A stretch of 64,000 nt of DNA. It comes from Cloacibacillus evryensis DSM 19522 (GTDB lineage: Bacteria > Synergistota > Synergistia > Synergistales > Synergistaceae). This document shows positions 1-64,000 of this stretch, piece by piece. The translations under genes and the position numbers were made by a program. How positions within the stretch are numbered: the stretch's first letter is position 1; every line of letters starts with the position of its first letter. The stretch lies in the NCBI RefSeq assembly GCF_000585335.1, contig NZ_KK073872.1, forward strand, positions 1,789,283 through 1,853,282. The letters are read 5' to 3'. The notes beneath the pieces were generated by a model that ran no database searches, was not told the origin of the DNA, and worked only from the letters and a program-made list of their open reading frames with translations.

Positions 1-447
1 GCGCTGGGGATAGCGTCACTATCTGCCGCCAGAATTGCGATGCGCAGGCAGACGGGGCTCCGCAAGGATGCAGAAAACAAGGTGCAGCTGAATTTGACGC
101 CAAAATACTTGCTGATTTCGCCGGAGCTTGAGACACTGGCGCGCCAGATACTCTACAGCGACACCGATATTACGGCGACAAACCCGGGCGTGATAAACCC
201 GTTCAAGGGCGTTTTCGAGCCGGTGGTCATACCGCACATAACCGATTGGAGTTGGTATCTTGCGGCGTCGGCGTCTGAGATCGACACGGTGGAAGTAGCA
301 TTTTTGAACGGACAGCAGAGTCCGACAATCGAGCAGATGCCGGGATGGAATACCGACGGCATGGAGTATAAGGTGCGCGTCGATTTCGGCGTCTGGTGCT
401 ACGAATATCGCGGCATGTACAAAAACGCCGGCGCGCAGCCCGCGTAA
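1..447 (+). CDS. Mu-like major capsid protein, C-terminal part (5' end outside window)
   Basis: The reading frame is open from base 1, so the true start lies upstream; an internal ATG at 40 is not a likely start. About 148 residues are visible. They resemble the C-terminus of the Mu GpT-type major head subunit, including the segment around LYSDTDITATNPG and a final Arg/Tyr/aromatic stretch. The protein would form the icosahedral shell; in relatives it is sometimes fused to a prohead protease, which cannot be checked here. It is followed after 14 bp, with a strong AGGAGG site, by a DUF2190-type protein, the usual neighbour of Mu-like capsid genes. Family call is from recognition of sequence and context. 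Confidence 0.75.
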   Translation, partial: ALGIASLSAARIAMRRQTGLRKDAENKVQLNLTPKYLLISPELETLARQILYSDTDITATNPGVINPFKGVFEPVVIPHITDWSWYLAASASEIDTVEVAFLNGQQSPTIEQMPGWNTDGMEYKVRVDFGVWCYEYRGMYKNAGAQPA

Positions 448-461
448 GGAGGTATATATAA

Positions 462-938
462 ATGAGCAGACAGGCAATACCCGTACAGCGCGGGGAATCG
501 ATAGACTATAAAAACAGCGGAGAGAATAAGATAAACGTCGGCGATGTCGTCGTTTTCGCCAATATGTGCGGTATCGCGGAAACAGACATAGACCCCGGGG
601 AAAGCGGCGCGGTGCGGCTTGACCAGGCGTGGGAGCTTGGAGCCGTAACGGGATCGGAATTCGCGGTCGGCGATATTGTGTACTGGAATCCCACCAACGA
701 ATACGCGACCAAGACGCCGACGAATAATACCTTGCTTGGTATTGTCATCGCGCCCAAGGCGGCATCGGCGGCAAGGTGCCGCGTAAAGATCGGTGTACTC
801 TGCGCTGCGGTAACAAGCAATCCCGTGGCCGACCCCACAAAAATATTGGAGCACAGTCACAACACGACAACCGGCGCGGTGGAGCTTGCCACAGCTGCTG
901 CAGGGTGGTCTGTGGAACCCGTGCCGTCAGGCAACTAA
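462..938 (+). CDS. DUF2190-family capsid-associated protein
   Basis: 158 residues, ATG preceded by AGGAGG at 448-453. The N-terminal half has the small beta-rich pattern of DUF2190 proteins (GDVVVFANMCGIAETDI, then ALG/GVTGSEFAVGDIVYW-like strands), which are encoded beside Mu-like capsid genes and are thought to decorate or stabilise the head. The C-terminus is low complexity (Ala/Thr rich). No catalytic motif is seen. Role is inferred from family and position between capsid and head-completion genes. Confidence 0.65.
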   Translation: MSRQAIPVQRGESIDYKNSGENKINVGDVVVFANMCGIAETDIDPGESGAVRLDQAWELGAVTGSEFAVGDIVYWNPTNEYATKTPTNNTLLGIVIAPKAASAARCRVKIGVLCAAVTSNPVADPTKILEHSHNTTTGAVELATAAAGWSVEPVPSGN

Positions 939-941
939 ATC

Positions 942-1265
942 ATGTCCCTGCGGGATATGATCGAGGCCGATATCGACTCTGTATTTCTCAGTCATACCGA
1001 TTTCGCGGAAACCATCGCTCTTGACGGCATATCAATATCAGGCGTTATCGAAGAGATATCGCCTGCGGCGGCAGCACAAGACCAGAAATATGAGGGGACG
1101 TTCGCGCGTTCCCTCTATATTTTTGTGAAGTCGCTGCCCGTGCCGCCAACCACAGGCCGGCGAGTGGTGCTGACGCGCGCCGGGACCGATGAAAGGTGGA
1201 CGGTAGAAGAAATAATCGAGACCAACGGCATGATGCGGATACGGCTTAAGGCGGTGGAATCATGA
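942..1265 (+). CDS. Head-tail joining / head completion protein
   Basis: 107 residues, starting 3 bp after the previous gene and overlapping the next by the ATGA tetranucleotide at 1262-1265. The small size, beta-strand content (RSLYIFVKSLPVPP, GRRVVLTRAGTDERWTVEEI) and position match the short head-tail connector proteins of Mu/lambda-like phages (gpFII or phage-attachment type folds). No strong Shine-Dalgarno is seen, suggesting coupling to upstream translation. Exact family is not certain. Confidence 0.5.
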   Translation: MSLRDMIEADIDSVFLSHTDFAETIALDGISISGVIEEISPAAAAQDQKYEGTFARSLYIFVKSLPVPPTTGRRVVLTRAGTDERWTVEEIIETNGMMRIRLKAVES

Positions 1266-1855
1266 TAGAGACAGAGATTCGCGGTCTGGACGATATAAAA
1301 AAATATCTTGAAGCGATACCCGACGAGGCCGAATCTGTATTGCGGCAGAGCGTGAATAAGGCCGTTCAGATAGCCCACCGCGAGGCGTTGATACAGATAT
1401 CTCGCCGCTACACGATAAGCATGCAGAACGTTGAGAAGGAATTTAAAGAAATTAGCGCGAAGGGCGGCAGTATCGCGGCAAGGCTGGAAAGCCGGGGCCG
1501 CCCGCGCGGAGCCATGAACTTCAATGTCAGTCCGAAGGAAGGAAACCCCTCCCCTGCTTGGACCTCAAAACGCGGATACGCGACGGAGATCCTCCGCGGA
1601 CAATTTGAAGATGTCAGCAGCGATTATTTTTGGATTCAATTAAAAGGTGGACATGTTCATCTTGCCCGCAGAAGTAAAGAAAAGAAAAGTGTAAACGGGA
1701 AAGAAGTGTCTGTAAATCGCTATCGTGTATTCCGGACGGTTTCTACGCCGCAGATGCTTGGCAACGAGGAGGTATCCGAAAAGGTGACGGAGGTCACAAA
1801 AGCCGCCCTTGAGAATATTTTCAGCGCGGCGATGGAACGCCGGCTTACGAGGTAA
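1262..1855 (+). CDS. Minor tail protein Z-like (GPZ family)
   Basis: 197 residues. The N-terminal half has the pattern of prophage minor tail Z / HK97 gp10-like proteins: a helix with ESVLRQSVNKAVQIAHREAL, then RRYTISMQNVEKEF, which in the family precedes a beta domain (KEGNPSPAW..., GYATEILRGQF). Such proteins act in head-tail connection or tail completion. ATG overlaps the stop of the preceding gene. Position in the order capsid, connector, completion, tail terminator fits. Confidence 0.6.
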   Translation: MIETEIRGLDDIKKYLEAIPDEAESVLRQSVNKAVQIAHREALIQISRRYTISMQNVEKEFKEISAKGGSIAARLESRGRPRGAMNFNVSPKEGNPSPAWTSKRGYATEILRGQFEDVSSDYFWIQLKGGHVHLARRSKEKKSVNGKEVSVNRYRVFRTVSTPQMLGNEEVSEKVTEVTKAALENIFSAAMERRLTR

Positions 1856-1862
1856 TAATCTC

Positions 1863-2450
1863 ATGATTGAGCTGCTTTTTGCATTGCGATCCTTTTGCCT
1901 CGATGCGTTAAAGGACCTAAGTCTTTCGAGCAAAGCTCGCGGACGCGGCGATCTGCCGGCTTTTAAGGGGTTTATCGGCGAGATCCCCGGCGACGGAAAA
2001 AAACCGGATTCCAGCGAGTTCCCGCTCCTGATTTTCCGGTTAATCGACTTTGACGACCCCGCTGATTTGCCGAACTCCACTCTGACGCTGCGCATCATCG
2101 CCGGCGTATACAACGAAGAGGAGAACAACGGCGACAAATGCAGCCCTGGCTATCACGATTTGCTTAACGCGCTTGAACGGCTGCGCCACGCGCTCTTAAA
2201 AACACGGCGTATCGGCGGCCGGTGGATGCGCGTAAACAAATTACAGGGCGGCCCGTTTGACATACAGGCATACCCGTATTGGTTCGGCGACATCATCGTA
2301 CAGTACGATGAGCGTCAAACCACGGAAGAATTCAGCATAGAGGAGGAAATAGATAACTATGGCAGCGCGTATGGAAACGACGAAACAAGCAACTGGCGAT
2401 ACCCAGCTGATAGCCCAGACCGAACCGACGATGAACGTCTCACAAGATGA
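1863..2450 (+). CDS. Putative tail completion/terminator protein
   Basis: 195 residues. I chose the ATG at 1863, 7 bp after the preceding stop, rather than the upstream in-frame start at 1809, which lies inside the previous gene. The protein has alternating helix and beta segments (STLTLRIIAGVYNEEENNG, IQAYPYWFGDIIVQYDE) like tail-terminator proteins encoded just before the sheath gene. Its last 92 bp overlap the next gene in another frame, which is unusually long; the next gene's AGGAGG at 2341-2346 lies inside this one. Function inferred mainly from place. Confidence 0.45.
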   Translation: MIELLFALRSFCLDALKDLSLSSKARGRGDLPAFKGFIGEIPGDGKKPDSSEFPLLIFRLIDFDDPADLPNSTLTLRIIAGVYNEEENNGDKCSPGYHDLLNALERLRHALLKTRRIGGRWMRVNKLQGGPFDIQAYPYWFGDIIVQYDERQTTEEFSIEEEIDNYGSAYGNDETSNWRYPADSPDRTDDERLTR

Positions 2451-2724
2451 GGCTGAACTGGGAAAGTATAGTTTTAAGGGGCCGAGGATTTATGTCGGGC
2501 CGAATGTGCGTACAAAAGGGCTCCACTTTGGCTCCGGCTTCCGCGATGGTTTGCCAAGAGCGGTGGCGGAACTCTGCTCCAAATGCCCTGAGATATTCGA
2601 GCTCTTTGTGGAGCCCGCCCACCTGATGGAGTTTCGCGAAAAGATGGCCAGAAAAGGCACCGCAGAGCATCAGGCGCTTTTAACAGCATCGAAATTCCTG
2701 ACACAAAACCCAAAGGAGGTATAA
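2359..2724 (+). CDS. Conserved phage protein of unknown function
   Basis: 121 residues with a strong AGGAGG site at 2341-2346. I do not recognise a family with certainty. The N-terminal 35 residues are polar and probably disordered; the rest (KGPRIYVGPNVRTKGL, then a helical C-terminus) looks folded. It lies between the tail-terminator candidate and the sheath gene, where Mu-like phages carry a short DUF2635-type protein, but this protein is longer than those. It overlaps the previous gene by 92 bp. Confidence 0.5.
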   Translation: MAARMETTKQATGDTQLIAQTEPTMNVSQDEAELGKYSFKGPRIYVGPNVRTKGLHFGSGFRDGLPRAVAELCSKCPEIFELFVEPAHLMEFREKMARKGTAEHQALLTASKFLTQNPKEV

Positions 2725-2728
2725 ATAG

Positions 2729-4207
2729 ATGGCATTTTTCCACGGCGTAAAGACGACCGAATCACCGACAAGCATCATCCCCGCCGCTCCATGCGAAGCG
2801 GCAATGCCGGTCTATTTCGGCACGGCACCGGTGCACCGCACGGCGGCGCTAAAGAACAAGATAAACTACCCTATCCTTTGCAACGCCTATGACGATGCTG
2901 TAGCAGCCCTGGGGTACAGTGCGGATTGGAAAAAGTGGACGCTTTGCGAGAACATATACGCCGAATTCGCCCTGTTTGCGATGAAGCCCTGCATATTCGT
3001 GAATGTTTTCGACCCGTCTATACATAAAACGAGCGTAGCGTCCGAATCGCTGACATTGTCAAAAGGAGAGTCGAAGCTCGCGAACACGGACGCGGTCCTC
3101 TCCTCCGTCGTCGTTAAGGACGCGCAGGGGCAGACAGCCTACGTACTCGGCACTGACTATACCGCCAGTTACGATGTCGACTACAATGTAGTTATTGCCA
3201 GGAAGTCGACCGGCAGCATCTCATCCGACACGGCGGAGCTCAAGGTTAGCTACGACTACGCAGACCCCACCAAGGTAGACAAAGACGATATCATCGGCGG
3301 TATCAACGCCGCCACCGGCGACGAAGAGGGGCTCGAAGTGATCGAAAGAGTCTACCCCATTACTCGCAAGGTTCCGGGGCTGATCGTCGCCACGGGATGG
3401 AGCCACGACGTGGAGGTCGCCGCCGTGATGGCCGCCAAGGCGTGGAACATCAACACGCTGTTCAAGGCGTTGGCAATAATAGACATACCCGTGACCGGCA
3501 CCGGCGCGCCGGAGCTCTATACCGACGTGCCGGCGTACAAGGCAAGTAAGAATCTAGTCGACGATCTGCAGCATGCCCTTTGGCCGATGCTGCGCCTCGG
3601 CGAGACCGAATACCGCTACAGCTCGCAGTTTGCGGCGTTAATCCAGTGGACGACACACCATAAGGGCAAAGACATCCCCTACGTCTCGCCCTCGAACCAG
3701 AACATCAAATGCGACAGCCTGATATCCGGCGCGGAAAACGCCCGCAAAGAGGTGTCCATGTCGCTTGCGAAGGTAAACTACCTCAACGAAAACGGCATCA
3801 CTACGGCGCTGAACTTCTCCAAAGGCTGGACCGCCTGGGGCAACCGCAACGCCTGTTATCCGGGCAGCACAGACACGAAAGACGTGTTCATCACCAACCG
3901 CCTCATGTTCAACTGGCTGCAGGCGGAGTTCATCCTTACCTTCTGGCAGAAAGTTGACGCCCCGATCACGCGCCGCCTCATCGAGACGATCGTCGACAGC
4001 TTCAACGACAGGCTCAACGGTCTCACGGCGCAGGAGGCGATCCTCGGCGGGCGCATCGAGTTCAGAAAGCAAGACAACCCCGTATCAAGCCTCATCGACG
4101 GGAAGATCAAGTTCAAAATATACCTTACACCGCCACCGCCCGCGGAAAGCATTGAAGGTGATTTTGAACTGGACCCGGACTACCTTGACGTGCTATTTGG
4201 CGAATAG
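2729..4207 (+). CDS. Contractile tail sheath protein
   Basis: 492 residues, ATG after AGGAGG at 2714-2719. The protein has the architecture of FI-type sheath proteins: an N-terminal insertion domain, a central Rossmann-like region (VEVAAVMAAKAWNIN) and the conserved C-terminal domain with the LTFWQKVDAPITRRLIETIVDS segment that interlocks subunits around the tube. Its presence immediately upstream of a tail-tube gene shows that the phage is a myovirus. Length is typical (about 390-500). Confidence 0.9.
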   Translation: MAFFHGVKTTESPTSIIPAAPCEAAMPVYFGTAPVHRTAALKNKINYPILCNAYDDAVAALGYSADWKKWTLCENIYAEFALFAMKPCIFVNVFDPSIHKTSVASESLTLSKGESKLANTDAVLSSVVVKDAQGQTAYVLGTDYTASYDVDYNVVIARKSTGSISSDTAELKVSYDYADPTKVDKDDIIGGINAATGDEEGLEVIERVYPITRKVPGLIVATGWSHDVEVAAVMAAKAWNINTLFKALAIIDIPVTGTGAPELYTDVPAYKASKNLVDDLQHALWPMLRLGETEYRYSSQFAALIQWTTHHKGKDIPYVSPSNQNIKCDSLISGAENARKEVSMSLAKVNYLNENGITTALNFSKGWTAWGNRNACYPGSTDTKDVFITNRLMFNWLQAEFILTFWQKVDAPITRRLIETIVDSFNDRLNGLTAQEAILGGRIEFRKQDNPVSSLIDGKIKFKIYLTPPPPAESIEGDFELDPDYLDVLFGE

Positions 4208-4219
4208 GAGGAATAAGAG

Positions 4220-4744
4220 ATGATAGGAATACCTGAAAAACTGGTAAACGCTCGCGTTTTCAAAAACGGCAGCCAATTCCTTGGTGTAGCGAATATTGAC
4301 CTGCCACAGTTGCAGGCGATGACCACCAGTATAAAAGGCAGCGGTATCTCTGGCGAAGTTGATTCGGTGGTGACGGGGCACTACCAATCCATGCAGATGA
4401 AAATCCAGTTCCGCACACCCACAGACGCAAGCCTTGAGCTTTCTGCGCCAATAGCCCACGAGCTGGACTTTAGGGCGTCGCTCGACGTATCGGAGCCAAG
4501 GACTGGGCTACGAACAATATCGGGGATAAAGGTCTGGGTGAAGGGCACGCCAAAGTCAAACGGCCTTGGTAAATTCGAACCAGGAGCCACGATGGACAGC
4601 GAAGTCGAGCTTGAAGTGTTGGCTTTGGGCGTGTGGATAGACGGCGAGGAATGCGTCTATCTGGATAAGTTCAATTATATTTGTCGCGTGGCCGGCGTCG
4701 ATTATCTCACCGCAGCCAGAGCGGCGGAAGGAGTAGGAGATTAA
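4220..4744 (+). CDS. Major tail tube protein (FII family)
   Basis: 174 residues, AGGAGGAATAAGAG before the ATG. It shows the P2 FII-type tube signature: N-terminal VFKNGSQFLGVANIDLPQL, central strands ending in GYRTISGIKVW-like segment (GLRTISGIKVWVKG) and the C-terminal DKFNYICRVAGVDYL. It forms the inner tube that the sheath drives through the cell envelope. The stop overlaps the next start in a TAATG arrangement, indicating translational coupling with the assembly chaperone. Confidence 0.9.
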   Translation: MIGIPEKLVNARVFKNGSQFLGVANIDLPQLQAMTTSIKGSGISGEVDSVVTGHYQSMQMKIQFRTPTDASLELSAPIAHELDFRASLDVSEPRTGLRTISGIKVWVKGTPKSNGLGKFEPGATMDSEVELEVLALGVWIDGEECVYLDKFNYICRVAGVDYLTAARAAEGVGD

Positions 4745-5019
4745 TGGAGATAAAGCTCTCAAAAGAAATGGAATTTGAGGGGAAAAAATATGAGGCGCTC
4801 GACCTCGACCTAGATGCTCTTACTGGCAGGGATCTGATCAACGCGGAAAAAGAGGCGTCAGTGATGTTGTTCCGCCCCGCAACGGATATCGATAAGACAT
4901 ATCAGGTATGCGTCGCCGCGTTGGCCTGCAGGGTCCCCTCCGATATGCTAATGTCTTTACCTGGCAGAGATTTCTCAAAGATAACTTCCGAGGTGCAAAA
5001 TTTTTTGCTCGGAGTCTAG
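4744..5019 (+). CDS. Tail assembly chaperone, short form (gpE-like)
   Basis: 91 residues from the ATG that overlaps the tube-gene stop. Size, acidic helical character and position between tube and tape-measure genes match P2 gpE-type chaperones, which coat the tape measure during tail assembly. Near its 3' end lies a T-TTT-TTG heptamer (5001-5007) in the correct frame for -1 slippage, so this is probably the unshifted product. The longer in-frame start at 4681 lies within the tube gene and is rejected. Confidence 0.75.
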   Translation: MEIKLSKEMEFEGKKYEALDLDLDALTGRDLINAEKEASVMLFRPATDIDKTYQVCVAALACRVPSDMLMSLPGRDFSKITSEVQNFLLGV

Positions 5020-5174
5020 GCTCGCAGCCGGGGCAGACAGTACGGGAGATCTGTGTCGCCTTAAACAAAGCGACACAGACTCCAATATCATTCTGGATAG
5101 AGATGTCTCCGCTGGAATGGGAGCATTGGGCTGACGCTATCCATAAAATCTCGAAACAGTCAGAAAAGCGCTGA
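4744..5174 (+). CDS. Tail assembly chaperone, frameshift fusion (gpE+E'-like)
   Basis: A -1 shift at the heptamer 5001-5007 joins the first 88 codons of the short chaperone to a 55-residue extension read from base 5007 to the stop at 5174. The extension ends with the helical segment SPLEWEHWADAIHKI, typical of the second chaperone domain that contacts the tail tube or tape measure. The frame relation (+0 to -1), the long overlap of the two reading frames and the same T-TTT-TTG site used in P2 E/E' support a programmed event. The ratio of products cannot be seen from sequence. Confidence 0.75.
5001..5007 (+). other. Programmed -1 ribosomal frameshift site
   Basis: The heptamer is six T followed by G, placed as T-TTT-TTG relative to the chaperone frame (codons start at 5002 and 5005). 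Slippage gives TTT-TTT and continuation at GCT (5007). An overlapping A-AAT-TTT heptamer precedes it by three bases and is also slippery. The site lies four codons before the zero-frame stop. Confidence 0.75.
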
Positions 5175-5198
5175 TTGCGAAAATAAGTTTATCTTCTA

Positions 5199-5207
5199 TG
5201 GTATAAT
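5199..5207 (+). promoter_or_regulatory. Extended -10 promoter of the moron-like gene
   Basis: TG-G-TATAAT at 5199-5207 is a perfect extended -10 element just after the chaperone stop. A weak -35 (TTGCGA, 5175-5180) is 21 bp away, too far for normal spacing, so activity would depend on the TGn extension. Transcription would start about 5214, just before the AAAGGAGG site of the gene at 5229. Confidence 0.6.
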
Positions 5208-5228
5208 GAAACAAAAGGAGGCGGGAAC

Positions 5229-5366
5229 ATGATTCGACGTTACGATAACGATGAAGAAAACATCCATATTGAATACGATGAAACGCGCGATCGCATGATC
5301 GAGTGGGTCGCCCTTATTGTGGTTTTCTTGGCAATAGGGACAGTTCTCGCGCTTGTTTTTTCCTGA
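5229..5366 (+). CDS. Small single-pass membrane protein (moron-like insert)
   Basis: 45 residues with a strong AAAGGAGG site at 5215-5222. The N-terminal half is very charged (EYDETRDRMIEW) and the C-terminal half is one hydrophobic helix (WVALIVVFLAIGTVLALVF), so it is likely an inner-membrane protein with a cytoplasmic head. It has its own extended -10 promoter upstream and an intrinsic terminator 17 bp downstream, inside an otherwise continuous tail operon. This is the layout of morons, which are often expressed from the prophage and can alter host properties such as superinfection. I do not recognise the family. Confidence 0.6.
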   Translation: MIRRYDNDEENIHIEYDETRDRMIEWVALIVVFLAIGTVLALVFS

Positions 5367-5382
5367 TTTTTCAACGGTGACC

Positions 5383-5406
5383 GCCGCCCGCAAGGGCGGC
5401 TTTTTT
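5383..5406 (+). terminator. Intrinsic terminator after the moron-like gene
   Basis: Perfect 7-bp stem GCCGCCC/GGGCGGC (5383-5389 and 5394-5400) with a GCAA loop, directly followed by six T (5401-5406). It would stop transcription from the small gene upstream; read-through or antitermination is needed for late tail transcription. Confidence 0.85.
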
Positions 5407-5422
5407 ATTGCGAGGTGACATG

Positions 5423-8400
5423 ATGCCAGGGAAGGAATTAGAGCTATCCATCGCCATAGGCGGCTATCTGTATCCGCAACTTGGCAAAAGCATAAATAGA
5501 GCAAAAAAGGACCTTGACGCACTTGGAGTACAGGGAACCGAAACACAAAAAAAGCTTGAAGCCATCGGAACACTGAACCGCAATCAAATGGCCATGGAAT
5601 CCCAAACTAAGAAACTCAAGGAAGCTATCCGCAAGCTGAACACCGCAAATGAAGAACTGGCGAATTCGGATAAAAAGAACGAATCATCGCAAACAAAACT
5701 GACGCGCAAACGCGATGAAGCAGCTGCAAAAGTAGCCCAACTAACAAAGAAAACACGGGATCTGTCGAACGCCAATCAGGAATATAAAAAGAGAGTAGAG
5801 GCTCTCTACGGCCCCATAGGCAAACTAAAGGCGTCGGAGGACGCGTTGCGCACATCAAAAGAAAAGATGATCCGGCTACAACTAAGGCAAGCGGATCTTG
5901 ATGCCGCACGCGAAAAACGCACACAGCGGATGTACGCCGCGCAGATGCGTATTACAGCCGCAACAAGGATCGCCTCCGTAATGCAAGGACCTGTGCGACA
6001 AGCAATGGAAGGTGAGGATCTAAATTTCAGGCTCGGAACCGTAATAAACGTGCCCGAAAAACACAAAAAAGAAGCGCTCCGCAAAGCTAGGGGGATTGGC
6101 GCGGAGCTTGCTAAAGCAGGATACGCAAGTTACGCGGAAACACAAGACATACAGTATGCTCTAAATTCCGCAGGATTGACTGCATCTCTGGCAAGAAGCG
6201 CTACAAAAACCGTAGCCTCTGTATCTAAGGTCACCAATGGCAGCATGGAACAAGTGAGCGAAGTAATGGCTACAGCATATAACAATTTGGGCACCAGATT
6301 GAATGGCAGTGATGAACAAAAATTTTCGCGCATAGGAGATTTGCTCGCAAAAATTCAGTTTAAGTACCAGATTAGGGACTTCGGCCAACTTGGCGAAAGC
6401 ATGAAAAGAGGGTCCGTCGCCATAAGCCAATATAACGCCCAGCTTGAACAATCCCTCACCGCAATTGGCTTGCTAAACAGCGCCGGGCTTCAGGGCGGAG
6501 AAGCCGGAACGGCATATTACGCGATGCTAAAAGGCTTCATGAAGACGGCGCAGGATATCCCTAGCGTCCTCAAAAAGACCAAAAGCGGCGAATTGGATGT
6601 GGTCGCTTCGCTGAAAGAATTGATGCGCGGTACGTCAAAAATGTCAGAAATTGACAGAGCGCAGTTTATGACGGAAAAGTTCGGCGATGAAGGCGCTAAA
6701 GCGCTTGTGCCCCTGATGGACAAGATAAAGGAATTGGAGGATGGCTACAAAGACGTAGAAAAATCATCCCAAAATATTGTTGCCAAAAATATGGATGATT
6801 ACTTGAAACTTACCTCCACAAGACTAAACGCAGCCAAAGAGTCCGCCTATGCGCTTGCAAGGTCGCTGGGCGGCGCGCTTGCTCCAAGTGCCATCACACT
6901 TTTTAATTTTCTCGGCAAGGTCGCTGACAAAATAGGCTTTTTTGCGGATAAGTACCCAATGCTGACCAAGGTAATCGTATTCAGTGCCGCCGCGCTGGTC
7001 GGAGTGAACCTCCTTGCTGCCAGCGTGCTGTATCTTGCCTCCGGGTTTAGCACGCTGACAACGGCAATTGGCGGCAGTATCCAGTTTGGGAGGCTTTTTA
7101 AAAGCGCCCTCGACGGCGTTGAAGTCTCGGCTGCGAAAGGCGGCAAAGCGGCAACTCGCCTTGCAAAAATATGGAAGGGCCTGCGAAACCCAGGAAGCCT
7201 CGCCCTGAAAGTTAAAAACAGCAAAGTGGGCGATATTGCAGGCAAGACATTTGCCTTGAGTAAAAATGCGGCAACAAAGACATGGCTGTATCTTAAAAAT
7301 GTGAAATGGGATGCCGTATTTCTAAAAGCGAGAGCAGCCTTTAGCTTCGTGGGGAAAATGGCCGTGTCTCTGGGCCGGCAAGTTGTGTCTGTTGCAGCCC
7401 AAACGGCGTCTTTGGTTCGTGGAAAAATCGGGCTGCTAATAAACTTTATAAAAGCTATCCGCTGGGGTGCCGCTATTGGCAAAATGAAAAGCGCTTTTAT
7501 CGGCGGCAAGGCGATCATCGGCGGCATCGGCAAGGCGATGCTGGCGATGATGACAGGGCCGCATGGGCTCATGATTGCCGGCATCGTGGCTGGCGCAATC
7601 GCTATCGGAGCGGCGGCATACCTCATATACAAGAACTGGAGCAAAATAAAGGTGTTTTTCTCGGACCTCTGGAAACGTTTTGCCGAAAAGTTCCCTTGGG
7701 TGGCGGGCATCATCAAAGGCGCAGCCATGGTTATAGGCGGCGCACTCGATGTTATATGGGGTGCTCTTAAGAAAATATGGGAATGGGGCTCAAAGGCGCT
7801 GCAATTCTTAGGCTTTGGGGGAGGGACTCCCAAAGCGCCATCGGGCACTGCTGTCACAGGTAAGATGAAAGCATCTAAAACAAGCCGAAAGATGCCGAAG
7901 ATGGCTAAGGGCGGATACGTGTCGAAACCAACCGTAGCGCTGGTAGGCGAAGCCGGAGACGAAATAATTGTACCCGTAACAGACCGAAGGTATGGAATCC
8001 AGAGGCTCGCGGAGGCCGCAGCGCATCTTGGCTTCCACATCGCCCCGGTACAAAACGGAGCCGTCGAAGGGCACGGCAGGCCAGCAATGCAGGCGTTGAG
8101 AGAAAAGACGCCAATATCCAAAATCGCAGCAGTAACGAAACATATTACCGTTCGCAACCTAGGCTCTGGCAACAACGAAACAACAAACAAAAGTAGTTTT
8201 GCCGAGCTGATATACAACATTACACAAAAGCTGATATCCGAACCCGCGGTAAGCAAGAAGAGCGATATCATAGAGAAATTACAGAATCCTCACTTAGGAG
8301 CAAAGGCGGAGGCTATTGGCGACAAAGCTGCTCCCAAAATAACATATGCCCCGAATTACACTTTTTATGGCCCAGACAGAGAAAACCTCGTTGACGTCCT

Positions 8401-8476
8401 GAGGGAAGACAAAAAACGATTTAAGAGGTTGTTAGAAGAAATAATGCACGATAAAGAGCGGGTGAATTTCGCATGA
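5423..8476 (+). CDS. Tail tape measure protein
   Basis: About 1017 residues from the second of two adjacent ATGs (5420 and 5423); the later one has the better spacing from GAGGTG. The first ~180 residues are long coiled coil (Lys/Glu/Gln rich, with NRNQMAMESQTKKL), then a TP901-type core with the NGSMEQVSEVMATAYNN segment, followed by hydrophobic helices around residues 500-535 and 700-745 (ALVGVNLLAASVLYL; GLMIAGIVAGAIAIGAAAYL) that could insert into the host membrane. It sets tail length and is ejected ahead of DNA. It lies directly after the assembly chaperone, as expected. Confidence 0.9.
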   Translation: MPGKELELSIAIGGYLYPQLGKSINRAKKDLDALGVQGTETQKKLEAIGTLNRNQMAMESQTKKLKEAIRKLNTANEELANSDKKNESSQTKLTRKRDEAAAKVAQLTKKTRDLSNANQEYKKRVEALYGPIGKLKASEDALRTSKEKMIRLQLRQADLDAAREKRTQRMYAAQMRITAATRIASVMQGPVRQAMEGEDLNFRLGTVINVPEKHKKEALRKARGIGAELAKAGYASYAETQDIQYALNSAGLTASLARSATKTVASVSKVTNGSMEQVSEVMATAYNNLGTRLNGSDEQKFSRIGDLLAKIQFKYQIRDFGQLGESMKRGSVAISQYNAQLEQSLTAIGLLNSAGLQGGEAGTAYYAMLKGFMKTAQDIPSVLKKTKSGELDVVASLKELMRGTSKMSEIDRAQFMTEKFGDEGAKALVPLMDKIKELEDGYKDVEKSSQNIVAKNMDDYLKLTSTRLNAAKESAYALARSLGGALAPSAITLFNFLGKVADKIGFFADKYPMLTKVIVFSAAALVGVNLLAASVLYLASGFSTLTTAIGGSIQFGRLFKSALDGVEVSAAKGGKAATRLAKIWKGLRNPGSLALKVKNSKVGDIAGKTFALSKNAATKTWLYLKNVKWDAVFLKARAAFSFVGKMAVSLGRQVVSVAAQTASLVRGKIGLLINFIKAIRWGAAIGKMKSAFIGGKAIIGGIGKAMLAMMTGPHGLMIAGIVAGAIAIGAAAYLIYKNWSKIKVFFSDLWKRFAEKFPWVAGIIKGAAMVIGGALDVIWGALKKIWEWGSKALQFLGFGGGTPKAPSGTAVTGKMKASKTSRKMPKMAKGGYVSKPTVALVGEAGDEIIVPVTDRRYGIQRLAEAAAHLGFHIAPVQNGAVEGHGRPAMQALREKTPISKIAAVTKHITVRNLGSGNNETTNKSSFAELIYNITQKLISEPAVSKKSDIIEKLQNPHLGAKAEAIGDKAAPKITYAPNYTFYGPDRENLVDVLREDKKRFKRLLEEIMHDKERVNFA

Positions 8477-8682
8477 GAACCATTACAACAATGAGCGGAG
8501 ATACGTGGGATGTAATTGCATGGCGCATATGGGGCGACGGCGCTGACCAAGGCCACATGGCGGATCTCATCGGGGCCAACCAGCAGCATGTGCAGACAGC
8601 AATGTTCCCAGGGAATGTGACGCTGGCAGTACCGGAAATAACGGAAGAAGAGCCGGCATCGGTCCCGCCGTGGAGGCAGTGA
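8473..8682 (+). CDS. Tail protein X (LysM-like, gpX)
   Basis: 69 residues, overlapping the tape-measure stop by ATGA. It has the gpX pattern: a short LysM-like fold with GDTWDVIAWRIWG and a middle QQHVQTAMFPGNVTLAVP segment. In P2-like phages it is encoded beside gpD/tape measure and may bind peptidoglycan or link baseplate parts. Length (60-70) is typical. Confidence 0.8.
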   Translation: MRTITTMSGDTWDVIAWRIWGDGADQGHMADLIGANQQHVQTAMFPGNVTLAVPEITEEEPASVPPWRQ

Positions 8683-8683
8683 G

Positions 8684-9802
8684 ATGCCGGAAGTGAAAAA
8701 AAATGACAAGGCACGCCGGGCGCGCCTTGAGATAACAATCGCGGGGGCTGATATCACGAAGGATATCGCCCCTTTTCTTGTCTCTTTTAGCTATGAAGAT
8801 AACCGCAGCGGCGAAGCCGACTCCATCTCCGTAACGCTAGAAGACAGAGACGGGCGCTTTCGCGGCGACTGGTTCCCGAAGAAAAATTCTACGGTCACGG
8901 CGGCTATAAAAGTATCTGATTGGGAAAAAAACGGCGATAGCCAAATCCTGAAATGTGGAACTTTTGAACTCGACGAAATAGAGGCAACGCAAGGCTCATT
9001 AACGATGAAAGGGGTATCCACCCCGATCACCGCGGGGGGCCGCCGCGAGAAAATAACGCGAACATGGGAAAAGGCGTATTTGAAGACCGTTGCCCAGGAT
9101 GTGGCGAAAAAGGCCGGCTTGGAGCTGAATTATACGGCTGTAGATAATCCATATTTCGGGAGAATAGACCAGAAGCAGGAGTCTTCGTTGGAGTTCCTTT
9201 CCCGGATTGTACATAAAGCGGGATTGGCAATCAAAATTGTGCACGGTAAAGTGGCGATATACAACGAGGTTGACGCAGAAAAGGAGGAGGCCGCGTTCAC
9301 CATAGTACGCACAGGCGGCTATGTAACAGATTGGAATTTTCGCACGCAGTCCGTGGATACGTATAAATCATGCGAAGTCAGCTATTTTGACCCGAAAACC
9401 AAGGTCACATTCACGGGCACAGCTACATCTTCCGGCGAGAATGACCCCAGCGGACAAGTGCTGCGAATTAGCAATGAACGAGTCGAAAGCAATGCCGAGG
9501 CAATAAAACTCGCCGAGAAAAAACTGCGCGATTCCAACAAGCGTGAAGCGACCGGACATCTGGACTGCGTGGGCAATACCCTCATGCTCGATGGCATGGT
9601 TATAGCCGTCTCCGGTTTCGGCACTTTTGACGGCAAATATCGCATCGCAAAATCAACACACTCCATAGATAGCAGCGGCTATACAACCGCTGTAGACCTG
9701 GAATCAGGTCCGCCATCCGTGCGGGCCGGAGGTAAAGGCGAGAAAAAAGCGGACAAAAAGAAGAAGGGCAAGAAGGATTGGAGTAAATACTGGAAGGAGT
9801 GA
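8684..9802 (+). CDS. Baseplate hub protein gpD (late control D family)
   Basis: 372 residues, one base after the previous stop. It has the GPD/Phage_GPD family layout: N-terminal strand-rich domain (SVTLEDRDGRFRGDWFP), a middle EFLSRIVHKAGL segment and a C-terminal LysM-like region (YRIAKSTHSIDSSGYTT). The last 25 residues are almost all Lys/Gly and likely disordered. In P2 and in contractile injection systems this is the hub that carries the spike. It overlaps the following spike gene by 4 bp. Confidence 0.85.
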   Translation: MPEVKKNDKARRARLEITIAGADITKDIAPFLVSFSYEDNRSGEADSISVTLEDRDGRFRGDWFPKKNSTVTAAIKVSDWEKNGDSQILKCGTFELDEIEATQGSLTMKGVSTPITAGGRREKITRTWEKAYLKTVAQDVAKKAGLELNYTAVDNPYFGRIDQKQESSLEFLSRIVHKAGLAIKIVHGKVAIYNEVDAEKEEAAFTIVRTGGYVTDWNFRTQSVDTYKSCEVSYFDPKTKVTFTGTATSSGENDPSGQVLRISNERVESNAEAIKLAEKKLRDSNKREATGHLDCVGNTLMLDGMVIAVSGFGTFDGKYRIAKSTHSIDSSGYTTAVDLESGPPSVRAGGKGEKKADKKKKGKKDWSKYWKE

Positions 9803-10278
9803 GAACCACGGCCAACTACGAAGACCTGTTTCGCATCGGCGAAATTTCCGCCGTATACCCCGAGCGACATCGCGTTCGCGTAAAATTTGCCGACAAAGAC
9901 GGGCTTGTATCTGATGAGCTGCCGGTGCTCGTCGTCGGCTCGCTCAAAAACAAAGCGCAATGCCTCCCCGACGAGGGCGAACTTGTGCTTTGCGCTTTTC
10001 TGCCCAGCGGCGAAGAGGCGGGCTTCGTGCTCGGGTCATTTTACTCGGAGGCGGATCTGCCTCTGTCAAACGACCGCGATGAATATGTCCTGAAAATTCC
10101 CGGTGGCGGTTGTATCGCCATGCATCGAAAAAATCACACGATCACTCTGGTCGATTATCACGGGTCAAAGATGGTGTGGAAAAACGGCAACATCACGCTA
10201 AAAAGCGCGGCGAATATCTATCTCAATCCAGACGGCGACGTGCCAGTGCCGGCGCACATCTCGGCGCAGTTTGATTAG
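9799..10278 (+). CDS. Baseplate assembly / spike protein gpV
   Basis: 159 residues from a GTG that overlaps the previous stop; AAGGAG lies just upstream. An OB-fold start (IGEISAVYPERHRVRVKFAD) followed by GEEAGFVLGSFYSEADLP and a short beta-helix tail (KNGNITLKSAANIYLNPDG) is typical of gpV puncturing spikes. It is followed by a PAAR protein that would cap its tip. Confidence 0.85.
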   Translation: MRTTANYEDLFRIGEISAVYPERHRVRVKFADKDGLVSDELPVLVVGSLKNKAQCLPDEGELVLCAFLPSGEEAGFVLGSFYSEADLPLSNDRDEYVLKIPGGGCIAMHRKNHTITLVDYHGSKMVWKNGNITLKSAANIYLNPDGDVPVPAHISAQFD

Positions 10279-10287
10279 GCAGAAAAG

Positions 10288-10581
10288 ATGCCAGCACTGA
10301 CAAGACAGGGCGACAACTGCACGGGGCACGACGATTGCCCTCCGCGTCCGCTTGCCACTGGAAGCCCAAACGTATTCGTGAACGGTCGCCCAGCCGGGCG
10401 AGTAAATGCTGATCAGTACGAAAACCACGGGTGCTTCGCCCATGCTTCCCACAGCGCCGTGATAGCATCCGGCAGCAGCAATACTTTTATCAACGGCTTC
10501 CCCGCTGGGCGCATCGGCGACCCCGTAAGCTGCGGCGGCAGTGTTGCCGTGGGCAGCCCAAACGTATTTGTAGGAGGGTGA
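10288..10581 (+). CDS. PAAR-domain spike tip protein
   Basis: 97 residues with paired repeats SPNVFVNGRPAGR, SNTFINGFPAGRIGD and SPNVFVGG, and Cys/His residues spaced for a metal site (CTGHDDC, HGCFAHASH, SCGG). This is the PAAR cone that sharpens the tip of gpV/VgrG spikes. The placement right after gpV supports the call. ATG is used with a weak AGAAAAG site. Confidence 0.9.
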   Translation: MPALTRQGDNCTGHDDCPPRPLATGSPNVFVNGRPAGRVNADQYENHGCFAHASHSAVIASGSSNTFINGFPAGRIGDPVSCGGSVAVGSPNVFVGG

Positions 10582-10609
10582 TATATATGGGATAGGCAGC
10601 TTTGGCAAA

Positions 10610-10987
10610 GTGATATTTGAGGCAAGTTCAGATTTGGTACGCACCTTCTCCGAACTACAGCAAAAAAATTCGGCTCGCTACGCCGAACACGAGGTTATCG
10701 GCAAAAAGCCGTTACTTGAATTCCTCGGGCCGGGACTTGAAGAAATATCCTTTAAGCTACAGCTAATGTCCAGCTTGGGCGTCAAACCCGATGAAGAGGT
10801 GAAGGTGCTGCAGGAGATGCGCGACGCCGGGGAGGTAGGACAGCTCATTTTTGGCGAGATCAAAATCGGCAAGTTCGTCATAGTAGACCTATCCCAGCAG
10901 GAAGGGCCACGGGATAGGCATGGCGCGCCTACGTGGATCGAGGTCGAGCTAACCATAAAGGAGTATGTTTCACATGCTGACAAATGA
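10610..10987 (+). CDS. Tail protein gpU-like, start codon unclear
   Basis: 125 residues from the GTG at 10610 (VIFEASSDLVRTFSEL...). It matches P2 gpU-type proteins, including GLEEISFKLQLMSSLG and the C-terminal TWIEVELTIKEY; these cap the tail or join baseplate parts. Relatives usually begin with a few more residues ending in GSFG-V-F; that segment (IGSFGK) is coded in frame here from an ATA at 10592. The ATG at 10587, ideally spaced from GGAGGG, is in another frame and stops at once. So either ATA or GTG is used, or a small frameshift has damaged the start. Confidence 0.7.
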   Translation: MIFEASSDLVRTFSELQQKNSARYAEHEVIGKKPLLEFLGPGLEEISFKLQLMSSLGVKPDEEVKVLQEMRDAGEVGQLIFGEIKIGKFVIVDLSQQEGPRDRHGAPTWIEVELTIKEYVSHADK

Positions 10988-11312
10988 ATTGGAGGTAATG
11001 CTTGACGGTAAAACTGATATATTCGGAGCAATAGGCTTACAGAATATACATAATTGTCTTAACGCTATCGCCTCGACCCGAATCGGAAGCGTGCCGCTCT
11101 ATCGCCATTTCGGCACGGATTGGGAATGGGTAGATAAACCGGAACCATACGCAATGGCAAAGTATCGCGCCGACCTTATGGAGGCGATAGACAAATACGA
11201 GCCGAGAATAAAGGTGATATCCATCTCGTTCAGGCGGAGTACAGCGGATGCGTTCGACGGAAAACTCTATCCGATTGTAAGATTTAAAATCAGAGAGGGG
11301 GTGGAAATATGA
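10974..11312 (+). CDS. Baseplate wedge protein W (gp25-like)
   Basis: 112 residues from the ATG at 10974, which sits 10 bp after AAAGGAG; the ATG at 10965 is too close to it. The GPW/gp25 pattern is clear: IFGAIGLQNIHNCLNAIASTRIGSVP near the start and PRIKVISISF in the C-terminal half. The protein forms the baseplate wedge that starts sheath assembly. It overlaps both neighbours slightly, indicating a tight operon. Confidence 0.85.
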   Translation: MLTNELEVMLDGKTDIFGAIGLQNIHNCLNAIASTRIGSVPLYRHFGTDWEWVDKPEPYAMAKYRADLMEAIDKYEPRIKVISISFRRSTADAFDGKLYPIVRFKIREGVEI

Positions 11313-12454
11313 GCTTGTTCAGCACACTGCCGCAAGTGGAATTCGCGCCCAAAGAGGCAGATGCAATACTGGAAGAGCTCGTCGCCAGATATGAAGATGC
11401 CGCTGGGATAACGCTATACCCCGCAGACCCGGTGCGGCTTTTTCTGAACACGATCGCCTATGAACTAGCGCAGCAGCGCAGCTTGATAGATTACGCCGCG
11501 AAGATGAATCTACTGGCGTATGCGCAGGGCGATTACCTTGACCACCTCGGTGCTTTTGTCCCTGTGGCACGATTGCCAGCAACTGCGGCTACCGTGACAG
11601 TACGGTTTGCATTATCCGCTGTGTTGGATATGGCCGTAACCATTCCTGCGGGCACGAGGGTAACGCCAAGAGCATCACCCGATCTCTATTTTGCCACGGA
11701 TGCCGTTGCGGTTGTTCCTGCTGGCTCGCCGTACGCTGATTGTGTATGTACATGCACATACACAGGAAAACAAGGCAACGGTTTTTTGGCAGGGCAGGTA
11801 CTTTCACTGGTAGATCCGATCGAATACGTTAAGAGCGTGCTGAATGTTACTACTAGCGCGGGCGGCGCAGATATCGAAGGTGACGAGAGTTACCGAGAAC
11901 GTATCCAGCTGGTACTTGAATCGCTCTCAGTCGCCGGTCCAATTAACGCTTATCGATATTGGGCGCTTTCCGCAAGCGCAAAAATCGCGGACGTATCCGT
12001 CGCCGGACCAGCAGAAGATGCCGAGATAGACCCTGGCAACGTATACATATACCCGCTCCTGCAGGATGGATGTTTGCCGGACGCAGAGACCCTACAGGCA
12101 GTAAATGCGGTCGTGAATGCGGATGATATACGACCGCTTACGGATAACGTGCATGTCTGCGCGCCAACCCCAATAAAGTTCACGCTTACCATTACGTACT
12201 GGATAGCAAAAGATATGCAGACGCAGGCCGTGGCCATTAAAAAAGCGGTAGATGCGGCCATTGCAGAGTGGATAGTGTGGCAGAGAAATAAGCTGGGGCG
12301 CGATATCAACCCGTCAGAACTTATACACAGAGTAATTGCCGCGGGCGCAAAAAGAGCGGTCGTAACTTCTCCATCATTTACCAAGGTGAGCTACAAGCAA
12401 GTAGCGATTTGTGCATCTTCGGGGATTACGTTTGGAGGGCTGGAGGATGGCTAA
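11309..12454 (+). CDS. Baseplate assembly protein J
   Basis: 381 residues, ATGA overlap with the previous gene and GGGGGTGG as ribosome site. It has the gpJ/gp47 signature: LFLNTIAYELAQQRSLIDYAAKMNLL near residue 55, GDYLDHLGAFVPVAR, ESYRERIQLVLES-like segment (DESYRERIQLVLESLSV) and the C-terminal INPSELIHRVIAAGAKR. It builds the wedge ring with W and I. Confidence 0.9.
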   Translation: MSLFSTLPQVEFAPKEADAILEELVARYEDAAGITLYPADPVRLFLNTIAYELAQQRSLIDYAAKMNLLAYAQGDYLDHLGAFVPVARLPATAATVTVRFALSAVLDMAVTIPAGTRVTPRASPDLYFATDAVAVVPAGSPYADCVCTCTYTGKQGNGFLAGQVLSLVDPIEYVKSVLNVTTSAGGADIEGDESYRERIQLVLESLSVAGPINAYRYWALSASAKIADVSVAGPAEDAEIDPGNVYIYPLLQDGCLPDAETLQAVNAVVNADDIRPLTDNVHVCAPTPIKFTLTITYWIAKDMQTQAVAIKKAVDAAIAEWIVWQRNKLGRDINPSELIHRVIAAGAKRAVVTSPSFTKVSYKQVAICASSGITFGGLEDG

Positions 12455-13982
12455 GCTATTGCCAGACCTGAGTCTGTTTGACATTCTCCCTGATTCAATA
12501 TCCGACATTACAGAAGTGCGCAATGGAGCAACAGCAATCGATCCTGAGTTAAGGAGAATATCAGTAGCAACGAAAGAAGCCCTCTTGCTCTCACGCATCG
12601 ACGAACTTGACGAAGATACAATCGATCTGCTGGCTTGGCAATTCCACCTCGATGTTTATGAGCCCGCCCCCCTTTCGATCGACATAAAAAGGAAGCTCAT
12701 AAAAACGGCCATCTCCTGGCATCGTAAAAAAGGAACGAAATGGGCGGTATTGGAGCTACTCTCCACGCTAGGCTATGACTGCGAGATATTTGAGTACAAG
12801 GATCTGATTGCGGCATCTGAAAAAGCCGGCGTAAAGTTCCTTGATGGTACGTGGGATATAGCGACCAATAACGGCGTGGATATATTCGCTCCAGTCGAGG
12901 GCTTCCCGGATCTTGCGAATTGGGCCTGCTTTGCGGTAAAAACAAATCTGACCGCATTCGATCACCCTAATTGGCCGGATGATCTCAGGTGGGCTGTGAA
13001 CGCAGCCAAACCAGCCAGGTCGTACGCGCTGTACTGGTATTGGATTTATATGCATTTTATCGTTAAGGTCCTTGCCAGAATGACGCGGCTGTACATGAAA
13101 AAAGAGTTTAGAGTATGCTATCCGTGGTGCTGGAACGTCATCGACCCATACGCGCCATGGTATTTAGGCACAGACGGAATCACATATGCCCTTGGCGACG
13201 AAGGACTATACCTAGACGGAACATGGTGTTTAGGCGATGGAACGAACCCCGTATACGACAGATATGTCTACGACTGCGGGTTTTATATCGATTTGGCAGC
13301 ATCTAAACAAATACATCTTCGTTATGGTAGCGTCGAGTATATAGCCTCCGGCGAACCCACGCCACTTTGTGTCGGCGACAGGTGGTATCTCGACGAACGT
13401 AACGCATTTGTACTCCGCTCCGTAAAAACGATGCGCAAAGGCTCCAATTTGAAACTCAATCCGCTAACATCTGTCGGTTCTGCATCGCACTACCACATTA
13501 CGTTTGGGCACAATGCAACGTATCTCGACGATTTTTATTATCTCGACGGCAGTTGGAATATTGCCGCCGACACGAAAATCGCAATCGGCGACCTACGAAA
13601 AGGTACTTGCCTAGACGGGACGTGGGATATCGCCAATGAAGGCACGTACAGCATTAACGGCGAGCGCCAGTTTTCGAAAACTGTACCTATACCACTTCGC
13701 GGGCCATTAATCGGAGAGCGGTGTGAGCGATATATCGGTGATACAATCTGCCTCGATCTTGACGGCACATGGGAGATCGCCGATGAATATTATTTAGGCG
13801 ACGAGCTGTACCTCGACGGCTCCTGGGACCTTGGGGCGGGATTCCATCTCGGAAATGAAGACCGCAATTATATAGACGGCTCATGGGATATATGTGATGA
13901 GACGCTCTACCTTGACGGCACGTGGAACATCGACGACCCGATGCCAGAGTGTCATGGCGTCGTCGAAATACATAAAGTTTAG
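12447..13982 (+). CDS. Tail protein I with C-terminal LDG[ST]W repeat extension
   Basis: 511 residues from the ATG at 12447 (TGGAGG just before). Residues 1-200 match gpI baseplate proteins (LLPDLSLFDILPDSI..., DLLAWQFHLDVYEP, RKLIKTAISWHRKKGTKWAV), a family normally about 180-220 long. The remaining 300 residues are an extension with eight copies of a short [LI]DG[ST]W motif, each followed by a hydrophobic pair, near bases 12839, 13211, 13542, 13611, 13758, 13811, 13873 and 13912. This looks like a repeated beta unit and may form the fibre-attachment or display part. It overlaps gpJ by 8 bp. Confidence 0.8.
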   Translation: MAKLLPDLSLFDILPDSISDITEVRNGATAIDPELRRISVATKEALLLSRIDELDEDTIDLLAWQFHLDVYEPAPLSIDIKRKLIKTAISWHRKKGTKWAVLELLSTLGYDCEIFEYKDLIAASEKAGVKFLDGTWDIATNNGVDIFAPVEGFPDLANWACFAVKTNLTAFDHPNWPDDLRWAVNAAKPARSYALYWYWIYMHFIVKVLARMTRLYMKKEFRVCYPWCWNVIDPYAPWYLGTDGITYALGDEGLYLDGTWCLGDGTNPVYDRYVYDCGFYIDLAASKQIHLRYGSVEYIASGEPTPLCVGDRWYLDERNAFVLRSVKTMRKGSNLKLNPLTSVGSASHYHITFGHNATYLDDFYYLDGSWNIAADTKIAIGDLRKGTCLDGTWDIANEGTYSINGERQFSKTVPIPLRGPLIGERCERYIGDTICLDLDGTWEIADEYYLGDELYLDGSWDLGAGFHLGNEDRNYIDGSWDICDETLYLDGTWNIDDPMPECHGVVEIHKV

Positions 13983-13996
13983 GGGGGGTGATAAAT

Positions 13997-14377
13997 ATGG
14001 CAGAAGGAGTGACAACAAATGCTTTCCGCAAGCGCATCGCCGCACAGATGGCTGGAGGCGCGGTTTGTCCCAAAATTGCACAGATGGCCTTTGGCGATGG
14101 CGGACATAACGCGGATGGTACCGCAAAAGCGGCCAACGCGGAGCAAACGGCTTTAAATCACGAGCTGCTTCGCAAGGACCTGCTCACTGTACAGCAGGAG
14201 GATGGCTATTCGGTCACGGGCATGGGGAGATTGCTAAAAACGGAATTAGTCGGCCAAACGATATCCGAGGCAGGCTTGTTGGACGCATCTGGCAATTTGG
14301 TGGGCCTCAAAAACTTCGCAATGAAAATAAAAGAAGAAGATGAGTGGTACGACGTGAGCATTCGCGTCGATTTCTAA
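13997..14377 (+). CDS. Tail-collar fibre N-terminal-like protein
   Basis: 126 residues from the ATG at 13997, 8-9 bp after GGGGGG; a GTG at 13988 is possible. The sequence resembles the N-terminal tail-collar domain of P2 gpH-type fibres (KIAQMAFGDGGHNADG, LNHELLRKDL, TELVGQTISEAGLLDASG) that fixes fibres to the baseplate, but here it is a separate short protein. It lies between gpI and the fibre gene. Confidence 0.65.
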   Translation: MAEGVTTNAFRKRIAAQMAGGAVCPKIAQMAFGDGGHNADGTAKAANAEQTALNHELLRKDLLTVQQEDGYSVTGMGRLLKTELVGQTISEAGLLDASGNLVGLKNFAMKIKEEDEWYDVSIRVDF

Positions 14378-14398
14378 TCTAAAAAAGGAGGGAGCAAA

Positions 14399-15322
14399 TT
14401 GACTCTTCCGCATACGATAATAACCAAAATCCCCGTAAACGAAAGGACTCCAGCTAATCCAGCAACATTTAATACACGTTACGCTGAGGTCGACGATAAT
14501 TTTACAAACCACGAAACTCGCCTGACCAATAATGAAGCAGAAGTCCGTAACGCCCGTGGCGGCAAGGATAACCTGAACGAGCGCCTTGCAGAAATGGACA
14601 ACAGTATTTCCGGCCTTGACCCAGATATGCAGAACATGCTTGTGTCCAGCATCATGCAGGCGTTGTCCGCTGCAGGGAACGCGAACAAGGAAACCAGAAA
14701 AACGCTCGAGCAGCGTTTTCAGACTGGCATCGCAACGATCCACAACAGAGGGATCATCTCGGGTTGCGTGGTAACGAAGTCGAGCACTGCAACGCGCAAC
14801 TGCTCTATGGCAGCCGGCAAGATATTTATCGGCGGCAGGATTATCCCTGTAGAAGCCGAGCCGAACGGGGCCGCCATCCCTGGCAACAGCGGAAGCTCCG
14901 CCGCATACTGCTACCTTTACATCGGCAAGAATACCTCTGGCAAATATGAGATGTTCTGTACCGCGCTCGGGGAGGATGTGCCAGACGGCGGCCTGCAGCT
15001 CTACAAAGTGACAGTTCCCGCCGGCAACATCGAAGCCACAGACCAGTACCTCACCAGCTGCACCCTCACCGACGTGCGGCGTATGGAAAGCGGAGCGCCA
15101 GCAGTGTTCGCCACCGCACCCTATATCTATGTAGCGATGCCGCACTCGATGCTCAACGCCGATTACGCCATCGACATAGATATCATGGACTTCACCGGGT
15201 GTGGCTTCCAACTTGGCTATGTCTATACGGCGGACCGCGCTGCCAACGGCTTCAAACTCTGCTTAAACGGAGTGGCTGATGATGTGCGCTGCCGGTGGAC
15301 CGCGCGTAAATTGGATTTATAG
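14399..15322 (+). CDS. Tail fibre protein
   Basis: 307 residues from a TTG after AAGGAGGGAGC; no in-frame ATG is near. Residues 1-110 are helical (ADRYAEVDDNF-type start, ETRLTNNEAEVRNARGGKDNLNERLAEM), then a beta-rich distal part with Gly/Ser and Tyr-rich strands (AAYCYLYIGKNTSGKYEMFC). No chaperone domain is seen. Placed directly upstream of the unknown gene at 15355 and the DGR target, so it likely carries or supports the variable tip. Confidence 0.6.
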   Translation: MTLPHTIITKIPVNERTPANPATFNTRYAEVDDNFTNHETRLTNNEAEVRNARGGKDNLNERLAEMDNSISGLDPDMQNMLVSSIMQALSAAGNANKETRKTLEQRFQTGIATIHNRGIISGCVVTKSSTATRNCSMAAGKIFIGGRIIPVEAEPNGAAIPGNSGSSAAYCYLYIGKNTSGKYEMFCTALGEDVPDGGLQLYKVTVPAGNIEATDQYLTSCTLTDVRRMESGAPAVFATAPYIYVAMPHSMLNADYAIDIDIMDFTGCGFQLGYVYTADRAANGFKLCLNGVADDVRCRWTARKLDL

Positions 15323-15354
15323 GCGTTACGTTTTTTAGAAGAAAGGAGACAAGC

Positions 15355-15720
15355 ATGAGAATAACTGAAATGCAGTCAGGCCCGCACGCGCTATATAGCC
15401 TTGCGGGTACTATTTTGTCTGTTGGAGATATCTCCATTGACCTTTTTGCCGAGCAAGACGACACACAGCGGATAATCGATATCTGCGCAGACAAAAACGG
15501 CGCGCTTACAAGGGGCATAGGCGAAGCATACGTGGTCAACGTCCTTATCCCACCAGCCCATTACGTAGATGTCCCAACCGGAGAAAACGACGAGGATGGC
15601 AGACCCGTGTACATACCAGAAAAACAGCCGCTTGACACCGAGCGTGTAGAACTACTGCTTTGGAGATACGCGAAGCCTGTCACCCAGCCCCAGACAGGAA
15701 CAATAACAGAGGAGGAATAA
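15355..15720 (+). CDS. Unknown protein between fibre and DGR target
   Basis: 121 residues, AAAGGAGAC before the ATG. I do not recognise the family. The protein is mixed alpha/beta, with MQSGPHALYSLAGTILSVG at the start and an acidic C-terminal tail (TITEEE). It contains a YVPE-like segment (RPVYIPEKQPLDTERVELLLW) reminiscent of small tail-fibre accessory or assembly proteins. Its stop lies 5 bp before the DGR target start, and the target's GAGGAGG site lies inside its last codons, so the two are co-expressed; it may be a chaperone or adaptor for the variable protein. Confidence 0.5.
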   Translation: MRITEMQSGPHALYSLAGTILSVGDISIDLFAEQDDTQRIIDICADKNGALTRGIGEAYVVNVLIPPAHYVDVPTGENDEDGRPVYIPEKQPLDTERVELLLWRYAKPVTQPQTGTITEEE

Positions 15721-15725
15721 CCCAC

Positions 15726-16835
15726 ATGCCGACAATCTTTACAAAGGATACGCTGCGCGCCAGCGTGGAGGCCGCAACCGGCGGCCACGTAACCGTACTC
15801 TACGACGATAAAGGGTATCCGAGCTACATGTACAAAATACCCAAATTCACCATCGGATTCGCGTTCAAGTCCTTACTCGGGGACAGCTGGGCAAACTCGG
15901 CGCTCGCTTCGCGCGAGAACGAGACTTTTCCTGCGTTTGTAAAAAATGGCGTAGAGAAGAGCGAGCTATACATCGGCTGCTACAAAGGCAAGTTGTACGA
16001 TGGCCGTCTCTGTTCGGTCCCCGGCGTAGATCCCACAACATACATCAATTTCGACGCCGCTTCAAAATCCGCTACCGACAAGGGTGAAGGGTGGCACATT
16101 ATGTCCATCTGGGAACGCGCCGCCCTGATACACTGGTGCGCAAACAATAAAAAGATCCCGCGCGGCAACACATACTACGGACGACACCATAGCGCGACCT
16201 ACGAGTTTGGCGCGAGACAAGACGGCGGCAAACCTGGCGACACCACCGGAGACCCTGCGGCGCGCACGCTCACTGGCTCCGGCCCCGCCTCATGGAGACA
16301 CAACGCGGAGCAGTTCGGGATAGATGATCTCTGCGGCAACATCTACGAATGGCTTGTAGGCTTCAAGCTCGTGGACGGCGTGATCAAGATGATCTCCGAC
16401 AACTACTTCGACCAGGCGGAAACATCGTGGCCTGGCAGCCTCGGAGCTCTCGATTCCACGGGTGGCACAACAGACGGCACCGGAGTAACGGACGCGGGCG
16501 CGCCAGTGTTCGCCTCCGCTGTGACGAAAAAGACAGGGGAGGAAAAATATGCCGTTCAGCCGACATACTCATCCCGCGCGGCGGCAACAGGATACACCGT
16601 GCCGATCGGCCTGATCCTCGCTGGCATCGCCCCTGCAACCCGCATCTCCGGCACCTACGATACGGATGGCGCGCCCAACGGCGCACTCTACATGCGCAAC
16701 GTCGGGGAGCGCTTGCCGCTCGCTGGTGGCAGCTGGAGCAACACGTCCGACGCCGGGGTCGCCTGCCTGGACCTCGATAATCTGCGCTCGACCTCGGGCA
16801 GCAGTGTCGGCGCGCGTCCCTGCTTTGTCGCGTAG
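15726..16835 (+). CDS. DGR target: variable receptor-binding protein, C-type lectin/FGE-like fold
   Basis: 369 residues. The C-terminal two thirds carry the formylglycine-generating-enzyme-like lectin pattern (WERAALIHWCAN; FGIDDLCGNIYEWLVGF; SRAAATGYTVPIG; LPLAGGSW...GARPC), the fold used by most DGR variable proteins. The last ~42 codons are the variable repeat. Ten codons that are Asn in the template correspond to residues 336, 338, 339, 342, 349, 351, 352, 356, 358 and 360; here they read S, S, N, D, D, D, N, T, G and S. Invariant Trp, Gly, Cys and Arg residues between them keep the fold. The gene is last in the tail/fibre series, so it is probably the host-recognition tip. Confidence 0.9.
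   Translation: MPTIFTKDTLRASVEAATGGHVTVLYDDKGYPSYMYKIPKFTIGFAFKSLLGDSWANSALASRENETFPAFVKNGVEKSELYIGCYKGKLYDGRLCSVPGVDPTTYINFDAASKSATDKGEGWHIMSIWERAALIHWCANNKKIPRGNTYYGRHHSATYEFGARQDGGKPGDTTGDPAARTLTGSGPASWRHNAEQFGIDDLCGNIYEWLVGFKLVDGVIKMISDNYFDQAETSWPGSLGALDSTGGTTDGTGVTDAGAPVFASAVTKKTGEEKYAVQPTYSSRAAATGYTVPIGLILAGIAPATRISGTYDTDGAPNGALYMRNVGERLPLAGGSWSNTSDAGVACLDLDNLRSTSGSSVGARPCFVA
16705..16824 (+). repeat. DGR variable repeat (VR)
   Basis: About 120 bp at the 3' end of the target gene, aligned without gaps to the template repeat 575 bp downstream. In 16706-16824 there are ten differences, and all ten fall at adenines of the template: nine A to G and one A to C (16792). C, G and T positions are identical throughout. 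One further A to G at 16705 extends the pattern. The final 18 bp (16806-16823) contain no adenine in the template and are identical, which is the expected GC-rich end of the initiation-of-mutagenic-homing site. Confidence 0.95.
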
Positions 16836-16840
16836 CGACA
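16826..16840 (+). other. Hairpin just downstream of VR (homing-associated)
   Basis: Perfect 6-bp stem TGTCGC/GCGACA with a 3-base loop GTA, starting one base after the end of VR similarity and covering the stop codon of the target gene. In the Bordetella phage BPP-1 DGR a short hairpin/cruciform a few bases after VR stimulates target recognition; this one has the same place. Confidence 0.7.
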
Positions 16841-16846
16841 CTCGAG

Positions 16847-16901
16847 AATCCGAAAATCCGGCCAATCCGTAATCCGGTTTTTGGTTTTAGGTTTTAATCC
16901 G
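16847..16901 (+). repeat. AATCCG repeats between VR and avd
   Basis: Five copies of AATCCG at 16847, 16855, 16864, 16871 and 16896 lie in the 83-bp gap between the target stop and avd. Part of the segment (about 16855-16881) could fold as an imperfect stem with CCGG/CCGG paired and A/T runs outside, giving a weak terminator-like structure. Function unknown; it lies next to the homing hairpin. Confidence 0.5.
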
Positions 16902-16918
16902 AAAAAGGGGGTTTGTCT

Positions 16919-17275
16919 TTGGCAGTTGAAGAACTTAGGATATTGGCAACGGCAGAGCGCATGGAAACATGGCTACATAGAACATTGGAAAAAATTCCAA
17001 AGTATGCAAGGTTTCCGGTATACGCGCAGATGAAGGGTACTATGCGTATTTTGCGCAGACTAATACTCGAATGCAATCAGGCCAGGGATAAAACCTCTTA
17101 TTTCACCAAGATAGATCTGGAGCTTTTGCTGCTCCGATCTGACGTGCGCGTTATGCTCGAATCGCGTCTCATCACACCGGGGGAATTTAAAGTTTGGGGC
17201 GAGGAGATCGATAAGATTGGCAGACAATTAGGCGCATGGGGTAAAGCCTGCCATATATATACGGCAAAGGGGTAA
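16919..17275 (+). CDS. avd: DGR accessory variability determinant (Avd)
   Basis: 118 residues from TTG at 16919, seven bases after GGGGG; a TTG at 16913 is too close to that site. The protein is all helical, basic, and matches the Avd four-helix-bundle family (LATAERMETWLHRTLEKIPKYARF, FTKIDLELLLLRSDVRVML, KVWGEEIDKIGRQLGAW). Avd forms a pentamer that binds the DGR reverse transcriptase and template RNA and is required for mutagenic homing. Its position between VR and TR is the standard order. Confidence 0.9.
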   Translation: MAVEELRILATAERMETWLHRTLEKIPKYARFPVYAQMKGTMRILRRLILECNQARDKTSYFTKIDLELLLLRSDVRVMLESRLITPGEFKVWGEEIDKIGRQLGAWGKACHIYTAKG

Positions 17276-17279
17276 AGCT

Positions 17280-17399
17280 AGAAGCGCTTGCCGCTCGCTG
17301 GTGGCAACTGGAACAACACGTCCAACGCCGGGGTCGCCTGCCTGAACCTCAATAATCTGCGCTCGAACTCGAACAGCAATGTCGGCGCGCGTCCCTGCT
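17280..17399 (+). repeat. DGR template repeat (TR)
   Basis: Non-coding copy of the 3' end of the target gene, 5 bp after avd. Read in the target frame it would encode ten Asn codons (AAC/AAT at 17306, 17312, 17315, 17324, 17345, 17351, 17354, 17366, 17372, 17378), a bias typical of DGR templates because AAY codons can change to many residues but never to a stop. About 24 adenines are available to mutagenesis. The stretch 17381-17398 has no adenine (IMH* side). Confidence 0.95.
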
Positions 17400-17562
17400 C
17401 TCGCCCGGAAAGACAGATGCCGCACGGCTACGGCTATGCGGCCAGTGCACGGGCAAAAGGAGCGTTACCCCTTCCTCGCAGCAAACGGGGAAAAGATTAA
17501 CTGGGTCCGGCCTCAAGTAGCGAATGCGAAAGCGGTCGGACTTTTTATGAGGTGAAGATAAA
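17400..17562 (+). ncRNA. TR-RT spacer, likely part of the DGR template RNA
   Basis: 163 bp without a convincing gene. In BPP-1 a spacer of similar length between TR and the reverse transcriptase is needed as part of the template RNA for cDNA priming. An ORF reading through TR and this segment (17288-17500) has no ribosome site and is not counted as a gene. A GAGGTGAAG site for the reverse transcriptase lies at its end (17549-17557). Confidence 0.45.
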
Positions 17563-18618
17563 ATGCCTAAAACCACAGGAAAACTATGGGAACAGGTAAT
17601 ACATTTCGACAATATATATTCGGCATACCTTGCGGCCCAGGAGGGGCACCGCACCAAGCGCCCAGCACTTGCTTTCAGGGATCGGCTTGAAGAAAACCTC
17701 ATACAGCTGCAAAACGAGCTTATCTGGCACCAGTGGCGGCCATCGCCGCCCCACTATTTTACAATCAAAGATCCGAAGCCGCGCTGCATCGCAGCGCCCG
17801 CGTTTCGCGATCGTGTTGCTCACCATGCGCTCGTACAAATTATCGAGCCTTGCTTCGAGCGGCGATTCATAAGCGATAGCTACGCCTGTCGCGCCGGGAA
17901 AGGAACACACGCTGCGGTGAGGCGCGCCCAGCAGATGATTCGCTCGGCGCAGGATGCATGGTGTGGACACGTTTACATCTTCAAGGGTGATATCAAAAGC
18001 TATTTTAAAAGCATCGACCACGGCATCTTGAAAAAGATTAACCGAAGGACGATACGCGACCGCGATGCACTCTGGATGCTGGACAGGATCATCGATGCCG
18101 GCGGGGACGGCGACAAAGGGCTAGATATAGGAGCGCTAACAAGCCAACTTGAGGCCAATGTTTATGCCGATATTTTGGACCACCAAGTGAAGGATGTATG
18201 GAGGTACCAATATTACGAACGCTATATGGACGATTTTATCATCCTCGGCGGCAGCAAAACAGACGTCAGGGCCGCGATGCGCGACGTAAGCAATTTCGTG
18301 GATGAGAATCTCATGCTGAAGCTCAACCCGAAATCGGGAGTGTTCCCGGCGTCGCAGGGGCTTGACTTCTGCGGCTACAGGATATGGGCGACGCATATCC
18401 TGCCCAGAAAAAGGAACACAAGAGGGATACAGAAAAAGCTCCGGGGAATGGCGAGGCGATATGCCGAGGGCGCACTTGACATTGACGTTGCATGGCAGAC
18501 CATAGCGTCGTATCTCGGCTATATGAAGCATTGCAACGGCTACCGTACGAAGGCAACATTTCTTGAAGATTTGGTATTCAGTCGCGCAAGGAGGAAGGAC
18601 GACGAAAACAATCAATAA
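17563..18618 (+). CDS. DGR reverse transcriptase
   Basis: 351 residues, ATG after GAGGTGAAG. Retroviral-type RT motifs are in order: motif 2 around PKPRCIAAPAFRDRVAHHAL (72-90), motif 3/A with FKGDIKSYFKSIDH (140-153, catalytic Asp 143), the DGR-specific IGALTSQ (189-195, matching IGxxxSQ, in place of QG of group II introns), YMDD (221-224), then LNPKSGVFPASQGLDFCGY. No maturase or endonuclease domain follows, and the length (about 350) is typical for DGRs. It makes adenine-mutagenised cDNA from TR RNA that replaces VR. Confidence 0.95.
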   Translation: MPKTTGKLWEQVIHFDNIYSAYLAAQEGHRTKRPALAFRDRLEENLIQLQNELIWHQWRPSPPHYFTIKDPKPRCIAAPAFRDRVAHHALVQIIEPCFERRFISDSYACRAGKGTHAAVRRAQQMIRSAQDAWCGHVYIFKGDIKSYFKSIDHGILKKINRRTIRDRDALWMLDRIIDAGGDGDKGLDIGALTSQLEANVYADILDHQVKDVWRYQYYERYMDDFIILGGSKTDVRAAMRDVSNFVDENLMLKLNPKSGVFPASQGLDFCGYRIWATHILPRKRNTRGIQKKLRGMARRYAEGALDIDVAWQTIASYLGYMKHCNGYRTKATFLEDLVFSRARRKDDENNQ

Positions 18619-18799
18619 GTTGGTAGAGGACGAGATTTTTAACCTGTCTTTTAGCTGTTCCGCCAGTTTGGCCGGTGAGCCTACAAAAAAAGACATCGGT
18701 AACGCCATAAGCGGATACAAGAAAATTGCCAGTATCGCTACGTACATGGCCGGCATTCTTGAGCTTACGGCGGATTCGGAGATAGAGATACCATATTGA
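18563..18799 (+). CDS. Small helical protein after the RT, start uncertain
   Basis: At most 78 residues from TTG 18563, inside the RT gene; a strong AAGGAGGAAGG at 18588-18598 sits upstream of two in-frame ACG codons (18599, 18602) and a TTG (18620), so the real start is unclear. The sequence (ending YKKIASIATYMAGILELTADSEIEIPY) is predicted helical and not recognised. It lies between the RT and the lysis genes and could be a small DGR-linked or lysis-linked protein. Confidence 0.4.
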   Translation: MKIWYSVAQGGRTTKTINKLVEDEIFNLSFSCSASLAGEPTKKDIGNAISGYKKIASIATYMAGILELTADSEIEIPY

Positions 18800-18825
18800 T
18801 GCATTTTGAGGAGGAATAATCCCCA

Positions 18826-19476
18826 ATGGCAATAACAAATCGCGGCAAAGTATGGCTTGCCATATTAGCCGCTTGCCTGCTTTTCTGGCTACTATGTTTT
18901 TACGTTGCACGTGCAGCTTTCGGTGCTACTCCGGCGCAGGAATTTTTCGCGGCGGCCCGCGCCCAGCCCGGAATAAACGCCTACGCGGCGACTTGTCAAA
19001 GCGCTATGGAAACTGGATACTGGCAGAGTGAGCTTTGGCGCAGGGCTTACAACGGCGCGGGCATCAAGGCACCGCTAGCATGGCGAAAGAGCGGCAAGCC
19101 ATACATACGCATCGCAAGCCCAGAGTACAGCAACGGTAAATATATAACAAGGGAATCGTATTTCCGAAAGTACGATTCCCTTGTTATATTTCTGTCCGAC
19201 TATGCCCAAAAAATAGCAATAGATTACCCCTATTCGCATCGCCACCTTGATAACTTCTGGCTCTATTTTGCGGGCATGTATAGAGGGAGGGTTGGTAATT
19301 GGGCCACGGATCATCAATACTATGAAAAGTTCGCTCAAATGGCCGTAAAACTCGCGCCTGAAATACTCGGCCCTGCATGGCGCGCAAAGCTGCTTTGCGC
19401 CTACGAATACGCCAAAAATGAACTTGAGCCATGGCAGAGAGATGTTATCAACAAGCAATTAAGGGAGGTTATGTAA
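18826..19476 (+). CDS. Glucosaminidase-domain endolysin with N-terminal anchor
   Basis: 216 residues, GAGGAGGAATAATCCC before the ATG. A hydrophobic N-terminal segment (KVWLAILAACLLFWLLCFYVARAAFG, residues 8-33) suggests a signal-anchor like SAR endolysins. The rest resembles GH73/FlgJ N-acetylglucosaminidases: ATPAQEFFAAARAQPGIN, then SAMETGYWQSEL with the likely catalytic Glu, NGAGIK, and FRKYDSLVIFLSDYA. It would cut the glycan strands of peptidoglycan. A second hydrolase follows at once. A 19-bp perfect inverted repeat lies within the gene. Confidence 0.75.
   Translation: MAITNRGKVWLAILAACLLFWLLCFYVARAAFGATPAQEFFAAARAQPGINAYAATCQSAMETGYWQSELWRRAYNGAGIKAPLAWRKSGKPYIRIASPEYSNGKYITRESYFRKYDSLVIFLSDYAQKIAIDYPYSHRHLDNFWLYFAGMYRGRVGNWATDHQYYEKFAQMAVKLAPEILGPAWRAKLLCAYEYAKNELEPWQRDVINKQLREVM
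19142..19189. repeat. 19-bp perfect inverted repeat inside the endolysin gene
   Basis: Arms 19142-19160 and 19171-19189 are exact reverse complements (ATATAACAAGGGAATCGTA), with a 10-bp loop. The right arm codes the family-typical YDSLVI segment; the left arm codes YITRES. No T-run follows, so this is not a normal terminator. It could arise from template switching. Confidence 0.85.
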
Positions 19477-19477
19477 A

Positions 19478-20059
19478 ATGAAAATAGTAATAGACCCTGG
19501 ACACGGCGCCCCCGACAGTGGCGCCATTGGCCCGCGAGGTACTCTCGAGGCAGATATCAACCTCAGCGTTGCGATAGCTCTTTCGAAAGAGTTGTGCCGG
19601 CGCGGGCATGTAGCATCGCTGACACGCTCCGGTCTGCGCCGAATTTTCGCCGACAACAGAGGGGCCGACCTCTCCGCGCGCCCAGCCTTCGCCAACCGCA
19701 TCGGCGCGGATTGCTTTGTATCGCTCCACTGTAATGGGGCGGCCAATGTTGCTGCCAGTGGCTTCGAGATATACACCACTATCGGACAAGATCGCAGCGA
19801 CGCGCTCGCTACGGAGATCTTCCGTGCGTGGAGCAATGTTTTCAGGGCCCAGCGTAAACGTACAGATTACACCGACGGTGACCCAGACAAAGAGGCCAAC
19901 CTAAAAGTGTTGCGTGAATGCCGTGTGCCATCTGTTTTGATAGAGATGGCGTTTATCAGTAACCCTGCAGAGGAACAATGGTTACTCAGTCCGACAAATC
20001 ACCACAGAATGGCTTTCGTTATAGCCGATGGCATAGTGCGTTGGGGCAAAAGTGTATAA
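19478..20059 (+). CDS. N-acetylmuramoyl-L-alanine amidase (Amidase_3 type)
   Basis: 193 residues, GGGAGGTT before the ATG. It has the zinc-amidase motifs: KIVIDPGHGAPDSGAIGP (His 9), E24 (GTLEADINLSVA), SLHCNGAA (His ~87) and the late VLIEMAFISNPAEE (catalytic Glu). No signal peptide is seen, so it would act as an endolysin after holin action. Two tandem peptidoglycan hydrolases with different bond specificity in one lysis cassette is unusual. Confidence 0.9.
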   Translation: MKIVIDPGHGAPDSGAIGPRGTLEADINLSVAIALSKELCRRGHVASLTRSGLRRIFADNRGADLSARPAFANRIGADCFVSLHCNGAANVAASGFEIYTTIGQDRSDALATEIFRAWSNVFRAQRKRTDYTDGDPDKEANLKVLRECRVPSVLIEMAFISNPAEEQWLLSPTNHHRMAFVIADGIVRWGKSV

Positions 20060-20077
20060 TTGTAAGGAGATTGAGGC

Positions 20078-20353
20078 ATGACAGTAACACTCGAAAACAT
20101 CACTACTTACCTAGCTATAGTTACCTTCACGGGCGGAGCGGTGAAATTCCTCATAGTGAATCCGTTGCGCACATCCATAATGGCTCTCCAAGCATCCATA
20201 GACAGGCTTGAGAACCAGTTGTTAGTATTAGATGGGAAAATGGACAAAAATAAAGAACGGCTTGTAATGGTCGAGGCATCTGCAAAACAGGCGCATAAAA
20301 GGCTGGATTGCCTCAATAAAGTTCTCCGTATGCAGAGTAGTGACGACAAATGA
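20078..20353 (+). CDS. Membrane-coiled-coil protein (holin or lysis accessory)
   Basis: 91 residues with one N-terminal hydrophobic helix (TYLAIVTFTGGAVKFLIV) and a C-terminal coiled coil (ALQASIDRLENQLLVLDGKMDKNKERL). Such short proteins are common beside endolysins in phages of anaerobes and can be holins or holin-like. It overlaps the next gene by ATGA. Confidence 0.5.
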   Translation: MTVTLENITTYLAIVTFTGGAVKFLIVNPLRTSIMALQASIDRLENQLLVLDGKMDKNKERLVMVEASAKQAHKRLDCLNKVLRMQSSDDK

Positions 20354-20607
20354 GTTGGCACAAAGCACCGGTACGCAAGCCCTTAACCATAATTATCGTA
20401 GTATTTACCTTGGCGTTAGTGGCATGGTATGCACGACTTGACAAAGACGTGCCACAAAACATGATGTACCTACTTGCGGCCTTGAATGGTGTATCTATTG
20501 GCGGCTATATGGGCAGTTCCGCTTATGAATCCCGTTACGGCGATGGATGGAACGGTATGTCACAGTCCATGGAATACACCAGTCACGAAAAGGAGGAGAC
20601 ACATTGA
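20350..20607 (+). CDS. Small two-helix membrane protein, holin candidate
   Basis: 85 residues. Two hydrophobic segments (PLTIIIVVFTLALVAWYA; NMMYLLAALNGVSIGGYMG) separated by a charged turn, and an acidic/His tail, fit a class II holin. It overlaps genes on both sides by 4 bp, within the lysis cassette. Confidence 0.55.
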   Translation: MSWHKAPVRKPLTIIIVVFTLALVAWYARLDKDVPQNMMYLLAALNGVSIGGYMGSSAYESRYGDGWNGMSQSMEYTSHEKEETH

Positions 20608-20987
20608 TACCAAAACACAAGGCTGTAAAAGCACGTAAGAGGATCTGCGAGTTATGCGCGTTGTTTATCGCGGCGATCCTGCTGGTGGCCGTCGGGTGTT
20701 ATGCCGGACAATGGCTCGCGGCGCGGCGGCTTAAGGCAGATGTGTCGGAGCTGCCAAAGCAGGAAATGATTGCCACCGACAATGCGACTAAAAACCTGAA
20801 AAACGTTATTGAAAAGGCGCAAAACGAGAGAAACAAACTGCCGGAGGTGGTTAGGGGTGCAAAGGATGATATCAGGCGCGATGTGGCTGGCCTTGATAAC
20901 AACGGCGTTGCTGGCCGCTGGAACGGCCTGTTGGGGCGATACCGGGAAGATAGAGCTGCGGCCGAAGGGATACTCGTTGAGCAGTGA
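20604..20987 (+). CDS. Inner-membrane spanin candidate (Rz-like)
   Basis: 127 residues from TTG 20604, which overlaps the previous stop and follows AAAGGAGGAG. One hydrophobic segment (ELCALFIAAILLVAVGCYAGQWLA) is followed by a charged helical region (NATKNLKNVIEKAQNERNKL), the layout of Rz i-spanins. A lipoprotein-like gene starts inside its 3' part in the +1 frame, the classic nested Rz/Rz1 arrangement of diderm phages. Confidence 0.6.
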   Translation: MIPKHKAVKARKRICELCALFIAAILLVAVGCYAGQWLAARRLKADVSELPKQEMIATDNATKNLKNVIEKAQNERNKLPEVVRGAKDDIRRDVAGLDNNGVAGRWNGLLGRYREDRAAAEGILVEQ

Positions 20988-21303
20988 GGCGTATGTCGTG
21001 CCGGTTGCCGACGGGCGTGACACGGTGGAGATGATAGAGTCTCAGGCGGCGGAGATTGGAGCCCTCAGGAAGCATGTGTCTGCGCAGGACAGGATCGTCG
21101 ATGCCATCAGCGCCGACATCGTAGCTCTGGAGGGCGCTGTCGCGCGGGAGCGGGCGGCTTGGCAAAAGAGCGCCGAGGAGCTCCAGCGGCAAAACGGAAG
21201 GCTGCGCTCTCCCTGGTCTGTTGGGGTGTTCGCCGGGTATGACGCAGTCCACCAAGAAGCGTGCGTTGGCGTTGGGCTGGTGTATTCGTTTTTGCGATTT
21301 TGA
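20866..21303 (+). CDS. Outer-membrane spanin candidate (Rz1-like, long) overlapping Rz
   Basis: 146 residues from ATG 20866, in the +1 frame within the Rz-like gene. The N-terminus is a signal sequence (WLALITTALLAAGTAC, Cys 22) that could be a lipobox although residue -3 is Gly rather than Leu/Val. A coiled-coil middle (DTVEMIESQAAEIGALRKH...) follows, ending in beta-like VGVFAGYDA and VGVGLVYSF strands. This is longer than known Rz1 proteins, so it may be a variant o-spanin or an unrelated lipoprotein. A degraded copy of its 3' part lies downstream. Confidence 0.5.
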   Translation: MISGAMWLALITTALLAAGTACWGDTGKIELRPKGYSLSSEAYVVPVADGRDTVEMIESQAAEIGALRKHVSAQDRIVDAISADIVALEGAVARERAAWQKSAEELQRQNGRLRSPWSVGVFAGYDAVHQEACVGVGLVYSFLRF

Positions 21304-21321
21304 TAAAGTTTTATTTTGTGC

Positions 21322-21352
21322 GGGCGGGGCTTAGGCTCCGCCCAATTTTTTT
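21322..21352 (+). terminator. Terminator of the phage late operon
   Basis: 9-bp stem GGGCGGGGC/GCTCCGCCC (one G-T pair), loop TTAG, then AATTTTTTT. It is 19 bp after the last intact phage gene. Confidence 0.9.
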
Positions 21353-21372
21353 GTGCCTTAATTTATTCCATC

Positions 21373-21609
21373 GCAACCCTTAGGAGGCATGTATCTTCAC
21401 AGAACAGGATAGTTGATACCATCAGCGCCAACATTGTGGCTCTGGAGGGCGCTGTAGCGCTGGAACGGGCGGCTTGGAGGGAGCACGTCGAGCAGCTTCA
21501 GCGGACCAACAAAAGACTTAGCCCTTGTCCTTTGAGGTGTTCGCAGGGTATAGCGCAACGCACAGAGATGCGCGCATCGGCGTCGGGTATGTTTTTTGTT
21601 TGGTAGCCA
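21373..21609 (+). pseudogene. Frameshifted partial duplicate of the 3' end of the preceding gene
   Basis: The translated segment TLRRHVSSQNRIVDTISAN and ALEGAVALERAAW is clearly a copy of the coiled coil of the gene at 20866-21303. A 4-base loss near 21523 shifts the frame; in the other frame the ending VFAGYSATHRDARIGVGYVF matches VFAGYDAVHQEACVGVGLVY of the parent. No start codon or ribosome site is left. It marks the end of phage-like sequence. Confidence 0.8.
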
Positions 21610-21631
21610 ATCAGTAGCCAAAGAAACAAAA

Positions 21632-21660
21632 AGGACTTTCGGAGTAACTCCGAAAGTCCT
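21632..21660 (-). terminator. Terminator of the tRNA operon
   Basis: 14-bp perfect palindromic arms (21632-21645 and 21647-21660) around one base; read on the minus strand the stem ends in a T-rich run (complement of AAACAAAA at 21624-21631). It closes the minus-strand tRNA array. Confidence 0.75.
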
Positions 21661-21670
21661 GTAATAGCGA

Positions 21671-21745
21671 TGGTGGGCGATATTGGGTTCGAACCAACGA
21701 CTTCCACCGTGTGAAGGTGACACTCTACCGCTGAGTTAATCGCCC
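21671..21745 (-). tRNA. tRNA-Val (anticodon CAC)
   Basis: Reverse complement folds as a full cloverleaf: acceptor GGGCGAT/ATCGCCC, anticodon loop TTCACAC, T loop TTCGAAC; CCA is encoded (21671-21673). Last gene of a five-tRNA operon and nearest to the prophage end. Confidence 0.9.
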
Positions 21746-21756
21746 GGATACTAAAA

Positions 21757-21832
21757 TGGTGGATCGTACAGGAATCGAACCTGTAACCCCCTGATTAAGA
21801 GTCAGGTGCTCTGCCAGTTGAGCTAACGATCC
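21757..21832 (-). tRNA. tRNA-Lys (anticodon CTT), copy 1
   Basis: Acceptor GGATCGT/ACGATCC, anticodon loop ACTCTTAAT, T loop TTCGATT, encoded CCA. Identical over its whole length to the next copy. Confidence 0.9.
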
Positions 21833-21857
21833 AAATGACTTGCTCGTGATATTAGAC

Positions 21858-21933
21858 TGGTGGATCGTACAGGAATCGAACCTGTAACCCCCTGATTAAG
21901 AGTCAGGTGCTCTGCCAGTTGAGCTAACGATCC
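21858..21933 (-). tRNA. tRNA-Lys (anticodon CTT), copy 2
   Basis: Same sequence as the copy at 21757-21832; only the spacers differ, so a recent tandem duplication or gene conversion is likely. Confidence 0.9.
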
Positions 21934-21957
21934 AAACATCTAAAACCTGTTATTTAG

Positions 21958-22035
21958 TGGGGTGAGTGACGGGAATTGAACCCGCAACCACCGGAACCAC
22001 AATCCGGTACTCTAACCAATTGAGCTACACTCACC
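21958..22035 (-). tRNA. tRNA-His (anticodon GTG)
   Basis: Acceptor GTGAGTG/CACTCAC with the extra 5' G (complement of C at 22035) opposite a C discriminator, as needed for HisRS; anticodon GTG; encoded CCA. Confidence 0.9.
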
Positions 22036-22072
22036 ATAAATAACGCTATTCCGTGCTTCGCACTTATTAAAG

Positions 22073-22149
22073 TGGCGCGCCTGAAGGGACTCGAACCCCC
22101 GGCCCACTGCTTAGAAGGCAGTTGCTCTATCCGACTGAGCTACAGGCGC
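22073..22149 (-). tRNA. tRNA-Arg (anticodon TCT)
   Basis: Acceptor GCGCCTG/CAGGCGC, anticodon loop CTTCTAA, T loop TTCGAGT, encoded CCA. First tRNA of the minus-strand array. Confidence 0.9.
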
Positions 22150-22184
22150 ACATCTCACACTGCCTCTGCCGAAGCACGCAGATA

Positions 22185-22212
22185 ATTATAATCAAAATAC
22201 AGTTTGTGTCAA
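22185..22212 (-). promoter_or_regulatory. Promoter of the tRNA operon
   Basis: On the minus strand TTGACA (22212-22207) and TATAAT (22190-22185) are both perfect and 16 bp apart, about 35 bp upstream of tRNA-Arg. Confidence 0.85.
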
Positions 22213-22295
22213 TACGAAAATCAAAAAAAGCGGCGATTTTTTTACCTTACGGCGACAAAGCTGCTTTTTTATAAAAAAATAGGCGATAATGCAAA

Positions 22296-22324
22296 TTGTG
22301 CAAAATACTTTTATGTGCTAAACT
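22296..22324 (+). promoter_or_regulatory. Putative promoter for the gene at 22379
   Basis: TTGTGC (22296-22301) and TAAACT (22319-22324) with a 17-bp spacer, about 55 bp upstream of the start codon; AAGGAGCGC is at 22365-22373. Confidence 0.5.
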
Positions 22325-22378
22325 GAAATCAATGAATTGTAAGATAAATATAAATAATACAAATAAGGAGCGCTTGAA

Positions 22379-22639
22379 ATGAATTGTTATCAGATCATGG
22401 CAATACGAATCTATGACCGAGACAAAAGTGCCGTTGAGGTACAGCGGGTGCTTACCGAGTACGGATGCTCGATTCTTACCAGACTTGGGCTCCACGATCA
22501 ATCCACCCCGGGGACATGTTCGCCGGCTGGTCTCCTCGTACTTCAGCTTTGCTGCTGCAACGAAACCTCAAAAGAGCTTGAAAGCAAGCTCAACGCGCTC
22601 AATGGTGTGAAAGTGCAGTTAGTGGACCTTTCGGATTAA
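22379..22639 (+). CDS. Small ACT-like regulator (TM1266-type)
   Basis: 86 residues, AAGGAGC before the ATG. The beta-alpha-beta pattern (MAIRIYDRDKSAVEVQRVL, ILTRLGLHD, LLVLQLCCCNETSKELESKL, VKVQLVDLSD) resembles the TM1266 family of small ferredoxin-fold proteins annotated as iron-only hydrogenase system regulators. No hydrogenase gene is nearby. A CCC Cys run in the third strand is unusual. It is a single gene with its own promoter and terminator. Confidence 0.5.
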   Translation: MNCYQIMAIRIYDRDKSAVEVQRVLTEYGCSILTRLGLHDQSTPGTCSPAGLLVLQLCCCNETSKELESKLNALNGVKVQLVDLSD

Positions 22640-22657
22640 CGGCCTTTACCGGCAAAT

Positions 22658-22705
22658 GGGCGGAAGAGCCGGAGCCTCTCCGGAGCTTCTGCCCGCTTTT
22701 ATTTT
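22658..22705 (+). terminator. Terminator after the ACT-like gene
   Basis: Long GC-rich hairpin (22658-22694: GGGCGGAAG...CTTCTGCCC outside, CCGGAG/CTCCGG inside) followed by CTTTTATTTT. Confidence 0.8.
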
Positions 22706-22719
22706 GAGGAGGTTTGAAA

Positions 22720-23238
22720 ATGTATCTGGGGGAAGCTGAGATCTTATGCAGGCTGTTGCTGGCGGCCCTCTTCGGCGCAGTTTTCGGGATAGAGCGCAAG
22801 CACAGAAATAAACCGATCGGCGCTCGTACACATATACTTATCTCTATTGCCGCCTGTACGGTTGCGATCATCTCATCATACGGCTTCACCGATCTGGCCT
22901 TTTCCTATCCTCATGACGTCAGTGTTAGGACGGACCCCGCACGCTTGATGGTAGGGATGCTTACCGGCATCGGTTTCATCGGCGCGGGAATAATATATAA
23001 AAGCCCCCACGGAGATATAAAGGGCATTACGACGGCGGCCGAAGTATACCTCATGGCCGTGCTTGGTATTGGTTCCGGGTTGGGGTTATACCTGCTTTCA
23101 ATATCGTCGGCCGTGTTGGCTTACATCACTTTGATATGCTCCGAGGATACGGTCACATGTCTTAGAGATAAATATTACGTTCCCCTTAAGCTTTGGCTTG
23201 AAAAACTTCTTCATCGCCGGCACTCCAGGGGGGAGTGA
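22720..23238 (+). CDS. MgtC/SapB-family membrane protein
   Basis: 172 residues from the ATG at 22720, 7 bp after GAGGAGG. It has the MgtC pattern: four to five hydrophobic helices with LLLAALFGAVFGIERKHR, GARTHILISIAACTV, and the conserved VGMLTGIGFIGAGII and GITTAAEVYLMAVLGIGSG segments. Family members occur in Mg stress and virulence but many are of unknown function. It lacks the C-terminal ACT domain. Its last 50 bp overlap the end of the convergent cupin gene. Confidence 0.85.
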   Translation: MYLGEAEILCRLLLAALFGAVFGIERKHRNKPIGARTHILISIAACTVAIISSYGFTDLAFSYPHDVSVRTDPARLMVGMLTGIGFIGAGIIYKSPHGDIKGITTAAEVYLMAVLGIGSGLGLYLLSISSAVLAYITLICSEDTVTCLRDKYYVPLKLWLEKLLHRRHSRGE

Positions 23239-23572
23239 CGATGCAGAGAAACTCCAGCCTCTTTTGACCGCGGTTGACGATGGACTGTTCCGCCCCCGGA
23301 GGCACGACGGCACAACTTCCCGCCTCAAGTGAGACGCTCTCTTCGTCGATATGGATCACCGCTTCGCCGGAGAGGATGACATATGTTTCGGATGCTTTGA
23401 TAAGCCGGTGGGGCAATGTACGCCCTCCTGCCTCGACATAAGCGTGGGAGAGCGAATAGCTGTCATACGGGAGCGCCGTGCGCATCGGATGCAGCACTTC
23501 CGCAAGTTCGCAACGGTCTCCAGCGGTGAAATGCTCTTCACGAAACATGTTCTTTATAATCGGCCTTCTCAT
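23186..23572 (-). CDS. Cupin-domain protein
   Basis: 128 residues from ATG 23572; a GTG at 23584 is also possible but too close to AAGGAG. A single-domain cupin with the two motifs: SYSLSHAYVEAGGRTLPHRL with SETYVILSGEAVIHI, then GSCAVVPPGAEQSIVNRG. The metal ligand pattern is partly visible (His, Glu), with ligands of motif 2 less clear. Substrate unknown. Convergent with the MgtC gene, sharing about 50 bp. Confidence 0.75.
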   Translation of the reverse strand: MRRPIIKNMFREEHFTAGDRCELAEVLHPMRTALPYDSYSLSHAYVEAGGRTLPHRLIKASETYVILSGEAVIHIDEESVSLEAGSCAVVPPGAEQSIVNRGQKRLEFLCIVTPPWSAGDEEVFQAKA

Positions 23573-23627
23573 ATCACTATGCACGCTCCTTTTTCCCTTG
23601 CCGCCGGTTGTTTTTACGGATGAAAAA

Positions 23628-23656
23628 AGGGTCCTCGGCTTCTCGCTGAGGACCCT
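23628..23656 (-). terminator. Terminator of tRNA-Val (GAC)
   Basis: 12-bp stem (23628-23639 with 23645-23656, one G-T pair) and 5-base loop; on the minus strand it is followed by a run of T (complement of A at 23623-23627). It lies 11 bp beyond the tRNA 3' end. Confidence 0.85.
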
Positions 23657-23666
23657 GAATTATCAA

Positions 23667-23741
23667 TGGTGGACAATAGAAGAATTGAACTTCTGACCTC
23701 TTCCGTGTCAAGGAAGCGTTCTACCTCTGAACTAATTGTCC
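23667..23741 (-). tRNA. tRNA-Val (anticodon GAC)
   Basis: Cloverleaf with acceptor GGACAAT/ATTGTCC, anticodon loop TTGACAC, T loop TTCAATT and encoded CCA. Confidence 0.9.
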
Positions 23742-23759
23742 GTGACCTGACAGGAAGAA

Positions 23760-23788
23760 ATTTTACCGTGGAATTCTTATTCTGTCAA
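23760..23788 (-). promoter_or_regulatory. Promoter of tRNA-Val (GAC)
   Basis: Minus-strand TTGACA (23788-23783) and TAAAAT (23765-23760), 17 bp apart, about 18 bp upstream of the tRNA. The IS30 element begins about 20 bp further upstream. Confidence 0.8.
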
Positions 23789-23875
23789 CACCCTGCGTGA
23801 TTTTTGTTGGGCCGATTGAAAAATCAACTGCCCCCCCAAGGTAGTGTAGAAATGCTCCTGCATATTGTCACCTGT

Positions 23876-24311
23876 TTACAGTAACGGGACAGGTTGTTCC
23901 GAGACCTTGCCTCTCCCTGTTTCGGTCACCATAATAGCATCCAATTCGGCTTCCCACAATTCTTGTGGCGTCTTATAGCGGTGTCTCTTGCGGGGCAACG
24001 TGTTGATATAACCGGAAATCCTTACCATGTCTCGTTCCGTCAATTGTTCAAAGCTGCTCCCTTTGGGGATAAATCGCCTCACTATACCATTCCAGTTCTC
24101 ATTCGTCCCACGCTCAAAACTGCTATAAGGATGCGCATAATATATCTCTGTTCGCCCGTTACGCTCCATCTCTTCACTGGAGGCAAACTCGGACCCATTG
24201 TCGAACGTGATGCTTTTGAATATTTTGCTAAAAGAGTCTCCGTAGTCTCTCTCCAATCTGTCCAATACTTTGAGTATTCCGCTCCTCAAAGCGCACCTAA
24301 AATCCTTCGCA
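23876..24311 (-). pseudogene. IS30-family transposase, C-terminal part
   Basis: Codes the end of the DDE catalytic domain: SITFDNGSEFASSEEMERNG (second Asp), YYAHPYSSFERGTNENWNG with the last catalytic Glu in the ERGTNEN motif, and RFIPKG, typical of IS30. The upstream part is separated by 2.5 kb of IS21-like DNA; joining the two flanks gives an uninterrupted SKAKDFRCALRSGI, showing that this is the same gene. Confidence 0.9.
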
Positions 24312-24427
24312 TGAGCCCAGTGTAATTATGCAAACGAGCCCAGCGTCACGGCGGCGAGCCCAGAGGTATTTCTGGTACCCTTGCGCAATACGCGTACTGC
24401 GTAAATAACACAAGGGAGGTCATTAAT

Positions 24428-25978
24428 ATGACCATGTACAGAGAGATACTTCGCCTTCACTTCGAAGGCGGGCTGAGCCAGCGGGATATTGCCGCCAGCT
24501 GCCGCTGCGCCCACAGCACTGTCAAGCGGATCCTTGCAAGAGCCGCAGAGCTGGAGCTGGATTTTAACAAGATCAAAGAGCTCTCGGACAATTCGCTTGC
24601 AAGGATGATCTATCCGCAGGCCATACTGCCGCGTATCCAGAAAGAACCGGATTACGCCTATATACATAAGGAGCTTGCCAGATCAGGCGTCACGCTTGCT
24701 CTGTTATGGAACGAGTATTGCGCGGCATGTCAGGAAAGCGGCGATATCCCGTATATGTATTCACAGTTCAGCAAGAATTATAAGGAATATGCGGCAGCGA
24801 ACAGCACGTCTATGCATATCGCCCATAAGCCTGCCGAGGTCATGGAGGTCGACTGGGCCGGCACAAAGATTCTGCTTCGAGATGCCGTTGCCGGGAAAGA
24901 AATAAAAGCGTCTCTCTTCACAGCCTGCCTGCCATTTTCAGGTTATTGCTATGCCGAGGCATTCGCGGACGAGAAGCTGGATTCATGGCTCACAGCGCAT
25001 ATCCATGCGTATGCTTTCTTCGGAGGAACGGCTAAGATTCTCAGGCCGGACAACTTAAAGACCGGGGTCGTCAGGTCAGATAAGTATGACCCTGAAATCA
25101 ACAGCGCTTACAGAGAACTCGCTGAGCACTACGGTGCTTTTGTCTCTCCCGCAAAAGTACGCAAACCAAAAGACAAGCCCACCGTCGAGGGAACGGTCGG
25201 AATGCTCACCACTCATATCATAGCCGCCGTCAGAAACGTTGACTATCATTCATTAAAAGAACTTAACAAGGACATCTGTCTCAGATTCAGACAATTCAAC
25301 GACAGGCCCTTTCAAAAGAAAGAGGGCTCACGCAGCCTCCTGTTCTCCGTTCAGGAGAGCCGGTATCTGAGTCCGCTGCCTGAATTCTGTTATCAGATAG
25401 CCCATTACAAGGATGCCGTCGTTCCGGCAAATTATCATATTCAGGCAGAGGGCGGGAAATACTACAGTGTGCCCTATGAGTGTATCAGAAGAAAAGTAAC
25501 GGTAAGGAGCACCTCTTCTATGATAGAGGTATTCTGCGACGGAGAGCGGGTCGCCTGTCATATACGCAATCGGGGAGCTGAACGGTATGTCACGGACAGT
25601 TCTCATATGCCTGAGGCGCATAGACAGCTCTACGCCTGGAACAACGACAAGTTTCTTGAATGGGGCGCGGAGATAGGCGGCGGCACTCTCTCCGTGATAC
25701 AGAAGATACTTACCAGGAACGGACATAGCCTGCCGGGCTACAAATTCTGTATGGGGCTGGTATCGCTGAGTAAAAATTATGCCGCGCAGGATATAGAGAA
25801 CGCCTGCAGGGCGCTTCTCGCCCTTTCTTCCGCCCCGAGCCTGAAATCTATGAAGCTCGCGCTCAGCGCTGTTACCGCGAAAAGAAACGCTGATGATGAT
25901 TCGACACAGAATGATGGGCCTTCCGTTACAGGTTTCAGACGCGGCGCAGGCTACTACGGAGGCAAGAGCGATGATTAG
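24428..25978 (+). CDS. istA: IS21-family transposase IstA
   Basis: 516 residues, AAGGGAGG before the ATG. N-terminal helix-turn-helix (EGGLSQRDIAASCRCAHSTVKRIL), then the DDE core with EVDWAG (Asp 1), LRPDNLKTGVV (Asp 2) and KDKPTVEG with the catalytic Glu. A C-terminal beta domain (GGKYYSVPYECIRRKVTVR) is as in other IstA proteins. Full length for the family. Confidence 0.95.
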   Translation: MTMYREILRLHFEGGLSQRDIAASCRCAHSTVKRILARAAELELDFNKIKELSDNSLARMIYPQAILPRIQKEPDYAYIHKELARSGVTLALLWNEYCAACQESGDIPYMYSQFSKNYKEYAAANSTSMHIAHKPAEVMEVDWAGTKILLRDAVAGKEIKASLFTACLPFSGYCYAEAFADEKLDSWLTAHIHAYAFFGGTAKILRPDNLKTGVVRSDKYDPEINSAYRELAEHYGAFVSPAKVRKPKDKPTVEGTVGMLTTHIIAAVRNVDYHSLKELNKDICLRFRQFNDRPFQKKEGSRSLLFSVQESRYLSPLPEFCYQIAHYKDAVVPANYHIQAEGGKYYSVPYECIRRKVTVRSTSSMIEVFCDGERVACHIRNRGAERYVTDSSHMPEAHRQLYAWNNDKFLEWGAEIGGGTLSVIQKILTRNGHSLPGYKFCMGLVSLSKNYAAQDIENACRALLALSSAPSLKSMKLALSAVTAKRNADDDSTQNDGPSVTGFRRGAGYYGGKSDD

Positions 25979-26705
25979 CCAGCAGACGATAAACCAGCTG
26001 CATGATATGCACCTCAGTTTCCTCGCCGGCGACATCAAGGAGCGACAGGCCGACGCTTCTTTCTGCGAACTCAGCTTCGACGAGCAGATAACCGTCATTG
26101 TGGACAGAGAGTGGCATAGGAGGCGCAGCAAGCGCATTACAGACCTTATAAGGGAGGGGCAGTTCTGCTACAACAGCGCTTCAGTGCTTGAGATAGACTA
26201 TGCACAGGAGCGCGGACTGGTAAAAAAGCAGATAAACGAACTTGCGGCCTGTTCTTATATTGAAAACGGACACAACATCATGATCATGGGAGCCACCGGA
26301 GTGGGAAAAAGTTATCTCGCATGCGCGCTGGGAACGGCGGCCTGCCGCAACCGCTATTCCTGCCGTTACACCCGAACGCCGGAACTGCTGGATCAGCTTG
26401 CGATGGCGAGGACCGATGGCTCTGTACGCCAAATTATACAGCAATACAGAAAACCCCGGCTCCTTATCCTGGACGAATGGCTTATAACCCGGATCAGCCA
26501 TGGAGGACTTGAAGACATCTTTGAAATAATGGAGTGCCGCAGCACAGAACAGCGCTCGACCATATTCTGCAGTCAGATAGAGACCTCGGAATGGCTGGCT
26601 GCGCTCGGCAATTCGTTGATGGCCGAAAGTTTAATGGACAGGATCATTCATTGTTCGTATAAAATCGTGCTTCACGGCGACTCAATGAGGAAGAAAAAGG
26701 ATTGA
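25971..26705 (+). CDS. istB: IS21-family helper ATPase IstB
   Basis: 244 residues from ATG 25971, which overlaps istA by 8 bp; the longer upstream frame is within istA. AAA+ ATPase with Walker A (GATGVGKSYLA, ~110-120) and Walker B (RLLILDEWLI). IstB oligomerises on DNA and directs IstA to target sites. Appears intact. Confidence 0.95.
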   Translation: MISQQTINQLHDMHLSFLAGDIKERQADASFCELSFDEQITVIVDREWHRRRSKRITDLIREGQFCYNSASVLEIDYAQERGLVKKQINELAACSYIENGHNIMIMGATGVGKSYLACALGTAACRNRYSCRYTRTPELLDQLAMARTDGSVRQIIQQYRKPRLLILDEWLITRISHGGLEDIFEIMECRSTEQRSTIFCSQIETSEWLAALGNSLMAESLMDRIIHCSYKIVLHGDSMRKKKD

Positions 26706-26826
26706 AGTCTATTCAAGCCAGTACGGTCGAAATGAAATAACGCATCTCAATGAATGGGCTCGCCGTCGTTACGGTGGGCTCGTTTGCTACGGAACAGAAT
26801 TTCATGACCTGCGGAATGGTGGGCTC

Positions 26827-27575
26827 TTTGGAGCGTAATATCCATACTTCTACGATCCTGCTGCTCTCTTTGTCTCCTACACAAAACATCATGCCATTCC
26901 TATCTTGCGTTCAACCAACGTCAGGATATGTCCACTCTGCTCTTTTCCTACAATACCGTCTCCTTCCCAATGACCGAATTCTTTGCGCTCCTGAATATGC
27001 TTTGGCCGTTCGTATATACTACGTCCCAATACCTTTTTACGCTCTCTCCTTAAACTCTTTGGCTTACGGCGTACCTTCAGCGGTAAGTCGATATTCCTGG
27101 TTCGCACTATCCTATCTTCGATCCAGTTATAAAATGTCTTTGTCGTAAACGTATGCCTGAACAACCGATTCTCTTTCGCATAACCGACAGCCGCGTCCAC
27201 AGACCATTTCTCTCTCGAACGAATCTTTGACTCCACGAATTCCACCATATCAGTGCATTGGATGACTTTGTTTTTTGCTCCGCACCTCTTACGATTTTCT
27301 TCGTACCTCTTTTGTCCCACTTCGGCCAGATAGATGGTGTATGAAATACGCTCTGACCAGTCCACTTTCTTGCTATAGCTGGGATTTTGCTTCACCTGCG
27401 TGACAGTTCCTCGTTTGATCTCGCGCTTGATCGTACTTTTATCCCGCTTTAGAAGCAGGGCTATTTGGCCTATGCTTAAACCTTCTTTGTAAAAACGTTC
27501 GATCGTATCTCGTTCACAGCGGTTGATATGAGGTGTTGCTTTCCGCTCTTTTGTGGTATCTTCTTGATGGCTCAT
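26827..27575 (-). pseudogene. IS30-family transposase, N-terminal part, frameshifted
   Basis: From ATG 27575 (AGGAGG 6 bp upstream) it encodes the IS30 N-terminal HTH (GLSIGQIALLLKRDKSTIKREI) and the first catalytic Asp (FGHWEGDGIVG). The frame stops after VERKIGMA near 26889, but the next frame continues MFCVGDKESSRIVEVWILRSK up to the IS21 insertion, so one base has been lost or two gained. The gene is dead by both events. Confidence 0.9.
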
Positions 27576-27724
27576 TGGAAGTCCTCCTGGCATCTGTTGG
27601 TTTGGCGACAAACATTATGCAGGATTTTCTTCCTTTGAGCTATTTCTTTCTTCTACTCCACTGGGGGCAGTTGATTTTTCAATCGGCCCGGGATTTTTGT
27701 TGTTGTTCAGTGATAAGTATTTTC

Positions 27725-27753
27725 TTGCTTTATATTAAAAGGCAAGGTAAAAT
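27725..27753 (+). promoter_or_regulatory. Promoter of tRNA-Leu
   Basis: TTGCTT (27725-27730) and TAAAAT (27748-27753) with a 17-bp spacer, 12 bp before the tRNA. Confidence 0.7.
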
Positions 27754-27765
27754 ATTGTACCGGAT

Positions 27766-27849
27766 GCGGGAATGGCGGAATTGGCAGACGCGCAAGACTT
27801 AGGATCTTGTGTCATTGACGTAGGGGTTCAAGTCCCCTTTCCCGCACCA
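27766..27849 (+). tRNA. tRNA-Leu (anticodon TAG)
   Basis: Class II tRNA with a long variable arm; acceptor GCGGGAA/TTCCCGC, anticodon loop CTTAGGA, T loop TTCAAGT, encoded CCA. Confidence 0.9.
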
Positions 27850-27918
27850 TTTGTCAACTATTGATAACGGTCAGGATTGGTTAGATTATATCCATAAGTT
27901 GTAGATTGTTAGTCAGGG

Positions 27919-27939
27919 CCCGGAGATTCCGGGTCTTTT
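27919..27939 (+). terminator. Terminator after tRNA-Leu
   Basis: CCCGG/CCGGG stem with AGATT loop followed by TCTTTTTTG. Confidence 0.7.
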
Positions 27940-27970
27940 TTGTGTTGCAAAGGTTTATCAATAGTTCGCT

Positions 27971-28009
27971 GCGTGACCAAGCGCTGCGTGACGCACTGCT
28001 TGGTCACGC
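27971..28009. repeat. 12-bp inverted repeat near the end of the autotransporter gene
   Basis: GCGTGACCAAGC at 27971-27982 and its exact reverse complement at 27998-28009, with a 15-bp middle that holds a further GCGTGACGC. No T-run follows on either strand, so it is not a standard terminator. Confidence 0.7.
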
Positions 28010-28074
28010 AACGCTTGTCGGCCGCTCTCGGCCGCGTTCAGCACAATGCGCTTTTGATCTCTCCGCCTCCCGTA

Positions 28075-31000
28075 TTACATTTCAAAGGAAAACCCTAGGT
28101 ATCCTGAAAACGGGTTATTGCAGGCTGTTCCGGCGATGTGCTGCATTCTGAAGGTGAGATATTTTCCGACACCATACTTCCAGTTGCCGCCTACCCCTAT
28201 TATCGCCATTCCGCCGCCGAGGTCGCTCTTGTGGGTATATTTGCCCCCGTCCATCCATACGTCCGTCTCGCCGTCAAACTCACGCGCGTATGACAGGTCG
28301 CCGTGGAGGTTGAGGAGTGTGCCGTTTTCAAGCGTCCATGTGCGGCCAAGCTCTACTCCGCCTCTGGCTCTTATGTAGTTCGAGCTGTCTACATTTACGT
28401 GAATGCCGCTGTTGGTGGCGTAATCCGCCGCGCTTATCCTGTACCACGAAAGCTGTAACTGCGGCTCCCAGTACCAGCCGTCACTGTTTTTGAAATCTAT
28501 TCTTCTGCCTGCCTGGAGCGAGGCGCCTATTCCATTCTGGGCATAGTCTCCCTTCACCCTGTCAAAGCCAAGTACCTCCCTGGTGTAGCTGTCAGGGTGC
28601 GTTATCGTATAGTCCGTACTGTATTTGTTGTATTTGATAAGCCCTGCGGCGTACAGACCGCTGTCCGCTCTGTATATACCGTAGAGTGACGCGTGGAAGC
28701 TGTCGATGCCGCTGTCTCCAAGGCCGTAGCTAAGATCCCTGTCTGCCTTGCCGTATCCGGCCATGAGACCGGTCCACCAATTTCCGTTTCCGGACCGTAT
28801 TTTTTTATCGTAGCCGATCGTTCCAGATGTAAATTTCTGGCCGTCTACAAGGCTGTTAGTTTTTCCCATGTCATAGTCCGTTTTCGAGTACGACCCAGTG
28901 AACCATAGGCCGCCGTTATATTTGCCGTCGCTGTATATACCCATACGGCTGTACAGCGCGTTGGCCTCCACCTGCCATACTGTTGGAAGTACGAGCGCGG
29001 ACGCTATGCCCCAGCCGGTCGATGTGAGGTATTTGTCTCCCGGCTCTTCCGGTTTGCCTTCCCCTCTTTTCAGGTACCATTCTTTTTTGCCGGAAACATC
29101 CGTACCGTCAGCCAGGCCGTAGTACCATGCGCCGGCGGCTGCCTTCCCGCCGTTAAGGCTGAATAGGGCGCCTTTGTCCGTCTCGGCCGTTATAAGCGCG
29201 GCGGATCTTGACGCCGAGGCAGGGCCGGAAGGGATTACCGTTATCATAGTCGCTCCCTCTACCTTTTTGGCGACGAGCTTATCTCCCGTTCCGGCGTCTA
29301 TGTCGCTTCTCATTACGATCGTGCCGCCGTTTCCGACATAGTCAGCAGCCTCAAGAGTCTTATATGCAGGGGCGTTTGAATCCCGCTCAGAGCTATTTGC
29401 ACTCTCTTCCCTGAAGTCGATAAGCCCAGCGTTGGCCAGCCTGCCGTTTGTGTACGAGCTGCCAGTAATGTTCCATGCTGAGGTCGCGTCTATATCAAGG
29501 TTTATCTTCGCGGCGGTTATATCGCGGCGCGCAGCCGCCGCTCCGTTCCAGTATGTTCCGCCTTTAAGCGTAACGTCCATAGGCGCGGAAGCCTGCGTTG
29601 TCGCGGCATGCGCTATATTTCCGGTCAGCTTGCTGTTCGACGCCGCTATTGTGCCGGATGATGTCGTAGAGAGGAGCAGCGGGCCGCTCGCCGTTAAATT
29701 GTCCGCGGTTACGACGGAGCCTCTTTCCAGCCAAAAGGCGGCTGTGCCGTCTTTGGAAACTTTTACAACGCTGTTCGATATCGTAACGTCAGAAGAATCG
29801 GCAAATATCCCATGAGAACCCTCGCCAGACGTTTTAATTATGCTGTCCGCCACGTCCAGGCGCGAATCGGTCAACGCGGCCGCGCCGGAAGAGTTGATCC
29901 CGGAGGTCGCTATGTCGGCGCTCACAGCTTTGGCCTTCGATTTCAAATAGACATATACGCCATACGAATCGTTGCCGGATGTCATGATCGCAGTATTGCC
30001 CACGCTGACATTTGAATTATCGCCGGCATAGACCCCATGCGCGGCGGCCCCGGACGTCTTTATTTTACTGTCCGTTATGTCGGCGCTGGAAACGTCTTCT
30101 GCGCAGACCCCAAAGAACTCCTTCCCGCCTGCGGTGGTAATATCTACATTTTTAGCTTTTAACGTCGAATTTGCGTAAGCATACAGCCCATACGACGTAT
30201 CCGTGGATCCTCCGTTCGTCGTTATATTTACATTATCTAAGTCAGCGTGCGAGTTATCCCGCAGAAAGACGCCGTTCGCCCAGTCTCCCGACGTAACAAT
30301 AGCGCTGTCCTTTATTGTCGCGCTGCTGCGGGGGGTGAGGTCCGCCCAGCTATAATTGCTCACGAAAACCGCATGAGAATTTGTTCCTCTGGCATTTATG
30401 GTCGTGCCTGCTATGTCCGCGCTTGAGCCAAGATACACCTCTACGCCGTATTTCTGCTGACCTTCGGTCGTTATGATACTGTTTTTGATATTCACACAGG
30501 CGTTATCAGTTACGTTGACGGCAAATCCTGTCTCATTATCATTGCCTTTCACGTTTATTTTGCTGCCTTCTATATCTACGGCGTTGCGAACCCTGGCGTC
30601 CGCAGAATATTCTTTTTGCTTATTGTTGTCGCTGCCGTCCTGATAATAACGTGTGCCCGAGGCGTAGACTCCGGACATCGCATACCCGCCGCCGTTCACC
30701 GTTATGTCGCTGCTCTTTATCGTGCTCTTCCCCCCGCAGGAAAGAAGCCTGACGCCAACGCCGCCATCTGTCCCGTCGCCGCTCACGACTATAGTCGATC
30801 TTTCGACATTCAGTAAATTATTCTTGCCTGTGCCCGTGATATCTATTCCACAATTCTGGACCTTGATAGAACTGTTCGTCACGGTAACCGAGGAGTTATC
30901 CTGGACCATGATTCCCTTACTCTTATTTTTCCCACTGATATCCGTATTTACGATATCGACAGACGAATAGGAACTTGAACGGAGAATCCTGGAATCGACT

Positions 31001-31434
31001 GTTATGCCGATGCCATACTCCCCCTCCGCGACTATATCGCTACTTGCTATGCGGATGGAAGAACCGCTATTTATAAACACAGCCCCTTTGTTATTTGCGT
31101 CGAACTTGCCGCCTGCGCTAAGCTTTACGCCTTGCAGCTCCGCATCGGCGCTGCCGGTAAAGATAACGGCAGGCTGTTCATCCCCCGTGACCGTCACAGT
31201 GTCGCCGCTGACCAACGCGGCCGACGACGCGGCGTTTCCCGTGTAAGTGAGCGTCTCGGTATAACCAGTCCCGGCTCCGGCAAATGAGGGATCATATATG
31301 ACAAAGGCCGATATCAATACCAGCAATGAGATAAAATATATCACCATTGACATGCTGCCCCTTCCCGATCCGCCATTTCCCATCCGCTGAGTGCGCAAAC
31401 ACCGTGACGATCTGAGCATCTCTGTTAGTATCAT
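28075..31434 (-). CDS. Autotransporter with beta-helix passenger
   Basis: 1119 residues from ATG 31434 (AAAGGGGAAAAAC upstream); the upstream in-frame starts lack a ribosome site. A long, basic N-terminus (MLRSSRCLRTQRMGNGGSG...) before a hydrophobic helix resembles an extended signal peptide; cleavage probably after SFA at about 52. The passenger (60-750) is a repeated beta-helix with many SSITVTNSSI-, GIYVYLKSKA- and SHGIFA-like rungs. The last ~290 residues form a translocator barrel with alternating strands ending GYLGFSFEM. It would be a surface adhesin or similar and shows that the host is diderm. Confidence 0.9.
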   Translation of the reverse strand: MILTEMLRSSRCLRTQRMGNGGSGRGSMSMVIYFISLLVLISAFVIYDPSFAGAGTGYTETLTYTGNAASSAALVSGDTVTVTGDEQPAVIFTGSADAELQGVKLSAGGKFDANNKGAVFINSGSSIRIASSDIVAEGEYGIGITVDSRILRSSSYSSVDIVNTDISGKNKSKGIMVQDNSSVTVTNSSIKVQNCGIDITGTGKNNLLNVERSTIVVSGDGTDGGVGVRLLSCGGKSTIKSSDITVNGGGYAMSGVYASGTRYYQDGSDNNKQKEYSADARVRNAVDIEGSKINVKGNDNETGFAVNVTDNACVNIKNSIITTEGQQKYGVEVYLGSSADIAGTTINARGTNSHAVFVSNYSWADLTPRSSATIKDSAIVTSGDWANGVFLRDNSHADLDNVNITTNGGSTDTSYGLYAYANSTLKAKNVDITTAGGKEFFGVCAEDVSSADITDSKIKTSGAAAHGVYAGDNSNVSVGNTAIMTSGNDSYGVYVYLKSKAKAVSADIATSGINSSGAAALTDSRLDVADSIIKTSGEGSHGIFADSSDVTISNSVVKVSKDGTAAFWLERGSVVTADNLTASGPLLLSTTSSGTIAASNSKLTGNIAHAATTQASAPMDVTLKGGTYWNGAAAARRDITAAKINLDIDATSAWNITGSSYTNGRLANAGLIDFREESANSSERDSNAPAYKTLEAADYVGNGGTIVMRSDIDAGTGDKLVAKKVEGATMITVIPSGPASASRSAALITAETDKGALFSLNGGKAAAGAWYYGLADGTDVSGKKEWYLKRGEGKPEEPGDKYLTSTGWGIASALVLPTVWQVEANALYSRMGIYSDGKYNGGLWFTGSYSKTDYDMGKTNSLVDGQKFTSGTIGYDKKIRSGNGNWWTGLMAGYGKADRDLSYGLGDSGIDSFHASLYGIYRADSGLYAAGLIKYNKYSTDYTITHPDSYTREVLGFDRVKGDYAQNGIGASLQAGRRIDFKNSDGWYWEPQLQLSWYRISAADYATNSGIHVNVDSSNYIRARGGVELGRTWTLENGTLLNLHGDLSYAREFDGETDVWMDGGKYTHKSDLGGGMAIIGVGGNWKYGVGKYLTFRMQHIAGTACNNPFSGYLGFSFEM

Positions 31435-31756
31435 GTTTTTCCCCTTTTCTTTTATTGATTTTCCATGCTGTTCTATCTGTACATGCGGAAAGATTACTAT
31501 CGACAATATTAGTAAGCAAATCAGATAGTTTTCTTTTTAAGCAATTTATTCTGCTTTTGTTTTCTGTTTATAGAAAATAACCGGTGATAAGGCGGCTGTT
31601 ATATAAAAACAGCACGCTCTGCTTTTTAGTCAGCTTAAGTTGATTGTTACGAAACATGCGGCAAAAATACAAGGCGCCCTGCATGACGGCCCTGCCTGCC
31701 GCAGCCATGCAAACGAGGCTGAACCGGCAGCGTCATTGCGCCCGGCAGGGTCAAGA
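31435..31756. other. Intergenic region upstream of the autotransporter
   Basis: About 320 bp between the autotransporter start and the folT stop. AT-rich near the autotransporter. A possible minus-strand promoter (TTGCTT with TAATCT 17 bp away, near 31515-31487) is weak. Nearer folT the sequence 31660-31755 is GC-rich with several short inverted segments, which may be a folT terminator, but no clean T-run is seen. No gene is found. Confidence 0.4.
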
Positions 31757-32254
31757 TTATCTTAATTTCGATATTCTGCGTCTGATCTGATAAAGGACGA
31801 TATATTGAACGGGAATCATTATGATGGTCTGTGTCACCCTGACAGTCAGCAGCCCAGCAAAAGAGGCCCCCGTCAGTATGGTCAGCCAGTATGTCGAAAG
31901 GCACAGCCCGATGCCCAGGCGGTTGATGCCAACGGCAGCCGCCAAACGCCACCGGCCTTTTTCCTCTTCGTTGAGAAAGAGTCCCCAGACAGCGCCCTCC
32001 AACATGGACGATATGGTAAAACCGGGAAAGTAAACACCGATCGGAAACAATACGGCTCCGATAATATCCGCAAGCCCTCCAGCTATTCCGCCCCAAACAG
32101 GGCCGTAAAGCATACCGCATACAGCGATGGGAACAAAACCGAACCCAAGCCTGACGACCGGCGTCGAGATGGAGCAGAACCTGGTAAGGACGATATTTAC
32201 GGCGATAAAAAGAGAAACCGCGACTAAGACACGGGGGCGGGTTTTTCTATACAT
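31757..32254 (-). CDS. folT: ECF transporter S component, folate type
   Basis: 165 residues with six hydrophobic helices. The FolT pattern is visible: VVRLGFGFVPIAVCGMLYGPVWGGIAGGLADIIGAVLFP, including RLGF and the GG-AD-IG segment found in folate S components. It binds folate and works with the shared ECF energy module (not in this window). The ~277 bp upstream, up to the mutL stop, contain no gene; I looked for a THF riboswitch and did not see one. Confidence 0.8.
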   Translation of the reverse strand: MYRKTRPRVLVAVSLFIAVNIVLTRFCSISTPVVRLGFGFVPIAVCGMLYGPVWGGIAGGLADIIGAVLFPIGVYFPGFTISSMLEGAVWGLFLNEEEKGRWRLAAAVGINRLGIGLCLSTYWLTILTGASFAGLLTVRVTQTIIMIPVQYIVLYQIRRRISKLR

Positions 32255-32531
32255 ATTTCTTTACTCCCATATATATGCTATTCATATCCGCATACACCGC
32301 ATCTATCCTGCCTTTTGCCGCCGCTTCCCTGATTGATTGCTTCACCCTTAAACAAAAACATACAACGCCTCTCTTATGACGATAGCTGCCAATATGATAT
32401 CTTTTATTCACTGCGAGAGCAGTTTAGCATTTAATAGGTATTTTGCATATATCAATGTGGTTTTTGACGGTATCTTTTGCAGAAACTTAAAGTTTCGCTA
32501 TGAGGATGGTTTTCTCTCTACGCTAAGCGCC

Positions 32532-33947
32532 CTATGCCAGACAGGCAGTGTCTTTAAGAGGCTTAAGGCACTTTTTCATTATCGCCAGCGCCGCCTTTGG
32601 GTTCCTCTGCGCTAAAAGTCCCATCGCGTAGAGAATATACCTCTCGTCAAGATAGAACCGCCCCTCTTCGGGCAGCAGCGTATCCTCCTCGCGGTCTTTC
32701 CGCAGCGCCTCCGAGAGGAGCGCGCCCGGATCGCCGCCGTTCAGCAGCGGGCCTCCCGTGCCGATGATATTTTTCACGCCGCGAAGGTCTTTCCCCCGCT
32801 GGATCAGCTTGCAGCCCGCCGAAGCCGAATGTTCCATGCGTCCGGCGTGGCGTCTGGCGGCAACCCTCACGCAGAACGCGGCAAGCGCGGAATCCAGGCG
32901 GATATCTTCTTCGGAGGCAGGCAGGAGAGAGTTGTCTTTCACTCTGCGTGCCACCGCCTCCGCGGCGAAGGATTCGGAGACATTAGCGCCCGCCGCCAGC
33001 TTTTGGATGCCCAGTTCTTCGGCGGCGATCGCCGATGATTCCCGCACCCCGAGATCACCCTCCACAGTACGTTTGGCAAATCCCTCGGCGGCCCCGGTGA
33101 TGCGCGCGCCCTCGCAGAGGCGCCGTTCCGCAAATGAATGGACATCCGTCGTCGCTCCGCCGACGTCAAAGATGATCAGCTCGCCAATACCTTTTTCTCC
33201 CTCGCACCCGCGGGAGAGAAGTTTTCCCGCCGCAAGCACGGCCGCCGGCGTGGGCATCAGTATCCCGCCGCCGAGCATTTTCCGCACACCATCCAGCCCC
33301 TTCATATCGATGATGCGTTTAAGGAATATTTCACGCACGATCCCCTCCGCCATCCCGGTATTCAGCTCCCCTACCGCAGGGATGATGTTGTCCGCGATAA
33401 AGCATTCCTTACCGCACGCGGCAAGCAGAAAGCGCGCCTTCTCAGCGACAAAACTATTGCCGGCGTATATCACCGGTATTTGCAGGGAGCTTGCGGCAAG
33501 GACGGAGGCGTTGTGCAGCAGCGCAGCCTCGCTGCCGCGTTCATAGCCGCCGCAAAATAAAATTATTTCTACCTTCTCCTCCGCAAGTTTCGCAAGGTCT
33601 GACTCATTTATCTTCCCGGCCAGCGTCGTCATAATCTTCCCGCCCGCACCAAACGCGGCGCAGCGGCCGGCGGTGACGCTGAGGCTGCGGCTGAGGCCGA
33701 TCACCGCCATGCGAAGGCCTCCCGCGGCGCTGGAAGAGGCGAGTTTCAGCGCGCTTTCAAACTCGGATGCGGAAAGAACGCTTCGCGCCATCTCCAGGCA
33801 GCGCTCAAGCCCGAGCCGCGCGTCGCTCTTTACGGTGGAGGGAGTGCCGCCGCTGAAGAGTATCCTCTCTTCGCGCACGGACGCCACCGTCACCTTTGTG
33901 TGGGTGCTGCCAAAATCAAGCAGCACGGCCATTTTATCTTTCGGCAT
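32532..33947 (-). CDS. MutL/GlmL-type reactivating ATPase of B12 mutases
   Basis: 471 residues from ATG 33947, overlapping the mutase gene by 14 bp; ATG 33932 is an alternative. ASKHA/actin-like fold: N-terminal phosphate loop LLDFGSTHTKVTV, second phosphate motif FDVGGATTDVHS (residues ~230-242) and late NIIGTGGPLL. This matches GlmL/MutL proteins that reactivate adenosylcobalamin mutases by replacing damaged cofactor. Translational coupling to the mutase supports that role. Confidence 0.85.
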   Translation of the reverse strand: MPKDKMAVLLDFGSTHTKVTVASVREERILFSGGTPSTVKSDARLGLERCLEMARSVLSASEFESALKLASSSAAGGLRMAVIGLSRSLSVTAGRCAAFGAGGKIMTTLAGKINESDLAKLAEEKVEIILFCGGYERGSEAALLHNASVLAASSLQIPVIYAGNSFVAEKARFLLAACGKECFIADNIIPAVGELNTGMAEGIVREIFLKRIIDMKGLDGVRKMLGGGILMPTPAAVLAAGKLLSRGCEGEKGIGELIIFDVGGATTDVHSFAERRLCEGARITGAAEGFAKRTVEGDLGVRESSAIAAEELGIQKLAAGANVSESFAAEAVARRVKDNSLLPASEEDIRLDSALAAFCVRVAARRHAGRMEHSASAGCKLIQRGKDLRGVKNIIGTGGPLLNGGDPGALLSEALRKDREEDTLLPEEGRFYLDERYILYAMGLLAQRNPKAALAIMKKCLKPLKDTACLA

Positions 33948-35679
33948 AGATCTCTTTGACCGTGGAGACGATCTTGTCCATGTCGTTGTCACAGTTTACG
34001 CCGAGGGACTTAAGTTCTTCGGTGACGTCGACGGCGAGTGAGCCGCCCTCCGTGTTCTCATTTAGGAGGCCGCCCAGGATAAGTACCGCCTCCGTTCCCG
34101 CTTCATTCATTTTTTCCGTAAGCTCCCGAGCGTAGCTGAGCGCGATCCCGTTGTAGGTGCTCAGCGCGACGGCCCTGGCCTCCGTCTCTATCAGCGTCTC
34201 GACGACATCTTCCGGCGTCACGTAATTCCCGAGGTCGAATACGGCGGCTCCGGCCTTTGTGAGTATCGTCTTGACGATCTCCTTGCCGTAGTCGTGTATG
34301 TCCGTGGAGCCCACTAGCACCTTTTCGCCCGACAGCGTCTCGTCCGGTCCTCCGAGGCGCGTAATGGCCTCGTCTTTTTTTGCGTTGAGATTCTTCATCA
34401 TATCCGTGGGGCGCACGGGAGTCCTCTCGCCTGCGGCGTTTATCTCCCCCGCGCCGAAATGGTCCTCAAGCTGCCGCGGCCCGATAGCCTTCAGCGCCGC
34501 AAATATCTCGCCCGGGTGCGTTATATCCACGCCGAGGTCGTCAAGGGCGTTCATCATCCGTTCAAAGAATATCTTGCCGCAGAAGATATAGAGGTCGCGT
34601 TCGGCGTTCACCCTCTCCCAGTTGATGAATGGCTCCATAAATTTCGATTTCTCTATCATCATATCGACGGTCAGGTGGCCGTCGACGATCTCCTGCGCGG
34701 TCGGTATGCGCACCGCCTCCGTCACGGGGACGGAAGCGACGGCGTGGCCGGTGGGCGTGTGCCGCTGGAATATCGCGTCCGCGAGCGAGAATGAGGCCAG
34801 CGCCCCGTAGTTCCGCTGATAGTCGAGGCCGTAGTCAACAGTATTACCGAATATCATCGTCCCCGGCGTGTGATGCTCGTTGAGCTTCTCCATCACCGAG
34901 TGTATTATTATCCGTCCCATCGGGTCGCTGAAAAGGTTTCCGTAGGCGAAGGCCATTCGCGCGCCCAGCATATCCTCGACAAGATGGCGTTCCATCATCG
35001 CCCAGCCGGTTATGCTCGCGAGGTCTCTGAACTGGTTGCCAAAGCCGTCGTCCATGTTTGAATGGACGATCGTACCCTCGACCTTTCCCATCAGCATAAA
35101 GGCCGTCAGCGAGTTGACGGTACGTTCGTATTCAAGCTCCACGCCCGGGTATTCGTATGTAAAGTAATGCGAGACGTTCCCTATCGAGGTGACACCGGCG
35201 TTAAGGGCGAGGATCGTATTTTCCAGCGCGTTCGGCGAGCCGATCATATGGTCAGACATATGCGGCTGCACAGGTACGATCTGCCCCAGAGCCGCCCATT
35301 CCTCCGGCGTGTTGAGGATAAGCCCCGTGCCCTTCGGCAGTTTGCCGCGATGCGCGGCGGGCACCCCCATCACCCAGTCGAGGATGAAACCGAAGCGGGT
35401 TATGTAGCTGCCGCGCCGTTTCAGTTCATTGTAGATAAACTCGATATTTTTCGCGGTCTCATCCCAGGAATTCCAGCCGACGTGCGAGTGCTTGGATATA
35501 ATTCCGGCGGCCATCGCGCGGCGTTTGTATTCAGCCTCGCTCTTGACGCCGTGTTCGCGGAAGAAGAGCGTCTCTCCGACATTGATATCTTTCGCCAGTT
35601 TGGCCGCCTCAGCCTCTATTTCGGGAAGAGAGGGAAGATCTTTCCATTCAAATCTTTTATTAAATTTTATTTCCAACAT
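33934..35679 (-). CDS. Adenosylcobalamin-dependent mutase, B12-binding domain at C-terminus
   Basis: 581 residues from ATG 35679. The last ~125 residues are a cobalamin-binding domain with STDIHDYGKEIV (DxHxxG, His as the lower cobalt ligand), ALSTYNGIAL and LILGGLL. The first ~450 residues are a barrel-like catalytic part with SHVGWNSWDETAKNIEF and FGNTVDYGLDYQRN. The single-chain layout is like 2-methyleneglutarate mutase rather than the two-subunit glutamate mutase, but the substrate cannot be named. MutL follows in the same operon. It probably serves amino-acid or related fermentation. Confidence 0.7.
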   Translation of the reverse strand: MLEIKFNKRFEWKDLPSLPEIEAEAAKLAKDINVGETLFFREHGVKSEAEYKRRAMAAGIISKHSHVGWNSWDETAKNIEFIYNELKRRGSYITRFGFILDWVMGVPAAHRGKLPKGTGLILNTPEEWAALGQIVPVQPHMSDHMIGSPNALENTILALNAGVTSIGNVSHYFTYEYPGVELEYERTVNSLTAFMLMGKVEGTIVHSNMDDGFGNQFRDLASITGWAMMERHLVEDMLGARMAFAYGNLFSDPMGRIIIHSVMEKLNEHHTPGTMIFGNTVDYGLDYQRNYGALASFSLADAIFQRHTPTGHAVASVPVTEAVRIPTAQEIVDGHLTVDMMIEKSKFMEPFINWERVNAERDLYIFCGKIFFERMMNALDDLGVDITHPGEIFAALKAIGPRQLEDHFGAGEINAAGERTPVRPTDMMKNLNAKKDEAITRLGGPDETLSGEKVLVGSTDIHDYGKEIVKTILTKAGAAVFDLGNYVTPEDVVETLIETEARAVALSTYNGIALSYARELTEKMNEAGTEAVLILGGLLNENTEGGSLAVDVTEELKSLGVNCDNDMDKIVSTVKEIYAER

Positions 35680-35743
35680 GACCACACCCCGGTATAAATT
35701 CATATGAGCTAGATTCTATCTCTTATCCGAATTTTAGCAAATA

Positions 35744-35779
35744 AAAATGACCGGAACAGCCATTCACCCCGGTCATTTT
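35744..35779. terminator. Terminator between MscS and B12 mutase
   Basis: AAAATGACCGG/CCGGTCATTTT, 11-bp perfect stem with 14-base loop and A/T runs on both sides; functional mainly for the minus-strand mscS gene. Confidence 0.8.
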
Positions 35780-35789
35780 CTAAATATTC

Positions 35790-36773
35790 TTATAACTGAG
35801 CTCCGGTTTCAGGAGGTCTCTGCGTCGAACGCAGCTCCTGAGCCTTGGCGATCTCAGCCAGAACCGCCGGATCTGAAGAGGCCAGATAGTTGCTGACCGC
35901 CGGATAGGCGAACTTGATTCCCGCCGCGGAATAACGTTTGTGCAGCTCTTCGCGGAATTTGTACCCCACCCGCCACTGGTAGCCCGGAGCTGTTTTTATA
36001 AAACAACGGAACTTGACCCCGTTCTGCTCATACCCGGTGATGCCGTTGAATACCGGGTCGGGGAATATCTTCGGATCTCCCTGCTTGACGGTCTCATCCG
36101 CAAGCTCCATCAATATCCGCTTCGCCTCGCCGTAATCTTCCTCGTATGGGATCGTCACGTAAATGGCGGTATAGGACCAGTCCTTAGTGTAGTTTATGAC
36201 GTTCTGAATGGCGCTGTTGGGGATTATTATGAGGTTGCCCTCAAGGCTGCGCAGGCGGGTGAGGCGCAGCGTAAAGTGCTCCACCGTGCCCTGATAGTCG
36301 CCTATCTGTATCCAGTCGTTTACATTGTACTGGTCCTCCACGATTATCAGCACGCCGTTGATAAAGTCGCGTATGAGGTTCTGCGCCGCGAGGGAGATGC
36401 CCAGTCCGGCGATGCCGATACCGGCGAGGATGGGTTTTACATTGATGCCGATGGCGCTGAGTATCACGAAGCACATCACTGTGGCGAGCAGCACGCGCAG
36501 CATCTGGGTCGTGAGCTGCCGCAGCGTGGACATGCGGTACATCAGCCAGGCGCGGCGTATCTCGTCGTCTTTATAGACGGTATTCCTCGCGCGTTCGCCG
36601 GCGGCCCGAAAAATATGCGTCATGAGGTAGGGAATGGCCTTATCCAAAAGGTACCAGACGAGGAGGACAAAAAGGATAAAAAGTATCGTCGCCATGTTCT
36701 TCAAAAGAAGTTCAAAGAACATTTCTCCCTTGTATTCAAGAAATTGTCTGTGGTAGCCGGTGACAGTATCCAT
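35790..36773 (-). CDS. MscS-family mechanosensitive channel
   Basis: 327 residues. Three N-terminal transmembrane helices, then the TM3 pore helix with Gly/Ala zipper (GIGIAGLGISLAAQNLIRDFINGVLIIVEDQYNVNDWIQIGDYQGTV pattern: AGIGIAGLGISLAAQN, then FINGVLIIVEDQ), and the cytoplasmic beta/alpha vestibule (LEGNLIIIPNSAIQNVINYT). It opens under membrane tension to release solutes. A small member of the family, close in length to E. coli MscS. Confidence 0.9.
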   Translation of the reverse strand: MDTVTGYHRQFLEYKGEMFFELLLKNMATILFILFVLLVWYLLDKAIPYLMTHIFRAAGERARNTVYKDDEIRRAWLMYRMSTLRQLTTQMLRVLLATVMCFVILSAIGINVKPILAGIGIAGLGISLAAQNLIRDFINGVLIIVEDQYNVNDWIQIGDYQGTVEHFTLRLTRLRSLEGNLIIIPNSAIQNVINYTKDWSYTAIYVTIPYEEDYGEAKRILMELADETVKQGDPKIFPDPVFNGITGYEQNGVKFRCFIKTAPGYQWRVGYKFREELHKRYSAAGIKFAYPAVSNYLASSDPAVLAEIAKAQELRSTQRPPETGAQL

Positions 36774-36868
36774 AAGGTATTTTCCTCTTCAATATTATTC
36801 AATTTATTTTCGCCTTCTATATTGTAACCGATAACGGAGAGGGAAGATCGGTAATATGTTCATAAAAC

Positions 36869-36904
36869 AACGGGCCGGAGGCAATTTAAGCCGCCGGCCC
36901 GTTT
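36869..36904 (-). terminator. Terminator of the PpiC gene
   Basis: AACGGGCCGG/CCGGCCCGTT stem with one mismatch then GGC, loop AATTTAAG; A/T tracts outside. Confidence 0.8.
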
Positions 36905-36926
36905 TAGGTCCACCCTGATGCTATCG

Positions 36927-37856
36927 TTATTTAGAGGCGTTATCCGCGGGCTTCTCCGCGGCGGGAGCGTCCGGAGTCTTGGGAGCGGGAGCCGCGGGAA
37001 TGCCGCCGAGGTTTTCAAGCGCCTTCTCGTTGATCTCGACCTTGACCTTTTTTCTGAGGTCATCAAGTTCCTTCGCTATATAGCTCATCTGAAGGCGCTG
37101 TACGATCTCATCTTTCGCCTCTTCAAATGTGAGCTGCTTGGAGGGGCGGCGTTCCAGGACTTCGAGCACATGCCAGCCCAAGTCGGTCTTTACCGGGCCG
37201 ACGAGCGAATTCAGGCGCGCGTCCGCCGTCGCCTTGTCGATGGACTCAGGCATCACGCCCTTCTCCATCCAGCCAAGGTCCCCGCCGCGCGCCGCCGTGT
37301 TGGTGTCGCGGCTGAATTTTTCGGCGGTTTTGGCAAAATCCTTATTCTTGAAGATGTCCAGTATCGCGTTGTTGGCATCCTTTTCCGTAGAGGTCAGGAT
37401 GTGGCGGATGTGGGCGGCGGGAGCCTGCACGAATTCCCCTTTATGTTCGGAATAATATTTTTTCATCGCTTTGTCGCCCATATCCCACTTTTTGCTGATC
37501 TCCTGGAGGTATGCCTCGAGGAGGAGCTGCATCCTCTGCCATTTGATTTTCAGAGCCACGTCCTCACGGTCGGCGAGGCCGCTGATCCGCGCGCCCTCGG
37601 CAAAGAGCATCGCGTCGGCCATCTGTTTCGCCATCTCGGCGCGCTCGGCGAGCGTGGCCTGAGAGAGCATGAGCCCCACCATCATGGGATTGCCTCCGGC
37701 CGTGCTCTGAAGCACTTCAACTACCTCGTTGGGCTTCAGCGATTCATTGCCGACGACGACCGCCTTTTCTTCCGTTGCGGCAAAGGCCGATACGGCTACC
37801 GCGGATACGGAGAAGGCTACGACCGCCCCCATGACAAGTTTCTTTCTTAATGACAT
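36927..37856 (-). CDS. Periplasmic peptidyl-prolyl isomerase (PpiC/SurA-like)
   Basis: 309 residues with a signal peptide (LVMGAVVAFSVSAVAVSAFA, cleaved about residue 26). A SurA-like N-terminal helical region is followed by a parvulin domain: HIRHILTSTEKDANNAI, FSRDTNTAARGGDLGWMEKGVMP, and VGPVKTDLGWHVLEVLERR. The C-terminus is Pro/Ala rich. It probably helps outer-membrane proteins fold, as does the Skp-like protein encoded 4 kb away. AGGAGG is 7 bp upstream of the ATG. Confidence 0.9.
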   Translation of the reverse strand: MSLRKKLVMGAVVAFSVSAVAVSAFAATEEKAVVVGNESLKPNEVVEVLQSTAGGNPMMVGLMLSQATLAERAEMAKQMADAMLFAEGARISGLADREDVALKIKWQRMQLLLEAYLQEISKKWDMGDKAMKKYYSEHKGEFVQAPAAHIRHILTSTEKDANNAILDIFKNKDFAKTAEKFSRDTNTAARGGDLGWMEKGVMPESIDKATADARLNSLVGPVKTDLGWHVLEVLERRPSKQLTFEEAKDEIVQRLQMSYIAKELDDLRKKVKVEINEKALENLGGIPAAPAPKTPDAPAAEKPADNASK

Positions 37857-37925
37857 TTGAAGTTCCTCCTTGAGTTATGATTAATCTTTCCTTGACTCGC
37901 AATATGCTACCATAAAAAATAAAAA

Positions 37926-37953
37926 ACGAGGGCGGTTAATTTACTGCCCCCGT
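37926..37953. terminator. Terminator after clpC
   Basis: ACGAGGGCGGT/ACTGCCCCCGT stem with a short AT loop, flanked by AAAAAA and TATTTTTT, so it can work on both strands. Confidence 0.8.
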
Positions 37954-37963
37954 ATTTTTTATC

Positions 37964-40438
37964 TTAGTTTTTTCCGCAAATCTGGAAACTTAACGATTCT
38001 CCGTCGCGGCTTATCGCGATCTTATCGCCGTCTGTAATATTACCCTCCAGCAGACGGTTGGATATTTCGTCCTCGATCATCTTTTGTATCGTTCTTCGGA
38101 GAGGCCGCGCTCCATACTTCGGATCGTAGCCTTTGTCGAGGATGAAGGCCTTAGCCCCTTCGTCGAGTTCGATGCCGATATGGTTGTCCTTGGCGCGCAT
38201 TTTGACCTCTTCGAGCATGATGTCGACGATCTTTACCAGCTCCGGCCGCCCCAGCGGCTCAAAGACCAGTATCTCGTCTATACGGTTGAGGAACTCCGGA
38301 CGGAACGCCTTTTTGGCGGCCTCGATGACCGTATCCCTCATGCGCCTGGCGTCCGCGGCGCTCTGTTCTTCCGCCCCGCCGAAGCCGAGGGCGCGTCCGC
38401 CCATATTGTCAGAGACGCCGATATTGCTCGTCATGATCACGACACAGTTCCTGAAATCGCTGACGTGGCCGTGCCCGTCCGTTAGCCGCCCGTCTTCAAG
38501 CAGCTGAAGCATTATGTTGAAGACGTCGGGATGGGCCTTCTCTATTTCGTCGAAGAGCACGACGGAATAGGGCTTGCGGCGGATCGCCTCCGTCAGTTTG
38601 CCGCCCTCCTCAAAGCCGACATAGCCGGGAGGCGCGCCGATCAGTTTAGCCGCTTCGTGGCGCTCCATATACTCGCTCATGTCCATGCGGATCATCGCGT
38701 CTTCGCTGCCGAAGAGAAATTCCGCGAGCGACCGCGCCAGCTCCGTCTTGCCTACGCCGGTCGGCCCCAAGAAGAGGAAGCTGCCTACCGGGCGTTTTGG
38801 GTCCTTCATGCCGCTTCTCGCGCGGCGCACCGCGCGGGCCACCGCGTGGAGGGCCTCTTCCTGCCCGACCATGCGGTTCTTGAGCTCATCCTCCATGCGC
38901 AGCAGTCTGCGGCTCTCCTCCTCGGTGAGCTGCGTCACGGGTATCCCCGTGCTCTCCGCCACAATGGAGGCGATATCTTCCGGCGTTATCTCCGGCGTTA
39001 TCTTATTGCGGGATTCGCTCCACTCACGGCGCCATTGCTCGCTCTGCTCCTTCGCCTTACGTTCCTCGTCGCGCAAAAAGGCGGCTTTTTCAAACTCCTG
39101 AGAGGCGGCGGCAGCCTCCTTCTCCTTGCAGAGGTCATCGATGCTGCGTTCCAGCGCCTTAAGCTCCTCTGGGATCTCAAGGGTGTTGATGCGCGCGCGC
39201 GCCGAAGCCTCGTCGATAAGGTCTATCGCCTTGTCGGGAAGAAACCTGTCGGTTATATAGCGTTTGGAAAGCGCCGCCGCCGTCTCCAGCGCTTCGTCTG
39301 TGATGCGCACGCGGTGGTGCCCTTCGTAACTGTCGCGCAGCCCTTTGAGTATCAGCACCGTCTCTTCCTCCGTGGGCTCGTTGATCTGCACCGGCTGGAA
39401 GCGGCGCTCAAGCGCGGCGTCCTTCTCTATATACTTGCGGTATTCGTTTATCGTTGTGGCGCCGATCACCTGGAACTCGCCGCGCGAGAGGCTCGGCTTG
39501 AGGATGTTCGCGGCGTCGACGGCCCCCTCGGCGCCGCCGGCGCCGACGATCGTGTGGATCTCGTCGATGAAGAGAATGATATCCTTGGTTTCGCGAATCT
39601 CCTTCACAAGGCGTCTCATGCGTTCCTCAAATTCCCCGCGGTACTTCGTGCCCGCAACGAGGTTCGCCACATTCAGCTGCATTACGCGCTTATCCTTGAG
39701 TATCTCCGGGATATCGCCGGTGAAGATCCTCTGCGCCAGCCCCTCGGCGACGGCGGTCTTGCCGACGCCCGGCTCGCCTATGAGCACAGGGTTGTTTTTC
39801 GTGCGGCGTGAGAGTATCTGTACCACGCGCTGAATCTCCTTGACGCGCCCGATGACGGGGTCCAGCTCTCCGTTCTTCGCCATCGCTGTGAGGTCGATGG
39901 CAAGCTGGTCCACCGTGGGCGTCTTTGAGTGCGCGCCCGGCTGCGCCCTCCCCCGCTGTTCCTCGGGCTGACGCGGGGCCTGCTGCCCGCGCTCCGAGGA
40001 TATCCCTCCGAGCTGCTCGGCGACGAACCGCCGGCACTCGTCAAGCTCAAGCCCGTGCGAGGCCAGCAGGCGCGCCGCCATCCCCTCTCCCTCGGCAAGG
40101 ACCGCGAGGAAGATGTGTTCCGTGCCGATATAGTTCACGCCCATCCTGCGGGCCTCGCGCATAGCGAGATCCATCACGCACTTCGCGCGCGGGCTCATCG
40201 GCAGGTCTATCTGGCCGTAGCGCGGCGTCCCGACGCCGGCAAACTGCTCGATCTCTTTAACAAGCACCTCAGGGGTGAGGTCATAATCCGCCAGTATCTT
40301 CGTGATGAGGCCGTCGTTGTCGTAGAGCAGCCCCAAGAGGATATGCTCCGTCCCGATCACCTCATGGCCCATCCGCAGGGCCTCTTTATGCGCAAGCTGG
40401 AAGACGCGCTTGCCCCGTTCCGTAAAATTGTGCCACAT
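37964..40438 (-). CDS. clpC: ClpC: AAA+ unfoldase of the ClpCP protease
   Basis: 824 residues. Order: two Clp_N repeats (1-142), first AAA domain with Walker A GEPGVGKT (221-228) and [10 protein letters not shown], a middle UVR-containing coil ([16 protein letters not shown]), and second AAA with [11 protein letters not shown] and [16 protein letters not shown], then the D2-small domain ([15 protein letters not shown]). Typical ClpC length. Works with adaptors such as McsA for protein quality control. Its start codon overlaps the mcsA stop. Confidence 0.95.
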
Positions 40439-40935
40439 TATAATTCACTGCCTTGTGTCATATTAGATTTTTTGAGCTCCGCCATCCTGTCCCGGAGCTG
40501 CGCCGCATACTCGTAATTTTCCGATTTAACGGCCTCATCCATTTTCTTGGAAAGCTCCGCGAGCTCTTCCTCCGCGGACATAACTCGCGCGGAGGCCTCC
40601 GGCCCCGCATTTTCCGTCTCCGGAGAGTCCTGCTCGCCGGCCGGCTCCTCAAACATAGAATCGGGAAGCACCCCGCCGCAGTGCGGGCAGAGGCGCTTAT
40701 CTTTTTTGTTCGCATAAACGCCGCGCAGGGCGGGAAGCACGAGATCTTTGAATGCCTCCTCTATGTTCAGCAATCCCTCGACAGAGAAGGACATTTTCAT
40801 CAGATTCGAGACGTCATCCAGATGCAGATGGGCCTCGGCGCATTCCCTGCAGAGATGCTGTACATGCCGCTCTCCGTTTATAACATTGACGAGATGGATC
40901 TCCGCACGCTTGACTTTACACTGTTCACACAACAT
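40438..40935 (-). CDS. mcsA: McsA: Zn-binding ClpC regulator with UVR motif
   Basis: 165 residues. Two CxxC zinc sites (MLCEQCKVKRAEIH, HLCREC; RLCPHCGG) and a C-terminal UVR motif (EELAELSKKMDEAVKSENYEYAAQLRDRM) fit McsA. In Firmicutes McsA works with the arginine kinase McsB; here no mcsB follows. Contained within a ctsR-mcsA-clpC operon. Confidence 0.9.
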   Translation of the reverse strand: MLCEQCKVKRAEIHLVNVINGERHVQHLCRECAEAHLHLDDVSNLMKMSFSVEGLLNIEEAFKDLVLPALRGVYANKKDKRLCPHCGGVLPDSMFEEPAGEQDSPETENAGPEASARVMSAEEELAELSKKMDEAVKSENYEYAAQLRDRMAELKKSNMTQGSEL

Positions 40936-40946
40936 GGCAGCGCCTC

Positions 40947-41432
40947 CTAACTAAGCGCAAGGCTCGTAAGTAATTTTTTTAACAGGTCCGCTCTCATGAT
41001 CTCGCGTTTATGAATAGAGATATCATAGAGAGTGCGGCCATATTCCTCCTGACTCCGAAGGGCGACTTCGATAAGAAGCCTTTCGCGGGCCGAAATCAGC
41101 TTCCTATTCTGCAGATTCATCAAAAGCCGCTTGGATTCCTGCTCCGATATTTTGTGCCCGATAAGGTCCTCAAGATGCAGCACCTCTTCGTCACAGTTTT
41201 TAAATGTCAGCTGTACGACTCTTATATAACCGTGCCCTCCGCGCTGGCTCTCGACCAAAAATCCGTTCTCCGGCGCGAATCTGCTTCTCAGGACATAATT
41301 TATCTGACTCGGAACGCATTCAAAGAGCTCCGCGAGATCTTTTCTGCGAAGTGAAATGGTACCGCCGCCATTTTCTTCAAGGAGCTGTCCTATATACTCT
41401 TCTATTTTCCTCGTAAGACTCGATGATGCCAC
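40947..41432 (-). CDS. ctsR: CtsR heat-shock repressor
   Basis: 161 residues from GTG 41432, 6 bp after CGGAGTG; an upstream in-frame ATG (41486) lacks a site and overlaps the -10 region. The DNA-binding domain is clear: LTRKIEEYIGQLLEENGGG, LAELFECVPSQINYVLRSRF, and the wing ESQRGGHGYIRVV. The C-terminal part resembles the McsA/McsB-interacting domain. It represses its own operon through the boxes at 41505-41531. Confidence 0.9.
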   Translation of the reverse strand: MASSSLTRKIEEYIGQLLEENGGGTISLRRKDLAELFECVPSQINYVLRSRFAPENGFLVESQRGGHGYIRVVQLTFKNCDEEVLHLEDLIGHKISEQESKRLLMNLQNRKLISARERLLIEVALRSQEEYGRTLYDISIHKREIMRADLLKKLLTSLALS

Positions 41433-41491
41433 TGTCTTCACTCCGTTTCTCTGATTTTGGACAAAAGCCCGCCTGAATTTAACCAATAATG

Positions 41492-41520
41492 ATTATATAT
41501 TAGTGGTCAATATAAGTCAA
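41492..41520 (-). promoter_or_regulatory. Promoter of the ctsR-mcsA-clpC operon
   Basis: On the minus strand TTGACT (41520-41515) and TATAAT (41497-41492), 17 bp apart. The -35 lies inside the middle CtsR box, so repressor binding would block RNA polymerase. Confidence 0.8.
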
Positions 41521-41531
41521 TCATAGTCAAA
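41505..41531 (+). promoter_or_regulatory. Triple CtsR operator
   Basis: Three direct heptads in register with 3-bp spacers: GGTCAAT (41505), AGTCAAT (41515) and AGTCAAA (41525). CtsR boxes are normally two such heptads (RGTCAAA-N3-RGTCAAA); three suggests cooperative binding or two overlapping operators. Confidence 0.85.
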
Positions 41532-41539
41532 AAAGAAAA

Positions 41540-41565
41540 AACACCGCCCCGTTAAGGGCGGCGTT
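41540..41565 (-). terminator. Terminator of the OmpH/Skp gene
   Basis: CCGCCC/GGGCGG stem (41544-41549, 41556-41561) with a 6-base loop; minus-strand T-rich run beyond (complement of AAAAGAAAAA at 41531-41540). Confidence 0.8.
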
Positions 41566-41589
41566 TCGTGTCTTGCCTCTCTGCGTCCG

Positions 41590-42009
41590 TTACTTCTTAA
41601 GGGCGTTGGCGACGTCCTGCGTGAGGTCGATCCCTCCGTAATAGACGAGCGCCTTGTTTATCACGATCGTTATGCCCTTCTGTTTGGCGACCTTGGCGAT
41701 CGTATCATTTACCTCTTTGAGCACGGGGTTCATAAGCTTTGCCTCTTCTTCCCGCATTTCGAGCTGGAGGTTCTGGACTATGTCGCTCTTTTTCTTCTCG
41801 TCGCTCTCTTTGTCAAAGGCCGCCTTCGCCGCGTTCGACTTTTTCTTGCCGAGCTCGTCAAGCTGTTTCTGAGCCTGCTGGAACTTCGAGAACTGCTGCA
41901 GCACTCCCATATCGTCCACGTAACCAACTTTGTCTTCCGCTGCGTACGAAATCGCGCCGAATGCGAAAAGCGCCGCTATGGCAAGCAGTAATGCCGCTGT
42001 TTTCTTCAC
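41590..42009 (-). CDS. OmpH/Skp-family periplasmic chaperone
   Basis: 139 residues with signal peptide (TAALLLAIAALFAFGAISYA). The rest is a helical hairpin of alternating Lys/Glu/Gln (FQQAQKQLDELGKKKSNAAKAAF) ending with a short beta segment (KGITIVINKALVYYGGIDLTQDV), typical of Skp. It would escort outer-membrane proteins across the periplasm. Confidence 0.9.
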   Translation of the reverse strand: MKKTAALLLAIAALFAFGAISYAAEDKVGYVDDMGVLQQFSKFQQAQKQLDELGKKKSNAAKAAFDKESDEKKKSDIVQNLQLEMREEEAKLMNPVLKEVNDTIAKVAKQKGITIVINKALVYYGGIDLTQDVANALKK

Positions 42010-42258
42010 CTTATTACCTCCCGCTTAATTACAAATATCACTGATATTCTTGACTTCAATGACGCACAAAGAAATTTTATCTCTCGGAGCAAATATTGTC
42101 CATAGCGAAGGAAGATATTTTGCGCGCCCTATTTCGCCCCATGCGGCTGTTAAGAGGTTTGATGCGTCTGCGCTGAGATAGCCTCCCTCCTTTCCCATAA
42201 TCCGCCAACCTGTGTTAATATTTAACGCGTAAAAACCGCTGCGAAGGAGAATTTGTCT

Positions 42259-43179
42259 ATGCCTGCTGAAACCGTCGTCTTTGGAACCGTCTTTATGGAC
42301 TGCAAGGGCTTTGCCGCCTACCGTTATGACCCGCTCGGAAGGAATGTCGGTTCCGTCAGGTTTATACATGGCGGCGTCGGGCGCAACGTCGCGGAGGACC
42401 TCGCCTCGATCGGCGCGAAGGTATCGTTCGTCTCCTCGGTGGACGACAGCGCCCTCGGCCTCGAGGTACTGAACAGGCTGAAGAACGAGGGGATCGACGT
42501 CGGCCATGTGCGGCGCGCGCCCTCTTCGGGCATGGGGCTCTGGCTGGCGATCATGGACCAGAACGGGGACCTTGCCGCCTCCATTTCACAGATGCCGGAC
42601 CTCTCCATCATGGACGAGATCGTCAGAAGCGAGGGCGAATCTATCGTCGCAGGCTGCAAAAACGTCATTCTCGAACTTGACCTGAATGATCATATCTCGA
42701 CGACGGTACTCTCGCTCGCAAAGAGGTACGGTAAGAAAGTTTACGGCATTACGGGAAATATGGAGGTCATCCTCCGCAACCGTCCAATGCTCGGCGGCCT
42801 TGAATGCTATATATGCAACGAGACGGAGGCGGGACGCCTTCTTGAACGCGAGATCCCCACTCGTGAACCGGAGGCGGCCCTCGCGCTGCTGCGCGGGTAC
42901 GTGGACGCCGACGGCCTCAAATCGATGGTGATAACGATGGGTGAACAGGGCTCGGTATATTATGACGCCGTTTCCGCCGAGTCCGGCTTCTGCCCCTCGA
43001 TACCGACAAAGGTGACGGACTCCAGCGGCGCCGGCGACGCCTTTTTTTCAGGCACCGTCGAGGCGCTGATACGCGGTTTTCCGCTCGGCCAGGCCGTAGG
43101 CTACGGCACAAGGCTCGCTTCCTGGACGATCGAGGTGGCGGAACCGACGCGAACGCCGCTGCCGGGAAATCTCTTTTAA
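42259..43179 (+). CDS. PfkB-family sugar/nucleoside kinase
   Basis: 306 residues from ATG 42259 with GAAGGAGAA upstream. PfkB/ribokinase features: N-terminal GTVFMDCKG, GGVGRNVAEDLASIG, and the C-terminal signature DSSGAGDAFFSGTVEAL with the catalytic Asp. Related to ribokinase/pseudouridine-kinase-like members; substrate not assigned. It is the only plus-strand gene in a long minus-strand block and its stop shares bases with the PurA-like stop. The 249 bp upstream, between it and the Skp gene, hold no other clear feature. Confidence 0.85.
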   Translation: MPAETVVFGTVFMDCKGFAAYRYDPLGRNVGSVRFIHGGVGRNVAEDLASIGAKVSFVSSVDDSALGLEVLNRLKNEGIDVGHVRRAPSSGMGLWLAIMDQNGDLAASISQMPDLSIMDEIVRSEGESIVAGCKNVILELDLNDHISTTVLSLAKRYGKKVYGITGNMEVILRNRPMLGGLECYICNETEAGRLLEREIPTREPEAALALLRGYVDADGLKSMVITMGEQGSVYYDAVSAESGFCPSIPTKVTDSSGAGDAFFSGTVEALIRGFPLGQAVGYGTRLASWTIEVAEPTRTPLPGNLF

Positions 43180-44465
43180 TCTATCCTATAGAGGGCGTTG
43201 CCCCATTGTGTTCCGAGGCCGGTCCAGATGACCCGCAATCCCGTGTATTCTTCGATGAAGCGGATATAGCTCTGCGCCTGCTGAGGCAGCAGGTTGAAAT
43301 CGGTGCAGCCCGGCAGCTCTTCACGCCAGCCCTCAAGCGAGACATATACCGGCTCCGCCTTTTCCGCCTCTTCGGCCGAAAGGTCTCCGCTCGTGCGCAG
43401 TTCGCCGCCGATCATGTAACCGGTGCATATTTTAAGTTCGTCGATACCGGTAAGGACATCCAGCTTCGTCACCGCTAAAAGGTCGGCGCCGTTGATATGC
43501 GCGGCGTATTTTAGCGCCGGAAGGTCGAGCCAGCCGATCCGCCTTGGGGCCTCCCCTATTTTGCCAAATTCACTGCCGCGCGTTCTGATGAAGGCGGCGA
43601 CCGCGCTTTTATCCTCCGTAATGAAGGGACCGGGGCCGCTCTTCGTGCAGTAGGCCTTGGCGGCGCCGATTATCCGCAGCGACGCGTTGTGCCGCAGGCC
43701 GGCGGAGAGAAACGCCGCGGGGGCAGTGGTCATTCCCGGCATGACATAGGGATATACGCCGCAGTTGAGGTCGTTGAGGCTCCCGTCGCAGCCCTCGAAG
43801 AGGGTCCCGACGTTGCTCTCGACGGCCTTCGATATGGCGTCTTCCACCGGGCCGACGTAAGGGACGAGCCTCTGCCCCTCTTTCATTATCTTCGTAAAGA
43901 GTTTGTCGGCGTCAAGGGGCTTTTCGTTGTATATTTTTTGGAAGTATTCATTTTTTATTGTGAGGTTCAGATCCAGCCTTTCACGCAGCCGTTCCGGATA
44001 AAGCAGATCACCCGCCCTTATCCCCAGGCGGCGCACATTGTCCGTTACCGCGTGGCCGTAGCCGCGCTGATCCATCGTGCGGTTAAGGTCGTGGCCGAGA
44101 AGGCGTCCGGCCAGGACGTCAAGTCTCTTATGATAGTCGAGGATCAACGGGCAGCGCGAGCTGATGAGCAGGCGCGAACGGAAGACGCCGGCCGATTTGA
44201 GAGCGGCGAGCTCATCCGAAATTTTTTCCAAATCAAGCGTCACGCCGTGGGTTATCACACAGAGCTTTCCGGCGTGATGGATGCCGCATGGCAGATAGTC
44301 GAGAGTAAAGCGCTCGCCTCCGGCGCTTATCTGATGCCCTCCGGTCGCCGAGCCATGAAAGCGCACGATGACCTCCGAGCGATTCGCGAAGAAATCCAGC
44401 AGCCGGTTCTTGCCCTCGTGCCCCCACTGCAGCCCGACGATGATGTTGTTCTCGGAGGAGACCAT
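43176..44465 (-). CDS. Divergent adenylosuccinate synthetase homologue (PurA paralogue)
   Basis: 429 residues, full PurA length and clear homology: IIVGLQWGHEGKNRLLDFF (P-loop), PLILDYH, FEGCDGSLNDL, YPYVMPGMTTAPAA, TKLDVLTGIDELKICTGY. But residues that bind IMP or do catalysis in E. coli PurA are changed: Asp13 to His (residue 16 here), Asn38 to Thr, Gln224 to Asp, and TTGRGIGP to TMDQRGYG; the His41 and GTP-specific TKLDVL remain. So it probably binds GTP and a nucleotide-like acceptor but not normal IMP chemistry. Its ATG overlaps the YibQ stop. Confidence 0.75.
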   Translation of the reverse strand: MVSSENNIIVGLQWGHEGKNRLLDFFANRSEVIVRFHGSATGGHQISAGGERFTLDYLPCGIHHAGKLCVITHGVTLDLEKISDELAALKSAGVFRSRLLISSRCPLILDYHKRLDVLAGRLLGHDLNRTMDQRGYGHAVTDNVRRLGIRAGDLLYPERLRERLDLNLTIKNEYFQKIYNEKPLDADKLFTKIMKEGQRLVPYVGPVEDAISKAVESNVGTLFEGCDGSLNDLNCGVYPYVMPGMTTAPAAFLSAGLRHNASLRIIGAAKAYCTKSGPGPFITEDKSAVAAFIRTRGSEFGKIGEAPRRIGWLDLPALKYAAHINGADLLAVTKLDVLTGIDELKICTGYMIGGELRTSGDLSAEEAEKAEPVYVSLEGWREELPGCTDFNLLPQQAQSYIRFIEEYTGLRVIWTGLGTQWGNALYRID

Positions 44466-45463
44466 CAGATATCCCCCTCCCGCGGGCCCTCTTTCATCAG
44501 CTTCAGCATCTCCGGGACCGTCACAAGCTTTACGGGCAGGTCTTTGCGGTTCTTATTGAGTTCTTCGAGAAACATCACCGTCGACGGACGGAAATGGCAG
44601 ATCACTACCAGCGCGCCGCGCTTTTGGGCGCTCTTCACGATCTCGCGGAAGCGGGCGGCGATGGCGTTTTTATCGGCGGTATTGTCCAGAAATCCACGGT
44701 TTAACAAGGCAGGCACCCCGGCCGCGGCCGCGGTCTGGTAGGCGACGCTCTTGCCGGAGGTGCGGCTGTCGACGAACAGAAGGCCGCGTTCCCGGAGCTC
44801 CGCCATCACCGGCTCCATCAATTTGGCGTCCGCGGTGGCGAGCGAGCCGCGGTGGTTGTTCAGCCCGATCACTCCCGGCAGCGAGTCAAGAGCGGCGGCG
44901 GTCTTCTGCCGGACGGCGGCCGCGCTCATGCCTTTGCCGATGATGTACTGCGAACCGTCCTTGTCTACCTCGGCCTGCATCGGCAGGTGCAGCAGGCAGG
45001 GGATGCTCCTGGACGCCGCGAGTTCAAGGGTCTCTTTTGAATTGCGCTGATAAGGTATTATCGCCCAAGTGAGCGGGAGGTCCAGCGCCGCGACACGCCT
45101 CGCATATTCCATCTGTCCGCCGCCGTCGTCGACGATGAGAGCCAGCAACGGCACGGGGCCGTTGTATTTTTCCTCTGCGGGCAGTTCGGCGACGGGCGGC
45201 GGCAGCTTCGGATCGTCTTTTTTTATCGCGCCGTGCGAGCCATCGCCAATATCGACGGACGCTGGGAGGTCTTTATCTTTTGAGCTCTCTTTTATCCCGG
45301 CGTCCGGGCTGGCGGCGATAGTCGCCTGATCCGGCGGCGGAGTGACGGGGGACTCCCGCCGCCCGACCGCGGCATATATAAGAGCCGCCGCGAGCAACAG
45401 CAGCAGTGTCAGCCTTATTATACGGGAACCGGCGCTCCGCTCTTTCTTATAATGTCTACCCAT
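44465..45463 (-). CDS. YibQ-type divergent polysaccharide deacetylase
   Basis: 332 residues. A single N-terminal anchor (IIRLTLLLLLAAALIYAAVG) and Pro-rich linker precede the NodB-like barrel: LALIVDDGGG, LTWAIIPY, LLHLPMQAE, GLNNHRGS, LLFVDSRTS. DD and H-R motifs of the deacetylase fold are kept. In Proteobacteria yibQ sits beside envC, as here; a role in peptidoglycan remodelling is suggested. Confidence 0.85.
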   Translation of the reverse strand: MGRHYKKERSAGSRIIRLTLLLLLAAALIYAAVGRRESPVTPPPDQATIAASPDAGIKESSKDKDLPASVDIGDGSHGAIKKDDPKLPPPVAELPAEEKYNGPVPLLALIVDDGGGQMEYARRVAALDLPLTWAIIPYQRNSKETLELAASRSIPCLLHLPMQAEVDKDGSQYIIGKGMSAAAVRQKTAAALDSLPGVIGLNNHRGSLATADAKLMEPVMAELRERGLLFVDSRTSGKSVAYQTAAAAGVPALLNRGFLDNTADKNAIAARFREIVKSAQKRGALVVICHFRPSTVMFLEELNKNRKDLPVKLVTVPEMLKLMKEGPREGDI

Positions 45464-45475
45464 TTGGGGGCCGTC

Positions 45476-46681
45476 CTATTTTTTCTCTTTTATTTTCTGC
45501 CTAAGCACGCCCAGCGCCTTCTGTAACTGCTTGTCCTCTTTTTTGTCTTTCTTGGGCTCGCCCTCCACCTTTATGTCGGGCTGAAGTCCCTTGTGGTCGA
45601 GGACAAATCCTGACGGCGTGTGATAGCGCGCGATCGTCACATATATGCCGGAGCCGTCGGGAAGGTTGAAAAGGGTCTGCACAGATCCCTTGCCGAATGT
45701 CTTCATGCCGACGATAGTTCCGCGTTTATGGTCTTTCACCGCGCCGGCGAATATCTCGGCCGCGCTGGCGCTGCCTTCATTGACGATTACGACAAGAGGC
45801 AGGTTGTTGGCGCGCCCTTCTTTAGCGGATAGTATGTCGTTAGCCTTATCAAAGCGGCCCTTCATGCCGACGACGACTCCTTTGGGAATAAACTGAGAGG
45901 TCACGTCTACGCAAACGTCCAGGAGGCCTCCCGGGTTGTTGCGCAGGTCCATGATGATCCCCTTAGCCTTCTTTTCCGTCGCCTTCTTGATCGCGGCGCG
46001 CACTTCCCCGTCCGTTTTAAGGTTGAAATGGTTCAGCTTTATATAGGCGATCCCGTCGCCCAGCATTTCCATACGCACAGTCTTTATTTTTATTACCTCG
46101 CGCACGATCTTCACCGGGATCAGCTTATCGACGTTCTTGCGGCGTATCTGGATCGTCACGGGCTTGCCGGCGGGGCCGCGCAGCATCTTCACTACTTCGT
46201 CGCTCTCCATTCCCATGACGTTCTTTTCGTCGACCTTGATGATCTCGTCAAGGGGCTTTATACCGGCGCGGTCCGCCGGAGTATCCTCGATGGGGGCGAT
46301 GACGATCGTCCGTCCGTCGCGGGAGGCCATATAGATGCCAAGCCCGCCGTACTCGCCCTCCATCTCCATGTTTTCCTCTTCAAGCGCCTTCGGCTCGACA
46401 AAGCGGGTATAGGGGTCCTCAAGAGATTCTACAAGCCCTTTCAGAGCGCCGTAATACATCTTAGTGTCGTCGACCTTGCCCTTTTTATCGCCGTCGACCT
46501 GATAGGTGGAGAGGGCGAGCTTTACCTGCTTGATTATCGCAAGCTGCTGCGGGGTGAATGGCAGGCTCTTTTCCCAGTCCGCGCCTACCGCCTGGGGAAT
46601 TTTATAGAGAGAGACGCAGAGAAGTACCCCTATCAGAACTCCAGCGGCGATATTCAATATTTTTGATTTCAAATCTATCAC
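45476..46681 (-). CDS. Carboxy-terminal processing protease (S41, CtpA-like)
   Basis: 401 residues. N-terminal signal anchor (ILNIAAGVLIGVLLCVSLY), PDZ domain (GGLGIYMASRDGRTIVIAPIEDTPA..), and the S41 catalytic Ser/Lys: NEGSASAAEIFAGAV and GMKTFGKGSVQTL. Periplasmic protease that in other bacteria trims peptidoglycan hydrolases or their partners, which fits its place beside the EnvC-like peptidase. Confidence 0.9.
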   Translation of the reverse strand: MIDLKSKILNIAAGVLIGVLLCVSLYKIPQAVGADWEKSLPFTPQQLAIIKQVKLALSTYQVDGDKKGKVDDTKMYYGALKGLVESLEDPYTRFVEPKALEEENMEMEGEYGGLGIYMASRDGRTIVIAPIEDTPADRAGIKPLDEIIKVDEKNVMGMESDEVVKMLRGPAGKPVTIQIRRKNVDKLIPVKIVREVIKIKTVRMEMLGDGIAYIKLNHFNLKTDGEVRAAIKKATEKKAKGIIMDLRNNPGGLLDVCVDVTSQFIPKGVVVGMKGRFDKANDILSAKEGRANNLPLVVIVNEGSASAAEIFAGAVKDHKRGTIVGMKTFGKGSVQTLFNLPDGSGIYVTIARYHTPSGFVLDHKGLQPDIKVEGEPKKDKKEDKQLQKALGVLRQKIKEKK

Positions 46682-46704
46682 ATGCCTTTCTTAATCTTTG
46701 CCAG

Positions 46705-47922
46705 TTATTTAAGGTACTTCATCGGGTCCACCGCGTTGCCGTTCACGCGCACCTCGAAGTGGAGGTGGTTGCCGGTGGCGACGCCGGTGGAACCTACGCG
46801 CCCGATCACGGTCTGACGCGTTACCTTCGCGTCCTCCGCCGTATCTATTTTTGAAAGGTGCGCGTAGACTGTGGTAAGGTCTCCGCCGTGATCGATGATC
46901 ACGACCTGGCCGTAGCCGCGCATCCAGCCGGTGTAAAGGACCTCTCCCGCGTCGGCGGCCTTGACAGGGGTACCTTTAGGCGCTCCTATATCCAATCCGG
47001 TATGCGTGATCTTCGTCTTGAAGACGGGATGGATACGCGTGCCGAACGGACTGTTTATCGTTCCCTGCACCGGCCATGCCAGTCGTCCGCCCTTATAATA
47101 GTTCGGCGTCGGAGTGGATGGTTTGCCCTTCTTTCGGTTGGCTTCGTCGCGCAGCCGTTTTTTCTCGGCAAGCAGCTTCTTTATCGCCGCCTGCATCTCC
47201 TGCGAGGCCCTCAGCAGCTCCGCCTGCTGCGCAATGAACAGCTTCTTGTCCCTGCGGACCTTGGAGAGCAGTTCGTTTCGTTCGTCGGCGGCGCTCTTCA
47301 GCTCTTTGTTCTGCTGTTTAAGGTCGTTATTCTGCCCCTTGAGGCGCAGGTGCTCCTTGCGCAGCTCCTCCTGCGTCATCGTCAGGCGTCGTTTTTGCTC
47401 GACCAGGTCGTTGATGAGCTTCTGATCCTGTTCCGCGATTTTTCCGAGCAGGTAGGAATTCGCGAGCGCGTCCTCCGCTCCCTGAGAGGAGAGCAGGAGG
47501 TTGAACTCGGCGACCCCTCCGTATTTGTATATGTTTACCAGCCGCTTTTTCAGTATCTCCTGCGCGGCGCCGATATTTTTATTGGCCTCCTTTATGTTGT
47601 TCGAAAGGACGAATATATTGTTCTGGACCTTTCTCATCTTGAGGCTGACGACGTTGACCTTTTGCTGCGTCACCGTTATCTTCTGGCTCAGCACGCCTAT
47701 CTGCTCCGCAACGTTCTTTTCCTGACGCTGCTTCTCTTTGATATTCTTGTTTACCTTCGACATCTGGCTCTGGATCTTTTGGAACTCGCGCTCCTGCTGT
47801 TTTATCTCCGCCTCTATCTCGGCCGCCGTCTTCGCCGCCGCCAGAGCCGGCAGCGGGGCGCAGAAGAGCACCGCGACGAAAAAGAGCGCTATCAGCCGGA
47901 TTATTTTTGCATGGATGCCCAT
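46705..47922 (-). CDS. EnvC-like M23 peptidase with coiled coil
   Basis: 405 residues: signal peptide (IRLIALFFVAVLFCAPLPALA), a long coiled coil (30-270) and a LytM/M23 domain (HTGLDIGAPKGTPVKAAD, VVIIDHGGDLTTVYAHL, TGNHLHFEVRVNG). Unlike E. coli EnvC, the zinc ligands (H-x3-D, HLH) are kept, so it may cut peptidoglycan itself and not only activate amidases. Directly downstream of ftsX, with which EnvC works at the septum. Confidence 0.9.
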   Translation of the reverse strand: MGIHAKIIRLIALFFVAVLFCAPLPALAAAKTAAEIEAEIKQQEREFQKIQSQMSKVNKNIKEKQRQEKNVAEQIGVLSQKITVTQQKVNVVSLKMRKVQNNIFVLSNNIKEANKNIGAAQEILKKRLVNIYKYGGVAEFNLLLSSQGAEDALANSYLLGKIAEQDQKLINDLVEQKRRLTMTQEELRKEHLRLKGQNNDLKQQNKELKSAADERNELLSKVRRDKKLFIAQQAELLRASQEMQAAIKKLLAEKKRLRDEANRKKGKPSTPTPNYYKGGRLAWPVQGTINSPFGTRIHPVFKTKITHTGLDIGAPKGTPVKAADAGEVLYTGWMRGYGQVVIIDHGGDLTTVYAHLSKIDTAEDAKVTRQTVIGRVGSTGVATGNHLHFEVRVNGNAVDPMKYLK

Positions 47923-47941
47923 AACGATTACCGCGGCGCTG

Positions 47942-48826
47942 CTAGAGCGGCTTGGCCGCCTTCCTGATAAATTTCTCCACGGCGATCAAACTGGCAAAGA
48001 GGCTTACCACCGTCCCGCAGCAGATGAGCACCAGGCTCAGGTTGGCGAGAAGACGCGGCGACTCGATAAAGGTCAGGAACGGCAGCATATCTTTCAAACA
48101 CGCGACCGCCCTGAAATAAGAGTATCCCAGCGCCGCGGAGGCGGCAAGCGCCCCCGTCAGGCCAAGGAGGAATCCCTGAATGACGAAGGGGAAGGCGACG
48201 TAGGTGGCGGTCGCGCCCACCTTCATCATCACATCTATCTCCTCGGCGCGGGAATAGACCGCTATCCGGATCGTGTTGAAGAGGACCACGCCGCTCGCGG
48301 CAAGAGCGACGATGAGCATCACGAGCGAGAAGCGCTCGACAAAGGTCGAGAGGCGCGTAAGCTTCTCGGCGACATGGCCCGCGTAGACGATATCGTCCAC
48401 CTCGGGGACCGCCATCAGCATTCGCGCAGTATCCGAGACCTCGGAGGCGCGGCTCACTCGCACTTCGATGCTCGCCGGCAGGGGGTTGGCTCCAAGCAGC
48501 GTCACCGCGTTCGCCTGGTTTCCAAGGCGCGCGCGCAGGCGTTCCAGGGCAGTTTCTTTTGTGATCACCTTAACACTTCTCACATTACGCATCGCTTTTA
48601 TGCTCTTCGCGGCGGCCTCAAGATCCGTATCCGGTTTCATATAGGCCTGTATCGAAAGCTGGTTTTCCATCGTGCCGATGACGTTCCTTATATTTAGGAT
48701 AAAGAGCATCGTCGCTCCTATCACAAAGAACACGGACATTGCGGTGAATACCGTAAGGAGGCTCATGCCGAAATGGCGCCATATCAGCCTCCAGCCGTCT
48801 CTCAGAATATATTTAATACGTGACAT
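47942..48826 (-). CDS. ftsX: FtsX cell-division membrane protein
   Basis: 294 residues from ATG 48826 (48835 is possible but too near its GGAGG). Four transmembrane helices with a large extracytoplasmic loop after the first (ENQLSIQAYMKPDT...) and the FtsX C-terminal region (VVLFNTIRIAVYSRAEEIDVMMKVGAT). It transmits ATP-driven change from FtsE to the EnvC-like peptidase. Overlaps ftsE by about 14 bp. Confidence 0.9.
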   Translation of the reverse strand: MSRIKYILRDGWRLIWRHFGMSLLTVFTAMSVFFVIGATMLFILNIRNVIGTMENQLSIQAYMKPDTDLEAAAKSIKAMRNVRSVKVITKETALERLRARLGNQANAVTLLGANPLPASIEVRVSRASEVSDTARMLMAVPEVDDIVYAGHVAEKLTRLSTFVERFSLVMLIVALAASGVVLFNTIRIAVYSRAEEIDVMMKVGATATYVAFPFVIQGFLLGLTGALAASAALGYSYFRAVACLKDMLPFLTFIESPRLLANLSLVLICCGTVVSLFASLIAVEKFIRKAAKPL

Positions 48827-49508
48827 CAGCCTCATAGCCTCCTTCCTTGTCGTCGCGGATCACGCGCCCGCGTCTTATCTCAATGACGCGGTGCCTGTAG
48901 GTATTGACGAGCAGCTGATTATGCGTCGCCATTATTACGGTCGTTCCGGCGGCGTTGATATCCAGCATCAGCTGCATGATCTCATCCGCCGTATGGCTGT
49001 CCAGGTTTCCCGTCGGCTCGTCCGCCAGTATCAGCGAAGGCTCGTTGACGATCGCGCGCGCGATGGCGAGGCGCTGCTGCTCGCCGCCGGAAAGCTGCGG
49101 CGGGTAAAGGTTCCGCCTCCGCCAGATGCCGACGGTCTTCAGCACATCCGCAACGCGCTCTTCGATCTCTTTATAGGGCACGCCCATCACCTCGAGGACG
49201 AACGCGACGTTCTCAAAGGCCGTTATGTTGGGCAGCAGGGCGAAGTCCTGAAATATAATGCCTATATCGCGGCGGAATAGGGCCAGCTCAAAGCGGCCTA
49301 TCTTTCGCAGCGCGCGGCCGCCCACGCTGATATGCCCCCTGGATGGGACGACCTCGCGGAAGATGCAGCGCATAAGCGTCGTCTTGCCGGACCCGGTCTC
49401 ACCCACCAGGTATACGAATTCTCCGCGGTCTATGTTAAGATACACATCTTCAAGCGCGACGATGTCCGGCTCAAATATCTTTGTGACGCCGGAAAACTTT
49501 ATGTCCAT
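48813..49508 (-). CDS. ftsE: FtsE cell-division ATPase
   Basis: 231 residues, ABC ATPase: Walker [11 protein letters not shown], signature [15 protein letters not shown], Walker [13 protein letters not shown], and His loop TVIMATHNQ. Typical FtsE length. AGGAGG precedes the ATG. Operon with ftsX and the EnvC-like gene. Confidence 0.95.
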
Positions 49509-49515
49509 ATTTCAA

Positions 49516-50463
49516 TTACCTCCTGCGCAGCGCCCACGCCTGAGCGGACGCGTCAGCTATCTCTTTCCAAGTCAGTCCGTAGTACTCGCGAAGCTCTTCG
49601 GGAGTACCGCTGTTTACAAATTGATCCTCCACCGCGACACAGCGCAGCGGCACCGGATATGTCCGGCCGAGGCACTCTGCGGCGGCGCCGAATAGTCCGC
49701 CGATATTGCTGTGTTCCTCGGCCACGACGCAGCAGCCGGTCCTGCGGACGGACGAGAGCAGGACGCTCTCGGGGAAGGGCTTCAAACTGTAGCAGTCGAT
49801 GACCTCGGCGCTGATATTCTGGCGTTCGAGCTGCTCCGCGGCAAGCAGGGCCTCGCCGACCATGATCCCGCAGGCACAGATCGTGACGCCGGTCCCGCCG
49901 CGCAGTATGCGTGCGCCGCCCAGCCGGAAGGATTCACCGTAGGAATCGTCAAGGATAGGCGCAGGCGTGCAGCCCAGCCGCATATAAAACGGCATCTCGG
50001 TGTTTTCGTTCCTGTTGATGATACCCTTGAGTGCTGCTCTGTCTGATGGAATAAAGACGTTCATGTTGGGGATAGTGCGCATAAGGGCAAGATCCTCCAG
50101 CAGCTGGACGGAAGCTCCCTCATGGGCGCACGAGAGGCCGCCGTTCAGCGCCGCTATGCGGACGGGAAGCTTCGGCAGAGCGATAGCTTCGCGTATATGC
50201 GCGTAGCCGCGCCCCACAAGTTCGGCGACCCGGCCGACCAGCCACGGCTTCTTCCCGGCGATCGCGAGGCCGGCGGCCCGCATTAGCGCGTTCTCCGCCC
50301 GTGACCCAGTTCTGATGAACTTTTCCTGAGGCAGTCTCTCAAACGGCTCCGTCTCAGTCACCTCATCGGTCGTCAGCAGAACAAAATCCTCATTGATAAG
50401 CGCGTATTCCGTGATAAGTTCACAGAAGGCCGCGAAAGTCGATATTTTTTCGTTAGTGCCCAT
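49516..50463 (-). CDS. Transketolase-like C-terminal subunit, degenerate
   Basis: 315 residues with the pyrimidine-binding (SRAENALMRAAGLAIAG, with the conserved Glu) and C-terminal domains (VIDCYSLKPFP) of split transketolases. The usual substrate/TPP His motif (GPTHQ) reads EGASVQ here, and its partner subunit lacks TPP residues, so ordinary transketolase activity is doubtful. It overlaps the N-subunit stop by 11 bp. Confidence 0.7.
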   Translation of the reverse strand: MGTNEKISTFAAFCELITEYALINEDFVLLTTDEVTETEPFERLPQEKFIRTGSRAENALMRAAGLAIAGKKPWLVGRVAELVGRGYAHIREAIALPKLPVRIAALNGGLSCAHEGASVQLLEDLALMRTIPNMNVFIPSDRAALKGIINRNENTEMPFYMRLGCTPAPILDDSYGESFRLGGARILRGGTGVTICACGIMVGEALLAAEQLERQNISAEVIDCYSLKPFPESVLLSSVRRTGCCVVAEEHSNIGGLFGAAAECLGRTYPVPLRCVAVEDQFVNSGTPEELREYYGLTWKEIADASAQAWALRRR

Positions 50464-51280
50464 TGGACTTTACCTCCAGTTCTTCCAATGCCTGATCCAG
50501 CTCGCTCATGCTCAAGGAGTGCGCGGCCTCCGAGCGGCCCGCGTCGGATACGGAAAGGCCGAGTTCGCCCACGGTAGAGACGAAGAGCGCCTTGGGACCG
50601 CCGCCGCTGTAGTCAAAAGAATCGCAGGCCTCCTCAAGAGAACGGAAATCTTCCGAAACGGCCCGCCTGACGCGCCATCCGCAGGATGAGAGCGTCTCCA
50701 TATTGTCCTCGCTGATCCGGCTGCCGCCGTCAGCCTCCGCTCCGCGCGAAGCGATCACGCTCAGAAGGTTAGGTATACGGCGGCGGCCGATATACTTCAT
50801 CTCGCCGATAAATTCTTCCGACTCGAAGGAGAGGTCGGCGGTCAAAAATACGACGCGCGGTTTACCCTCTTTGCCGGCAAGTTCCTCAGCCAGCGCGGCG
50901 GCCATCGCCACCGCCGGCTGAACCGCGAGGCACGGCGCGTCGATCCCCGGCGTCCTTTTAAAATCCGGCAGCGCCTGGAGCATCGCCCCGAGGCGGCGAT
51001 AGTGCCACAGATGTTCCCTTTCAAAGAAACCGCGCCGCGCCAATACGGCGTACAGGGCCGGAACGGCGGCGGGAATGTCCGTCACAAAACGGTCGCGGTC
51101 TTCCCGGCGCGGTTCGGCGGGAACAAGAAGAAGTTCCTCCCAGTAGAGATAAACGAGCAGATCCGCCGCGGAGATAGATGTTTCAAAGGGACCGGAGCGC
51201 GCCAACCCCACCATGCGCAGGATGTCCTTCCGCACCTCGGCGGCTATTGATTTAAGCTCTTCAATTCTCTTGTCATCCAT
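50453..51280 (-). CDS. Transketolase-like N-terminal subunit, TPP motif lost
   Basis: 275 residues, alignable with transketolase N-terminal subunits (ARSGPFETSISAADLLVYLYWEELL, CLAVQPAVAMAAALAEELAG) but the GHxG motif is GPFE and the GDG-N TPP motif is LTADLSFESEEF, with no Asn. It is therefore unlikely to bind Mg-TPP normally. It may be a regulator or have a new role; paired with the C-subunit and embedded in an envelope gene cluster. Confidence 0.65.
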   Translation of the reverse strand: MDDKRIEELKSIAAEVRKDILRMVGLARSGPFETSISAADLLVYLYWEELLLVPAEPRREDRDRFVTDIPAAVPALYAVLARRGFFEREHLWHYRRLGAMLQALPDFKRTPGIDAPCLAVQPAVAMAAALAEELAGKEGKPRVVFLTADLSFESEEFIGEMKYIGRRRIPNLLSVIASRGAEADGGSRISEDNMETLSSCGWRVRRAVSEDFRSLEEACDSFDYSGGGPKALFVSTVGELGLSVSDAGRSEAAHSLSMSELDQALEELEVKSNGH

Positions 51281-52283
51281 TTATATCACCCAAAACAGAG
51301 CGCAGCCCCGCCGCAAAATTCTCGCGTACCGCCAAACGGGCCTCGCGCAGAACGGTATCATCGCCGCATCCGCCGAGGCCTACGGGGCCCTCGCCTATAG
51401 TTTCAATATTATAACGCATACAAAACCCGGAAACCTTAGGATCATACGCGCAGCCGGCGAGCGGAACTCCCGCAAGGAGGCAGAGCGCTAAAAAATGCAG
51501 CCTCATGCCCACCGCTCCAGACGCTCCGGCGGCAGCCGCCGAAAACTCCTCGATGTTTCTCACAGTTATTATATCTCGGATTTTTATATATTGCAGGGAC
51601 CTCAGCCTATCGATTTCCGCGGCATCTTCGCCGGCAAGGGCGACGCCCAGCACCTCCCAGTTGTTTGCCTCAGCCAGTTCGCGGCACCTCTTCGCCGCCG
51701 TCAGCGCCAGGCCCTCGTAGCCAGGACGCGCGTTAAATAGGACCACAGGCTCTTTCGCCGAGCTCCTTTCAGGAGCGAAAGACATCGCCAGGTCAGGCGT
51801 GAGCTCCGCGCTGATGCCAAGCTCTTCAGCCATCTTCAGCGAACGACCGTCGCGCACGCTTATGTATGAACAAAGCGAAAAGGCCCGGCGCGCGACGGCG
51901 CGTGACGCTTTTGAGTTAAGCGGCCCTATTGACTGCCCCGCGGCCCATATCTTCATTCCCTTCATTTTCGCGGCCCACATCACCGCATAATAATAGAGAC
52001 ATGAACGCAGGCTGGTGGCATCCTGAAAAAGCCCGCCTCCGCCCAGCAGAAGCGTCCGGCTATTTGAACAGGCAGCCGACATTTCGCCAATCTTCCAGCG
52101 GTTGAAAGCTCTGATGCCAAGCCGCTTTTCACTGTCGGGCGGCGCGGCCGAAAGGATCGCTATCCTCTCGCGCGCCACTCCGCATTCGCGCAGAAGGCGG
52201 ACGGAAGCCTCGGCAAGCAGCTCGTCGCCGAGGTTGCCGAAGCCGTAATAACCGAGGAGAAGGACGTCAAAATCTTTTTTCAA
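51273..52283 (-). CDS. csaB: CsaB polysaccharide pyruvyl transferase
   Basis: 336 residues. Two Rossmann domains with GYYGFGNLGDELL, LLLGGGGLFQDATS, AGQSIGPLNSKASRA and GMRLHFLALCLL, as in the CsaB family. It adds pyruvate to secondary cell-wall polysaccharide, which anchors SLH-domain proteins; such anchoring exists in several Synergistota and Firmicutes. Confidence 0.9.
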   Translation of the reverse strand: MKKDFDVLLLGYYGFGNLGDELLAEASVRLLRECGVARERIAILSAAPPDSEKRLGIRAFNRWKIGEMSAACSNSRTLLLGGGGLFQDATSLRSCLYYYAVMWAAKMKGMKIWAAGQSIGPLNSKASRAVARRAFSLCSYISVRDGRSLKMAEELGISAELTPDLAMSFAPERSSAKEPVVLFNARPGYEGLALTAAKRCRELAEANNWEVLGVALAGEDAAEIDRLRSLQYIKIRDIITVRNIEEFSAAAAGASGAVGMRLHFLALCLLAGVPLAGCAYDPKVSGFCMRYNIETIGEGPVGLGGCGDDTVLREARLAVRENFAAGLRSVLGDING

Positions 52284-52301
52284 CGATATCTTCCGGCAGA
52301 G

Positions 52302-54209
52302 CTAAAGGCTCTTGTAAAGTCTCCGCCAAAGCGGGATAAGCATAAAGTGGAGCGCCGCCACGCCGACCACGCCAAGCAGCAAACCAAGCCACCATCCGTT
52401 AAGCACGCGGATGACGCTGAGGTAGAGAAGCGTGTGAAAGTGGCAGAAGGTATTGACGGCCGAACAAAAGGCAAGCGTCGCCGCTATGCGCACCGCCTCG
52501 CGATAGTGAGGGATATATTTGTTGCGCACCAGGTACCAGTAAAGTACGAGCGCCGGATATCCGATAAGGAATTCTTTCGTACGCGGACGCACGACCATCA
52601 CGCGCTCCATAAAATCACGGAAAGCCACTTCGAGAGCCGGAACATTAGAGACGTTGTCGCTGCGCAGCGCCATCACGAGCAGCGCAAGCATCATGATCCC
52701 GATCAGCACCAGCTCGCCCCAGATCGCGGGACGTACCATGATCTCTCCCGCCGTCTCCGGATGGACCCGCCGTGTGAGGTCATGGAAGAGCAGCAGCAGC
52801 GGCGGCAGCAGCAGCGTAAGCTTAACGCCGGAAAAGGGCGTCAGCCGCAGCGCCGCGGCCGAGGTGCCATAGAAAGAGGCGATCGACAGCCCCCCCGCCA
52901 TCACGATCAGAAGGCCGATGACCGAACCGCGGATACGCCGGTTGGAACTTTCGAGCGCCGTCATCGCGCCTTCGGCGGCGGCAAGCGCGCCGCAGAGTCC
53001 GCCAAGCAGTTTGGCGGCCAGCGATATCTTCCACATGGCCCCGCCAAGCAGAAAGGCGGCGATAAACAGAATCAGAGCCTGTGCCGGCTTGACGCCGCCA
53101 TTTTCAGTACCTGCAAGCCGTGAGCAGTAGAACCAGAGGGTAAAAATTATCACAAGGCCGCAGGCCGCGGCTCCGGCTGCCGGCGCAGGCCAGGCCGGCA
53201 GAGGTTCCGGCCAGCCCATACGATAACCGCGCGCCTCCAGCGCCTCTTTGTAGGAGGCAAGGTCCTGCGTGAATATCTCCAGGCGGCCGCCCATCTGCAG
53301 ATCATACGGATGCACCATGATGAAACGGATGGAACGCTCATGGACCGCCCTGATGAACCGGTCGGCTATCGAACCGCGGTTTATATTGCGGGAGATTATC
53401 TCGTCGCGCGTCAAGCTGTGCATCGGAATGACAAGTTCCCCCGCCTTGACGGCCAACTGCGGCACGCCTATCTGCTTTATGAACTCCACCTGCGAGAGCG
53501 TTATCCCTTTATCTTTCATAACTTTGGCCAGAGGCCCGATCTCCGGATACCCGGGAGCGATCAGCCCCGAGGGTATTATGTTCTTTATCTGCCTGAAGTT
53601 GTCCGTAAGAAACAGAAACGCTTCGGCGGTAGTTTTACCGGAGGCGGGAGTACAGGGGCCGGGGCGGAAAAGCACCGCTATGTTGTTTTTCGAGGCAAAT
53701 TCGAGCGCGCCCATATCCGGGACAAAAGAGGAAAACTTAAACTCTTCGACCGTACCGGGCAGCAGTATGCAGTTGTATTCGGCGCCCGAAACAAGTTCGG
53801 CGGCGGGGAGCTTGATCTTTATATATTTATAGAGCACATCGGCGTACCGGAGCTTTGCAGGGTAGCGCAGAACTGCCCTGTTAGGCATCTTTTCCGCCTC
53901 TTCGGCGTCAAGCAATAAGGCCGCGGAGCCGAAACGCAGTGGCAGAGGATTATGGATCGCAAGTTCGTCTCCGGTATATTCCGAGACCGCGACGCCCATG
54001 ACGCCGAGGTCGTTTACCTTATGCCACACCGCCAGCGGGCTCTCCGCGTTTTGATAGGCAAGCGAGGCTATGTCCTTATATTCCGTAATAAAGGCGACGG
54101 TCTTGTTGGCGTTTTCCGCGCGCAGCCGCGCGGCCAGACCCGCCAGCGCCAGCAGCATGGCGAGCAGCAGAGCGGCGTAAAGCAGAGTGCGTTTGTTTAT
54201 TTTATTCAT
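52302..54209 (-). CDS. DUF5693-family multi-pass membrane protein
   Basis: 635 residues. One N-terminal anchor (LLYAALLLAMLLALAGLAARL), a soluble domain of ~320 residues (VWHKVNDLGVMGVAVSEYTGDEL; VLFRPGPCTPASGKTT) and about nine C-terminal membrane helices. The layout and its place just upstream of csaB fit DUF5693, which is linked to SLH polysaccharide synthesis but has no proven activity. Confidence 0.75.
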   Translation of the reverse strand: MNKINKRTLLYAALLLAMLLALAGLAARLRAENANKTVAFITEYKDIASLAYQNAESPLAVWHKVNDLGVMGVAVSEYTGDELAIHNPLPLRFGSAALLLDAEEAEKMPNRAVLRYPAKLRYADVLYKYIKIKLPAAELVSGAEYNCILLPGTVEEFKFSSFVPDMGALEFASKNNIAVLFRPGPCTPASGKTTAEAFLFLTDNFRQIKNIIPSGLIAPGYPEIGPLAKVMKDKGITLSQVEFIKQIGVPQLAVKAGELVIPMHSLTRDEIISRNINRGSIADRFIRAVHERSIRFIMVHPYDLQMGGRLEIFTQDLASYKEALEARGYRMGWPEPLPAWPAPAAGAAACGLVIIFTLWFYCSRLAGTENGGVKPAQALILFIAAFLLGGAMWKISLAAKLLGGLCGALAAAEGAMTALESSNRRIRGSVIGLLIVMAGGLSIASFYGTSAAALRLTPFSGVKLTLLLPPLLLLFHDLTRRVHPETAGEIMVRPAIWGELVLIGIMMLALLVMALRSDNVSNVPALEVAFRDFMERVMVVRPRTKEFLIGYPALVLYWYLVRNKYIPHYREAVRIAATLAFCSAVNTFCHFHTLLYLSVIRVLNGWWLGLLLGVVGVAALHFMLIPLWRRLYKSL

Positions 54210-54801
54210 CCTTATACCTCCATTGCGCCGAAAGCGCTATTCCCATATCCGCAAACATTTGGCTGACGCAAAAGAGAGGAAGCCCCACGACATTGAAATA
54301 ACATCCGTCGATACGCTCCGCGAGGAGAGTTCCCCTCTCCTGGACGGCGTAGCCTCCGGCCTTGTCCATGCTCTCCCCCAGCGCGATATAGGCGTCGATA
54401 TCCTCTTTTGACAGACGCCGGAAGGTGACGCGCGTCTCCTCTGCCCGGACCAGCCTTCGTCCGTCCGGGGCAAGCAGCGCGACGCCGGTAAATACGGAAT
54501 GGGTGCGTCCGGAGAGCTCTTCGATCATAGCGGCGGCCTCCTCCACGCTGCGCGGCTTGCCGAGGATCTTGTCATCGACGGCGACCACCGTGTCCGCGCC
54601 GAGCACCCAGTTCCCTGGGCAGCGGGAGGCGACATCGGAAGCCTTCTCGTCGGCAAGGCGCTTCACAAGCGCCGCGGGAGGTTCGCCCGCCTTCGTCTTT
54701 TCAGCTATGTTTGAGGGGATCACCTCAAAGTTCCAGCCCAGGCCGGCTAAAAGTTCGCGCCGCCTGGGGCTCCCGGAGGCGAGTATCAGTTTGCCGATCA
54801 T
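54202..54801 (-). CDS. maf: Maf-family nucleotide pyrophosphatase
   Basis: 199 residues with the Maf signature: LILASGSPRRRELLAGLGW, VLGADTVVAVDDKILGKP, and SGRTHSVFTGVAL. It removes abnormal nucleotides and affects septum formation. The start overlaps the next gene by 4 bp. Confidence 0.95.
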   Translation of the reverse strand: MIGKLILASGSPRRRELLAGLGWNFEVIPSNIAEKTKAGEPPAALVKRLADEKASDVASRCPGNWVLGADTVVAVDDKILGKPRSVEEAAAMIEELSGRTHSVFTGVALLAPDGRRLVRAEETRVTFRRLSKEDIDAYIALGESMDKAGGYAVQERGTLLAERIDGCYFNVVGLPLFCVSQMFADMGIALSAQWRYKDE

Positions 54802-55046
54802 CGCGTTATTACGATGCCGGTGATAGCGCCGATCAGAGTTCCCAGGTTCAGCTTCAGCGCGAAGAGGAAGCCGATACGCACCATCACCAGGTCTATCTGG
54901 CGAATGTCTATCGTAAAATCGACGACGTTGGCAAAAAGCACCGAAGTCGCGGGAAAGCGCTGAAAAAATAACCCCAGCCAGGTACCCAGTATCATACAGA
55001 GCAATATGACGCCCCAGCGGATCGATGAATTTTTGATGAACGACAT
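54798..55046 (-). CDS. Small membrane protein, DUF4321-like
   Basis: 82 residues from ATG 55046, 3 bp after the uppP stop. Two hydrophobic segments (WGVILLCMILGTWLGLFF; LNLGTLIGAITGIVIT) around a segment rich in IDLVMVRIGF. Similar small proteins (DUF4321) are encoded beside maf in many bacteria. Function unknown. Confidence 0.65.
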   Translation of the reverse strand: MSFIKNSSIRWGVILLCMILGTWLGLFFQRFPATSVLFANVVDFTIDIRQIDLVMVRIGFLFALKLNLGTLIGAITGIVITR

Positions 55047-55048
55047 TT

Positions 55049-55858
55049 TTACCACGCTCCCAGATACGTCACGCCGATGGCGGAAAGTCCCGCGATAAGA
55101 CAGTATATGCCGAAAAACCACCACTTTGAGGCGATCACGAGTTTTTTAAGGATAAAGAGCGAAAGCAGGCCGCTGGCGAAGGCGCAGACCGCGCCGAAAA
55201 ACCATCCTGGGGGCAGCGTTGAAGCAAAATTATGCCATCCGCCGATCTCAAGCGCCTGTATGAGCGTGGCGCCGATTATCGCCGGGATCGACAGAAGGAA
55301 GGAGAAGCGGAAGGCCGATTCCTTTGAAAGCCCGGCGGCGAGCCCCGCCATGATGGTCATGCCGGAGCGCGAGATGCCTGGCATTACCGCAAGCCCCTGC
55401 GCGATCCCCACGTAAACGCCGTCCATCAGCGCCACCCTGCCGTATCCCTCGCGTATCCAGCGGGAAGCCACGAGCAGAATGCCGGTAACGACTAGCCCGA
55501 TGCCGACCATCAGAGAATTGAGCGAGGCCTCCTCCGCAAAGTTCTTAAGCGCAAATCCGATCACTCCCGTTATGATCGTACCGACGATCACCGCCCAGCC
55601 TATGTGCCAGCCGGTTTTTTTTCTGGCTTCGGCGTTTGTGAATCCGGCGCACCACTGCGCGAGAAACGTGAAGATATCCGTACAGAAAAACAATATCGTG
55701 GCAAGCGTCGTCGAAACGTGCAGCACCAGGTCATAGTTGAGCGGCGGCAGCTCTATCCCCAGAAATATCTTGGCAAGCGCCAGATGACCGGAGCTGCTGA
55801 CCGGCAGAAATTCTGTAAAGCCCTGTACGAAACCGAGAATTATCACATCAATATTCAT
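55049..55858 (-). CDS. uppP: Undecaprenyl-diphosphatase UppP (BacA)
   Basis: 269 residues from ATG 55858 (AGGTGCC upstream). Typical UppP: GFVQGFTEFLPVSSSGHLAL with catalytic Glu/Ser region and later GLAVMPGISRSGMTIMAGL. Recycles the lipid carrier for peptidoglycan and wall polymers. Confidence 0.95.
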   Translation of the reverse strand: MNIDVIILGFVQGFTEFLPVSSSGHLALAKIFLGIELPPLNYDLVLHVSTTLATILFFCTDIFTFLAQWCAGFTNAEARKKTGWHIGWAVIVGTIITGVIGFALKNFAEEASLNSLMVGIGLVVTGILLVASRWIREGYGRVALMDGVYVGIAQGLAVMPGISRSGMTIMAGLAAGLSKESAFRFSFLLSIPAIIGATLIQALEIGGWHNFASTLPPGWFFGAVCAFASGLLSLFILKKLVIASKWWFFGIYCLIAGLSAIGVTYLGAW

Positions 55859-55869
55859 TATATGGCACC

Positions 55870-57501
55870 TCACACTTTTGCTGTTTTTGTGCTATGGTGA
55901 AGCCTCTCTATATCGAAGACCACCATCGCAAGGTTGTTGGCGTGGTCGCCCACGCGTTCAAGATTGCTTAATATATCTATAAATATTACACCAGCTCCCG
56001 GGCTGCAGCCGCCGGCGTTGAGCCGCGCTATGTGCTGGGCGCGCAGGGTCTTTTCCATGTAGTCTATGCGTTCCTCAAGCGCCAGGACCTCTTTCGCAAG
56101 CGCGGGATCTTCATCCTCGAGGGCCTGGATGCTCTTCGTCAGCGCTGAGATGACCAGTTCGAACATCTCGTTGCCCTCTTCGAGCGCCATCCGCGACAAT
56201 GAAAGTTTATGGTCCTGAAGATACTGATACATCTCCACAAGGTTCGTCGCGTGGTCTCCGATCCTCTCCACATCTCCCACGGCGTTCGTGCATGAGTTAA
56301 GCAGCAGGGAAAGGTCCGTCGAAAGACCGGTCTGCCCCGTCTCCGTCGAGTAACGGACTATCTCGTGGGTCATCTCGTTGACATTGAGTTCCGTACGTCC
56401 GACGTCGTCGACAAGTTTTTCGTTGTTCTCAATAAGTATCCGGCGGCAATTATCGATCATCTGCAGCGTCAGGCAGGCGAGGCGTATCATCTCCTTGCGG
56501 ACCGCGTCGACCGCGGCGGCGCGGGAGGCCGTGATCAGCACGGGATTGAGGTAGATGGTCCCGGTAGCAACCGCGTTCTTGTCGTCCGGGATGATTCTGC
56601 GGATGAACTTAGCATATTGCGAAACGAAGGGCAGAAACATAAAGGCGATAATGATGTTGAATATAGTATGCGCGTTCGCCACCTGGCGCGAGATGGTCGT
56701 AGCCGTCAGCTCGATGAGCATCGTATACATCGGCAGAACCATCAGAATGGCCGCCGTCCCCAATATCTTTATCATGACATGCGCCGCCGCCGCCTGTTTC
56801 GCCGCGCGATTGGCTCCCATGGAGGCGATGACCGCCGTTATCGTCGTGCCGATATTGTCCCCGAGGATGATCACGATCGCCGTTTGCAGCGGAATGACCC
56901 CCTGGGCCGCGACCGCCATCGTCAGGCCGACTGTGGCCGAACTCGACTGCACGATCAGCGTGATTATGAGTCCGGCCATGAAAGCAAGCCCAGGATGGCT
57001 GCCAAAGGCCGTCAGAAGGTCGGGGCGATCCTTCAAAAAAGTAAGCGGCTCCTGCATCATATTCATCCCGATGAATAGGAGCGCGAAGCCGATTATTCCG
57101 ACGCCTATCTGTTTGCGGCGCTTTTTGTGACAGAGGATGCAGATCGCGGCTCCCACCAGGGCGCAGAGGTAGGCGACATTAGTGATGTCAAAAGCGATCA
57201 GCTGCCCCGTGACGGTCGTACCGATATTCGCTCCGAGTATGACTCCGATCGCCTGCGTCAGGGTCATGAAACCGACGTCGACGAAACTGACTACCATGAC
57301 TGTAGTGGCGCTGCTGCTTTGCAGAATGGACGTGACCAAAGTTCCCACCAACATGCCCTTGATCGGCGTGCCGGTAAGTGATCCGATCAGCTTTCTGAGA
57401 CGGTCTCCGGCGATTATCTGCAGGGAATCCCCCATAATGATGATGCCATAAATGAGAATTCCCACACCAGCTAATACCTGAAGAACAGCGCTTACAGACA
57501 T
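55870..57501 (-). CDS. Na/phosphate symporter with PhoU-like tail (NptA family)
   Basis: 543 residues. Two inverted Na-Pi repeats (TSILQSSSATTVMVVSFVDVG and IVQSSSATVGLTMAVAAQG, the QSSSAT motifs) followed by two PhoU-like helical repeats (IGDHATNLVEMY; VGDHANNLAMV). Takes up phosphate with Na+. AGGAGAG upstream of ATG. Confidence 0.9.
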   Translation of the reverse strand: MSVSAVLQVLAGVGILIYGIIIMGDSLQIIAGDRLRKLIGSLTGTPIKGMLVGTLVTSILQSSSATTVMVVSFVDVGFMTLTQAIGVILGANIGTTVTGQLIAFDITNVAYLCALVGAAICILCHKKRRKQIGVGIIGFALLFIGMNMMQEPLTFLKDRPDLLTAFGSHPGLAFMAGLIITLIVQSSSATVGLTMAVAAQGVIPLQTAIVIILGDNIGTTITAVIASMGANRAAKQAAAAHVMIKILGTAAILMVLPMYTMLIELTATTISRQVANAHTIFNIIIAFMFLPFVSQYAKFIRRIIPDDKNAVATGTIYLNPVLITASRAAAVDAVRKEMIRLACLTLQMIDNCRRILIENNEKLVDDVGRTELNVNEMTHEIVRYSTETGQTGLSTDLSLLLNSCTNAVGDVERIGDHATNLVEMYQYLQDHKLSLSRMALEEGNEMFELVISALTKSIQALEDEDPALAKEVLALEERIDYMEKTLRAQHIARLNAGGCSPGAGVIFIDILSNLERVGDHANNLAMVVFDIERLHHSTKTAKV

Positions 57502-57521
57502 ATAAAATCTCTCCTCAATTT

Positions 57522-57545
57522 TTATGCGGCTTTAAGGCCGCATAA
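57522..57545. other. Hairpin between RNase J and the Na/Pi symporter gene
   Basis: Perfect 9-bp arms TTATGCGGC/GCCGCATAA with a 6-base loop in the 52-bp gap. In the minus direction it is followed by AAAAATT, not T-rich, so it may be an attenuator or RNA stabiliser rather than a full terminator. Confidence 0.55.
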
Positions 57546-57553
57546 TCTGAATT

Positions 57554-59263
57554 CTATATATATGAGACCAGAGGAATGATGGTGGGATAATTGCGGGAAC
57601 TCCTCGCAAATACCTCGCGGATCCTCTTTCGTATCTCGGTCGGCAGCGTCTCTCTCTTAGCCCCCGGTATGCGCGCGAACTGCGTCACTGCGCTCAGCAC
57701 CGCGCCCTCAAGCTCGCGGAAGGTGCTGCCGTCATCCGCGGAATAGACGCTTCCTCTCGTCTGTATCTGGACCGGAGCCGCCGGACGCATATTTTTATCC
57801 AACGACACCGACACGACGACGAGGCCGTTCTCCGCCATCTCCCGGCGCTCGCGCAGAATGCTGCCCTCAAACTCACCTAAGACCACGCCGTCAATGAGCA
57901 CGGGGCCCGCCTGCACATGGCCGGTTATCTCCGCCCTCGCGGAGCCGCTGAATTTGAGAAGGTCTCCGTTCTGAAGGATAAAAATATTCTTCGCGGCCAC
58001 GCCCATCTCCTTCGCGAGCTGCGCGTGGCGCACCAGATGGCGGTATTCCCCGTGGCAGGGGACAAAAAATTTCGGCCGCGTAAGGCTCATCATCAGCATG
58101 AGCTCGTCACGGGAGGCGTGTCCCGAGACGTGTATCTTCTCGTCGCGCTCGTAGATGACCTCCGCGCCGCAGCCAAAGAGGCGGTTGACCGTCTGGCTGA
58201 CCAGTTTTTCATTGCCGGGGATCGGCGTAGCGGAGATGATCACAAGGTCTTTGGACCCAAGCCTCACCTGGCGGTGCGCTCCGCGGCTCATCAGCACAAG
58301 TCCTGAGAACGGCTCTCCCTGGCTCCCCGTCGTCAGGACGACGACGCGGTTGTCGGGAAGATGGTCGGCCTCCTGGGGAGAAATAATGATGCCCTCCGGT
58401 ATGTCGAGGTAGCCCAGCTTCTCGGCTAGCTCCACGTTCGCGATCATGCTGCGTCCTACCAGCACCACCTTGCGGTTGAAGCGCGCGGCGGTCGCGATTA
58501 TCATGCGGGACCTGTTGAGGTTGCTCGCGAAGGTCGCCACGACGATGCGCCTGTCCTTATAGAGGCGGAATAGGCGCTCGAAGGTCTGTCCTATCATCTT
58601 CTCCGAGGGCGTGGCTCCCGGTTTTTCAACGTTCGTGGAATCGGACATCAGGAGAAGCACTCCTTCGTCGCCAAGGCGCGCAAGGGCGCTGTAGTCCGAA
58701 CGGTTGCCGTCTATCGGCGTGGGGTCGAACTTAAAGTCGCCGGTATGGACGACCACGCCGGCCGGCGTGTAGATCGCCAGGGCGTTGGCATCCGGTATCG
58801 AGTGGCACATCTGGATGAACTCCACCTCAAAGCAGCCGGCCTTGATCCTGTCGCCCGGATAGATGTAATGAAATTCCGGGACGTAGCCGGTCTTCGCGTC
58901 GAGCATCTTGTTCTCTATGAGGCCGCCGGCAAGCCTGGAACAATATACGGGAACGTCGATGCGCGGCAGTACGAACGGCAGCGCGCCTATGTGGTCCTCG
59001 TGTCCGTGGGTGATGAAGATACCCCTTATTTTTGATTTGTTCTCCATGAGAAATTCTACATCCGGAATCACAAAATCTATTCCGAGCATATCCTCCTCCG
59101 GAAATTTAAGCCCGCAGTCAACTATGATGTAATCGTCGCCATAGCCGAATACCGTCAGATTCTTGCCGATCTCGCCCATTCCTCCAAGCGGACAGACAAA
59201 AAGGTCGGCATTTTTGACCCTGCGTTTACGTGTATTACCCTTCTTCTTTTCGGGATCAGCCAT
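57554..59263 (-). CDS. rnj: Ribonuclease J
   Basis: 569 residues from ATG 59263 (GGAGGGGAG 8 bp before). Metallo-beta-lactamase core with THGHEDHIGALP (HxHxDH), the beta-CASP region (LMSDSTNVEKPG; VVVLTTGSQGEP; SGHASRDELMLM) and C-terminal domain. 5'-3' exo and endoribonuclease in RNA decay and maturation. Confidence 0.95.
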   Translation of the reverse strand: MADPEKKKGNTRKRRVKNADLFVCPLGGMGEIGKNLTVFGYGDDYIIVDCGLKFPEEDMLGIDFVIPDVEFLMENKSKIRGIFITHGHEDHIGALPFVLPRIDVPVYCSRLAGGLIENKMLDAKTGYVPEFHYIYPGDRIKAGCFEVEFIQMCHSIPDANALAIYTPAGVVVHTGDFKFDPTPIDGNRSDYSALARLGDEGVLLLMSDSTNVEKPGATPSEKMIGQTFERLFRLYKDRRIVVATFASNLNRSRMIIATAARFNRKVVLVGRSMIANVELAEKLGYLDIPEGIIISPQEADHLPDNRVVVLTTGSQGEPFSGLVLMSRGAHRQVRLGSKDLVIISATPIPGNEKLVSQTVNRLFGCGAEVIYERDEKIHVSGHASRDELMLMMSLTRPKFFVPCHGEYRHLVRHAQLAKEMGVAAKNIFILQNGDLLKFSGSARAEITGHVQAGPVLIDGVVLGEFEGSILRERREMAENGLVVVSVSLDKNMRPAAPVQIQTRGSVYSADDGSTFRELEGAVLSAVTQFARIPGAKRETLPTEIRKRIREVFARSSRNYPTIIPLVSYI

Positions 59264-59410
59264 TAACACAACTCCCCTCCAATATATTATCGTATCACGA
59301 GTTCTGATATTGAGCTATAGTTTTATGTTAGCTATTCAGATTTTTTTGGCAATGTTTTTATGCGGGAACAAAAAATCATTGTCCGCCAGCCTTCCAAGCC
59401 CTGCCGCGAA

Positions 59411-59449
59411 AACGAAAAAGGACCGCCTTCCCGGCGGTCCTTTTTCGTT
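59411..59449 (-). terminator. Terminator of the tRNA-Glu/Gln unit
   Basis: Perfect 17-bp stem (59411-59427 and 59433-59449), 5-base loop, with T-rich arms; just beyond the tRNA-Glu 3' end on the minus strand. Confidence 0.85.
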
Positions 59450-59455
59450 TATATT

Positions 59456-59531
59456 TGGCAGTCCCTAGGGGATTCGAACCCCTGTTAACGGGCTGAGAAC
59501 CCGCCGTCCTGGGCCCCTAGACGAAGGGACC
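59456..59531 (-). tRNA. tRNA-Glu (anticodon CTC)
   Basis: Cloverleaf with acceptor GGTCCCT/AGGGACT (first pair G-T), anticodon loop TTCTCAG, T loop TTCGAAT, encoded CCA. Confidence 0.9.
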
Positions 59532-59545
59532 ACATCGCAATGTTG

Positions 59546-59619
59546 TGGCTGGGGTACAAGGATTTGAACCTCGATTACCTGATCCAGAGTCAGGCGTGCT
59601 GCCGTTGCACCATACCCCA
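59546..59619 (-). tRNA. tRNA-Gln (anticodon CTG)
   Basis: Acceptor TGGGGTA/TACCCCA, anticodon loop ACTCTGGAT, T loop TTCAAAT, encoded CCA. First gene of a two-tRNA unit with tRNA-Glu. Confidence 0.9.
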
Positions 59620-59638
59620 ATTGGGCCGAACGGGGAAT

Positions 59639-59666
59639 ATTATATAGGAATTCAGGATATTGTCAA
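59639..59666 (-). promoter_or_regulatory. Promoter of the tRNA-Gln/Glu unit
   Basis: Minus-strand TTGACA (59666-59661) and TATAAT (59644-59639), both perfect, 16 bp apart, about 20 bp upstream of tRNA-Gln. Confidence 0.85.
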
Positions 59667-59678
59667 CAGGCAGGATTT

Positions 59679-62264
59679 TTATTTTTTCCTCCTGCTGTAG
59701 GGAGTTTCTTCCAGCGGCAGCTTCGTGCGGAATATGCGGTCCACGGCATAATATGCGCCAGCCACGGCCGGCGCGGTCGGGATGGTGCTGATCTCACCGA
59801 TGCCCTTCGCCCCGTAGGCGACGTCGAGCAGCTCTTCCTTCTCGACGTAGATCGCCTTTATATCCGGTATCTGATCGGCGCGCATGAGTCCCAGCGTGCC
59901 GTATTTATTTTGCGGCACACAGTCTTTCAGGTCAAAATTTTCCGTCAGCGCGTAACCGAGCCCCATCAATACGCCGCCCTCTATCTGCCCCTGTATCGCG
60001 ATTGGGTTGACGACTTTCCCCGAATCGTGCGCCGCGTAGACCTCCTTCACGCGGCCGTCGTCACCGAGGACGACGACATGGGTCGCGAAGCCGTAGGCAA
60101 CGTGGCTCTTCGGATATGGTTTTTGCGAGCCCAGCGGGTCCGTAGGCTCGAAATATTCCGCAAAGAATTCACGGCCCTCAAGCTTTGAGAGGTCTCCTCC
60201 GGCCTCGCGCATCGCCTCACGCAGCTCAGCCGACGCCATGCGCACAGCTTCTCCGGTGATCAGCGTCTGGCGCGAGCCCGAGGTCGTCCCCGAGTCCGGC
60301 GCGACCTCGGAATTGCTGCCGAGGTTCCTTATCTCCGCCCGTCCCAGGCCGGTCGCCTCCGCCACCATCTGGACGAATACCGTCGCGCAGCCCTGCCCGA
60401 TATCCGATGCCGCCGCGTAGATCTCGACGACGCCGCCGCGAACTGCGAGCTTTGCGCGCCCCTTGTCGGGGAGGCCGACGCCGACGCCGGCGTTTTTCAT
60501 CGCGCAGGCGATGCCGGCGTGTCCGGCGTTCTTTTCATAAGCCTCCCGCACCGCCTCAAGCGTCTCCTTAAGGGCGGTAGAACGGTCCGCTATCTGCCCG
60601 TTGGGAAGCACCTTTCCCGGCTCGATCGCGTTGCGGTAGCGTATCTCCCATGGGGAAAGGCCGGCCTTTTCCGCGAGCAGGTTTATCGTGCACTCCAGGG
60701 CAAATTCGCTCTGGCAGACGCCAAAACCGCGGAAGGCTCCCGCCGGCGGGTTGTTCGTATAGTATCCGAAGCCGCGGATATCGGTATTCTGGTAACAGTA
60801 AGGGCCAACCGAATGGGTGCAGGCCCGTTCAAGCACCGGGCCGCAGAGCGAGGCGTAGGCACCCGTGTCAAAGTATATTTCACAATCAAGTCCCGTGAAG
60901 ATGCCGTTTTCGTCACAGCCAAGCGTGAAGGTGCCCTCCATCGCGTGGCGCTTCGGGTGAAAGGCTATCGACTCGCTGCGGGAAAATTTCACCTTCACCG
61001 GCCTGCCGACGGCGAGCGCCGCCAGCACGGCGATGTGCTGCGCGGAGACGTCCTCCTTACCCCCGAAACCGCCGCCGACCAGTTTATTTTCCACCACGAT
61101 CCGCTCCGGCTCCCAGCCGAGCATGATCGAGATCTCCTTGCGCGTGTCATAGACTCCCTGATCCGAGGTGTAGACCTTGACGCCGTCCTTGTATGGAAAG
61201 GCGAGGGCGCACTCCGGTTCGAGAAAGGCATGTTCGGTGAACGGCGTGCTGTAGCTTTGCGTGACGACATACTTCGATTCGGCCAGCGCCTTTTTCGCGT
61301 CGCCGCGCGTAACGTGGCGCGACTGGCAAAGGTTGCCCTTTTCATGGACTGGCGGCGCGCCCGCGGCCATCGCTTCGCGGATGCCGCGCACCGGTTCAAG
61401 CTCTTCATAATCGATCTTAACGAGTTTTTTCGCCTCCGCGAGAACTGCTTCGCTCTCCGCGACTACGAGGCAAACAGCGTCGCCGACGCATCGGGTAACG
61501 CACCCTTTGGCGATCATCACGTCCCAGTCCTGCTGGATGTGGCCTACTTTATTGTTGGGGACGTCCTCGGCCGTGAGCACGGCGAGCACGCCGGGAAGCG
61601 CCAGCGCCTCCGAAGCGTCTATATCAAGCACGCGCGCGCGCGGATATCTTGAGCGAACGGCCGAGGCGTGGACCATGCCCTCCATTACGACGTCGTCCAC
61701 ATATTCTCCGTAGCCGAGCACCTTTTCGCGCACGTCTATGCGGAAGGCCCGTTCGCCTACGCCGAAGGAACGACCGTCCTCAAGCGCCTCTTCTATCACG
61801 GCGTCGCCGCGCAGTATCGCCGCGGCGAGATCTATTCCCTCGATGATTTTTTTATAACCGGTACAGCGGCAGATATTGCCGCGGACGGCCTGTTTTATCT
61901 CCGCCTCCGTAGGAGCCGGGCTCCGGTCTATCAGAGCTTTGCCTGCCATCACCATCCCCGGTGTGCAGAAGCCGCACTGGACGGAACCCATCGCGCCGAA
62001 GGCATAGACGAATGCCTCTTTTTCCCTCTCGCTGAGCCCCTCGACGGTGATTATAGTCTTGCCGGCCGCCCTTTTCGTCGACATTATACAGGAACGCGTC
62101 GCCTTGCCGTCCACGATGATCGTGCAGGTACCGCAGGCGCCCTCGCTGCAGCCGTCCTTTACGGAACGCAGCCCGAGATCGTCGCGCAAAAAGCGCAGCA
62201 GCGGCTTATCCTGCGCGGTCTCATAGACTCTGCCGTTCACAGTAAAACTGTATAACTCTTCCAT
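59679..62264 (-). CDS. Selenium-dependent-type xanthine dehydrogenase (fused 2Fe2S and Mo subunits)
   Basis: 861 residues. Residues 1-155 are a [2Fe-2S] pair: CSEGACGTCTIIVDG and CGFCTPGMVM with RGNICRCTGY. The rest is the molybdopterin subunit: GYGEYVDDVV, GGGFGGKED, GAFRGFGVCQ and the late GAKGIGE with the catalytic Glu. The fusion without FAD domain matches the selenium-dependent XDH family, where Se is a labile ligand, not selenocysteine (no in-frame TGA). It oxidises purines, and its electrons may pass to the YgfK-like enzyme encoded upstream. Confidence 0.85.
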   Translation of the reverse strand: MEELYSFTVNGRVYETAQDKPLLRFLRDDLGLRSVKDGCSEGACGTCTIIVDGKATRSCIMSTKRAAGKTIITVEGLSEREKEAFVYAFGAMGSVQCGFCTPGMVMAGKALIDRSPAPTEAEIKQAVRGNICRCTGYKKIIEGIDLAAAILRGDAVIEEALEDGRSFGVGERAFRIDVREKVLGYGEYVDDVVMEGMVHASAVRSRYPRARVLDIDASEALALPGVLAVLTAEDVPNNKVGHIQQDWDVMIAKGCVTRCVGDAVCLVVAESEAVLAEAKKLVKIDYEELEPVRGIREAMAAGAPPVHEKGNLCQSRHVTRGDAKKALAESKYVVTQSYSTPFTEHAFLEPECALAFPYKDGVKVYTSDQGVYDTRKEISIMLGWEPERIVVENKLVGGGFGGKEDVSAQHIAVLAALAVGRPVKVKFSRSESIAFHPKRHAMEGTFTLGCDENGIFTGLDCEIYFDTGAYASLCGPVLERACTHSVGPYCYQNTDIRGFGYYTNNPPAGAFRGFGVCQSEFALECTINLLAEKAGLSPWEIRYRNAIEPGKVLPNGQIADRSTALKETLEAVREAYEKNAGHAGIACAMKNAGVGVGLPDKGRAKLAVRGGVVEIYAAASDIGQGCATVFVQMVAEATGLGRAEIRNLGSNSEVAPDSGTTSGSRQTLITGEAVRMASAELREAMREAGGDLSKLEGREFFAEYFEPTDPLGSQKPYPKSHVAYGFATHVVVLGDDGRVKEVYAAHDSGKVVNPIAIQGQIEGGVLMGLGYALTENFDLKDCVPQNKYGTLGLMRADQIPDIKAIYVEKEELLDVAYGAKGIGEISTIPTAPAVAGAYYAVDRIFRTKLPLEETPYSRRKK

Positions 62265-62308
62265 TTTGTGACTCTCCCCTTCTTTATTAGCAGTCAGGGC
62301 TGTTTTTT

Positions 62309-64000
62309 TTACCTTACGCGGGAGTTTCCTTCCGCCTGGGCAAGAGGCAGATGTTCCTCCGCCGCCGCAATGAGCGAGATCACCTCGGCGGGAAGCTTTT
62401 CCGCAAGATACTCTTTGCCGCCCCTGTATTCCGTTCCGTCCAGCCGCACCAGATAACCGCCCTCCACCGCCGCGTAGCCGGAGTTTTCACTGTCGGCAAA
62501 GTCCCGCTCGCCGGCGAAGTAGGTGAATTTATCTTTATACGGGGCGCTGTTCCAGGGACAGAAGGTCTCGCAGTTGCCGCACTCGTTGCACATAAGGTCG
62601 ACGTGTATGATCTGCGGACGCCCAGCCGCGTCGTCCACCACGACGTTGGCGCGGTTCGGGCATACGTCGGCGCAGTTTTCGCAAATGACGGAACATTCGA
62701 GGCAGCGTTTCGCCTCGTCTTTTGGCTCGCCGGGAGCGGCAAGCAGCCCCTTCTTGGCACAGGCCGATTCGGCGCTGCCGCTGTCGGCCGCGGCCGCGTC
62801 ATAAGGGGCAAGCCCCTCCGCGCGCGTTATCGCGTCGGCGGCCGCCCTCGCGTCGGCGATCGCCTCGACCACCGTCGCCGGGCCGCGGCGCGCGTCGCCG
62901 ATGACATAGACGTTGGCTGCGCTCGCGGACGTATCCTCTCCGCAGACCGCACGCCCTCTGTCGTCGACGGCAAGACCGTTGCCGATGAAGAATTCACTCT
63001 CCACGTCCTCGCCGACCGCCGTGATCACCGTGTCCGCCGGTATCTCGACGGTCTCCGCCGTCTCGACGGGACGGCGGCGTCCGGAGGCGTCCGGCTCTCC
63101 CAACCTCATGCGCGCGCAGAAGAGCGCCCCGTCGCGGAAGGCCTTCGGCGCGAGCAGCTCGCGGAATACGACGCCATCTTTCAGCGCCAGTTCAAGCTCT
63201 TCAAGGTCCGCGGGCATATAGGCCTTTGTCCGCCGGTAGATGAGGCTGACACGCTGGACCCCGGGGACCCGTTTCGCGGCGCGCGCGGCGTCCATCGCCG
63301 TGTTGCCGCCGCCGATGACCGCCACATACTCTCCCAGCTCGCCGCACTCGCCGTTTTTAAATCTTTCAAGAAAGTCGAAGACGTCGGTCGTCTCACCTTC
63401 GTCAAGCTCGAGTTTTCCATGCTTCCAGGCGCCGTTGGCAAGCACCACATATTTATATCCGGCCTTTTTAAGTTCGGCGACGCTGTACCGCGGAGCGTTG
63501 GCGACAAATTCGGCCCCGTAGGCCGAAACGATATCAAGGTCCTTGTTTACCGCCTCGGCGCCGATCCGGAAATCCGGGATGATGCGGCTGACTACGCCGC
63601 CAAAGCGGTCGCTCTTCTCAAAGACCGTCGCCTTTATCCCGCTGCGGCCAAGAAAAAACGCCGCCGCCATGCCGGCCGGGCCCGCGCCTATTACCGCGGC
63701 CTTCGCTTCGCTCCGCGCTTTGGGACGCGGGAGCTCTTTCATCGCTTCGGCGATCCCCTTTTCCGCGCAGAGGAGCTTGACGGCGCGTATCTCCACCGAC
63801 TCGTCGTAGAAGCCGCGCGTGCAGCCGTTCATGCAGCGGTGGCTGCATATCGTGCCGGTGATAAACGGCAGCGGGTTCTTATCAAGTATGACGGAGAGCG
63901 CCTCTTTAAATCGCCCCGCCCCCGCGAGCCTGACATACTCCGGCACATTTTGCCTAATCGGGCAGCCCTCCTCACAGGGGGCGATGAAGCAGTCCGTCAG
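62309..64000 (-). CDS. YgfK-like oxidoreductase, C-terminal part (5' end outside window)
   Basis: About 563 residues are visible; the frame is open to the window edge, so it lacks its N-terminal third or more (family about 1000). Visible: APCEEGCPIRQNVPEY with Cys cluster, GltD-like FAD fold (AVIGAGPAGMAAAFFLG), NAD(P) site (VAVIGGGNTAMDAARAA), TAVGEDV, and a C-terminal 2x[4Fe-4S] ferredoxin domain (CSVICENCADVCPN; CNECGNCETFCPWN). YgfK proteins are encoded with selenium-dependent XDH and probably move its electrons; the selenate-reductase name is not proven. Confidence 0.8.
   Translation of the reverse strand: MTDCFIAPCEEGCPIRQNVPEYVRLAGAGRFKEALSVILDKNPLPFITGTICSHRCMNGCTRGFYDESVEIRAVKLLCAEKGIAEAMKELPRPKARSEAKAAVIGAGPAGMAAAFFLGRSGIKATVFEKSDRFGGVVSRIIPDFRIGAEAVNKDLDIVSAYGAEFVANAPRYSVAELKKAGYKYVVLANGAWKHGKLELDEGETTDVFDFLERFKNGECGELGEYVAVIGGGNTAMDAARAAKRVPGVQRVSLIYRRTKAYMPADLEELELALKDGVVFRELLAPKAFRDGALFCARMRLGEPDASGRRRPVETAETVEIPADTVITAVGEDVESEFFIGNGLAVDDRGRAVCGEDTSASAANVYVIGDARRGPATVVEAIADARAAADAITRAEGLAPYDAAAADSGSAESACAKKGLLAAPGEPKDEAKRCLECSVICENCADVCPNRANVVVDDAAGRPQIIHVDLMCNECGNCETFCPWNSAPYKDKFTYFAGERDFADSENSGYAAVEGGYLVRLDGTEYRGGKEYLAEKLPAEVISLIAAAEEHLPLAQAEGNSRVR

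Follow-up and report, generated by a model that had tools for sequence, protein, structure and literature searches.

Identification of a BPP-1-type diversity-generating retroelement in a contractile-tailed prophage of Cloacibacillus evryensis DSM 19522

The diversity-generating retroelement (DGR) of Bordetella phage BPP-1 is arranged in the order mtd-avd-TR-brt, and its homing requires a hairpin, GC-rich in the stem and with GRNA as loop, after the variable repeat (VR); in the hairpins of other phage DGRs the stem measures 7-10 bp (PMC3240598). The BPP-1 spacer between the template repeat (TR) and the reverse transcriptase (RT) gene folds and recruits both RT and Avd (PMC12875486). About half of the changes made by DGRs in general are A>G (PMC6642488), and the DGR literature describes the length of the spacer following VR as flexible. 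The variable protein TaqVP of Thermus aquaticus (PDB 5vf4) belongs to a DGR and has a C-type lectin fold (PMC6328139), while most of the differences among Pseudoalteromonas ACA1, ACA2 and a prophage copy fall in VR (PMC10612066).

Here we analyzed a stretch of 64,000 nucleotides of the C. evryensis genome (contig NZ_KK073872.1, positions 1,789,283 to 1,853,282), which we call the window and to which the coordinates below refer unless another locus is named. We are nearly certain that it carries a complete BPP-1-type DGR in a 44.9-kb prophage with a contractile tail, where it would diversify the tip of a tail protein. This identification rests on the anatomy of the cassette, on homology, on past adenine-specific mutation, on conserved synteny and on variation confined to VR in a related cassette. 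An earlier note on this DNA had listed all the DGR parts in order; the target with its VR, Avd, TR and RT are indeed present, all of them on the forward strand, but the hairpin is not a canonical one.

The prophage is integrated at a tRNA-Val gene. Its right attachment site (21629..21720) lies in the 3' half of tRNA-Val(CAC) as one copy of a 92-bp direct repeat (96% identical), the left copy being located next to a tyrosine integrase (L038:16995-18185) at a distance of 44.9 kb. Replication, terminase, portal and head genes were found between the attachment sites, and the prophage looks complete. Upstream of the cassette is a block of contractile-tail genes (2729..14377, forward strand) encoding sheath, tape measure, tail X, baseplate, PAAR, gpJ, gpI and collar fibre, with matches to baseplate J and Tail_P2_I; downstream, a glucosaminidase and an amidase (18826..20059, forward strand) are the likely lysis genes. 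The proposal that the DGR closes the contractile-tail cluster of a prophage is thus borne out by the sheath-to-Tail_P2_I genes on one side and the lysis genes on the other. Within the glucosaminidase gene lies an inverted repeat of 22 nt whose loop measures 4 nt (19142-19189). The prophage also encodes a ParA-like protein (L031:4124-4933), a DNA methyltransferase carrying a fused ParB-like domain (L031:12512-13954) and, apart from the left-end integrase, another tyrosine-recombinase domain, a short one of 205 aa (L031:11677-12294). Beyond the prophage, downstream, lie a large autotransporter with an outer-membrane barrel (28075-31506, reverse strand) and an IS21 transposase (24428-25978). Elsewhere in the same genome six weaker RT matches (L013, L016, L017, L018, L019 and L020) were detected, probably group II intron RTs.

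The core of the cassette is a 117-nt direct repeat pair with an offset of 575 nt in the window, VR (16708..16824) forming the 3' end of the target gene and TR (17283..17399) standing between avd and the RT gene. VR and TR differ at nine positions, and all nine fall on TR adenines; with 23 A in 114 bases of TR, the chance of such an outcome is ~6e-7. Eight of the changes are A>G and one is A>C, an excess of A>G which is weak and post hoc when set against relatives (P ~0.013). Counting of the TR codons gave ten AAY, the same number as the Asn-coded variable sites predicted by the earlier note, and twelve codons containing an A. The GC-rich 3' end of VR (16806..16824) is identical to TR and has no changed adenines, and by analogy with BPP-1 we infer that it serves as the IMH. 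No further copies of VR or TR were found in the closed 3.49-Mb genome, and a DNA pattern built from TR matched only an unrelated viral contig.

The target gene (15726..16835) encodes a DGR variable tail protein of 369 aa (phrog_2889, E 7e-103); the reading frame can be opened upstream at 15660, the ATG at 15726, which has a ribosome-binding site, being the likely start. No Pfam domain was found in the protein, and a scan of viral contigs with it returned no match. Its best solved relative is TaqVP (E 1e-59 alone, 2e-111 when an alignment was used), aligned over nearly the whole length; this homology supports a C-type lectin fold for the target, and VR occupies the same C-terminal place as in TaqVP, as expected from the lectin-fold protein with a 3' VR that had been proposed. 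A single-sequence structure prediction reached a pLDDT of 34 and was discarded. Homologs of the target are present in VP58.5, ACA1, BalMu-1 and Bise, and judging by its homologs the target is a probable receptor-binding tail protein.

Orthologous cassettes with the same gene order were found in other genomes of the same taxonomic order (loci L033, L034 and L035), and numerous phage contigs from metagenomes have them as well; a close RT is present in 9 of 183 genomes of that order, C. evryensis included. The nearest relative, L033, has an identity of 65% for RT, 78% for the target and 67% for Avd. Across 156 VR/TR pairs of relatives, 2001 of 2214 mismatches lie at TR adenines, a figure that is descriptive because the pairs were selected for adenine mismatches. 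Three related cassettes from different metagenomes (L024, L025 and L026) are identical over 2.86 kb (4266-7125, spanning target, Avd, TR and RT) except at 26 sites, all of them in VR; 20 of the 26 are at TR adenines (P ~2e-8), and TR is invariant. The adenine-linked variation of VR that the earlier note proposed to look for is therefore documented for a relative of the C. evryensis element, whose RT is 45% identical. Of note, when L024 (4200-7300) is compared with L025 and L026, the flanks of the cassette diverge abruptly on both sides, which looks like a transfer of the DGR between phages as one module. In one related genome (G020, contigs C38 and C46, loci L033 and L035) there are two distinct DGR cassettes, whose RTs share 65% and 40% identity with that of the prophage.

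Moreover, the spacer that follows VR contains a phased AATCCG repeat (16847..16902): four units, at 16847, 16855, 16864 and 16871, are followed by another at 16897. In L033 the four units recur with identical spacing, and the linkers between them differ in sequence. To describe the equivalent in other cassettes, a YTG run was defined as at least four units recurring every 6-9 nt within the post-VR spacer; the prophage and L033 have TCCG in place of TCTG and are not scored by this definition. Such runs occur in 43 of 77 non-redundant cassettes (this one and its relatives), where dinucleotide shuffles give an expectation of ~1.5 cassettes and control stretches of the same loci a rate of ~0.2%; in a more distant set they occur in 13 of 49 cassettes. 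Unit spacings peak at 7 and 8 nt, and the runs sit from -20 to +50 relative to the end of VR, with almost none elsewhere over -600 to +900. In L100, L117, L050 and others the units are placed between VR and the hairpin. The unit is not constant in sequence (ATCTG, ACCTG, AACTG and others are found), yet its phase and place are retained, a pattern suggestive of constraint on the array rather than recent copying, although these cassettes are related and thus not independent. Pairing of the array (ATCTG) with CAGA, conserved in the spacer of the template RNA, was considered and rejected, since cassettes with CATG-type arrays keep CAGAAG and no covariation was seen. As to whether the array takes the place of the hairpin, the association between the two across cassettes changes sign with the definition of the hairpin.

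What this array does can be read in two ways. As the repeat always stands between the stop codon of the target and avd, it could be a translation or transcription leader of avd, unrelated to target recognition; its position, fixed relative to VR, speaks against this, though a leader role is still compatible with it, and we give this explanation rather less than an even chance. More tentatively still, and as a doubtful proposal, an array of about four YTG units (here TCCG) every 7-8 nt may be, in a large group of phage DGRs, a conserved cis element in target recognition, perhaps one on which Avd or RT docks when the DNA is single-stranded; in the prophage and its nearest relative, where the units are now AATCCG and the usual hairpin is absent, the array might act alone. 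We found no description of a phased repeat beside VR in the accessible DGR literature. The majority of the related cassettes have such a repeat, which points to a so far overlooked stretch of the target site, accessible to existing DGR reporters.

The same region was expected to hold a hairpin, and on this point the claim of the earlier note is weak. A GC-rich stem of 7-10 bp with a GRNA loop was not found after VR in the prophage cassette; the only candidate is a weak hairpin, TGTCGC-GTA-GCGACA (16826..16840, forward strand), with a perfect 6-bp stem and a 3-nt GTA loop, which overlaps the target stop codon. The canonical hairpin is likewise absent from L033, and a GRNA hairpin is missing from several other cassettes; being common but not universal in DGRs, its absence was not used to exclude a DGR. 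It could nevertheless be argued that the element worked in the past and is now inactive or very weak, the target site having lost the structure on which BPP-1 homing depends (PMC3240598). We regard such a loss of function as unlikely, since RT, Avd, TR and the template-RNA spacer are all intact, L033 has a different, adenine-specific VR despite its own lack of a canonical hairpin, and other cassettes do without a GRNA hairpin too. We consider that the DGR is likely to be presently active in the prophage.

The RT (17563..18618, forward strand; 351 aa) contains IGALTSQ and YMDD, in agreement with the IGxxxSQ and YMDD motifs that had been read from the sequence, and matches phrog_1423 (E 2e-122) as well as RVT_1. 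Its best solved relative, using an alignment of 14 relatives, is 8ub7 (E 4e-93), which we take to be the BPP-1 DGR complex. The gene avd (accessory variability determinant; 16919..17275, forward strand) has a TTG start aligned with the ATG of L033, and its product scores 52 bits against Pfam bAvd (cut-off 40) and also matches phrog_3206 (Avd protein of DGR); in NCBIfam its score of 72 is below the cut-off of 80. RT and target, which the earlier note had recommended to search against DGR collections, thus belong, together with Avd, to DGR families. That the RT is instead a group II intron or retron enzyme beside an incidental repeat pair, for which NCBIfam offers a sub-cut-off hit among group II intron RTs (127 bits vs 300), is contradicted by the nine of nine changes at adenines, the adjoining Avd, the DGR-type target and the conservation of the cassette in many phages, and we consider it extremely unlikely.

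Between TR and the RT gene, the 3' spacer of the template RNA (17400..17544, forward strand) matches the Rfam family RT-14 (RF02921) over the full model, with 62.2 bits against a gathering score of 48.1. Twelve other cassettes also score above threshold: L033, L034, L025 and L030, and 8 of 18 in a further set (L046-L049, L051, L058, L079 and L087). In every cassette with a mapped TR end the match starts beside TR, and because the matches begin directly at the TR end we assign the Rfam RT-14 RNA to the DGR template RNA, of which it forms the 3' spacer. This link may already have been stated in print. It provides a ready covariance model with which DGRs can be found and typed.

Taken together, these elements are best explained by the following mechanism. 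An RNA containing TR, folded in its 3' spacer (RT-14), would be bound by RT and Avd; the RT would then copy TR with errors opposite adenines, RNA priming of the copy and the role of Avd being modeled on BPP-1. By the retrohoming route of the same phage, the mutated cDNA would replace VR beside the IMH and the downstream cis elements. Up to twelve codons, ten of them for Asn, could in this way be altered on a C-type lectin surface which probably binds the host receptor, as suggested by TaqVP and other homologs for both fold and binding.

When compared with known systems, the cassette is one more well-formed DGR, in a closed genome and with defined prophage ends, and it is ordinary as a DGR; the post-VR array and the RT-14 link weigh more than the cassette itself. 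We found no relevant open paper on DGRs in Cloacibacillus, nor, by title, in Synergistota. The earlier note had called cassette and target undescribed, which holds for this copy but not for the kind: VP58.5, BalMu-1, Bise and ACA1 are annotated with the same target type and cassette, so that the arrangement with homologous targets is already known from cultured phages, and it has been discussed for ACA1 and ACA2 (PMC10612066).

With BPP-1 the prophage element shares the order of parts, adenine-specific differences between VR and TR, the Avd and RT families and a prophage integrated at a tRNA gene; BPP-1 differs in its target family, in being a podophage where the tail here is contractile, and in its spacer of 4 bp, which leads from VR to a canonical hairpin and lacks the phased repeat. 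The DGRs of Vibrio VHML and VP58.5 and of Pseudoalteromonas ACA1 and ACA2 encode homologs of target, Avd and RT, arranged likewise and placed where the tail genes end, the target being 33-36% and the RT 39-40% identical to those of the prophage; the annotated RT gene of VP58.5 and ACA1 takes in TR. Bacillus BalMu-1 and Pseudomonas Bise have the same cassette after contractile-tail genes, followed in BalMu-1 by lysis genes; their RTs are 39% and 33% identical, respectively, and both have a hairpin with a GGTA loop. TaqVP is homologous along the length of the target, though diverged in sequence, and its structure has been solved whereas the target here is known from its sequence. Finally, RT-14, listed in Rfam as an RT-associated sRNA, is matched over its whole model by the spacer between TR and RT, and it corresponds here to the 3' part of a DGR template RNA.

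Follow-up and report, generated by a model that had tools for sequence, protein, structure and literature searches.

Two nearly identical segments of 119 bp, a variable repeat (VR) and a template repeat (TR), lie close to each other in a 64,000-nucleotide stretch of the genome of Cloacibacillus evryensis DSM 19522 (hereafter the window), VR in a phage tail gene and TR upstream from a reverse transcriptase (RT) gene. This raises the question of whether VR has been rewritten from TR by mutagenic homing, as in the diversity-generating retroelements (DGRs), and of what would designate VR, and not TR, as the recipient. A sequence-only reading of the window had proposed recent homing, on the basis of a 119-base alignment within 16705-17399 (offset 575) that displayed nine A to G and one A to C differences for about 24 adenines and no difference at any C, G or T position.

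The exact ungapped alignment of VR 16706-16824 with TR 17281-17399 (119 bp, offset 575) places the repeats within one base of this proposal and yields the same counts. Indeed, A is replaced by G at TR positions 17282, 17307, 17313, 17324, 17345, 17351, 17372, 17373 and 17379, and by C only at 17367, and no substitution at a non-A template position was found inside the repeat (0/95 sites). The hypergeometric probability that all 10 differences fall on TR adenines is 1.8e-8; when the edge position 17282 is left out, all nine remaining differences are still on A (P = 1e-7). The ends of the repeat were set at 17281 and 17399 because the first non-A differences between VR and TR are encountered only beyond these positions, at 17279 and below and at 17400 and above. 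All 24 TR adenines occupy codon positions 1 and 2 of the frame of the variable protein (VP), and the 40 third codon positions are all identical between VR and TR, so that neutral drift has left no trace after the last transfer. With 95 non-A sites, including these 40, free of drift, the word 'recent' is a fair one. VR is the sole match of TR in the 3.49 Mb genome. Furthermore, the comparison with relatives carrying the same cassette, which had been suggested as a check, reveals different VRs whose changes are again located at A.

In principle, duplicated segments could also have come to differ through ordinary drift or gene conversion, without any retroelement homing, since tandem duplications do diverge. 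The probability of this explanation is negligible: the alignment refutes it, all 10 changes being at A and none at the 95 other sites (P about 2e-8), and genes encoding an RT and Avd adjoin TR.

The order of the features is VP-avd-TR-Sp RNA-RT, as in the DGR of the Bordetella phage BPP-1 (Table 1). The RT-14 RNA begins at the base that directly follows TR, with a score of 62.2 bits (gathering threshold 48.1), and the same RNA family is found at the equivalent place in three relatives (L014, L016 and L007). The RT displays the motifs YMDD and IGALTSQ (IGxxxSQ-type), and its profile matches reverse transcriptase structures, including 8UB7 (E 6.5e-48), which belongs to a structure group that we take to be BPP-1 bRT.

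Table 1. Position of VR, TR and associated features in the window
Feature	Position	Strand	Remarks
VP gene, 369 aa, TaqVP-type phage tail protein	15726..16835	+	VR encodes its C-terminus
VR	16706..16824	+	109/119 identical to TR; 10 differences, each at a TR adenine
Short inverted repeat TGTCGC-GTA-GCGACA	16826..16840	+	Directly behind VR, across the VP stop
AATCCG unit array	16847..16901	+	Units start at 16847, 16855, 16864, 16871 and 16896
avd, accessory variability determinant, 120 aa	16913..17275	+	Start position uncertain; bAvd PF22296 E 1e-13; PHROG 3206 Avd E 5e-19
TR	17281..17399	+	24 adenines; mostly AAC/AAT codons, in the VP frame
RT-14 structured RNA, spacer (Sp) RNA	17400..17544	+	Rfam RF02921; TR-RT interval
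DGR reverse transcriptase, 351 aa	17563..18618	+	RVT_1 E 1e-15; phrog_1423 E 2e-122

The locus thus harbours TR/VR near-repeats that differ at TR adenines (10/10), a VR at the 3' end of a gene whose product has a C-type-lectin-like scaffold (according to its match to 5VF4, see below), an RT adjoining TR, Avd and a structured spacer RNA 3' of TR. Directly observed here are this anatomy and the homologies, the restriction of the differences to adenines and the absence of drift. As the adenine-only differences are associated with AAY codons in TR, Avd, an RT of DGR type and a VP homologous to a known variable protein, mutagenic homing is the sole reasonable reading, and the cassette is almost certainly a complete and apparently working Avd-type DGR in a prophage tail-gene region, as judged from a single VR sequence.

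The BPP-1 prototype is the source for the chemistry, for the direction in which sequence is transferred and for a role in receptor binding. By analogy, TR would be transcribed jointly with the Sp (RT-14) RNA, and the RT-Avd complex would synthesize a cDNA of TR with misinsertions opposite template adenines. The misinserted base would mostly be C, leading to A>G changes in the sense strand, and the replacement of VR by this cDNA would alter the lectin-like binding surface at the C-terminus of the tail protein.

VP strongly matches phrog_2889 (E 7e-103) and, more weakly, other phage tail families; no Pfam family scores above its cut-off, and the match to FGE-sulfatase is weak (E 0.038). Over residues 4-361, its profile matches PDB 5VF4 (E 6e-95), the structure of TaqVP, a crystallised DGR variable protein with a C-type-lectin fold encoded by a Thermus aquaticus prophage (PMC6328139). 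VP is therefore predicted, from this homology, to adopt a C-type-lectin fold of the FGE subtype; its AlphaFold model, of poor quality (pLDDT 38.6), was left unused. Neighbouring genes code for a baseplate hub and baseplate J, a tail tape-measure-like protein and endolysins, which makes a tail or receptor-binding function probable for VP. Relatives of VP were sought in viral contigs and none was found, and exact-pattern scans of these contigs for phage copies with the same VR returned a single chance match. Directly past the phage genes, six tRNA genes (Val, Lys, Lys, His, Arg and Val) are clustered on the minus strand at 21671-23741, a possible prophage boundary. An imperfect direct repeat (156 bp at 77% and 66 bp at 74% identity, with a spacing of about 315) is found at 21055-21587, and an IS21-like istA/istB pair at 24428-26705.

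The T. aquaticus DGR resembles this one in that the VPs are homologous over their whole length, VR lies at the C-terminus of an FGE-type C-type-lectin fold and the setting is a prophage (PMC6328139); it differs in host and sequence. In BPP-1, the parts follow the same order (mtd-bbp7(avd)-TR-brt), the TR/VR changes extend as far as IMH and are confined to adenines, and the RT shares about 34% identity with the RT studied here. Unlike BPP-1, the present locus encodes a TaqVP-type VP, has no GRNA-loop hairpin that could be found and carries a longer, CCG-based array behind VR. Another relative, L014/L024, is found in a genome of the same family, with an RT and a VP 65% and 79% identical to those described here, an RT-14 RNA and an AATCCG array behind VR. 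Its VR is independent, with 12 changes, all at A, four of them to T. With the present locus, a clean DGR whose variable protein is of a structurally known type joins a kind of element that was already known. A second DGR of the genus, L018 (G001:C1:3139744-3143736), was identified in another genome, with an RT only 32% identical. Its VR (701-817) carries TGA in the VP reading frame where its TR (2739-2855) carries TAA, and its target protein therefore looks truncated.

The predominance of A>G changes had been tentatively attributed to a misincorporation bias of this RT or to selection. It was compared with 287 distinct TR/VR pairs from related DGRs, comprising 3,849 substitutions at adenines; since pairs were accepted with no more than three non-A mismatches, the search itself limits the pooled non-A rate. 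In this set, adenines are replaced by G in 51.5% of the cases, by T in 28.4% and by C in 19.9%, and C is the base most frequently misinserted opposite A (59.3%) by BPP-1 bRT in E. coli (PMC12875486). As both show the same preference, the excess of G is ordinary in kind. Its extent, nine out of 10, is a mild outlier of weak significance (P about 0.01-0.02): P is 0.009 when the pooled rate is applied and 0.016 when the rates are context-specific, and the share of G reaches at least 0.9 in only three of the 276 other loci with at least eight changes. Selection on the protein, for example for keeping Asp, Ser or Gly, could explain the excess instead of RT bias. The residues produced by the VR changes (D, D, D, S, S, S, G, T and E) and the P value of about 0.01-0.016 relative to the pooled rate are in line with it, but G is the commonest change in pairs from diverse hosts, C is the commonest misinsertion in BPP-1 cDNA and three other loci are equally extreme, which would make this VR a tail case; selection is thus rather unlikely. 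Of the proposed explanation, RT bias stands as a general trend, and the additional skew may also reflect selection or chance. An effect of the host genus (nine out of 10 here and seven out of eight in L018, Fisher P 0.0007) was set aside, being a post hoc comparison of two loci. In the 287 pairs, single adenines that precede G differ from those in other contexts (59.6% changed to G, 0% to C and 1.7% to T), an almost exclusive change to G that may stem from a bias of the RT or from an edge effect where the repeat ends.

The second question is how a DGR discriminates VR from TR. In BPP-1, the target requires IMH and a GRNA-loop hairpin (Guo et al. 2011, PMC3240598), although residual activity is kept without the hairpin (PMC12875486). 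The direction of transfer is set by 21 bp of IMH that display five mismatches to TR (PMC3240598). Behind the VR studied here, no GRNA-loop hairpin was found; the inverted repeat at 16826-16840 is a possible counterpart of the known target hairpin, though without the GRNA tetraloop, and no such repeat occurs at the matching site behind TR. The absence of a GRNA hairpin is not taken to exclude this locus from the DGRs, because such a hairpin, common in phage DGR targets but not a strict requirement, is not universal in the relatives and BPP-1 retains some activity without it.

Between this inverted repeat and avd lies an array of AATCCG units, with spacings of 8, 9 and 7 nt, then 25 nt across a T-rich gap. 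Three AATCCG units in a row are found nowhere else in the 3.49 Mb genome, and relatives carry AATCTG units at the equivalent place. As a general criterion for such arrays, at least three CTG/CCG/NTG units spaced by 7-8 nt within 60 nt of VR on the sense strand are proposed, a strict rule from which the spacing of 9 departs; the local array, although imperfect, is of this kind. The local array was noticed after looking, and the statistics given below come from other loci.

Spaced units, mostly CTG (CCG at this locus), are found directly behind many VRs at intervals of 7 or 8 nt. In 49 non-redundant flanks (redundancy being judged by shared 7-mers, without a tree), about 96 intervals separate successive CTGs, of which 43 are 7 nt and 35 are 8 nt, against about 1.5 each expected from shuffled sequences. 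The usual chains of spacings are 7-8-8, 8-7-7-8 or 7-7-8. The period also emerges from a motif-free base autocorrelation of 144 non-redundant VR flanks of Avd-type DGRs (z 18.3 at lag 7 and 9.6 at lag 8), with echoes at lags 14-15 and 22-23, whereas the TR flanks display no such peak. At least three CTGs at 7/8 spacing occur behind 57 of these 144 VRs, versus 0/1,253 other stop codons of the same loci and 48/62,993 other 60-mers, and the signal is restricted to the sense strand. With a broad definition of units, an array is present behind 25/32 VRs located far from avd and TR, many of these 32 being closely related. Among a small set of plasmid DGRs outside the discovery collections, all four near relatives carry CTG/TTG units (3, 2, 3 and 5), four cyanobacterial loci (L365, L366, L368 and L369) carry CCCTTTA/CCCTTTT (CCCTTTW-type) repeats with a period of 7-8 nt behind their VRs, and four others (L367, L370, L371 and L372) have no array units. 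The GRNA-loop hairpin, when present, often begins 2-3 nt past the last unit; for 62 of 93 arrays, a search over 60 nt returned none. The open-access papers that were searched do not describe the array, which may be new.

Given its position, its recurrence and its absence behind TRs, we consider it rather likely that the CCG/CTG array located 3' of VR contributes to the target site by which VR, rather than TR, is recognized as the recipient. Like the hairpin and IMH described by Guo et al., which mark the target, it lies directly 3' of VR; unlike that hairpin, it sits between VR and the hairpin and also occurs where none was found within 60 nt. BPP-1 itself carries CTG-7-TTG in VR, ahead of its hairpin. 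Its directional 21-bp stretch reads ACCACCTGATTCTTG in VR and CCCATCACCTTCTTG in TR: three of the five differences turn CTGA (VR) into CACC (TR), and only VR has a CTG seven bases before TTG. The array may thus be, by analogy, a general form of the BPP-1 directional element. The 4 bp that separate BPP-1 VR from the hairpin, whose alteration has no effect (Guo et al. 2011, PMC3240598), are not array units. As the array recurs behind VRs, is absent behind TRs and matches three of the five BPP-1 bases, the question of discrimination is open to a simple mutational test. The array could also serve as a signature in searches for remote DGR targets and guide the design of DGR-based protein diversification.

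Two other functions of the array can be considered. The array could be a start track for the host primase, seeding RNA primers that extend into VR: E. coli DnaG prefers CTG as its template triplet, and in the orientation favourable to homing the sense strand is the template of the lagging strand. The restriction of the CTG array to the sense strand and the preference of DGR editing in E. coli for targets co-directional with the replication fork (PMC12875486) agree with such a role. It is nevertheless improbable: the sharp 7/8 spacing is unexpected for primer sites, other clades have TTG, CCG or CCCTTT as units, and altering the level or recruitment of DnaG had no effect on editing, a result that its authors call inconclusive (PMC12875486). 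Alternatively, the array could pair with the Sp RNA next to TR and guide the RNP to VR, as a GCCAGA/CAGAAG motif, complementary to TCTGGC, is frequent directly after TR. This pairing is very improbable and was rejected, since the Sp RNA of a locus pairs with its array with no better energy than those of other loci (own versus swapped, permutation P = 0.15).

If the array is a recognition element, it may be read by a protein. Avd, which is a pentamer, or the RT-Avd-RNA complex could bind along such a track. More generally, the chances are evenly balanced that the array between VR and the known hairpin is a general element of target recognition and directionality. Its triplet would then differ between lineages, with CTG in most Avd-type DGRs, CCG in this one and a CCCTTT-like sequence in cyanobacteria, and its reader would perhaps be pentameric Avd or the RT-Avd complex. 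CTG arrays were detected in 94/149 loci with Avd versus 0/6 without, and 64 further Avd-less loci display no clear CTG array. A weaker CG array of the same period is nevertheless found in a subset of Avd-less loci, with chains of at least three in 13/44 (about 1.7 expected). A strict dependence of the array on Avd is undercut by this CG array and confounded by descent; as the Avd-less RTs form one clade, some members of which carry the CG array, Avd stays a candidate reader. The loci L279-L358, found on viral contigs, belong to a DGR clade without an Avd match in which VR often ends in a GGAGCC-like sequence; in a subset of them, CG dinucleotides follow VR at 7/8 spacing.
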